From IMG/VR virus record IMGVR_UViG_3300004095_000014, positions 1 through 24,306 of that record: a stretch of DNA of 24,306 bases; one strand, 5' to 3'. Both the position numbers and the translations under genes were made by a program. This stretch comes from a virus. This document shows positions 1 through 24,306 of this stretch, piece after piece. Numbering within the stretch: position 1 is the stretch's first letter; each line of letters opens with the position of its first letter. The notes under the pieces were generated by a model. The model was not told the DNA's origin. It saw only the letters and a list, made by a program, of their open reading frames with translations, and ran no database searches.

Positions 1-777
1 TAATGCACCAAAGTCAACTGTCCATTCCTTTCCAGGTGCTAGTTCAATTGCACCTGCAGGTAAAGCATATTTAACCCCAGCATCTGCCATAATAGTAGCA
101 ACGGGAATACGAAACTTAGTTAAATCATTACCTAGATTTGGATATGGGGCAACGTGCGGAAATCCCCAACCTGCGATTTCTTTAGTTTGATTGTTAATAA
201 CTATCTTGTAAAATCCATGCGGAACAACTACGCCTTTGCCAATAGTCTTGTCTCCTGCACTATATAATCCACCAGATACAATTGTAAATGATTGATTATG
301 TTGTACAGCCCACCCACGCACTGAAGTTTCTAATAATTTCCAAATACCACGATTTAATGAACCAGCTTGCGGCGACATATTGGTCATCAGGAATGATTCA
401 TATTCAACCTGCGGGTCCCAACTTAAATCACCATCTGGTGCCATATGTCCTTTGTCGTAACCTGTGCCAGCATAATCGCCAGGAACAGCACCATCAGGAA
501 CTGATTGATCAGCTGCAAATGCGTTTGTACGTGCTACGCATCCCAATGCATTTGGCGGGGTAAGCTCGTACATAACGAACTCAGGTAATTTAGCAGCAGC
601 ATCATATCCTACCAAATACGCTTGGCGGCAAATAGCCTGCACTGGCTTGATGCTTTCCGGAAAACCATAAGGTGCATGTACTTGGCACGCGGCCACTGGA
701 TTAACTGGACGTTGTGTCCATGCAAATGTAGATGTTGATAATACTGCAAATAATAATCCTATTAATATTTTTTTCAT
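1..777 (-). CDS. Secreted DNA/RNA non-specific endonuclease (NucA/Serratia type), 3' end outside window
   Basis: The frame is open from an ATG at 777 to the window edge (259 codons, no stop). Residues 1-19 form a signal peptide: Lys-Lys, a hydrophobic core, then STFA before a likely cleavage at A19/W20. The mature part has the hallmarks of the beta-beta-alpha-metal nuclease family: YDKGHMAP at 107-114 (canonical DRGH, here Arg to Lys; H111 would be the general base), NMSPQ at 133-137, and LNRGIWKLLE at 141-150, where N142 and E150 match the metal-binding Asn and the Glu eight residues later in Serratia nuclease. Such enzymes cut single- and double-stranded DNA and RNA with Mg2+ and act outside the cytoplasm. 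It follows the 131-residue gene by two bases with only a weak GAG ribosome site and is the last visible gene of a late operon. The family is clear; its role in a phage is not. Confidence 0.93.
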   Translation of the reverse strand, partial: MKKILIGLLFAVLSTSTFAWTQRPVNPVAACQVHAPYGFPESIKPVQAICRQAYLVGYDAAAKLPEFVMYELTPPNALGCVARTNAFAADQSVPDGAVPGDYAGTGYDKGHMAPDGDLSWDPQVEYESFLMTNMSPQAGSLNRGIWKLLETSVRGWAVQHNQSFTIVSGGLYSAGDKTIGKGVVVPHGFYKIVINNQTKEIAGWGFPHVAPYPNLGNDLTKFRIPVATIMADAGVKYALPAGAIELAPGKEWTVDFGAL

Positions 778-779
778 TT

Positions 780-1175
780 TTATTTTCTCTTTGATGTATT
801 TCTGGGATAACCCTTAAACCCAGTTACTGGACTTGTTTTATGTGTACCAGGAGGCTCAGCTGATCCATGTGCAGCAACACTTGTTTGCGATTCTGATGGT
901 ATAGTAGCAATTGCTGCATCAATCATTAATTGTTCTTCGGCAGTATATGGATGCACACTATTATATTTTTCTACCCAACTTGAAGAATCAACACCGTCAA
1001 TAGCACCAGGATTTTTACCATCAGCAGAAGCCATTGCCATCCCTAATCGATTCAAATAATAAATTCTATCATATCCGCCTACATCTCTAACTAATGCAGA
1101 TTGTTGCATTGGATGTTTATGTTCTTTGGGTAAGTCACCAACTGAGGTTTCGGTTATAAATTCTTTTGCTCTCAT
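780..1175 (-). CDS. Small protein with capsid-targeting-like N-terminus, paralogue A
   Basis: This 131-residue protein has no function I recognise. It starts MRAKEFITE and ends with a basic tail (NTSKRK). It is a diverged paralogue of the gene just upstream: both share MRA(K/R)EFI.E, a central aromatic/alanine block followed by DGK (residues about 37-55), a YT.E(E/D) block near 80, and EPP.T..SP(V/I).GFKGY near the C-terminus. The start codon overlaps the stop of that neighbour as ATGA, so the two are translationally coupled. The first nine residues resemble the T4 internal-protein capsid targeting sequence (MKTYQEFIAE), with I-T-E fitting the L/I-x-E site of the gp21 prohead protease. Packaging in the head is therefore an inference; the alternative is a chance similarity in a short amphipathic helix. 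Confidence 0.8.
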   Translation of the reverse strand: MRAKEFITETSVGDLPKEHKHPMQQSALVRDVGGYDRIYYLNRLGMAMASADGKNPGAIDGVDSSSWVEKYNSVHPYTAEEQLMIDAAIATIPSESQTSVAAHGSAEPPGTHKTSPVTGFKGYPRNTSKRK

Positions 1176-1537
1176 CGACGTTTATAACCTTTAAACCCTA
1201 CTATAGGACTTATGGCATCAGTATCTGGTGGTTCATGTGATTCTTTATCACTAACTTCATTAACTTTAAGTCCCAATGCCTTGGCAGTTGCGTTAATAAT
1301 CGCGGCATCTTCCGGAGTATACGATATTGTATTTAATTTTTGTCCAAGTGGTCCATCTTTTGACATTTTATAGCCATTACCTTTGCCATCAAGGGCGCCG
1401 GCTGCAACAATAAAACGCCACATGTGATAGGGATTAGAGTTATCTAATCCTGGTAAAACCTCCATGCCCGGCATTGCATCTAATTGATCTGCACCAAACT
1501 TGCTAGAAGACTCGCGTATAAATTCACGAGCTCTCAT
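1172..1537 (-). CDS. Small protein with capsid-targeting-like N-terminus, paralogue B
   Basis: This 121-residue protein of unknown function starts MRAREFIRE and ends GFKGYKRR. It shares with the downstream 131-residue gene the N-terminal helix, a YHMWRFIVAAGALDGKGNGY-like central block (residues about 37-56), a YTPEDAAI block (about 74-81) and the EPPDT..SPIVGFKGY C-terminal block. A Shine-Dalgarno AAGG lies in the last codons of the 96-residue gene upstream, whose stop is two bases before this ATG. The 3' end overlaps the next gene by ATGA. The N-terminus again resembles the T4 capsid targeting sequence, with I-R-E as a possible prohead protease site at residues 7-9. No catalytic motif or membrane segment is visible. 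Confidence 0.8.
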   Translation of the reverse strand: MRAREFIRESSSKFGADQLDAMPGMEVLPGLDNSNPYHMWRFIVAAGALDGKGNGYKMSKDGPLGQKLNTISYTPEDAAIINATAKALGLKVNEVSDKESHEPPDTDAISPIVGFKGYKRR

Positions 1538-1539
1538 GA

Positions 1540-1830
1540 TTAACCTTGTCCAATAACACCTGCTTGCGCAGAAGAAGCAGTGCCTAATTCGCGTGCAGTA
1601 AAATTTGTGCCTGTAATTGTCAATTTATTGCCAGCGCCTACATAAATTTGTTGTCGTGCGTTAGCTGCTACTTGTGGAGCAGCTGAGTAAATATTACCTA
1701 CCGCAGAGGCTGTACCTAATGCTGGTGCATAAACTTGATATGTAACAGTGGCATTACCTGTTACAATTTCACATTTATCAGTGTACCATACTGCATTAGA
1801 TACAGATGTATAAACATTTGCTTGACTCAT
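1540..1830 (-). CDS. Small beta-rich protein, probable virion component
   Basis: This 96-residue protein is rich in Thr, Ala, Val and Gly with alternating hydrophobic residues and almost no charge, which suggests a small beta-sandwich. I do not recognise a named family. Visible landmarks are VWYTDKCEIVTGNATVTYQV at 14-33 and a C-terminal IYVGAGNKLTITGTNFTAREL segment. AAGGA precedes the ATG by six bases. It lies between the 988-residue gene and the two small paralogues in a late operon, so a head decoration or other minor structural role is plausible. That is inference from composition and position only. Confidence 0.72.
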   Translation of the reverse strand: MSQANVYTSVSNAVWYTDKCEIVTGNATVTYQVYAPALGTASAVGNIYSAAPQVAANARQQIYVGAGNKLTITGTNFTARELGTASSAQAGVIGQG

Positions 1831-1840
1831 TTATTAATCC

Positions 1841-4807
1841 TTAAATTTTAATCTTTGAAAATGCTTTATACAAATTTAAAAAGCTGTCGCTTTCGGACAT
1901 TTGACGCTCTTCTTGACTTGCTAATACAGGAATAGTAGTTTGTCCAGTTGATTTTTTACCATTTAGTCCACCACTATATTGCATTGCATCGTCTGATTCT
2001 TCTTGATTAGTTGGATAATCTGGCTCGTTTTCAGTATATGTTGCATCAGCTTCTTCTAACCCAGCTAATTCCATCATTCTTTTGTGGGCAGTATCATCTT
2101 CTTCCATATCACCTTCAAACTGAGCTTTAGGAATATCTTTGGCTGGATAATCAGTGTCATTATTATATGCTTGGTGATCGTCATCGTCGTAGTAATTGTT
2201 ATTCTGTTCACGATCCTGTTGTGCGTGTCTCATCAACATATCGTAAGTTATTGGCTCATTTGATTTTTGTGGATCATGTAGCTGACGAAGTATATTATCA
2301 ACGCCTGCAGGGTTTATCGTGCCATTAACTCTAGTCATATCAATTGCGGCAGACAAAAATTCATCCCAATCTAATTTTCCATCAAAATAATCTTGAACTA
2401 ATTGTTCTGAATCATCATCTGCATCATGTTGGTTTGCTTCGACCATTTCGTCACATTGACAAGGAATACCGCCACATGAATCACAAGGTTCTTCACCATT
2501 CTCATGACCAGCTTCGTCACCATGTGAAATGCCCATATTATGCAGCATTTCTTTCATACGTGAAACGTCATCACCGCTTACGGAAATAGTTATATTTTCA
2601 ACTTCTTCTCCGTCGTCACCTTTAGAAGAATCGTTAGTAATGCTGATACCTTCACTTAATAGTGTAGTATATTTGTGTTCCCAGCTATCGTAAATGCCTT
2701 GTCCAATACCCATGCCGCCGGAAGATTTACTAGAAGTGGATGGAGCTACTGACCCAGAAGTTGTAGTTTCTTCAACTTTTTCTTCTTTAGGTTTCTTAGG
2801 TTCAGCTTTCTTTTCGACTTTTTTCTCATCATGCTCGATGTCTTTAGTTACACGTTTGCCAGCTTTTTCAGCTTTGTTGTCTTCTGGCTCACGTTTTTTA
2901 CCACTTATCCCATCTTTCTTTTTCTCATCATACTCGATGTCTTTAGTAACTTTTTTACCGGCTTTTTCGGCTTTACCATCACTCTTGGAAGTAGATTCTT
3001 TTTTCTCATCTACTTCTTTTTTAGCACCTTTAGTAACATTACCTACTACTTTGGCTACTTTTTTAGCAGCAGGTGCTAATTTGTCAAAGAAATGACGCTG
3101 TCCTGCGGCTGCTTTTTCTTCGTCAACTTCTGACTCATTTGACTTGTGCTTCATAGCATTACTTAATTGCTTTGTACCTTTGTCAGCTTTATTAAATTCT
3201 TTAGCAACAGATCCTTTGATTCCTACTTTCTTAGCAAACTTAGGATTGTGTGCAGCCGCTGCCATAGTACGTGCTTGCTTTTCACTAGTTGATTTTTCAG
3301 CGATTGGCATTTCTGCTCCACTCTGTGACATAGCATCTGGGTCATGCTGCATTTCTTGATCACTTAGTAAGTAATCCATAACACTTACCAACATACCTTT
3401 AATGGCACCCATTTTTTCAGATACCCATTCAGGTAATTCTGAATTTGTACTGAGATGATGATCCAAATGTGTTGCTACGCGAATTACAGTATGTAAACTA
3501 TTTTTAAATGTTTCGCCCTCGTCACTATAATCTTGTTCAGATCCTTCTTCCATCTCACGAGATTTCATATGTGATTTAATTAAACTACCTTTAGTACGAG
3601 CGCCGTAGCTACCTCTCGTTGATCCTGCTTGTCCACCTGGACCTCTTACTTCATCGTCTGCAGGTTCTTCATGTTTACGTGAATAAACGGTTCCAGTTGA
3701 GGTTTTACGTACATTATGTCTTGGATGTGTATCTGCTTCTGGTTCTCGTGGTTCCCAAATGCCTGGCCATGCACTTTCATCTACATCGTGTCCAGCACGT
3801 CGTTCAGCATCTTTTTCAGCATCAATTAACCAACCTGGTTTGCCATGTGGTCCATTTGCGGTTTCTTCAAATTCCATTCCATTGTATGCATCAGCAGCAC
3901 CAGCTGACCCATTATATGGGCGACTCATCGAACGAGCTTGGTGATGTTGTGGTGCTATTTTATCTTTCAAATAGGATAAGATTTCATCTTCTGATTCTTC
4001 CAAATCATCTGGATGGCGAGATTTCTGTTGCTGTTGTCGAGCTAGCTTAGGCATTTCGCGAGCTAATTTAGACTTGTGTTGCTGTAATGCGGCTGCGTCC
4101 CAGTCTTTATTTCTAGGATTTGTATCCATAGGCTTTTGCCCATGCATATCACATTCGTCCATCTCACTATCAGCAGCGTTTATTGCCTCAAAATTAATGC
4201 TTTCTATAATTTCTTTAACAATATCAGGCGGACAACCTAACGTATTAGAAATGTTTTTTGTTAATTTATCTATTATTTGTGCTAATTCGCTAGGTCTCAT
4301 AGGAAATTCAATGCTAAAACTGTAGTTTTTCTCTATTTCGTCAGCAACTGCATCGTACCAAGATTCTATCATTTCATAATGTTGTTCTGTTGGATCATTC
4401 GGATCGCCGCCCCATTCGTTAACTTTTTTCTTACCCTTACCCTGAATGTTTAGTGCAAAATTAGCACGTTTCTTTTCGAGTGGGGTACCTGATTTCTTTA
4501 GACTTTGTAATTTTTTGTCGCCAATTTTCTTATCTTGTGGAATACCTTCTTGCTTATGTAAGGCTCCTTTTTTAATGGTCTTGGCAGCTTTACTTAATGA
4601 TTTGTCTGTTTTTTCTTCCAATGAACCTGAACCAGAAAAATTTGCACCGCCGGTGCCATCTTCCATTAAATTACGTAAGTCTGTACGTAATGCATCTTCC
4701 AGTGTCGTTTGCACTGAGCTTTTGGTAACAGTTTTACTTTCTGATATTGTTTGCTTGTCAGCATCAATACCGGCTAATGTTTTGTTAAGTTTGTAAAATG
4801 GGTTCAT
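1841..4807 (-). CDS. Very large Lys/Glu-rich mosaic protein, probable virion or scaffold protein
   Basis: This 988-residue protein is highly charged and largely low-complexity, with several short ordered islands. Residues 1-120 are Lys-rich (an EKTDKSLSKAAKTIKKGALHK segment and repeats of KK). Around 440-480 lies a helical HHLSTNSELPEWVSEKMGAI block. Around 504-537 lies a KQARTMAAAAHNPKFAKKVG block that I have seen in several phage proteins. Two copies of a 33-residue repeat with core KAEKAGK(K/R)VTKDIE begin near 611 and 644. A cysteine knuckle CDSCGGIPCQC sits near 775-785, after a GDDVSRMKEMLHNMGI helix. The C-terminus is very acidic (YYDDDD near 875) and ends LNLYKAFSKIKI. GAGGA precedes the ATG. 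Its late operon suggests a structural, core or DNA-associated role; no function is shown. Confidence 0.82.
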   Translation of the reverse strand: MNPFYKLNKTLAGIDADKQTISESKTVTKSSVQTTLEDALRTDLRNLMEDGTGGANFSGSGSLEEKTDKSLSKAAKTIKKGALHKQEGIPQDKKIGDKKLQSLKKSGTPLEKKRANFALNIQGKGKKKVNEWGGDPNDPTEQHYEMIESWYDAVADEIEKNYSFSIEFPMRPSELAQIIDKLTKNISNTLGCPPDIVKEIIESINFEAINAADSEMDECDMHGQKPMDTNPRNKDWDAAALQQHKSKLAREMPKLARQQQQKSRHPDDLEESEDEILSYLKDKIAPQHHQARSMSRPYNGSAGAADAYNGMEFEETANGPHGKPGWLIDAEKDAERRAGHDVDESAWPGIWEPREPEADTHPRHNVRKTSTGTVYSRKHEEPADDEVRGPGGQAGSTRGSYGARTKGSLIKSHMKSREMEEGSEQDYSDEGETFKNSLHTVIRVATHLDHHLSTNSELPEWVSEKMGAIKGMLVSVMDYLLSDQEMQHDPDAMSQSGAEMPIAEKSTSEKQARTMAAAAHNPKFAKKVGIKGSVAKEFNKADKGTKQLSNAMKHKSNESEVDEEKAAAGQRHFFDKLAPAAKKVAKVVGNVTKGAKKEVDEKKESTSKSDGKAEKAGKKVTKDIEYDEKKKDGISGKKREPEDNKAEKAGKRVTKDIEHDEKKVEKKAEPKKPKEEKVEETTTSGSVAPSTSSKSSGGMGIGQGIYDSWEHKYTTLLSEGISITNDSSKGDDGEEVENITISVSGDDVSRMKEMLHNMGISHGDEAGHENGEEPCDSCGGIPCQCDEMVEANQHDADDDSEQLVQDYFDGKLDWDEFLSAAIDMTRVNGTINPAGVDNILRQLHDPQKSNEPITYDMLMRHAQQDREQNNNYYDDDDHQAYNNDTDYPAKDIPKAQFEGDMEEDDTAHKRMMELAGLEEADATYTENEPDYPTNQEESDDAMQYSGGLNGKKSTGQTTIPVLASQEERQMSESDSFLNLYKAFSKIKI
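2821..2977 (-). repeat. Coding tandem repeat, 99 bp (33 residues), two copies
   Basis: Copies begin at 2821 and 2920 on the plus strand, 99 bases apart, and share long runs such as TCGATGTCTTTAGT. They encode KAEKAGK(K/R)VTKDIE(Y/H)DEKK in the 988-residue protein. Third positions differ between the copies, so the duplication is not recent, while the peptide is kept. Confidence 0.8.
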
Positions 4808-4812
4808 TACTA

Positions 4813-5424
4813 TTATCCTCTAGGTTGGGCGCCAGTAGCTGGACGCTTGGGTCTTTTTTCTGCATGAGTCATTGGGCTGGTGTTACCCATCTTTAAATCA
4901 TTTGTTGTTTCTGCTGCTTTTGGACTACCGCCAGCAATAGTGAAATCTGAACGATACGCATTTTTCAATACTGCATGATTATATGGATCAGCAGAATAAT
5001 CAGCTTTCAATGCTGCTTGTTCTGCGTCATCAGCTGGGTAATTGGTATCAGCTAACAATGATTCTGGTTGTGCTTCAAGTTTTTTCTGATATTCTGCATT
5101 GGTATCATCATATACAGAAGTTTGCATGATAATTTTATTTTCATCTAACCCTAATAAACGAGCAATTTGTTTAATTTGCGGTTCAATTGCAGGATAACGT
5201 AACATAACATCAACACTGGTAACTTTTTCATTTTCAAATGCAGGAAAGTCAGCAGGTTTTGCCTGTATTGGAGTAGACTTTTCTGAACCAATTTTTAATG
5301 GATCAAATTGTTCTAGTTTACCTTTTAGAGCATTATAAAATCCCTGAGGCAGTTCACCCACTATCTTAATGCGATAGTTATAGGTTCTTTCGCTTTCGGC
5401 CAAGTAGTCTTTAAAATTTTTCAT
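4813..5424 (-). CDS. Conserved phage protein with capsid-targeting-like N-terminus
   Basis: This 203-residue protein begins MKNFKDYLAESER, close to the T4 capsid targeting sequence MKTYQEFIAEA, with L-A-E at 8-10 as a candidate prohead protease site. The rest divides into an alpha/beta part at about 15-105 (YRIKIVGELPQGFYNALKGK, then SVDVMLRYPA and DENKIIMQTSVY, a ferredoxin-like alternation) and a disordered C-terminus ending in a Lys/Arg/Pro-rich tail (EKRPKRPATGAQPRG). AGGA lies eight bases before the ATG, and a late-type CATAAATA box lies 17 bases upstream, so this is the first gene of the operon that continues to the left edge. I believe similar proteins are common in marine T4-like phages, but no function is known to me. 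Transport into the prohead as an internal protein is inferred. Confidence 0.85.
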   Translation of the reverse strand: MKNFKDYLAESERTYNYRIKIVGELPQGFYNALKGKLEQFDPLKIGSEKSTPIQAKPADFPAFENEKVTSVDVMLRYPAIEPQIKQIARLLGLDENKIIMQTSVYDDTNAEYQKKLEAQPESLLADTNYPADDAEQAALKADYSADPYNHAVLKNAYRSDFTIAGGSPKAAETTNDLKMGNTSPMTHAEKRPKRPATGAQPRG

Positions 5425-5441
5425 GATTTATTCCTATATTA

Positions 5442-5449
5442 TATTTATG
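5442..5449 (-). promoter_or_regulatory. T4-type late promoter box CATAAATA
   Basis: On the minus strand this reads CATAAATA, matching the NATAAATA/TATAAATA box used by the T4-type late sigma factor. It lies directly after the gp16 stop and 17 bases before the ATG of the 203-residue gene, with an AGGA site between. Confidence 0.7.
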
Positions 5450-5950
5450 TTAATTGTCTTTTTGTGCTCTGTCATTAAGCAGACGTTCAAGCAAATCGTT
5501 ACGTGTTAATACTTGTCCTTGTGCAGTTGGAATATCACCTAACTCTCCAGATTTTTTAGCCGCATCTTGATCCAACTTTAATTTACGCAATTGTAAATCA
5601 ATCATTTTTAATTTTTTATTAAGTTTGGTAGTTTTGGCAGTTAGTGCATGACCTAGCATAGTACCAGCTACTGCAAATAGTTCAGCTGAATATCTACTGT
5701 CTACATTCATTCCGAGATCTGATAAATCCTGATAACTTTGTTTAGCAAGGTCAGCTAGTTCATCTAATTCTCTATCTGATGCAGCCAAATCTCTAATGGC
5801 CGGTAAAGCTTCGTCTATCTTGTCTATTGTTTCATCAATATGTACAATAGCATCACGAGTTTCTTCCGGGGTCATATTTTCAACAACAGGTGGATCTTGT
5901 TCGATATCAAGTTTATCAAATCCAAATAGGGTTTCTAAATTTTTTGTCAT
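5450..5950 (-). CDS. gp16: Terminase small subunit, gp16-like
   Basis: The 166 residues match the length of T4 gp16 (164). The centre is a helical hairpin: a long acidic helix at about 28-75 followed by NVDSRYSAELFAVAGTMLGH (80-99) and a Lys/Leu-rich helix LNKKLKMIDLQLRKLK. This corresponds to the 'ADSPRHMEVFATLMGQ ... LHKDMKDI' core of T4 gp16 in register and spacing. The last third (DIPTAQGQVLTRNDLLERLLND) resembles the T4 'GAVPTGQMNIQN ... G/STEL' tail. gp16 forms a ring that recognises DNA and stimulates the gp17 packaging motor; gp17 is not in this window. No clear Shine-Dalgarno precedes the ATG, and a short hairpin contains its first two bases. It is separated from the gp4-like gene by 32 bases. 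Confidence 0.8.
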   Translation of the reverse strand: MTKNLETLFGFDKLDIEQDPPVVENMTPEETRDAIVHIDETIDKIDEALPAIRDLAASDRELDELADLAKQSYQDLSDLGMNVDSRYSAELFAVAGTMLGHALTAKTTKLNKKLKMIDLQLRKLKLDQDAAKKSGELGDIPTAQGQVLTRNDLLERLLNDRAQKDN

Positions 5951-5967
5951 ACTGTTATTTACAGTAT
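5949..5967 (-). promoter_or_regulatory. Hairpin overlapping the gp16 start codon
   Basis: The minus strand reads ATACTG-TAAATAA-CAGTAT, a perfect 6-bp stem with a 7-base loop. The last two stem bases are the A and T of the gp16 ATG. The loop also contains GTAAATA, a variant of the late box. It could limit gp16 translation, or simply be a late promoter half-site; the sequence does not decide. Confidence 0.4.
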
Positions 5968-5982
5968 TTTGGAGGATAGCAA

Positions 5983-6417
5983 TTACTTCTTTCGTCCTTG
6001 GTGGAAAATATCCGACTCAGTAATTACACGAAAACTTAATCCATTTTGTTTGGCCCACTGTTGAGCCGCTGCCCATTTGGCATAGTTAACTGCTATTACA
6101 GCACGTTGACTATCCTTCATTTTTCCTTCAATCACACTTTGATTGCGTGGCTTAATTTCTATTAATTCGGCTCTTGTAGTATTTTGTGGACCTCGATATA
6201 CCACAATAAAATCAGGAACATACATGGTCATTTTGCCGGTAAGTGGATGACGATAGGGAATTCTAACCGGTTCACTGGCCCAATTTATCACATGCTCGTT
6301 GTTATCACAAAAATGCATAAAAGTCATTTCCCATCCTGATCGGTATCTGGGTTTTCCTTTGCCTACATATTTGTGTGCATTATTTACTTCGTATAATCCT
6401 TGACGAAAGCTAGGCAT
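5983..6417 (-). CDS. gp4: Head completion protein gp4-like, PD-(D/E)xK nuclease fold
   Basis: This 144-residue protein has the features of the T4 gp4 family (T4 gp4 is about 150 residues): HKYVGKGKPRYRSGWEMTF (15-33), HVINWASEPVRIPY (42-55), a PDF motif at 68-70 and ELIEIKP at 84-90. E30, D69 and E87-x-K89 form the arrangement of a PD-(D/E)xK nuclease active site, as in TnsA-like enzymes. In T4, gp4 acts late in head completion before tail joining. Its ATG is two bases before the stop of the 119-residue gene upstream (stop then ATG), with no strong ribosome site, so it is likely read by coupling. It sits between tail genes and the small terminase gene, in line with a role at the packaged head. 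The family assignment is strong; enzymatic activity is inferred from residues. Confidence 0.88.
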   Translation of the reverse strand: MPSFRQGLYEVNNAHKYVGKGKPRYRSGWEMTFMHFCDNNEHVINWASEPVRIPYRHPLTGKMTMYVPDFIVVYRGPQNTTRAELIEIKPRNQSVIEGKMKDSQRAVIAVNYAKWAAAQQWAKQNGLSFRVITESDIFHQGRKK

Positions 6418-6419
6418 GA

Positions 6420-6779
6420 TTACTGTTTAATGTTATGTGCTATGTAATAATTAGGTACTACTGTAGCTTGTATTCCCAACATAGTTGCTGGGCTTTGATA
6501 TGTGTTTAGATAAAATGCAAATGTTAATGTAATTTGCGGCCCCGACATGCCTTCAATAGACTGTAGTAATTGCATAACTGGAATACCTGATAATTCTGAA
6601 ATACGAAACACCGTAGAGGTAAAATTATCAGCTTGTTTTGCTGTGCCAAATACCGACAGTAAATAGCTACGAACAGCATCATATTCTTGAGCCGAGACTG
6701 ATTGTTGATAATTATAAAATTTATCAAAAATTTGTACTGTTAAATCAATATTAGGATTGGTATTGTTAATTGTAGCCAT
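6420..6779 (-). CDS. Conserved T4-like structural-region protein, function unknown
   Basis: This 119-residue protein is helical and lacks cysteines. The N-terminus (NPNIDLTVQIFDKFYNYQQSVSA) leads to a YDAVRSYLLSVFGTAKQADNFTSTVFRI core and an LLQSIEGMSGPQITLTFAFYLN helix, ending in a YYIAHNIKQ tail. I have a recollection of a similar small conserved protein beside tail genes in marine T4-like phages, without a known function. The ATG is two bases after the stop of the 396-residue gene. Position between a tube-family gene and gp4 suggests a virion or assembly role; this is inference. Confidence 0.75.
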   Translation of the reverse strand: MATINNTNPNIDLTVQIFDKFYNYQQSVSAQEYDAVRSYLLSVFGTAKQADNFTSTVFRISELSGIPVMQLLQSIEGMSGPQITLTFAFYLNTYQSPATMLGIQATVVPNYYIAHNIKQ

Positions 6780-6781
6780 AA

Positions 6782-7972
6782 TTAAGGTGCACCGCCTGTT
6801 GAAGATGCTGGTATGTTGGCTCTTGGGAATAGCATTCCGTTAGCCGAATTAACCGCTGATCTAGTTGCATTAGGTAAACTTTGTTGTATTGAACTAATAG
6901 CTGCTTGTTGTAACTCTGGTTTTATAACTTGTGCAAGATTTACATTTTTAAATGTGTTATAGGCAGTGCCTGCATTTTGCACAGCACCGATGACATTTTG
7001 AAGTCCACCTTGACCTGATGCTAATGCTTGTAAATCTTCTACACTACCACTTACAGCATCCAATAATCCACCTTGTCCAAATACCGATTGTGTTCCGCCA
7101 GGACGTGTGATACCTGAAGGAGTGGTATCATAATGATTGACGTCGGCAAATCCAGCTACAGTATTTGACGGATGTGTAGAACCTACTGCTCCACTGTAAT
7201 ATTTTACAGTTTCATATTCGATAGTGACATCATTTTTCATAGTGCCACCGCCTTCACTATAATCATATGTATCACTATTCCAATTTGTAATAAGTGGATT
7301 TATTAATGTCCATGCTGCATATTTTTTCTGACTCAATCCATATATGGTAATATCACGGAAAAATGCCGGTTTACCATTACTGTTAGTGCCGGTATTAGTT
7401 CCATCTGTGTAACTTTCTCCAATAAATCCCCAATCAGCAGATGCTAAATCAGGAATATATACACTATCTTGATAGCCAATGCCTTTGCTAATTCCCTGAG
7501 GTTGACCCATTGCGCCGCTGGTATTAGGAACGTTATTGTATTTTTGACTTGGATCTTTATAATAATATGTAAAATAATTATACCACATATTACGTATCAA
7601 ATCAGATTGGTCGTCATGAAAAGTTATGCGACTTGGCTCATAATGTATTTTGCTTTGGATTACACGTTTGCGATTGTATTGATTCATTGATGTGGTATCA
7701 ATTTTAAATTTAGGTAAATCAATACTTTTAACCATTAATCCAATAGTTTCTACACTACCTGAGCCATATGCAGCTTGTAATTGTGGAATTTGTCCTGTGT
7801 TGATATTAAAATACACATGATATAAAAATTTAAGACGTGGGGTTAGCTGATACCCGTTAGGCAGGAAAGTGTTAGATGCATGGGTGTAGTCTTTTAAGCC
7901 AGGTACACTTACTATCCCTTGCCCAAATGCTTGTAATAGACTACCACCCTGGCCAAAAAAGCCGTTTCCCAT
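6782..7972 (-). CDS. Tail-tube-family protein, possible tube initiator or cap (gp54/gp48/gp19-like)
   Basis: This 396-residue protein carries a core from about 45 to 270 that fits the T4 tube-protein fold: LKFLYHVYFNIN, SVETIGLMVKSIDLPKFKID, a NQYNRKRVIQSKIHYEPSRI beta-hairpin, FHDDQSDLIRNMWYNYFTYYYKD, and later a DYSEGGGTMKNDVTIEYETVKYY strand pair. The same order of elements (matrix hairpin, 'D' helix, terminal strand pair) is seen in the adjacent gp19. The last 120 residues are Gly/Gln/Ala-rich and look flexible, and the N-terminal 30 residues are Gly-rich (GNGFFGQGG). In T4, gp54 and gp48 begin tube assembly on the baseplate and share this fold. It follows gp19 by five bases. Which of these roles applies cannot be decided here. 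Confidence 0.75.
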   Translation of the reverse strand: MGNGFFGQGGSLLQAFGQGIVSVPGLKDYTHASNTFLPNGYQLTPRLKFLYHVYFNINTGQIPQLQAAYGSGSVETIGLMVKSIDLPKFKIDTTSMNQYNRKRVIQSKIHYEPSRITFHDDQSDLIRNMWYNYFTYYYKDPSQKYNNVPNTSGAMGQPQGISKGIGYQDSVYIPDLASADWGFIGESYTDGTNTGTNSNGKPAFFRDITIYGLSQKKYAAWTLINPLITNWNSDTYDYSEGGGTMKNDVTIEYETVKYYSGAVGSTHPSNTVAGFADVNHYDTTPSGITRPGGTQSVFGQGGLLDAVSGSVEDLQALASGQGGLQNVIGAVQNAGTAYNTFKNVNLAQVIKPELQQAAISSIQQSLPNATRSAVNSANGMLFPRANIPASSTGGAP

Positions 7973-7977
7973 GTTGT

Positions 7978-8634
7978 TTAAATTGTACTAGTGTTTACAG
8001 TAGCAGCACCAGTCGCAACAGATCCTACAGTATAAGCAATAGATTGACCAACCCCGGTTGGAGTACCAGCACCATTAACTTGAATAGCATTATCAAATGT
8101 AATTGCCATTGTAATCTTAACTGCTTGCGATTGCTCATAATCCATAGAATTATAGTTTACATCTTTTAAATAGCAACCAAGGATTTGCCATTGCTCTAAT
8201 ACGTTAGGTTCATGTGTACCGTTGCCGCCATCAAGCACTTGCAATTGAATTGTAAATTTATAATCAATGCCAGATGCAGCTGAACTTTGTTCCATAAAAT
8301 CCAATTGCTTTTGTAGTTGCTCGCCAACTAAACGACTTACATTACCTTGTGCATCGTCACGTAGGTCACATGTGACATCTTGCCATGTATGTTTACCTGC
8401 AATTTTAATTGTACTGTTATAAATTGGTAATTTTATTTCTTCGAACTGCACATGTGGACGATCAAACTTCATAACTTGTTTAGTTAATTCTGTTGTAGGA
8501 GTGCTAACGCCAAAGTTACTAAAGAAAACGCGATAACGATACGTCAATTTAGGCATTAATAAGCCTTGGGTTGATGCGCTTTGGCCGTCTGCTCCTAGAG
8601 GAACGGTCATGTTAGTTAGTGAGGATGTTGCCAT
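7978..8634 (-). CDS. gp19: Tail tube protein gp19-like
   Basis: This 218-residue protein follows the sheath gene, as in T4. LTYRYRVFFSNFG (30-42), QVMKFDRPHVQFEEIKLPIYNSTIKIAGKHTW (53-84) and DDAQGNVSRLVGEQLQKQLDF are typical of gp19 of T4-like phages (T4: 163 residues), and the C-terminal part has the 'W.I.GC.L..V.Y..MDY' strands that close the ring subunit. It stacks in hexamers to make the inner tube of the contractile tail. It has its own late-type box (8656-8662) and a GGAG ribosome site 9 bases before ATG, and a terminator separates it from the sheath gene. The extra length is mostly at the two ends. Confidence 0.9.
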   Translation of the reverse strand: MATSSLTNMTVPLGADGQSASTQGLLMPKLTYRYRVFFSNFGVSTPTTELTKQVMKFDRPHVQFEEIKLPIYNSTIKIAGKHTWQDVTCDLRDDAQGNVSRLVGEQLQKQLDFMEQSSAASGIDYKFTIQLQVLDGGNGTHEPNVLEQWQILGCYLKDVNYNSMDYEQSQAVKITMAITFDNAIQVNGAGTPTGVGQSIAYTVGSVATGAATVNTSTI

Positions 8635-8655
8635 TTCTTAATCTCCGATATACTT

Positions 8656-8662
8656 TATTTAG
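8656..8662 (-). promoter_or_regulatory. Late promoter box CTAAATA before gp19
   Basis: CTAAATA on the minus strand, 21 bases before the gp19 ATG and just after the sheath terminator, followed by a GGAG site. CTAAATA is a known variant of the T4-type late box in cyanophage relatives. Its repeat before several other structural genes supports it. Confidence 0.75.
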
Positions 8663-8667
8663 TTAAT

Positions 8668-8693
8668 AAAGTTGGGCAAAAATGCCCAACTTT
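8668..8693 (-). terminator. Rho-independent-type terminator after the sheath gene
   Basis: A perfect 10-bp stem (AAAGTTGGGC / GCCCAACTTT) with a 6-base loop starts two bases after the sheath stop. On the minus strand it is followed by ATTAACT, so the U-tract is the TTTATT at the end of the stem. It lies just upstream of the gp19 late promoter. Confidence 0.85.
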
Positions 8694-8695
8694 CT

Positions 8696-11600
8696 TTAAG
8701 CAGCAGCCTGCGCTGCAATTGCTCCAGTATTTTCAATACGTAATGGAATATAGATAAACTCCACTGCCTTAACTGGTTCAATTGCGATGTCAACCCATAA
8801 TTGATTTTGATCAATAGTACTAGGAGTGTTATTTGTATTATCACACACTACCAAATAGTCATAAATTCCACGCTTGGCCACTAGATCAATCATTAAACTT
8901 GTAATTGTGTTCCCAATTTCAGTACGAGTAATTTGATCATTAGGTTCAAACAAGTATTGCTTACCAATTGTATTAAGTCTAGCACGAATAAAACATACTA
9001 ATCTTGCTACGTTAATACGATTTAATGCACTCGCAGTTCCTTGTAATGTCTTATTACCAAAGTTAGTAATACCAACACCAGGTATAAATGTGATTGGGTT
9101 AATATTATTAACATATAAAACATCACGTATTGATTGACCAACACCTAATGTCTCAAATGCACCAGTTATACTATTTAAATAGCCTAATTGGAATGCATTA
9201 TCAACTAAGCCACGACGTGTTCCAGCTGGAGCTAACCAAGGATAAGCAATTTCGTCACTACGTATAATTGTACGAATCATCATATGACTTGGATAAGTTA
9301 CACATGTGTTTCCGCTTAAATCAGTTGTTTCACAGCTTGGGTAAAATGTTGCGCCATAGCTATCTCCTGATGCTAAATTACCATCACCTGTAGGTAATCC
9401 TAATCCGTTATTGTTAGTAGCCCATGTTGTAACATTCGATGGAGATAAACGCAATGGAGTGTCAATAATACTAAATGCTACATTATTAATTTCGTTGTTT
9501 AATGCTACCATGTTAGGAGCCAACTCTGGATAACCTGTAACAGCTATTAGATTATATGAATTTTGTTCTTCACGAATTGTTGTATTAGTGTCAATCGCAT
9601 TCTTTAAAGCGTCAACAATAATCTTACGTTGTGCTTGACGACCCATATATGGGCTTCCGTCCGGACGAGAACCAACCGCAGAATTCCATGTATTAGTTTG
9701 TGTTTGAATAGACCAATATGTAGGACTTGTATCAGGTTCGTTATTAGTGCTATTTTTGATACAGGCATATACGATATTGTCAAATTGAACGTATTGTCCG
9801 ATAGTATAAGTTGTGCTTGCGCTCCAATCATATGTTGGCCATGCTTGATTATTCCAAGCGTTCAATTCAAATGTCTTAACATTAAATCCTGAACGACGTG
9901 TATTCCATAATAGCATACCAGTTGGATAAAGTTCAGCTAGTGGTGCATCCGGATCTAAATAATTGCTAGTTAACAGACTTTCAATAGTTGGTAATGCATC
10001 TGCGATTGGGTCAGTTGTACCGTTCGGGGCCCAACGTGCATCAGCAAATAAAATACCACTAGATTGTGTTTGATCTGCATTATCAATTTGTACCCATTGA
10101 TCAACACCATTAACATTTTGCCAACGATATACCAACGGATAATTTTCTAAATCACTAGTGTTAATCCATAAATCTCCATATACTAAAGGACTCATTGCTG
10201 TGTCTGTTTGAGTTAGGGGAGCAGTTGTACTGATAATAGGACCAGTCGCATTACACATTGTTAAATTATAACCACGTGAATCAGAAGTAACCGTTTGATA
10301 GCCTACCCATTCTCCATTTTGTTGAATCATAATATCAACTTGTGTAGGATCGCTATAATACCAGTATGTTCCTGTTGTTGGGTTTTGATCTGGAGCAGTT
10401 GCTGATGCAGTATAGCTAAATGTCGGACTACCAACCCAATTACTTAAAATGAGTCCCGAATCTGAACCATCAATATAATTTTGACGGCATAAGAAAGTAT
10501 TTGTAGTAAATCCTGCGGCTGTTACTGGTGTACCACTAACATTGGTTAATGTAATATCTCCGCCGGCACTGTGTGTAAACACAATTGCACCAGTACTAGC
10601 AACAGAAGCACTAACATAAGGAATGGCAGCTGAACTAACTGCGGCTATAAAATCACTTGTAGTAGTTCCACTTAATATAGCAGTGGCAGTTGTAATAGAT
10701 GCTGTACCTGGTTGTGTTGCTGATATAGTAAATGAGTTACCAGAAATAAAAGTTTGCGTTGTGTTGGATCCAGTAACAATCGTTGATCCAGCTGCATAGC
10801 GTTCATAAATTGTAAATCCCGCAGTATTGTCATTAAAAGGAGTCGATTCTGCATATAATGATCCAGAAGCAATATTTTGGCCGCCTCCCGATGGATCTAA
10901 ACTATAAATTGCAGTGGCATCTGAAGAATATACTGGGCAAGATTTAATTACAAATACACCCAGAGTTGAATTATATTCTTTCATAACAAGTGTAGTACCA
11001 TTGTTAACTGAATTAGTTTTTTGCCATATAGAACCTGTAACACCAGTAGCTGATGTACCACCTGTGCTCCATGTTGGAACTTGATAACTTGGCGATGCTT
11101 GATAGTACGGGGCATAATATGTCCCCTCTGTTATTCCCAATGTAGTAAGAGCAGTGCCTGAAAGATTTGCTATAGTAATTGTACCTGCACCACTGGCAGC
11201 AGTTTTATCACAATATAAATTTAGTGAACCACCAATGTTAGCTGCATATACGCCAGTAATTGCAGCAGTAGTAATTGCATTAACAACACCGCTAACTGTA
11301 TTATTTGGCCCAACTGGAACAGTGATAGTACTTCCATTAATTGTAAAAGTATTACCAGCAATTAAACTAGTTGGTGTAGTAGATCCTTGCACAGTTGCCC
11401 ATGCTGATTGCCAATCATCACTACCTACTAATACCCAAGTATTATATAAAGAAGTAATTCTAGTATCATTAGATTGTGTAGTAGTTGGACCACCGCGTTT
11501 AAAGTAAATTGGGTTTGAAGAATATGTGGCAGTTACTGCATAATTTCCAATGCTACCATATGTTTGCAATGGCACAGATGAGCTATTATTCAAATAGTCT

Positions 11601-12106
11601 GCATTAGTAATTACCGAAGGAATTTGATTAGTAAATGTACTAGTACTAACATTCCATTGAAATAGTCCCCATGTAGTATTAACAGTGTCTAGCCAATAAG
11701 TACCATTGAATGGATTACCAGTTGGGCGTGTTAAGCTGGCGCTAAGAGCAGCTAAATCAATATCAGCACGTAACACGTAACATTGGTTAGTAACGCCTAA
11801 TGCTGAATAGGCAGCTAATAAGCCATATTCGTTAAGCTCGTATCCATTAATAGGAGTTCCATTTGTAGTTGTATAAAAGAATGGAGTACCATAATTAGCA
11901 GACAACGCACGTTGACTAGTTGCCAAAAATAATTGATTGGCATTAATAGCTAAAGTACCAGGAGCAATGCCAGTACCATCTGAAGATAGTTTGTTTGATG
12001 CAGTGGCAATAACAACAAGCGGAACCGAATTAGTAGCGGCTGGCAGATATTGGCTTTGATCAACTACAGTGACTTGTACACCTGGGGAAACTAATGTGCT
12101 AGACAT
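8696..12106 (-). CDS. gp18: Giant contractile tail sheath protein gp18-like
   Basis: At 1136 residues this is far longer than T4 gp18 (659). The N-terminus (LVSPGVQVTVVDQSQY, 5-20) and the C-terminal third from about 805 (MGRQAQRKIIVDALKNAI, ARLVCFIRARLNTIGKQYLFEPND, TRTEIGNTITSLMIDLVAKRG, EFIYIPLRIENTGAI) are classic sheath core. Between them lie inserted domains: two copies of a Flagellin-IN-like beta unit at about 249-330 and 455-537 (GN(T/S)FTI ... TI.(I/L)(A/T)N(L/V)SGT); GTYWYYSDP/GEWVGY and GDLWINTSD/QWVQID modules in the region 585-690; and a carbohydrate-binding-module-5/12-like domain at about 757-803 (YDWSASTTYTIGQYVQFDNI ... YWSIQ). In other phages such inserts project from the tail surface. 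A CTAAATA box and AAGGA site precede it, and a terminator follows. Confidence 0.95.
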   Translation of the reverse strand: MSSTLVSPGVQVTVVDQSQYLPAATNSVPLVVIATASNKLSSDGTGIAPGTLAINANQLFLATSQRALSANYGTPFFYTTTNGTPINGYELNEYGLLAAYSALGVTNQCYVLRADIDLAALSASLTRPTGNPFNGTYWLDTVNTTWGLFQWNVSTSTFTNQIPSVITNADYLNNSSSVPLQTYGSIGNYAVTATYSSNPIYFKRGGPTTTQSNDTRITSLYNTWVLVGSDDWQSAWATVQGSTTPTSLIAGNTFTINGSTITVPVGPNNTVSGVVNAITTAAITGVYAANIGGSLNLYCDKTAASGAGTITIANLSGTALTTLGITEGTYYAPYYQASPSYQVPTWSTGGTSATGVTGSIWQKTNSVNNGTTLVMKEYNSTLGVFVIKSCPVYSSDATAIYSLDPSGGGQNIASGSLYAESTPFNDNTAGFTIYERYAAGSTIVTGSNTTQTFISGNSFTISATQPGTASITTATAILSGTTTSDFIAAVSSAAIPYVSASVASTGAIVFTHSAGGDITLTNVSGTPVTAAGFTTNTFLCRQNYIDGSDSGLILSNWVGSPTFSYTASATAPDQNPTTGTYWYYSDPTQVDIMIQQNGEWVGYQTVTSDSRGYNLTMCNATGPIISTTAPLTQTDTAMSPLVYGDLWINTSDLENYPLVYRWQNVNGVDQWVQIDNADQTQSSGILFADARWAPNGTTDPIADALPTIESLLTSNYLDPDAPLAELYPTGMLLWNTRRSGFNVKTFELNAWNNQAWPTYDWSASTTYTIGQYVQFDNIVYACIKNSTNNEPDTSPTYWSIQTQTNTWNSAVGSRPDGSPYMGRQAQRKIIVDALKNAIDTNTTIREEQNSYNLIAVTGYPELAPNMVALNNEINNVAFSIIDTPLRLSPSNVTTWATNNNGLGLPTGDGNLASGDSYGATFYPSCETTDLSGNTCVTYPSHMMIRTIIRSDEIAYPWLAPAGTRRGLVDNAFQLGYLNSITGAFETLGVGQSIRDVLYVNNINPITFIPGVGITNFGNKTLQGTASALNRINVARLVCFIRARLNTIGKQYLFEPNDQITRTEIGNTITSLMIDLVAKRGIYDYLVVCDNTNNTPSTIDQNQLWVDIAIEPVKAVEFIYIPLRIENTGAIAAQAAA

Positions 12107-12134
12107 GATTTAAATCCTTTATAATAATATACAA

Positions 12135-12141
12135 TATTTAG
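12135..12141 (-). promoter_or_regulatory. Late promoter box CTAAATA before the sheath gene
   Basis: CTAAATA on the minus strand, 28 bases before the sheath ATG, with an AAAGGA ribosome site between. Same arrangement as at gp13, gp19 and the tail fibre. Confidence 0.75.
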
Positions 12142-12173
12142 TAGATTATTGAAAAAGACACCAGGAACGGCCC

Positions 12174-12185
12174 CCTACTAGTAGG
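12174..12185. other. Perfect 12-bp palindrome in the divergent sheath/HNH gap
   Basis: CCTACTAGTAGG reads the same on both strands and lies between the two divergent late-type boxes. It could bind a dimeric protein, or be the remnant of a terminator. No further copy was found in the window by eye. Confidence 0.35.
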
Positions 12186-12190
12186 TTTAA

Positions 12191-12199
12191 TAATAAATA
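12191..12199 (+). promoter_or_regulatory. Late-type box TAATAAATA directly before the HNH gene
   Basis: TAATAAATA ends five bases before the ATG at 12205, with no ribosome site. If used as a late promoter the transcript would start at or next to the ATG and be leaderless. No -35 element fits a host-type promoter here. Confidence 0.45.
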
Positions 12200-12204
12200 G
12201 ATAT

Positions 12205-12552
12205 ATGAGACCCGTGTGTTTAACCTGCAATCAACATCCTAGAGCTATATCTTATTATAGACCTAATGGTAAAATACAATATCGAAGTCGTTGTGAAAAT
12301 TGCATAAAGCGTATCCGCAACAAATCCCCAGCGAATCCACGTTGGGCCACTGCTGGGTATGTAAAGAAAATGGTATGTGAGCGATGCGGATTTAGAGCAA
12401 GATGGTCAGCACAACTTTTAGTATTTCATTTAGATGGTAATCTAAATAACACTCATGTACGTAATCTAAAAACTATCTGTCAAAATTGTGTAATTGATGT
12501 AACTAAGGCTGATTTACCGTGGCGTCCTGGAGATCTTTCACCAGACGCTTGA
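12205..12552 (+). CDS. HNH-like zinc-ribbon protein
   Basis: This 115-residue protein has two metal sites: C5-x2-C8 with C30-x2-C33, and C58-x2-C61 with C92-x2-C95. Between the last two pairs is HLDGNLNNTHVRNLKTIC (75-92), with H75-x-D77, N81/N82 and N87-L spaced as in HNH endonucleases; the final His of the classical motif is absent. Small stand-alone proteins of this design occur in T4-like marine phages and are annotated as HNH endonucleases. It could be a homing-type nuclease or a zinc-binding regulator. It is alone on its strand, has no Shine-Dalgarno, and its last 50 bases overlap the convergent dNMP kinase gene, which suggests an inserted gene. Confidence 0.85.
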   Translation: MRPVCLTCNQHPRAISYYRPNGKIQYRSRCENCIKRIRNKSPANPRWATAGYVKKMVCERCGFRARWSAQLLVFHLDGNLNNTHVRNLKTICQNCVIDVTKADLPWRPGDLSPDA

Positions 12553-13165
12553 CCTGACGATATAAATTGTCTAATCCATCTGCATTATTATCGACGACTG
12601 CATCAAACTTAGTCCCAATCCAAGCAGTTTCGCTAGCGTGAATATTATATTTTACTAATTCTGTTTTAGCAGTTGCCCATTTTTGATTATGCACAGGGCC
12701 TTGGTTTACAATTTCAGCCAATTCAAACCATTCTGGCTCTGGCCCTCGAACAACACGTATTACTGCACCGCCAGCACGTCTTATTGCTGCTATTTCATTA
12801 GGAAAACGACAATCGGATATTACAATATCATCGGTAGTGGTTCGTAATTTATTTTCTAATGCAGCAATCCAAATGTCATCATCGAATCCTTTACGACATA
12901 CTTCTGTACCCCAATATTGCAATACCCATCGTGGAGTAATATCTTTACCTAATCTGTTGCTCCACCATTCATCTCTTTTTTCACGCCACTCTCTGCTTTC
13001 GCGTGTACGTCCTTCTAGTAATTCTCGATCCCAATGAAAGACTGATGATACCGCGTCTTTTAATGCATGAGCAAATGATTCACGTCGAAATTGATGTATA
13101 TTTTGCAAGTAGTCTGCAATAGTATCTTTTCCACTGCCTATAAGGCCGCAAATTCCAATAATCAT
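12503..13165 (-). CDS. gp1: Deoxynucleoside monophosphate kinase, T4 gp1-like
   Basis: I take the ATG at 13165 (220 residues) rather than the one at 13204. AAGGA lies six bases before it, and it overlaps the stop of the acetyltransferase as ATGA; the chain then begins directly with beta-strand MIIGICG. The Walker A loop is GLIGSGKD at 7-14. The region RWVLQYWGTEVCRKGFDDDIWIAAL and the DCRFPNEI motif (a DxR lid-side motif after strand 'IVIS') are diagnostic of the dNMP kinase family of T4 gene 1 (241 residues). The enzyme phosphorylates dNMPs, in T4 including the modified hydroxymethyl-dCMP, for the phage DNA precursor pool in the cytoplasm. It is the last gene of the exonuclease operon, and its 3' end overlaps the convergent HNH gene. 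Confidence 0.9.
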   Translation of the reverse strand: MIIGICGLIGSGKDTIADYLQNIHQFRRESFAHALKDAVSSVFHWDRELLEGRTRESREWREKRDEWWSNRLGKDITPRWVLQYWGTEVCRKGFDDDIWIAALENKLRTTTDDIVISDCRFPNEIAAIRRAGGAVIRVVRGPEPEWFELAEIVNQGPVHNQKWATAKTELVKYNIHASETAWIGTKFDAVVDNNADGLDNLYRQVKRLVKDLQDATVNQP

Positions 13166-13638
13166 AAGTTGTCCTTTGATGTAGATGAGGTCATTAGATA
13201 CCACCCTGGGCGGTAAGATCCTAATTGTATAAATCCCAAGTCTGTATAAAATTTGGGAATTTCTGTAGTAATAATAATTTTACGGTCACGACTTTTTGCA
13301 AATTCAACTGCACGAGTTGTAATCTGTTTACCTAACCCTTGATTCCTATATGCAGGATCAACACAAACCCAAGTTAAGTCATAAAAATATTGTAAATTTG
13401 ATTCGCTTATAAGGCCAAACCCTATTAGTTTGTCCTGTTCTTTTGCTAAAATATAGAATTTTACTCCATCAATTAAGTTGATTAGATATTTTATTTTTTC
13501 AACTTCGATAGCATGTTCTACATTTTTAGATATCAATGAGGGCATTTCGCCAGCAGGAGTATAAACAAAAGATTGCTTAAGTAATTCACCAGCTTCGGTT
13601 GGATCCGTTAACTCATTGTATATTTCTATGGAAATCAT
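13162..13638 (-). CDS. GNAT-family N-acetyltransferase
   Basis: This 158-residue protein has the GNAT order: an N-terminal helix pair, a strand pair KFYILAKEQDKLIGFGLI (60-77), the motif A strand-loop-helix TWVCVDPAYRNQGLGKQI (89-106) with R98-N-Q-G-L-G103 as the acetyl-CoA pyrophosphate loop, and motif B ending PKFYTDLGF (128-136), the usual 'FYxxxGF' signature. It transfers an acetyl group from acetyl-CoA to an amine; the substrate is not predictable. ATGA overlaps join it to both neighbours, so it is co-translated with a zinc-finger protein upstream and a dNMP kinase downstream. A role in modifying host proteins or nucleotides is possible; the sequence does not say. Confidence 0.9.
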   Translation of the reverse strand: MISIEIYNELTDPTEAGELLKQSFVYTPAGEMPSLISKNVEHAIEVEKIKYLINLIDGVKFYILAKEQDKLIGFGLISESNLQYFYDLTWVCVDPAYRNQGLGKQITTRAVEFAKSRDRKIIITTEIPKFYTDLGFIQLGSYRPGWYLMTSSTSKDNL

Positions 13639-14024
13639 TTTGCCGTAGTTACCCTGGATCTTGCACTAATTTCCGTGAATATAACGTCTTTAATTGTTGG
13701 CAATGCTTGTTTAGGTTTTGATTTTAACCATTTTTCATATTCATTATATGAATTAAATCCACGTATTAAAGCAGCACGTTCAACATATTTCCAAGTAGGC
13801 AATCCCAATTTTTTAGCAGTGGAATTTATAGGAGGTTCACCGTTGTAGTATTTTTGATTATGATGCTTACGACACAATCTGTTGTATAATGGTGCGTTAG
13901 TTTTTTTAGATATAGTGCAAATAACCTTTGGTTCAGAACAACCGGCATGGTCACACTTGGGTCTGAGACTCTTTTCAGGAACATATGGGTTGTATTTTGG
14001 ACTGGTGGATTTAAGGTTAATCAT
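13635..14024 (-). CDS. Zinc-finger protein, function unknown
   Basis: This 129-residue protein has a metal-site pattern C24-x4-C29, C36 and C51-x2-H54-H55, which suggests a treble-clef-like zinc finger of the sort seen in HNH/endonuclease VII relatives, but no complete nuclease motif is visible. After it comes a helical Lys-rich part (WKYVERAALIRGFNSYNEYEKWLKSKP, 78-104). It is coupled by ATGA overlaps to the exonuclease upstream and the acetyltransferase downstream, so it is part of the early-type cassette. DNA or RNA binding is a guess from charge and zinc site. Confidence 0.78.
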   Translation of the reverse strand: MINLKSTSPKYNPYVPEKSLRPKCDHAGCSEPKVICTISKKTNAPLYNRLCRKHHNQKYYNGEPPINSTAKKLGLPTWKYVERAALIRGFNSYNEYEKWLKSKPKQALPTIKDVIFTEISARSRVTTAK

Positions 14025-14548
14025 TTAAGTTTCGTTACATTTAGGTGCTTAAGAGTTTTCTGTAACATTTCGATTTGACGACGACAATCTTCTAATGCGT
14101 GATGTGATGTAGGGGGTTTCGGACAATCAGGCCATAGACTGTAGACCGTACGAGCGTCTCGAATTTTGTAATATTGCCAGGGTTGTTTTTTATTTCTTGA
14201 ACGATATGCATGTTCTAATATATTCATATCATATGTCGGGCCATTTGCCCAGATAAAATCATGTTGCCATGCAATTTTATATAGCTCATCTAAGGCATCG
14301 TCTAAAGGAATACGATTTTCTTCGTTAAATGCTTCCTCTTGTGCTTCTGCACTCTGAGTAGACCACCATGTTACAGTTTGATCATTAATAACTCGATCTT
14401 CTTGACTTTCTAAAGTCACACGAGAATAGAAATGTTTTTCGTAGTATCCAGTTCCAAATGGATCAAACGATTGTGCAGCAATCGTTAAAATAGTGGCATC
14501 TGGTGTAGTGGCCAGTCCTTCAATGTCTATCATTAAATGTAAGCTCAT
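14021..14548 (-). CDS. DEDDh 3'-5' exonuclease, DexA/RNase T-like
   Basis: This 175-residue protein has the four acidic residues and the His of the DEDDh superfamily in order: D8 and E10 (LMIDIEGL), D107 (WANGPTYDMNIL) and H149/H150 with D154 (SHHALEDC). The RDARTVYSLWP segment (130-140) and the overall form match the T4 DexA / DUF5051 type exonucleases. Members degrade single-stranded DNA or RNA from the 3' end; phage versions are thought to recycle host DNA or trim ends. The ATG is the predicted transcription start of the host-type promoter at 14555-14584. No ribosome site lies upstream. It is the first gene of the exonuclease, zinc-finger, acetyltransferase and kinase operon. Confidence 0.9.
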   Translation of the reverse strand: MSLHLMIDIEGLATTPDATILTIAAQSFDPFGTGYYEKHFYSRVTLESQEDRVINDQTVTWWSTQSAEAQEEAFNEENRIPLDDALDELYKIAWQHDFIWANGPTYDMNILEHAYRSRNKKQPWQYYKIRDARTVYSLWPDCPKPPTSHHALEDCRRQIEMLQKTLKHLNVTKLK

Positions 14549-14554
14549 ATTGCT

Positions 14555-14584
14555 ATTATAGCAATACTATTACATCATAGTCAA
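14555..14584 (-). promoter_or_regulatory. Host-type sigma70 promoter for the exonuclease operon, extended -10
   Basis: On the minus strand: -35 TTGACT (14579-14584), an 18-base spacer, and -10 TATAAT (14555-14560) with a TGC extension. Seven bases past the -10 is 14548, the A of the exonuclease ATG, so the transcript should be leaderless. A 7-bp inverted repeat (ATTGCTA / TAGCAAT, 14549-14565) overlaps the -10 and may bind a regulator. Confidence 0.8.
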
Positions 14585-14591
14585 CAATTGT

Positions 14592-15416
14592 TTAACCGAA
14601 ACAATCTTCAAATAATTCTTCTCGAGTTTTATCACACCGCATACCCTTAATACCATTTTCGCTTAGACTAATAACACGTAGATTGGTATAATGTCCGATA
14701 ATATATGGTGGTATGCAATCACGAAAACCCTGTTGTATTGAATAGATATGATCCAGGGAATTATGCGAACGATTTAATCTCGTAGGATTTATATCGTCAA
14801 AATGATTTCGCCAGCTTTCCTCTGTAAATTTCCATACAGCATCATAATAAATCCGGCGATCTGATCTTTCTTCACGACGAGTGCAACCTCGGGATACCGC
14901 TTTCTGGTAGATTTTTTCTTTCACTTCTTTAAGTTTACTGGGATTATCTACTCCGTATTGTTCAAGCCAGGTTTCTTTCGCTTTTACAGCATACGCCTTT
15001 GGATCTCTATCGCGTTCTTCCCAGGGTTTATGCGCACCTGTTGTGAATCCATTAGTAAAATTTTTGTTAGCTTTTTTCGATTTATCAGGATCTTTGCTGC
15101 GCCAATGCCCACTTCCTTTTGTAGTTTCACTAACTTTTTTTGCTACATCTTTTCTGCTTGATTTGAAATCAATATAGGTTAGGTATCTATTTTCCCACCA
15201 TTTAACTTCCTGTCCAGTTTCAGGACATTTGGGTATTTCCCATATATCGTTTAAGATATGCCATACTCTTTGTTTGGGTTTCGCAGTAATTGGTAGAAAG
15301 ATTGTCTTTACTAATATCTGTTGCCAGAGATCAGGATGTGTTCTAACTAGGTATCTGGTAGCAGATTTATTATAGGATGTATCGTTATCGATAATGGTTT
15401 GTAGTATGTTTTTCAT
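14592..15416 (-). CDS. Free-standing homing endonuclease-like HNH protein
   Basis: This 274-residue protein ends with a DHIYS...GF...P.IIGHYTNLR.ISLSENG.KG segment (222-258), the HNH form with D222-H223, N245 and N254 that is found in phage homing endonucleases. Upstream is WLEQYGVDNPSKLKEVKEK (150-168), a NUMOD-like DNA-binding stretch common beside such domains, and a CPETGQE zinc-knuckle-like turn (64-70). It lies between gp13 and the exonuclease operon, has its own host-type promoter, and is not part of a visible intron or intein, so I call it free-standing. Such enzymes cut a relative lacking the gene and spread it by repair. Cleavage site and activity are unproven. Confidence 0.85.
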   Translation of the reverse strand: MKNILQTIIDNDTSYNKSATRYLVRTHPDLWQQILVKTIFLPITAKPKQRVWHILNDIWEIPKCPETGQEVKWWENRYLTYIDFKSSRKDVAKKVSETTKGSGHWRSKDPDKSKKANKNFTNGFTTGAHKPWEERDRDPKAYAVKAKETWLEQYGVDNPSKLKEVKEKIYQKAVSRGCTRREERSDRRIYYDAVWKFTEESWRNHFDDINPTRLNRSHNSLDHIYSIQQGFRDCIPPYIIGHYTNLRVISLSENGIKGMRCDKTREELFEDCFG

Positions 15417-15423
15417 ACTACTA

Positions 15424-15452
15424 TTTATATACTATCCGATAACTCAAGTCAA
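15424..15452 (-). promoter_or_regulatory. Host-type sigma70 promoter of the homing endonuclease; contains a TATAAATA box
   Basis: Minus strand: -35 TTGACT (15447-15452), 17-base spacer, -10 TATAAA (15424-15429). Predicted start is one base before the ATG at 15416. The -10 is also part of TATAAATA (15422-15429), a perfect late box, so the same site could be used late as well. Confidence 0.75.
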
Positions 15453-15467
15453 TCTTTTCTCATCCAA

Positions 15468-16238
15468 TTAGCCAATTATCCAGGTAAGCGGAAAACTGCC
15501 ATCTACATAATTCTTTAAATCTTCAAGACATTGTGCCATTAATTCTTTAGCATCGGCTTTCATGGCAGCACCATTTAGACTTGTTCCGCCTTGTGGGCCG
15601 GCTATTGTACCAAATTTTTCACGGGCATCGCCGATAATCATTTTGCAATTAGCATACATGAAATTACGTAACCATTGACGAATTTGAAAATCACTCAACA
15701 AATTTACTTCAGGCTTTAAGTTGTAAGTCCATAATAATACATTTTCGCCAACTCCTTTGGGATCACGTATAAGTTGTAGTTTTTTGGTAACCGGATTCCA
15801 AGTATAGTTCATGTAAGCACCAAACATACGTCCAGCTAATTCAACGTACTGGCTATAAAAATCATATGTAGCTAATCCGCCGGCTACGTTAAAGTTCATT
15901 AAATAAACATTTAATGTAGCTTGACTAAAAGGATCAAAATTTGAAGCATTAGGGCCAGTTGAATCGCCAAAAGTTCGTCTAAAAATTTGTCGAACTTGAA
16001 TAACCTCATCGGGTAGGTCATAAATGTTTACATTAGTAACCAATTCCATAAAGATGTAACTTTCTTCGTAGGCATTTTGAGCCCGTTGACGATAAGTGCC
16101 AATAGTATTACGATAAGCGGACTCAAAATGAGCAGGATCTAGTTCAATATCAATAATTTCGTCGGCTAATTGATATCTAACGTATTCGAATAGATCCTGT
16201 TTTAGTGTTTCTAAAGTGGATTGTGATTGTTCTGCCAT
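15468..16238 (-). CDS. gp13: Neck protein gp13-like (head completion)
   Basis: The 256 residues (T4 gp13: 309) show the gp13 pattern: an N-terminal helix ALETLK/LFEYVRYQLADEIIDIELDPAHFESAYRNTIGTYRQRAQ, then a beta-rich body with TNVNIYDLPDEVIQVRQIFRR (68-88), MFGAYMNYTWNPVTKKLQLIRDP (137-159), LWTYNLKP and a C-terminal helix followed by a SFPLTWIIG tail. In T4, gp13 and gp14 form the neck that seals the filled head and docks the tail. The gene lies between the homing endonuclease and an unknown 381-residue gene, on the opposite strand to gp14, which splits the usual 13-14-15 run. A late-type box lies 18 bases before the ATG, with the GGGAG site in a hairpin loop. Confidence 0.88.
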   Translation of the reverse strand: MAEQSQSTLETLKQDLFEYVRYQLADEIIDIELDPAHFESAYRNTIGTYRQRAQNAYEESYIFMELVTNVNIYDLPDEVIQVRQIFRRTFGDSTGPNASNFDPFSQATLNVYLMNFNVAGGLATYDFYSQYVELAGRMFGAYMNYTWNPVTKKLQLIRDPKGVGENVLLWTYNLKPEVNLLSDFQIRQWLRNFMYANCKMIIGDAREKFGTIAGPQGGTSLNGAAMKADAKELMAQCLEDLKNYVDGSFPLTWIIG

Positions 16239-16256
16239 ATGGACTCCCGGTCCATA
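16238..16256 (-). promoter_or_regulatory. Leader hairpin presenting the gp13 ribosome site
   Basis: The minus strand reads TATGGAC-CGGGA-GTCCATA, a perfect 7-bp stem with a 5-base loop. The loop holds most of the GGGAG Shine-Dalgarno, and the last paired base is the A of the ATG. This shape could either hold the site open or mask the start codon. Confidence 0.6.
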
Positions 16257-16263
16257 TATTTAG
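16257..16263 (-). promoter_or_regulatory. Late promoter box CTAAATA before gp13
   Basis: CTAAATA on the minus strand, 18 bases before the gp13 ATG, directly upstream of the leader hairpin and just past the stop of the 381-residue gene. Confidence 0.75.
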
Positions 16264-16268
16264 CAGAT

Positions 16269-17414
16269 TTACCACGCCTTTAAGATAACTAAATTTTCAT
16301 TGCTACGTCCATTATATTTAATTTCAGTAGCCTTAATGTCTTTAAATGCCTTACGAGCTGCCGGTTTACCTACACTCATAATAGATTTGATTTGCTCTTT
16401 AGGTTTCCTTAAAGTTTTTTGAACTGTAGTTACTGCATCAAATGCTACTAAGCTAGAACCTTTGATAGTAAACGTACCTGCATGTGAATCAGCAATAACA
16501 TGAACTAATTTACGTTTTGCAACATCGTATAAAAATGCTTCACTTGCTCCAACTAAACTTGCAGGAGGCAATGATTTAATTTCCAACTCTGCAAATTCTT
16601 TTAGGAATTTAAATTTTATTGCTGTACGTTCTGGACTTACTGCCTTTTTAGCCCGTGGCTTACGTTCTACTTTCTTAAGAGAAATATAAGATTGGCAATC
16701 AGCAAGTACTGTTTCGCAAAATTTTGTACAATTTTTCAATTGTGTTTTAGTAAGATGACTATATCCCTCTACCAATTGGGGATCTTTTCCTTCTAAAACT
16801 TCATTAAGTTCTGCTAATCTTAAATTCCATACGGCAGTAATGTTAGGAATCATTTGTGTAGCAATATTCATACCACGAATTAATGATAATGGTTTGAAAT
16901 TTGCTGTTAATTTTGCTCCAGATTCAACAAATTCATCATACATTCCTTCTAATTCGCCTGCACATTCAGACGCTTTTTCCTTCAAATGGTCTTGAATTGT
17001 AAGTTTTTGTCGAGCAGTTTCTTCTGAGGAAACTGGAGCTTTTTCTTCTATTTGTTTACCGGCTAGCAATACTGACAAATGTTCATCTAAAACAGATTGT
17101 TCATGTTCTTTGAGAACAAGCCCTAATACAGTCATTCTGCAAATCCATCCAGTAGTAGGTGTAACACGACTGTCAGGAATGCCTCGCATTATTTTTGCTT
17201 CTTTAGGTTTTTGATTTAATTCAAAATATTGAATAATCAAATCTCTAGCTTCTTTTTTACCATAGGAATAGTTATACCAATTAAATGCTTTGGTTAACGC
17301 ACCAATACGAAAGTCATCTTCTGGCTGGATTTTCCATTCTGGTTCTGGACCAAGAAATTTAGCATCTTCACCTTTTGGTGTCAAACGTTTAATTACAGGT
17401 TGTGTTTTTGTCAT
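16269..17414 (-). CDS. Conserved-looking 381-residue phage protein, function unknown
   Basis: I do not recognise this protein. It is mostly helical and basic. An N-terminal part has FRIGALTKAFNWYNYSYGKKEARD (35-58) and GWICRMTVLGLVLKEHE; the middle is an all-helical acidic stretch (about 130-225); around 250-265 comes a Lys/Arg/Pro-rich linker (VERKPRAKKAVSP); and the C-terminal part is beta-rich (ASEAFLYDVAKRKLVHVIA, TFTIKGSSLVAFD), ending in ATEIKYNGRSNENLVILKAW. The C-terminal block looks like a small DNA- or protein-binding fold attached to a helical arm. It is driven by a host-type promoter and not by a late box, so it is probably early or middle and not a virion protein. Its ATG follows the promoter by three bases of leader. 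Confidence 0.85.
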   Translation of the reverse strand: MTKTQPVIKRLTPKGEDAKFLGPEPEWKIQPEDDFRIGALTKAFNWYNYSYGKKEARDLIIQYFELNQKPKEAKIMRGIPDSRVTPTTGWICRMTVLGLVLKEHEQSVLDEHLSVLLAGKQIEEKAPVSSEETARQKLTIQDHLKEKASECAGELEGMYDEFVESGAKLTANFKPLSLIRGMNIATQMIPNITAVWNLRLAELNEVLEGKDPQLVEGYSHLTKTQLKNCTKFCETVLADCQSYISLKKVERKPRAKKAVSPERTAIKFKFLKEFAELEIKSLPPASLVGASEAFLYDVAKRKLVHVIADSHAGTFTIKGSSLVAFDAVTTVQKTLRKPKEQIKSIMSVGKPAARKAFKDIKATEIKYNGRSNENLVILKAW

Positions 17415-17423
17415 AGTATCTAC

Positions 17424-17452
17424 AGTATATGTGTTAAGTTAAAAAATGTCAA
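17424..17452 (-). promoter_or_regulatory. Host-type sigma70 promoter of the 381-residue gene
   Basis: Minus strand: consensus -35 TTGACA (17447-17452), 17-base spacer, -10 TATACT (17424-17429). The predicted start is about three bases before the ATG at 17414, with no ribosome site. The TGA inside the -35 is the stop codon of the 94-residue gene. Confidence 0.8.
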
Positions 17453-17733
17453 CCTAATAACAGTGCCAAAGTTATGTACTGTTCTAAGTTATCTAATAAA
17501 AGTACTGCTGAGTCTATTAAATCTTTATATCGCGCAGTTTCTTTATTAAGGCGTCTGCATTCTACTGATTCTCGACTAATTTCAGTTACCATTGAATCAA
17601 TATTCCTTACCATTTTTTGCAGATCACGAATAGATCTCTTGTTTTTAACAGAGGTTACTATCTGTTTTTCTGCTTTTGATAAACGATCTACTATATCATG
17701 CAGTCCGTAATTGAAAGTGTTTATTTGATCCAT
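17449..17733 (-). CDS. Small helical coiled-coil protein, function unknown
   Basis: This 94-residue protein is almost wholly helical and charged, with heptad-like spacing of Leu/Ile/Val (IVDRLSKAEKQIVTSV, IRDLQKMVRNIDSMVTEI, LIDSAVLLLDNLEQYI). It ends in a short hydrophobic LALLLG, too short for a membrane anchor. One cysteine (C58). No family is recognised. It is the first gene of the leftward early-type group, with a host-type promoter whose predicted start is the A of its ATG. Its stop overlaps the next promoter. A small regulator or adaptor is plausible but unsupported. Confidence 0.75.
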   Translation of the reverse strand: MDQINTFNYGLHDIVDRLSKAEKQIVTSVKNKRSIRDLQKMVRNIDSMVTEISRESVECRRLNKETARYKDLIDSAVLLLDNLEQYITLALLLG

Positions 17734-17739
17734 GTTGCA

Positions 17740-17768
17740 ATTATATATCGAATGTATTTAATAGTCAA
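17740..17768 (-). promoter_or_regulatory. Host-type sigma70 promoter of the 94-residue gene
   Basis: Minus strand: -35 TTGACT (17763-17768), 17-base spacer, -10 TATAAT (17740-17745). Six bases separate the -10 from the ATG, so the predicted start is the A of the ATG. It lies in the 60-base gap shared with the divergent gp14 gene. Confidence 0.85.
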
Positions 17769-17779
17769 CCATAAATTAA

Positions 17780-17786
17780 CTAAATA
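17780..17786 (+). promoter_or_regulatory. Late promoter box CTAAATA before gp14
   Basis: CTAAATA on the plus strand, seven bases before the gp14 ATG, with no ribosome site between. Predicted transcription would start within about two bases of the ATG. It is the only structural-gene box in the window without a leader. Confidence 0.65.
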
Positions 17787-17793
17787 CTAGACT

Positions 17794-19146
17794 ATGCCAA
17801 GACTGTCACTTTATAGGCCTAATAGAACTAATGATTATCAATTTTTGGATCGTATAATTTCCGAAAAGTACACTGTTGGCGGTCTCGATATATTTGTTCA
17901 CAAATACATGGGACCAATAGTAGATACTACAGATAATCCCGGTAATGCCAATGCCACACTGCCTGTTTATAATTCAGAAAATCCTCTTTTCATCGAAGAT
18001 TTGCTATTATTAGAAAACAGAGATCGTTCTTATGACCCAAACATTTATATCATGCGTGGAGTTTATACGCATCAAGATATTAACTTTGATTTAACACAAT
18101 TTGGGTTGTTTTTAAACAACGATACACTATACATTACGTTTCATTACAATGATATGATTGATACATATGGACGTAAATTGATGACAGGCGATGTTTTGGA
18201 ATTACCTAATATGAAGGACTATTATCCACTAAATCAAAATATTACAAGAGCTTTGCCTAAATACTACGTAATACAAGACGCTGCTTATGCTGCTGAGGGA
18301 TTTAGTCAAACTTGGTTGCCACATTTATGGCGTGTTAAAGCTACTCCTATGGTTAATGCACAGGAATATCAACAAATTACCAATCAGCCTTTAATGCCAG
18401 ATAACATTTGGGATAATGGAAACTTTTATCCGCAGGGTATGGTAGTGAATGACGGTGGTAAATTTTATGAAGCCACTAAAAATGTTCCTCCCGGAACTGA
18501 TATAAATGATCCTGCATATTGGGGATTGATTGAAAATCCCACTACTATAGGGGATGTTAATTCGACCCGTAAAAAAGATTTAGCTATTAATGATGCATTA
18601 GTTGTACAGGCCAATGTTGATGTTCCGTTATCAGGTTACGACAATGTATCATTTTATATATTGCCAACTACACCTAGCGAACAGCCATCAAACGAGGGAT
18701 TATTTACTGATCAAACAAGTCCAACTGTCGACGGAGCACAGTCAGGAGAAGGTACTAGTCCAAAAAGTTTCGGGTGGACTATGGGATACTTAACTGGAGA
18801 TAAATTAGCTCCGAACGGATTACCAGTTACGCCCGGTGTTAGTTTTCCGCTTGGGCCTGCATCTGGCGACTATTGCTTGCGATTAGATTATTTCCCTAAT
18901 AGGCTGTTTCGTTTCAACGGTAGTAATTGGATTGCCATCAGTGACGATGTACGTACTCCATTAGATTGGGGCACACAAAATCTTACACAACGTAGTTCTT
19001 TTGTTAATAATCCATATACTGTATCAACTAGTGATCAAGGCAATATACCATCGCGTCAATCATTATCTGAGCTGCTTAAACCGCAAGCTGATAATGGTAA
19101 CGAAGGTGGAAATTTACCACCTAACCCAAGACCCCCAGGACGATAA
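17794..19146 (+). CDS. gp14: Neck protein gp14-like with extra C-terminal modules
   Basis: T4 gp14 has 256 residues; this has 450. Residues 1-200 are the neck core: FLDRIISEKYTVGGLDIFVHKYMGP (18-42), a two-strand IYIMRGVYTHQDINF region, GLFLNNDTLYITFHYNDMIDTYGRKLMTGDVLELPNMKDY and YYVIQDAAYAAEGFSQTWLPHLWRVKATPM. The extension has a carbohydrate-binding-module-5/12-like unit at about 205-249 (IWDNGNFYPQGMVVNDGGKF ... YWGLIE), and a GDYCLRLDYFPNRLFRFNGSNW module at about 356-378, then a Pro/Asn/Gly-rich tail. gp14 joins gp13 to complete the head and receive the tail. It overlaps gp15 by TAATG. The insertions look like surface decorations. Confidence 0.88.
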   Translation: MPRLSLYRPNRTNDYQFLDRIISEKYTVGGLDIFVHKYMGPIVDTTDNPGNANATLPVYNSENPLFIEDLLLLENRDRSYDPNIYIMRGVYTHQDINFDLTQFGLFLNNDTLYITFHYNDMIDTYGRKLMTGDVLELPNMKDYYPLNQNITRALPKYYVIQDAAYAAEGFSQTWLPHLWRVKATPMVNAQEYQQITNQPLMPDNIWDNGNFYPQGMVVNDGGKFYEATKNVPPGTDINDPAYWGLIENPTTIGDVNSTRKKDLAINDALVVQANVDVPLSGYDNVSFYILPTTPSEQPSNEGLFTDQTSPTVDGAQSGEGTSPKSFGWTMGYLTGDKLAPNGLPVTPGVSFPLGPASGDYCLRLDYFPNRLFRFNGSNWIAISDDVRTPLDWGTQNLTQRSSFVNNPYTVSTSDQGNIPSRQSLSELLKPQADNGNEGGNLPPNPRPPGR

Positions 19147-20546
19147 TGCAAAGTTATTTCTATGACGGACAATTGCGCCGTTACCTAACACAATTCGCTC
19201 GTATGTTTTCCGGATTCCAAGTAGAATTTGGGCGTAACGAAGCTGGCGCACCTGGTACAGGCGATACATTATATCGTGTGCCGGTAAGATATGGAGATAG
19301 TACTCGTCAAGTTCAAACCATTTTGCAAGAAAATAGCGCCAGTAATATGCCGTCAACACCATTAATGACATTTTATATAACTGGATTAGATTTTGATCGA
19401 CCACGTATGCAAAATCCCACGTATGTTGATAACAAATCTATTCGACAAAGAGAATACGATCAAAATACAAGAACTTATGAAACTACGCAAGGCAATGCGT
19501 TTATGGTTGAGCGTTATATGCCAGCCCCGTATAAATTGTCAATTAATTTAGATATTTGGACATCTAATACCAATCAAAAAATGCAATTACTTGAGCAAAT
19601 TTTACCATTGTTTAATCCCAGTTTAGAAATACAAAATACAGACAATTTTTTAGATTGGACTAGTTTAAGTATTGTAGAATTGGTTAGCACAGGATGGAGT
19701 AGTAAATCAATTCCAATGGGCTCAGAAGATCCAATCGACATTTCTACTATCAAATTTGCTCTGCCAGTTTGGCTATCATTACCTGCTAAAGTTAAAAAAT
19801 TAGGAGTAGTGGAAACTATCATTGCATCTATTTACGACGGATCGGGAGATTTAGTTAATGCGATTGCTAATAATGATTTATTATTAGGCACTCGACAGTA
19901 TATTACCCCATATGGATATCAAGTTGTATTAATTGGCAATAAATTACAAATTTTAGCACGTTCAGCTGTAGTCGACGAAAATAATAATCAACTGCCTCCG
20001 CCAAATGCTGTAGAACCTAGCGATATTTTGTGGACACCAGTTGTTAATATGTATGGAACATTACGTCCGGGTATTAGTCTAATAGCATTAACTCAAGAAG
20101 ATGGTAGCCAGGTTTACGGAACAGTAAGTTATGATCCAACAAATGACCAATTTTTATTATTTTCAGTAATGGAAGATTCAATTCCGTCTAATACCATGTC
20201 GCCAGTTAATTCAGTTATCAATCCTTTAGTTAGTGGGCCCGGCGAGGGATTACCTGTTGCTACTATAGGACAACGTTATTTGTTAACAGAATCTACAGGC
20301 AGTGACAATGGATATGCACAAGCATGGGCCGGAACAGCAGGGGAGATTTTAGTTGCACATGTTAATGATATTATAGAATATGACGGAAGTCGTTGGATAA
20401 TTTCTTTTAACTCTGATTCTTCTGTTGTAAATACACAATATGTTACTAATATTGTTACAGAAATACAGTACAAATGGACCGGTTATAACTGGATTAAATC
20501 ATTCCAAGGCCTATATCCAGGTGGGCAATGGGCTCTTATCATTTAA
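19146..20546 (+). CDS. gp15: Tail sheath stabiliser / head-tail connector gp15-like, extended
   Basis: The first about 230 residues match T4 gp15 (272 residues): SYFYDGQLRRYLTQFARMF (3-21, T4 has a comparable FYNSSFRRYATLMGDLF), a basic RVPVRYGDSTRQVQTIL strand, ERYMPAPYKLSINLDIWT and a QLLEQILPLFNPSLEIQ helix. gp15 ends the tail and locks the last sheath and tube rings. The extra 230 residues include a DUF2793-like unit at about 370-420 (IGQRYLLTE ... AWAGTAGEILVAH ... IEYDGSRWIIS) and a final QYKWTGYNWIKSF / GGQWALII pair, like the modules of sheath and gp14. Start ATG overlaps the gp14 stop (TAATG). Confidence 0.9.
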   Translation: MQSYFYDGQLRRYLTQFARMFSGFQVEFGRNEAGAPGTGDTLYRVPVRYGDSTRQVQTILQENSASNMPSTPLMTFYITGLDFDRPRMQNPTYVDNKSIRQREYDQNTRTYETTQGNAFMVERYMPAPYKLSINLDIWTSNTNQKMQLLEQILPLFNPSLEIQNTDNFLDWTSLSIVELVSTGWSSKSIPMGSEDPIDISTIKFALPVWLSLPAKVKKLGVVETIIASIYDGSGDLVNAIANNDLLLGTRQYITPYGYQVVLIGNKLQILARSAVVDENNNQLPPPNAVEPSDILWTPVVNMYGTLRPGISLIALTQEDGSQVYGTVSYDPTNDQFLLFSVMEDSIPSNTMSPVNSVINPLVSGPGEGLPVATIGQRYLLTESTGSDNGYAQAWAGTAGEILVAHVNDIIEYDGSRWIISFNSDSSVVNTQYVTNIVTEIQYKWTGYNWIKSFQGLYPGGQWALII

Positions 20547-20983
20547 TGAATAATACAATTTCAGCAGTGGGCGTTTGGTTTTATAGTCAAACAACAAATC
20601 GTTATCTATACTTGCTTAGGAATGATTCTAAGCATCCTGACTCATGGGGTTTGGCGGGAGGTAAAATCGAATCAGGGGAAAGCATTATGGCTGCAATGGT
20701 TCGAGAATGTGAAGAAGAATTAGGTGGCATGCCAGATTATATTAAACTTATGCCGTTAGAGAAATTTACATCAGCTGATAATGGATTTGTTTACAATACA
20801 TTTTTTTGTGTGGTGTTTGATGAATTCAAACCTACACTCAATAATGAGCATTTGGGATATGCTTGGATTGATTCAGGCACTTGGCCTAAACCATTACATC
20901 CGGGATTGTGGTCAACAATAAATTTTGAAGCAGTACGTGAAAAAATAGCAGTTATACAACAACAACTTCAAACATCGCAATAA
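20546..20983 (+). CDS. Nudix hydrolase (MutT-like)
   Basis: I choose the ATG at 20546 (145 residues), which overlaps the gp15 stop as TAATG exactly as gp15 overlaps gp14; an in-frame ATG at 20528 would add six residues. The Nudix box G-x5-E-x7-RE-x-x-EE-x-G is complete at residues 39-61 (GKIESGE, then RECEEELGG), so the enzyme should hydrolyse a nucleoside diphosphate-linked compound with Mg2+, releasing a nucleotide or sugar phosphate. The substrate cannot be told. It has short strands before the box (ISAVGVWFY, YLYLLRN) and WIDSGTWPKPLHPG after it. It belongs to a structural operon, which is unusual for a nucleotide-metabolism gene. Its 3' end overlaps the convergent 220-residue gene by 16 bases. 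Confidence 0.92.
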   Translation: MNNTISAVGVWFYSQTTNRYLYLLRNDSKHPDSWGLAGGKIESGESIMAAMVRECEEELGGMPDYIKLMPLEKFTSADNGFVYNTFFCVVFDEFKPTLNNEHLGYAWIDSGTWPKPLHPGLWSTINFEAVREKIAVIQQQLQTSQ

Positions 20984-21630
20984 GTTATAAAATCTCTAAA
21001 ATCCATTACTTTGGTATTGCTACATTCTAACCATTCATCAGGCATATTAAATTCGTTACCTACAATAAAAAATTTAATATTTGAATATGCATTTATAATA
21101 TTAGTAACTTGTATTATCCAACTTTGATGTAGAATTGGACTTTCTTTACTATACCCATGTAAATAAATTTCTGTATGTCCATCAAACGCTGCTAGATAAA
21201 TTGGCAATACTTCAGTACATAGGTGTGGATTTAATGGAATTAAATAAAATTCACCAGGATTTCGTATACAATTTTTAGAACTAGTGTACACAATATTGTT
21301 TTCTACGTATTTGTTATCAATTAACGGTTGTAAATTGTCAAAGTCAATATCAACTGCAAAATCTAAGCGCATTTCGAGTGCAATTTTAGCAGTACCATAC
21401 GTTTGTAATTTCAAACTACTTAGCAGTCCGCCACGATGTTTTTCCAATCTTCGATAATCAAATCTATCTCTATCATCACTGCTGCCTATAACAGCCGCAC
21501 GACCTGACAAGTGTTGGTTATCAATGGGATTTTCAATCCACTCGCGTGTTTCTTGTTTTTTGCCACCAGCCCATTTTGAATGAGTGATTACAAATTCACC
21601 TGAATAATCTTGTCTATATCTTGCTTCCAT
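20968..21630 (-). CDS. Conserved phage protein downstream of a tail fibre, function unknown
   Basis: This 220-residue protein starts MEARYRQDYSGEFVITHSKW and has WAGGKKQETREWIENP (20-35), HLSGRAAVIGSSDDRDRFDYRRLEKHRGGLL (40-70), then an alpha/beta half with LEMRLDFAVDID, IYLAAFDGHTEIYLHGY, SWIIQVTNIINAY and IKFFIVGNEF (alternating strand and helix as in a Rossmann-like domain). I think I have seen this family in aquatic T4-like phages but know no function. It follows the 559-residue tail fibre by eight bases, with a GAGGA site overlapping the fibre stop, so it is coupled to it. A fibre assembly or modification role is a guess. Confidence 0.78.
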   Translation of the reverse strand: MEARYRQDYSGEFVITHSKWAGGKKQETREWIENPIDNQHLSGRAAVIGSSDDRDRFDYRRLEKHRGGLLSSLKLQTYGTAKIALEMRLDFAVDIDFDNLQPLIDNKYVENNIVYTSSKNCIRNPGEFYLIPLNPHLCTEVLPIYLAAFDGHTEIYLHGYSKESPILHQSWIIQVTNIINAYSNIKFFIVGNEFNMPDEWLECSNTKVMDFRDFITYCDV

Positions 21631-21638
21631 AAATTCCT

Positions 21639-23318
21639 CTAATATACGCTTACTGGTGTTACTGTCACAATTACTGATGGACTGGCTGGCATAGCAAATG
21701 GAGTAGTTTGAGCCGCTGTGTATGCTAATGAAGCTTGATTGTGATTAGCTGTTGCCCAATACAGTTCAATATAGTCATTTGCTGCTGCTGTAACAATAAA
21801 ATCTCCAGTAAGTTGTATAATTGTGTTATTTGTGCCTGCAACGCTGGTCTGACTATAGGGAATATCTGCTCCATTTTTCCTTAACCAGAAATATCCCACA
21901 GGCGTGCCTCCACTTACTGTATACCCAACATCGTATTGTACTCTGTAGGTGCCAGCTTTGCTGATTATTACTCTACTGTTACTTGTGCCACTACCTAACG
22001 AAACACCAGAATTGGCAAGTGCTGTTGATAATAATATAGGATAAGCGGTATTATCAGCCGATGCCGTTATGGCGGTAATGTTAGCAAAACTTCCATAGGT
22101 CCCGGGAACAAAGTTAATATTTCCTGCTACTGATAAGTCACCGGCGATATACACATTTCCGCTTGCACTTACATTGGCAGCTGCCACGTTACCAGTTACG
22201 CTTAATACATTGCCAACAGTATTAAATGTAAATGCCGATGTAGCAGCTAAGTTACCGCTGTTGTTAAATTGTACTTGTGTATTAGCGCCAGCTGCTGTAA
22301 CATTACCCGATACTGATAAGTTGCCCTGAATTGCTGTTCCGAATGAGCTAACAACCATTGTATTTCCTGATCCAGCAGCGTTTAATGTGATATTTCCTGA
22401 ATTGGCTAAAGTTATTGTGCTGTTACCAGATATCAAGTTAGCAGTAAGACCAGTAGCACCGTTAACTTGCAGTATACCATTTTTAACAGTTAATTCAGCT
22501 ACATTGGCAACATTGGCAGAATCAGTGATATAAAGTGTACCTGGTCCCAGCCATAAATTAGCCCAACGATTAGTAGCATTGCCTAAAATATAAGCATTAT
22601 CAACTGATGGAACCAAATTTCCAGAAAATGTGCCTGATGTAATTGCCCCAGTTGTAATAATATTACCCGCATATACATTGCCTGTTGCACTGACTACGTT
22701 GGCCAGCACAACATTTGCGCCGGTTATATTACCGCCCGTTCCAGTTGTGGTAAATGATGCTCCGACAATGTTTCCAGTAAAACTTGGATTATTTGAAACT
22801 GCAAAAGTAATAGTTTCTGATGTATTATTGCCAGTTATTAATAAATTATTACCGGAAGTAAAATTAACTGTTGAGCTAACACCGCTGGCTATTACTGGAG
22901 TACCATTTGCGTTGATAACGCTGATGCTATTGCCAGTATTTAATAAAAATTGTAGTCCAGTAGTACCAACAACTATAGGGTCATTTGTCACCAATTTCCA
23001 AGAAGTATCTGCCCAAAGCGTACCTTCAGTTACCATTACAATCATACCAGCTGCAATTTCACCAGTAGCGTTAGCATCGCTTGTGCGTACCCAAGTGCCG
23101 TTGCTGCCAGATCCAACTATGGTTACATCATAAAGTCCATTTTGACTGGCAGTTGACTGCCCAGTTACTAAAATCCTATCACCTGCTACAAGACTTACTC
23201 CATCAACTGTATTTGGTGTACCATTTGTTAATCCAACATTTACAGTTGAATTAACTCTAACTGATTGCTTATAGTCGATATTTGATATCTGACCAGCTCG
23301 AATTCGGGTTAGTCCCAT
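21639..23318 (-). CDS. Tail fibre / appendage protein with C1q-like tip
   Basis: 559 residues in three parts. Residues about 18-130 form a common phage fibre N-terminal domain (TVDGVSLVAGDRILVTGQ, SQNGLYDVTIVG, TWVRTSDANATGEI, EGTLWADTSWKLVTNDP). About 135-400 are a repetitive Asn/Gly/Val/Thr-rich part with GNV/GNI-type units, such as VSATGNVYAGN and VAAANVSASGNVYIAGDLS, likely a trimeric beta-helical shaft. About 401-559 make a C1q/TNF-like jelly-roll (GTYRVQYDVGYTV, YFWLRKNGADIPYSQT, NDYIELYWATANH, PSVIVTVTPVSVY), a frequent receptor-binding tip. A CTAAATA box lies 24 bases before the ATG, with TAGGAA as ribosome site. The protein presumably contacts the host surface. Confidence 0.88.
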   Translation of the reverse strand: MGLTRIRAGQISNIDYKQSVRVNSTVNVGLTNGTPNTVDGVSLVAGDRILVTGQSTASQNGLYDVTIVGSGSNGTWVRTSDANATGEIAAGMIVMVTEGTLWADTSWKLVTNDPIVVGTTGLQFLLNTGNSISVINANGTPVIASGVSSTVNFTSGNNLLITGNNTSETITFAVSNNPSFTGNIVGASFTTTGTGGNITGANVVLANVVSATGNVYAGNIITTGAITSGTFSGNLVPSVDNAYILGNATNRWANLWLGPGTLYITDSANVANVAELTVKNGILQVNGATGLTANLISGNSTITLANSGNITLNAAGSGNTMVVSSFGTAIQGNLSVSGNVTAAGANTQVQFNNSGNLAATSAFTFNTVGNVLSVTGNVAAANVSASGNVYIAGDLSVAGNINFVPGTYGSFANITAITASADNTAYPILLSTALANSGVSLGSGTSNSRVIISKAGTYRVQYDVGYTVSGGTPVGYFWLRKNGADIPYSQTSVAGTNNTIIQLTGDFIVTAAANDYIELYWATANHNQASLAYTAAQTTPFAMPASPSVIVTVTPVSVY

Positions 23319-23342
23319 TATTATTTCCTAAAATATTAACAT

Positions 23343-23349
23343 TATTTAG
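23343..23349 (-). promoter_or_regulatory. Late promoter box CTAAATA before the tail fibre
   Basis: CTAAATA on the minus strand, 24 bases before the tail-fibre ATG, followed by a TAGGAA site. It follows a hairpin, as at the sheath/gp19 junction. Confidence 0.75.
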
Positions 23350-23378
23350 TTTAATTGTGGCTATGATTGTTCAATCAA

Positions 23379-23407
23379 CATAATAGGGCCACTAGGGCCC
23401 TATTATG
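23379..23407 (-). terminator. Hairpin between two tail-fibre genes, terminator-like
   Basis: A perfect 12-bp stem (CATAATAGGGCC / GGCCCTATTATG) with a 5-base loop sits 25 bases after the end of the rightmost fibre gene. On the minus strand no run of T follows, so intrinsic termination is less certain than at the sheath. A smaller GATTG-TT-CAATC repeat lies next to it (23365-23376). Confidence 0.65.
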
Positions 23408-23432
23408 AATTACTACACTAATTAACTAGCAA

Positions 23433-24306
23433 TTAAGCTAATGTTAAAGTTGCAGTTCTTGTTGTACCATCTGTACCACGTACTATTACAGCTAAAGTTG
23501 TATTATTAACTAACTGGAATGACATAGTTGAGTTAGTTGATAAGCTAGGAGCAGCAGCATTAAGCTGAGCAACTAAGTTACCAGTAATATCAACTTCGCC
23601 TCTTGTTTCTTGTACAGAAACAACAGAACTACCAGTTGAGTTACTAATAGCAGTTACAGTAGTTGTAGTAGTGATTTCACGTACTTCAATTATATCAGCA
23701 ACCATTGGAGCTTCAGTAAATGTCAATACACAAGTTGGGTAAGTTCCGCTTACAGCGTATGCTGTTGTTGGAGCTTGTACCACACCATTGATAGTAACAA
23801 TACAGCTTAATGTTGTCTGACTTGAACCTAAAGTAAACTGTGTAGTAGTACCGTCACCTGTGAATGAATCATTAGCAATAACAGTGTATGCAGATCCACC
23901 AACAGCTACCCATGCTGCGCCGTTCCAAACTTCACAACTTGATGTTGTGCTGTTGTAACGTAACATACCAACGGCAGCAGTAACTGGACGTTGAGCTGTG
24001 TTACCAACTGGAATTAACATCGAGTCAGTAGCATTAACAGCAAATGTAGCGCCTGTTGTTACTGTTGTATTACCAACAACAACAATATTAGCAGCAGCAT
24101 CAGCAAAGAATGCAGTACCAGCAGTAATATTACCAGCAGCACTAACAGCACCAGTTGCACTTACGTTAGTAGCAAATACGTTACCGTATAAATCACCAAC
24201 CATAGTGCCATATACATTACCAGTAGCACTTACGTTGCCAGCATATACATTACCTGTTGCACTTACGTTACCACTTGCTGAAATATCAGTTGCAGTAATA
24301 AATGTG
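23433..24306 (-). CDS. Tail fibre / appendage protein, 5' end outside window
   Basis: The frame is open to the right edge: the in-frame codons upstream of the ATG at 24203 continue the repeat (SATGNVYAGNVSATGNVY), so that ATG is internal. The visible 290 residues begin with 11-residue GNV units, followed by SMLIPVGNTAQRPVTAAVGM / CEVWNGAAWVAVGG, a common phage surface module, and a DSFTGDGTTTQFTL ... VTINGVVQAPTTAYAV ... LTFTEAPMVADIIEVREI module, also common in phage fibres. The end is an Ala/Thr/Asn-rich strand-forming tail (ATLTLA). It shares the repeat type with the 559-residue fibre downstream on the same strand and is likely its partner or paralogue. Confidence 0.85.
   Translation of the reverse strand, partial: TFITATDISASGNVSATGNVYAGNVSATGNVYGTMVGDLYGNVFATNVSATGAVSAAGNITAGTAFFADAAANIVVVGNTTVTTGATFAVNATDSMLIPVGNTAQRPVTAAVGMLRYNSTTSSCEVWNGAAWVAVGGSAYTVIANDSFTGDGTTTQFTLGSSQTTLSCIVTINGVVQAPTTAYAVSGTYPTCVLTFTEAPMVADIIEVREITTTTTVTAISNSTGSSVVSVQETRGEVDITGNLVAQLNAAAPSLSTNSTMSFQLVNNTTLAVIVRGTDGTTRTATLTLA
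24211..24276 (-). repeat. 33-bp coding tandem repeat (11-residue units)
   Basis: TATACATTACC recurs at 24211 and 24244, 33 bases apart, with TGCACTTACGTT or TAGCACTTACGTT between. Each unit encodes SATGNVYAGNV or a close variant. It runs on into the non-visible part of the gene. Confidence 0.75.

Follow-up and report, generated by a model that had tools for sequence, protein, structure and literature searches.

Phage-injected proteins are usually guessed at from gene neighbourhood or from fusions to head proteins. The closest described system to the one considered here is the capsid-targeting sequence (CTS) of the phage T4 internal proteins IPII and IPIII (Mullaney and Black), MKTYQEFIAE, an N-terminal stretch of about 10 residues in which residue 2 is basic, residues 4 and 7 are aromatic and the end is I-x-E. 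In IPIII residues 4 and 7 govern targeting and residues 8 and 10 govern processing, and with aspartate at position 10 processing is blocked while targeting is still allowed (PMC9026906). IPI, Alt and IPIII are the T4 basis for considering ejection of such proteins into the host (PMC3012670, PMC9391042, PMC9026906). Alt, a head-packaged ADP-ribosyltransferase, has a propeptide at both ends. A second relevant class is that of the polyvalent proteins of Iyer, Burroughs and Aravind (2017, PMC5512222), which are predicted to enter with the DNA and are recognised by their several domains, metallopeptidases often among them; part of that account, at least, does not mention a short head-address tag. 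The same account and another (PMC9503650) propose myovirus head-packaged effectors, including ADP-ribosyltransferases, from gene context and domain fusions.

How does the present locus compare? The window, the whole 24,306-nucleotide stretch of virus DNA analysed, sits reversed inside a 154-kb IMG/VR contig (L002/G001; 5/5 probes gave an exact match) whose source is a giant T4-like myovirus, and the closest cultured relatives are jumbo phages, e.g., Pseudomonas phage PA5oct and Agrobacterium phage Atu_ph07. On its minus strand, T4-like genes for the tail sheath, tail tubes and a gp4-like head completion protein (5983..6417; TnsA-like nuclease fold; PF08722, E=2.3e-21; phrog_218, head closure, E=2.6e-39) and a conserved 166-aa neighbour (5450..5950; phrog_16202), the homologue of which, PA5oct EST35_0201, is without detection by mass spectrometry (MS), lead to a block of genes at 780-5424, all also on the minus strand. 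Six genes had been counted in that block; the ORFs number five. They encode a 203-aa protein (4813..5424), a charged, low-complexity 988-aa protein (1841..4807), a 96-aa protein (1540..1830) with no match in Pfam or PHROGs, a 121-aa protein (1172..1537) and its 131-aa paralogue (780..1175), the ORF of the last overlapping its upstream ORF by 4 bases. The first, fourth and fifth of these, each preceded by a Shine-Dalgarno-like sequence and with no recognised domains in Pfam or PHROGs, begin as the original prediction had it: with the 10-codon tag MKNFKDYLAE (5395..5424) and the 9-codon tags MRAREFIRE (1511..1537) and MRAKEFITE (1149..1175). The 96-aa and 988-aa proteins are untagged. Residues 506-575 of the latter match PHROGs annotated ‘virion structural protein’, and its counterpart by position, PA5oct EST35_0203, was MS-detected, though sequence homology between the two was not found; it is a probable virion head protein. 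Past the tagged block and beyond the window come a NucA-type nuclease with a signal-peptide-like start and the large terminase. Immediately after the two MRA-tagged genes, and in one gene run with them, is a DNA/RNA non-specific endonuclease (PF01223, E=6.7e-38; window 1-777, minus strand; entire gene at L096:3642-4466) with a signal-peptide-like start; as it lacks a tag, it is probably exported.

The resemblance to T4 is closest for the 203-aa protein. MKNFKDYLAE agrees with the MKTYQEFIAE of IPII and IPIII at K2, aromatic 4, aromatic 7, I/L8, A9 and E10, so that every key position is kept, and the remaining changes are mostly conservative; among 24 orthologues M1, F4, Y7, L8 and E10 are invariant, F4 and Y7, the counterparts of the targeting residues, thus being present in 24/24. 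That MKTYQEFIAE is the start of T4 internal proteins and Alt in general was too broad a statement: it is right for IPII and IPIII, but IPI starts MKTFKEFTSTTTPVSTITE and Alt starts MELITELFDE. The second form, MRAxEFIxE, lacks the aromatic pair at 4 and 7, and is here called a variant because it falls short of the T4 CTS by one residue and contains a single aromatic, F6, instead of two. What both share, as originally claimed, is L/I-x-E at the tag end (LAE, IRE and ITE in the window), the E being invariant in both alignments of tagged relatives, and the predicted cut in the 203-aa protein is after E10 (LAE|S). Differences from T4 go further, in that the shorter form occurs on far more proteins, and on larger ones (up to 756 aa, counting close variants; some multi-domain), the genes for which are dispersed over 150-525-kb genomes, and in that both targeting and cleavage are here predicted. 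In T4 itself, the 54-aa hypothetical protein gp61.1 (L355:18966-19130) begins MKTFKEFIKED, a near-perfect CTS, and on that sequence it may be an unrecognised internal head protein. All considered, the N-termini are probably T4-type capsid-targeting propeptides in two forms, MK.F..YL.E and MRA.EFI.E, borne by one constant head protein and by variable cargo.

What found no support in the form given is the idea that the block, with the 988-aa protein and a late promoter, is a cargo module. There is no T4-type late promoter, TATAAATA, near the tagged window genes (the sole one in the window is at 15422-15429), and in the nine contigs compared below the 150 bases upstream of the tagged genes contain none either. 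The 988-aa protein is untagged, and three more tagged genes of the same virus, for proteins of 230, 340 and 474 aa, are 40-70 kb distant on its 154-kb contig.

If the tagged proteins do go to the head, is it as freight or as fabric? A reading to be taken seriously, and quite possible though we lean against it, is that they are prohead core or structural parts, the tag docking on the scaffold for head-building with no injected effectors involved. The 203-aa protein is single-copy, group-wide and fixed in place, its one orthologue adjoining the gp4-like and 166-aa genes in 8/9 genomes, and it has a homologue in PA5oct virions. Its model has a ferredoxin-like domain at about residues 15-102 (pLDDT about 78-87; 65 for the whole model), a disordered tail and a short low-confidence helix, residues 4-10, just ahead of the folded domain. 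Fold searches gave generic ferredoxin-like matches (ribosomal S6, PII, ACT), with uncharacterised phage proteins ranking top in the viral library, and pointed to no function. Members of the 121/131-aa family, too, are found widely and lie close to genes for head and tail (the model of the 121-aa protein is of low quality: pLDDT 69, pTM 0.40, the tag disordered), and T4 IPIII has been linked to head morphogenesis (PMC9026906). However, other tagged proteins are sporadic and have host-modifying enzyme domains, for which cargo fits better. The structural and cargo readings are compatible, for different proteins: since it occurs once per genome and keeps its place, the 203-aa protein fits better, and probably, as a permanent protein of the head interior, for the 121/131-aa proteins a cargo role is plausible, and the sporadic enzyme-bearing proteins are probably cargo.

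The virion evidence comes from PA5oct, the record of which carries MS annotation of whole virions, not of heads alone. EST35_0202, the 203-aa homologue, is annotated as a structural protein detected by ESI-MS/MS, and ESI-MS/MS detection is also annotated for EST35_0205, a homologue of the tagged ‘WCTA’ family, and EST35_0349, of a DUF6934-like tagged family. Thus, for the clearly tagged families with a PA5oct homologue, 3/3 are MS-positive, supportive but a small number, to be set against 44% of conserved PA5oct proteins (P about 0.09) or 20% of all (P about 0.008); a fourth match, for which the tag call is doubtful, is not MS-positive. The PA5oct homologues themselves are without the exact tag, or the L/I-x-E site at that point, starting MKSFRDYYDA in EST35_0202 and MKLFEVF and MHLFELF in the others. 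As EST35_0202 lacks L-x-E, not every member can be cleaved, and one may conceive of a tag that has no cut site, since IPIII with aspartate 10 still targets. Since PA5oct's own proteins lack the tag, it was not retained as a direct test of it (a loose pattern was found in 6/90 MS-positive proteins vs 20/353 others, P=0.44); a looser pattern that kept the register, M[KRH][AIL]x[ED][FILVM], gave 5/90 vs 3/353 (P=0.010), but it was chosen post hoc and is not relied on.

That the MS spans the whole virion leaves some room for the tag directing proteins elsewhere, to the neck, the tail, the capsid surface or an intracellular phage structure, with its L/I-x-E ending incidental. This is unlikely, as MKNFKDYLAE is near-identical to the tested T4 CTS, and in relatives there is gp21 together with a corresponding propeptide site in gp23. 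Genes for both a gp21-type protease and gp23 are present in 7/7 tagged contigs >190 kb, and one for gp21 in 4/5 long relatives; on the window's own 154-kb partial contig no gp21 match was found. In tagged contigs <102 kb gp21 is present in 0/23, where 3.7 would be expected (P=0.014), and therefore some of these may come from other phage groups; sheath is encoded in 7/38 short tagged contigs and the 203-aa family in 9/38. Aligned to FLTE|A of T4, the propeptide site of the major capsid protein gp23 is YLKE|N, HLAE|N, LLAE|S or FLVE|N, ends that, at the level of sequence, resemble those of the tags.

Two side observations concern the head proteins. In small tagged proteins of 65-78 aa (L196, L204, L221 and G017:65051-65248) the tag is directly followed by KE(D/N/T)AS.G.T..G.IA.V...P, which resembles the mature N-terminus of the major capsid protein of the same phages (KE|NASAGSTVSGNIATLN); mimicry of the capsid maturation site is possible. 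A basic/acidic-LAG[ILV] peptide recurs in gp22-like scaffolds, where it forms the very C-terminus, and inside head proteins of the 988-aa class (L090:35425-36531; G002 123799-124896; window 1841-4807); it may serve as a contact with the scaffold. The idea of LAG[IL] as another head motif was set aside, for it occurs elsewhere too.

Could the common N-terminus merely be the inherited domain start of one family? The 121- and 131-aa proteins are paralogues, with a C-terminal SPxxxFKGYxR in common as well, and so their common N-terminus alone is not independent evidence; that evidence comes instead from unrelated proteins that bear the same N-terminus. The FKGYxR family does account for 73/141 tagged proteins. 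However, when residues 1-12 were removed the 141 fell into about 31 clusters, and the 68 outside that family, in about 30 clusters, are similar to it in the tag alone. For counting across genomes, the CTS-like pattern was defined as M[KR]x(2-5)[FYW][LIVM]xE and applied to nine related contigs, about 2.5 Mb, in which genes were called in this analysis as the longest non-overlapping ORFs, so that start sites are approximate. It is found at 50/3,062 gene starts but at only 3/9,768 internal ATGs (Fisher P = 6e-28). Means for the whole set were 1.9 with shuffled N-termini and 3.2 with permuted columns, from which about two or three accidental ones are to be expected among the 50, and certain calls look doubtful (e.g., G001 133409, G002 2690, G005 77413). 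Calibrated on T4, the pattern picked out ipII, ipIII and 61.1 only among 267 ORFs. With both window families taken away, 28 tagged genes are left in the nine genomes, against those same whole-set null means, and descent within a single family, without a portable signal, is very improbable.

Within the FKGYxR family the tag is a feature in its own right. Across 32 members, 28-64% identical to the first, M1, R2, A3, E5, F6 and E9 are invariant, the stretch that follows is variable and gapped, and of 113 9-residue windows none is more conserved than the tag. Its codons vary synonymously while the residues stay fixed, and to judge from these alignments the tag is under selection at the protein level. 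The 121-aa protein found no match among cultured phages, Pfam or PHROGs. In IMG/VR, the MRAxEFIxE DNA pattern is present in at least 120 stretches, and the residue-permuted pattern in 11. Chance, composition, or a codon or mRNA effect on initiation at gene starts, suggested by the frequency of M-K/R and A/T-rich starts among phage genes, is hardly credible and was rejected on three nulls (the permuted pattern, at least 11-fold rarer, the internal ATGs, and the shuffled or column-permuted N-termini), and also in that it is the residues, not the codons, that are fixed.

What, then, do the tagged proteins carry? Recognisable domains include ADPrib_exo_Tox (PF03496, E=9.5e-13), GNAT, GH19, ParB_N, LRV repeats and DUF6321; kinase- and nucleotidyltransferase-like members were recognised by eye only, Pfam giving no confirmation. 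The PF03496 domain, behind the N-terminal tag in a relative's gene (L215), recalls Alt in its enzyme domain, though the tag sequence differs. Some tagged proteins carry or combine ADP-ribosyltransferase, ParB and peptidoglycan hydrolase, as polyvalent proteins do in the part of the account drawn on, but none of the three window proteins has several unrelated effector domains in one polypeptide. Cyanophage relatives of the DUF6321 protein are within the head-tail gene block, and two fully read N-termini there are without the tag. Far from head genes, two clusters of 4-5 tagged genes each (G012 77-93 kb, L306-L307; G016 54-74 kb, L336-L337) have the look of cargo islands that turn over rapidly. 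In some tagged or neighbouring proteins the segments are joined by repeated (Q)G[VL]AEG linkers (G016:64466-66094, L158); that they are prohead-protease sites in tagged polyproteins was set aside, as in the nine genomes just a single tagged protein contains them and they occur in untagged ones too.

The capsid-targeting interpretation has thus come through the large-scale comparison that the original prediction invited, the tag being start-specific, portable, selected at the protein level and accompanied by gp21 and gp23 in the long contigs. As many unrelated proteins bear it, it is probably a label for whatever is packed by the virus and brought into the cell. In the scheme proposed, the tag would attach to the scaffold core while the prohead is being assembled; cleavage after L/I-x-E by the gp21-type protease would follow, and what is left of the protein would remain in the head along with the DNA. 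The constant internal head protein would be the 203-aa one, and the 121/131-aa tandem and the 230-, 340- and 474-aa proteins would be variable cargo, of which at least a part would be ejected into the host. Head targeting and trimming are likely; ejection, and function in the host, we infer from T4 (IPI, Alt, IPIII) and from the kinds of domains found.

No description of MRAxEFIxE was found in the literature searched, coverage of which was limited and in which the motif is not text-searchable. We incline to the view that a large group of uncultured giant T4-like phages uses it as a head address that is general and portable, and by which their effectors may be read off the genome. If so, injected effectors (ADP-ribosyltransferases, acetyltransferases, kinase-like proteins, ParB, GH19 and dozens of unknown families) could be listed by a 9-residue signature, and the practical value is in having a sequence signature with which to list head cargo. 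By virtue of a short tag many unannotated giant-phage genes would become testable candidates for anti-defence or host take-over, and the T4 CTS, rather than a peculiarity of the T-even phages, would be one dialect of a wider system.

Follow-up and report, generated by a model that had tools for sequence, protein, structure and literature searches.

Genes and promoters of the window

The sequence analysed here (the window) comprises positions 1 to 24,306 of IMG/VR virus record IMGVR_UViG_3300004095_000014 and represents part of a T4-like large-phage record; its tail sheath protein is 43% identical, over 66% of the length, to that of Agrobacterium phage Atu_ph07. The region was also present in the 154-kb IMG/VR record G001, which the window matched in reverse orientation and in which three genes showed 100% protein identity. 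Six related IMG/VR virus records (G001 to G006, the clade) and one outgroup record (G007) were used for comparison, with genes called as greedy ORFs of at least 60 aa instead of by a trained caller.

Four minus-strand genes between positions 14,021 and 17,768 have promoter motifs close to the start codon. An exonuclease-like gene (14021..14548; PF16473, phrog_255) is preceded by the sigma70-type promoter TTGACT-N18-TATAAT (14555..14584), which ends 6 nt before the ATG and has its expected +1 at the A of that ATG (14548). A 94-aa gene of unassigned function (17449..17733) has TTGACT-N17-TATAAT at 17740..17768, also 6 nt from the ATG (17733), and a 381-aa gene (16269..17414; phrog_11903) has TTGACA-N17-TATACT at 17424..17452, 9 nt from the ATG, with an expected 3-nt leader, ACT. 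The fourth is a homing-endonuclease-like gene (14592..15416; phrog_3339, E = 3.5e-05).

A preliminary description of this DNA had read these motifs as four host-type promoters that end about six bases before the ATG, or nine at the 381-aa gene, and lack any ribosome site. All four motifs are present and the Shine-Dalgarno (SD) core is absent before all four genes. The distances and the host-type assignment hold for the exonuclease, 94-aa and 381-aa genes, whose promoters match 11 of the 12 consensus positions. At the homing endonuclease gene, TTGACT-N17-TATAAA lies 7 nt from the ATG (15416) and matches the host consensus less well, and its TATAAA is overlapped by a perfect T4 late octamer, TATAAATA (15422..15429), 5 nt before the ATG. 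The host-type assignment is therefore insecure for this gene and a late box is the better reading; its ortholog in G006 has the identical late core at the identical distance.

Scanning the whole window gave 4 sites with at least 11/12 matches, 3 of them with an ATG 5–9 nt downstream, whereas dinucleotide shuffles of the window contained 0.18 such sites on average (maximum 2) and none of 200 reached 3. The promoters of the exonuclease, 94-aa and 381-aa genes are the three 11/12 sites among positions 8000 to 24306, and they thus stand nearer to an ATG than expected by chance.

Late boxes with the core TAAATA were found in two positions. As had been described, five structural genes, all on the minus strand, carry the box 17–28 nt upstream: a 203-aa gene (box 5442..5447, 17 nt to ATG 5424), the head-tail adaptor (16257..16262, 18 nt to ATG 16238), the tail tube (8656..8661, 21 nt to ATG 8634), a 559-aa gene (23343..23348, 24 nt to ATG 23318) and the tail sheath (12135..12140, 28 nt to ATG 12106). 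Three boxes in the leaderless position had been overlooked. The first (5956..5961, minus strand) is 5 nt from the ATG (5950) of a 166-aa late gene (5450..5950; phrog_16202) and lies within the hairpin ATACTGT-AAATA-ACAGTAT. The second (12194..12199, plus strand) is 5 nt from the ATG (12205) of an HNH-endonuclease-like gene (12205..12552; phrog_2255), late and leaderless in 3/3 orthologs. The third (17781..17786, plus strand) is 7 nt from the ATG (17794) of a late virion structural protein gene (17794..19146; phrog_11591), for which a 3-nt leader, ACT, is expected, as in 4/6 orthologs.

The preliminary description had proposed a temporal switch in which early genes use leaderless translation and late genes use SD sites. 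The three host-type promoters in leaderless position and the five leadered structural genes of the window agree with such a split; the three late genes with leaderless placement, and an exonuclease gene leaderless in only 1 of 6 orthologs, argue against it.

Distances between promoters and start codons in related records

TTGACA/TATAAT with a 16–18-nt spacer exceeds chance in these records. Among 281 sigma70 sites with at least 11/12 matches in seven records, 193 had an ORF beginning with ATG within 80 nt downstream; the distance to the ATG was exactly 6 nt for 23 of these sites and 5–9 nt for 31, with a broad second peak at 28–32 nt, and four control motifs gave 0–4 sites each at 5–9 nt.

Late boxes were similarly placed. 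Of the 284 genes with a TAAATA box in G001 to G006, 71 had it at 4–5 nt, 5 at 6 nt and 24 at 7 nt; distances of 9–15 nt were nearly empty, and a broad group began at 16 nt. Among 15 letter permutations of the core at 4–5 nt, TAAATA itself ranked first (71), followed by AAATAT (27) and ATAATA (20), and the late core was mostly preceded by A or C. Raw counts of TAAATA-N4-5-ATG, taken without regard to ORF context, were no better than those of the reversed control, and ORF-anchored counts were therefore used throughout. A comparison of downstream base composition between the layout classes gave no clear difference.

The start of transcription lies 7 nt past a −10 hexamer and 5–6 nt past the late octamer. 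With this known promoter architecture, peaks 6 nt past the −10 hexamer and 4–5 nt past the late box put the A of the ATG where +1 is expected. In the late class at 7–8 nt, A occupied position −3 in 27 of 34 genes (20/26 and 7/8, respectively), mostly as ACT before the ATG, so that the same start site would yield a leader of exactly 3 nt; the 381-aa gene, with its 9-nt distance and ACT, belongs to this 3-nt class.

In G001 to G006, leaderless geometry was found for 108/284 late boxes (4–8 nt) and for 43/182 host-type promoters (5–7 nt), and the host-type promoters were more often at the leadered distance of 27–33 nt (78/182). With both promoter classes leaderless in part, host-type promoters more often leadered than leaderless and the exonuclease inconsistent among its orthologs, leaderlessness is no mark of early genes, and we regard the temporal switch as highly improbable.

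The leaderless peaks were absent from G007, T4, KVP40, Syn9, PA5oct, CBB and the first 300 kb (of 490 kb) of Atu_ph07; summed over these seven profiled outgroups, late boxes were at 4–8 nt in 11/330 and host-type promoters at 5–7 nt in 7/294. Among outgroup homologs of leaderless genes with comparable starts, a late box at 4–8 nt occurred in 0 of 64, and 33 of the 64 had an SD motif. Phages phiM12, Cr30, Phosso, SCTP-2, BUCT-ZZ01, V45v66 and phiOC entered the pattern search only and lie outside the profiled set. The same searches yielded 242 further loci, a set from which exact duplicates had been removed, as had any start preceded by 25 bases also present in the seven records, and in which near-duplicates were kept. 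The peaks were seen again there, late boxes being at 4, 5, 6 and 7 nt in 65, 72, 28 and 66 cases and host-type promoters at 6 nt in 60.

Translation signals and conservation of the layout

For translation signals, leaderless starts were defined as those 4–7 nt from a late box or 5–7 nt from a sigma70 promoter. An SD motif preceded 79% of 135 late and 75% of 91 sigma70 leadered starts and 42% of 1260 genes without a classed promoter, but only 4% of 102 late and 0% of 34 sigma70 leaderless starts, an absence partly forced by the promoter box, which occupies the SD position. A pyrimidine at −1 was more frequent at leaderless than at leadered starts under both late (89/102 vs 71/135, p = 1e-8) and sigma70 promoters (29/34 vs 50/91, p = 0.002).

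Ortholog comparison used slightly wider leaderless limits (late 4–8 nt, sigma70 5–7 or 9 nt). The layout was shared by 236 of 259 reciprocal best-hit pairs in which both members were classed and differed in 23, against a mean of 135 and a maximum of 164 in 2000 shuffles; among pairs below 50% identity it was shared by 58/63. Leaderless pairs also kept their promoter type (67 late-late, 22 host-host and 1 mixed). Within the window, the 94-aa gene is leaderless in all five members of its ortholog group (distances 6, 6, 6, 6 and 7 nt), and the 381-aa gene has leaderless or 3-nt geometry in 4/6 orthologs and is leadered in 2/6. On these comparisons, conservation of the layout follows the gene and not its time class, time class being taken from promoter type.

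The kinds of gene in each layout bear on another explanation, that leaderless starts are weak and set a low dosage for low-copy proteins while SD leaders serve abundant ones. Ribosomal protein bS21 and a baseplate wedge were encoded by leadered genes, as were the sheath, tube and adaptor, and the gp23 gene lacked a short-distance box and had a strong SD. Peptide deformylase, a helicase and a gp25-like protein were products of leaderless genes, together with HNH and homing enzymes and further virion proteins. Against this, several leadered genes had no known function among the 20 leadered and 20 leaderless groups scanned. Dosage setting is a serious candidate, which we put at slightly under an even chance.

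Displacement of a late gene by inserted ORFs

The late gene at 5450..5950 had 583 homologous loci, the best 80 of which gave 58 distinct upstream sequences. In 50 of the 58, TAAATA stood 4–5 nt before the ATG. In the remaining 8 (13 loci), an inserted ORF started at the leaderless ATG and displaced the gene. Five inserts were full-length and related to each other; four of these matched homing-endonuclease family phrog_314, one of them weakly (E = 0.0012), and the fifth (L367, a gene of G005) had no family match itself but was 43% identical to the first sequence of the related inserts. A sixth insert (L373), unrelated to the five, matched homing-endonuclease family phrog_655, and at two loci (L413 and L375) the ORF was short, with 42 and 22 aa, and resembled a remnant.

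All eight distinct displaced genes had an SD of GGAG or AGGA type 7–9 nt before the first conserved codon, whereas none of the 50 undisturbed copies had an SD. An SD present exactly when the gene is no longer first on the mRNA is what leaderless translation of the undisturbed copies predicts. The first conserved codon was ATT in six displaced genes and ATG in two; the ATT codons appear to be starts, as judged from the SD spacing and from the protein alignment, which begins there. In L369, read by eye, in-frame ATG, GTG and TTG were all absent upstream of the ATT.

These apparent ATT starts (6 of 8 displaced genes) would also suit a remodelled ribosome, in which a phage-encoded bS21 and lowered IF3 favour leaderless and AUU-start mRNAs. 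A precedent exists in phage phiYS40, where IF2 rises and IF3 falls (PMC3594737), and a bS21 gene was found in 5 of the 6 clade records and not in G007. On the other side, PA5oct has a bS21 homolog and no leaderless peaks, for which reason bS21 was rejected as the cause of the layout; G004, a fragment, has the peaks and no bS21 gene was found in it; and a search for IF3 (PF00707) found no gene in the seven records. Ribosome remodelling therefore seems a poor prospect, if a better one than the temporal switch. A search for RegB (PF10715) gave no match, and its control likewise matched nowhere.

Hairpins at the start codon and upstream gaps

When RNA reading through from upstream was folded and compared with shuffles that held box and ATG fixed, hairpins at the AUG (rank ≤0.05) were found for 23/109 late leaderless starts (expected 5.5) and for 13/45 sigma70 ones (expected 2.2), the latter set, from the ortholog classes, being looser than the set of 34 because sigma70 sites at the 10/12 level include chance sites, such as leaderless calls within long genes. 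The counts drift with the random shuffles, another run giving 21/109 and 14/45. Leadered promoters were also somewhat above expectation (15/130 late and 10/94 sigma70). Around the AUG of leaderless starts the RNA was more stably folded than in the shuffles, with a mean ddG of −0.88 ± 0.26 (late) and −1.64 ± 0.56 (host-type); at leadered starts the means were −0.15 and −0.43. Leaderless starts with a hairpin are a minority. The effect was larger where the upstream gene lay on the same strand (30/112 vs 5/42 on the opposite strand at rank ≤0.05), a borderline difference (p = 0.054). The excess was seen by folding only: palindromes with symmetric arms around the box were not in excess in leaderless genes. 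At the gene at 5450..5950, several relatives had hairpins of differing arm sequence and many had none.

Leaderless genes also followed their neighbours more closely. The median same-strand gap was 22 nt (late) and 36 nt (sigma70) for leaderless genes vs 44 and 65 nt for leadered ones, 22–29 nt shorter, so that genome compaction could be the driver, with leaders deleted where tolerated and the short layout saving space without a regulatory role. The near-absence of intermediate distances (9–15 nt), the conservation of layout gene by gene below 50% identity and the AUG hairpins, which suggest additional selection, speak against compaction, and we hold it to be rather unlikely.

Proposed model

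From the geometry, its conservation, the SD pattern, the hairpin excess and the SD before displaced genes, we infer the 5′ ends, leaderless translation and a gating function. That transcripts begin on or near the ATG, as the preliminary description predicted, is supported by the distance peaks, the lack of SD sites, the pyrimidine at −1, conservation among orthologs and the SD gained on displacement.

We consider it likely that these phages use two fixed promoter layouts, each conserved by gene, and that leaderless genes are translated only from their own promoter. In the first layout, a sigma70-type or phage late promoter would direct transcription from the first base of the start codon, its A, or from a point exactly 3 nt upstream (usually ACU-AUG), and the mRNA would lack a ribosome-binding leader. 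In the second, the same promoter types would give leaders of roughly 11–26 nt with an SD site. On RNA reading through from upstream genes, the AUG of a leaderless gene would be internal, without an SD and sometimes buried in a hairpin; being usable only at a 5′ end, it would leave the gene silent on such RNA.

A more specific version is offered tentatively, as possible but somewhat less probable than dosage setting. Here the leaderless start codon would be a genetic lock that ties a gene to its own promoter, reinforced by hairpins that hide the AUG; homing endonucleases would home to this site, capture the 5′-terminal AUG and carry at their 3′ end an SD by which translation of the displaced gene is restored, often at an AUU codon. 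Compaction, dosage setting and gating by the gene's own promoter are not mutually exclusive.

Gating would explain, in a form open to test, why leaderless genes are retained by a virus, and capture by an inserted gene would be a natural experiment on what a gene needs once it is no longer first on the mRNA. Start-site and promoter annotation would also be corrected in many environmental phage sequences, one such gene alone having 583 relatives.

Host and comparison with known systems

The nearest bacterial relatives of the bS21 proteins came almost entirely from betaproteobacteria, Limnohabitans and Polynucleobacter among them, with identities of up to 68%. The lineage's bS21 resembles that of freshwater betaproteobacteria, which suggests a betaproteobacterial host. 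The lineage of PMC12619734, for which Bacteroidota are given as predicted hosts, was not adopted as the present one.

The preliminary description knew of no account of such a leaderless temporal switch in T4-like phages. No report of leaderless mRNAs in T4-like phages was found among open-licence papers, nor one in which homing endonucleases insert at the start codon of a leaderless gene, but leaderless phage mRNA classes as such are already known from the Thermus phage phiYS40 (PMC3594737). Elsewhere, lambda cI is a known leaderless phage mRNA (PMC9031893), the AR9 paper describes phage transcripts as often leaderless (PMC5312081), and in mycobacteriophages leaderless translation was proposed for a hidden HNH gene, a different situation (PMC11855218). 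If the model is true, the present clade would be the first T4-like lineage in the open-licence literature in which leaderless genes form a large and conserved set and are served by two different promoter systems.

One close likeness is to phiYS40, which makes leaderless mRNAs in large number, belonging to the middle and late classes (PMC3594737); here the layout was read from the sequence. Unlike in that Thermus phage, both promoter classes carry both layouts here, and leaderless placement was not confined to one time class as assigned from promoter type. In Deinococcus-Thermus, leaderless mRNA results where a −10 hexamer stands a few bases upstream of the start codon, and the spacing is constrained (PMC12340547). 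As that source presents it, this is a trait of the host in which the −35 box is an optional enhancer, whereas here it is a trait of the phage and involves a full −35/−10 promoter or a T4 late box.

The T4-type late promoter (TATAAATA) has the same core, TAAATA, as the boxes upstream of late genes here, but T4, KVP40 and Syn9 have no peak of leaderless placement, unlike G001 to G006. A related form of gating is known from T4: in gene e and I-TevI, a late promoter lies inside a hairpin that hides the ribosome-binding site, and only RNA initiated at the late promoter is translated (PMC3014915). In the T4 case, the late RNA retains its ribosome-binding site, whereas in the present phages RNA from the adjacent promoter would have the AUG at its 5′ end.

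Inserted ORFs and predicted leaderless late genes

At homologs of the window's late gene 5450-5950 (minus strand; 166 aa, phrog_16202), inserted ORFs were observed whose first codon was exactly the predicted leaderless start codon. Six of the eight were homing-endonuclease-like (loci L360:363-1022, L367:2171-3004, L369:2340-3008, L373:2400-3008, L380:2411-3004, and L386:2327-3016), and two were short remnants (L375 and L413). The late gene displaced behind the insert had a Shine-Dalgarno (SD) site with ATT in 6/8 cases and with ATG in 2/8. Predicted leaderless late genes also included peptide deformylase (phrog_2890; clade record G003 120685, L145:685-1131).

Promoter-associated sequences

An inverted repeat, TATTGCTA-TAA-TAGCAATA (window 14549-14571), holds the -10 box of the exonuclease gene and extends to its ATG; similar repeats were found at G002 21774 and G003 205807. 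Several host-type promoters shared an extended TTGACCAGAAA... spacer motif (G002 14507; G003 75907, 78308, and 180023; G004 16226) and perhaps form a dedicated early promoter family.

Other encoded proteins

The N-terminal pattern MRAxEFIxE recurred in neighbouring proteins (window 780-1175 and 1172-1537) and at G001 67492; in G005, a similar start was fused to a different C-terminal part matching DUF6321. Ribosomal protein bS21 was phage-encoded in five of the six clade records (G001-G006), including G001 75670-75888 (L105:15670-15888), with relatives in the others that carry it. In G001, G005, and G006, the gene had a late box 28 nt upstream and an SD-like site. Phage bS21 has been tied to late replication in a different, Bacteroidetes-infecting group (PMC9723584).
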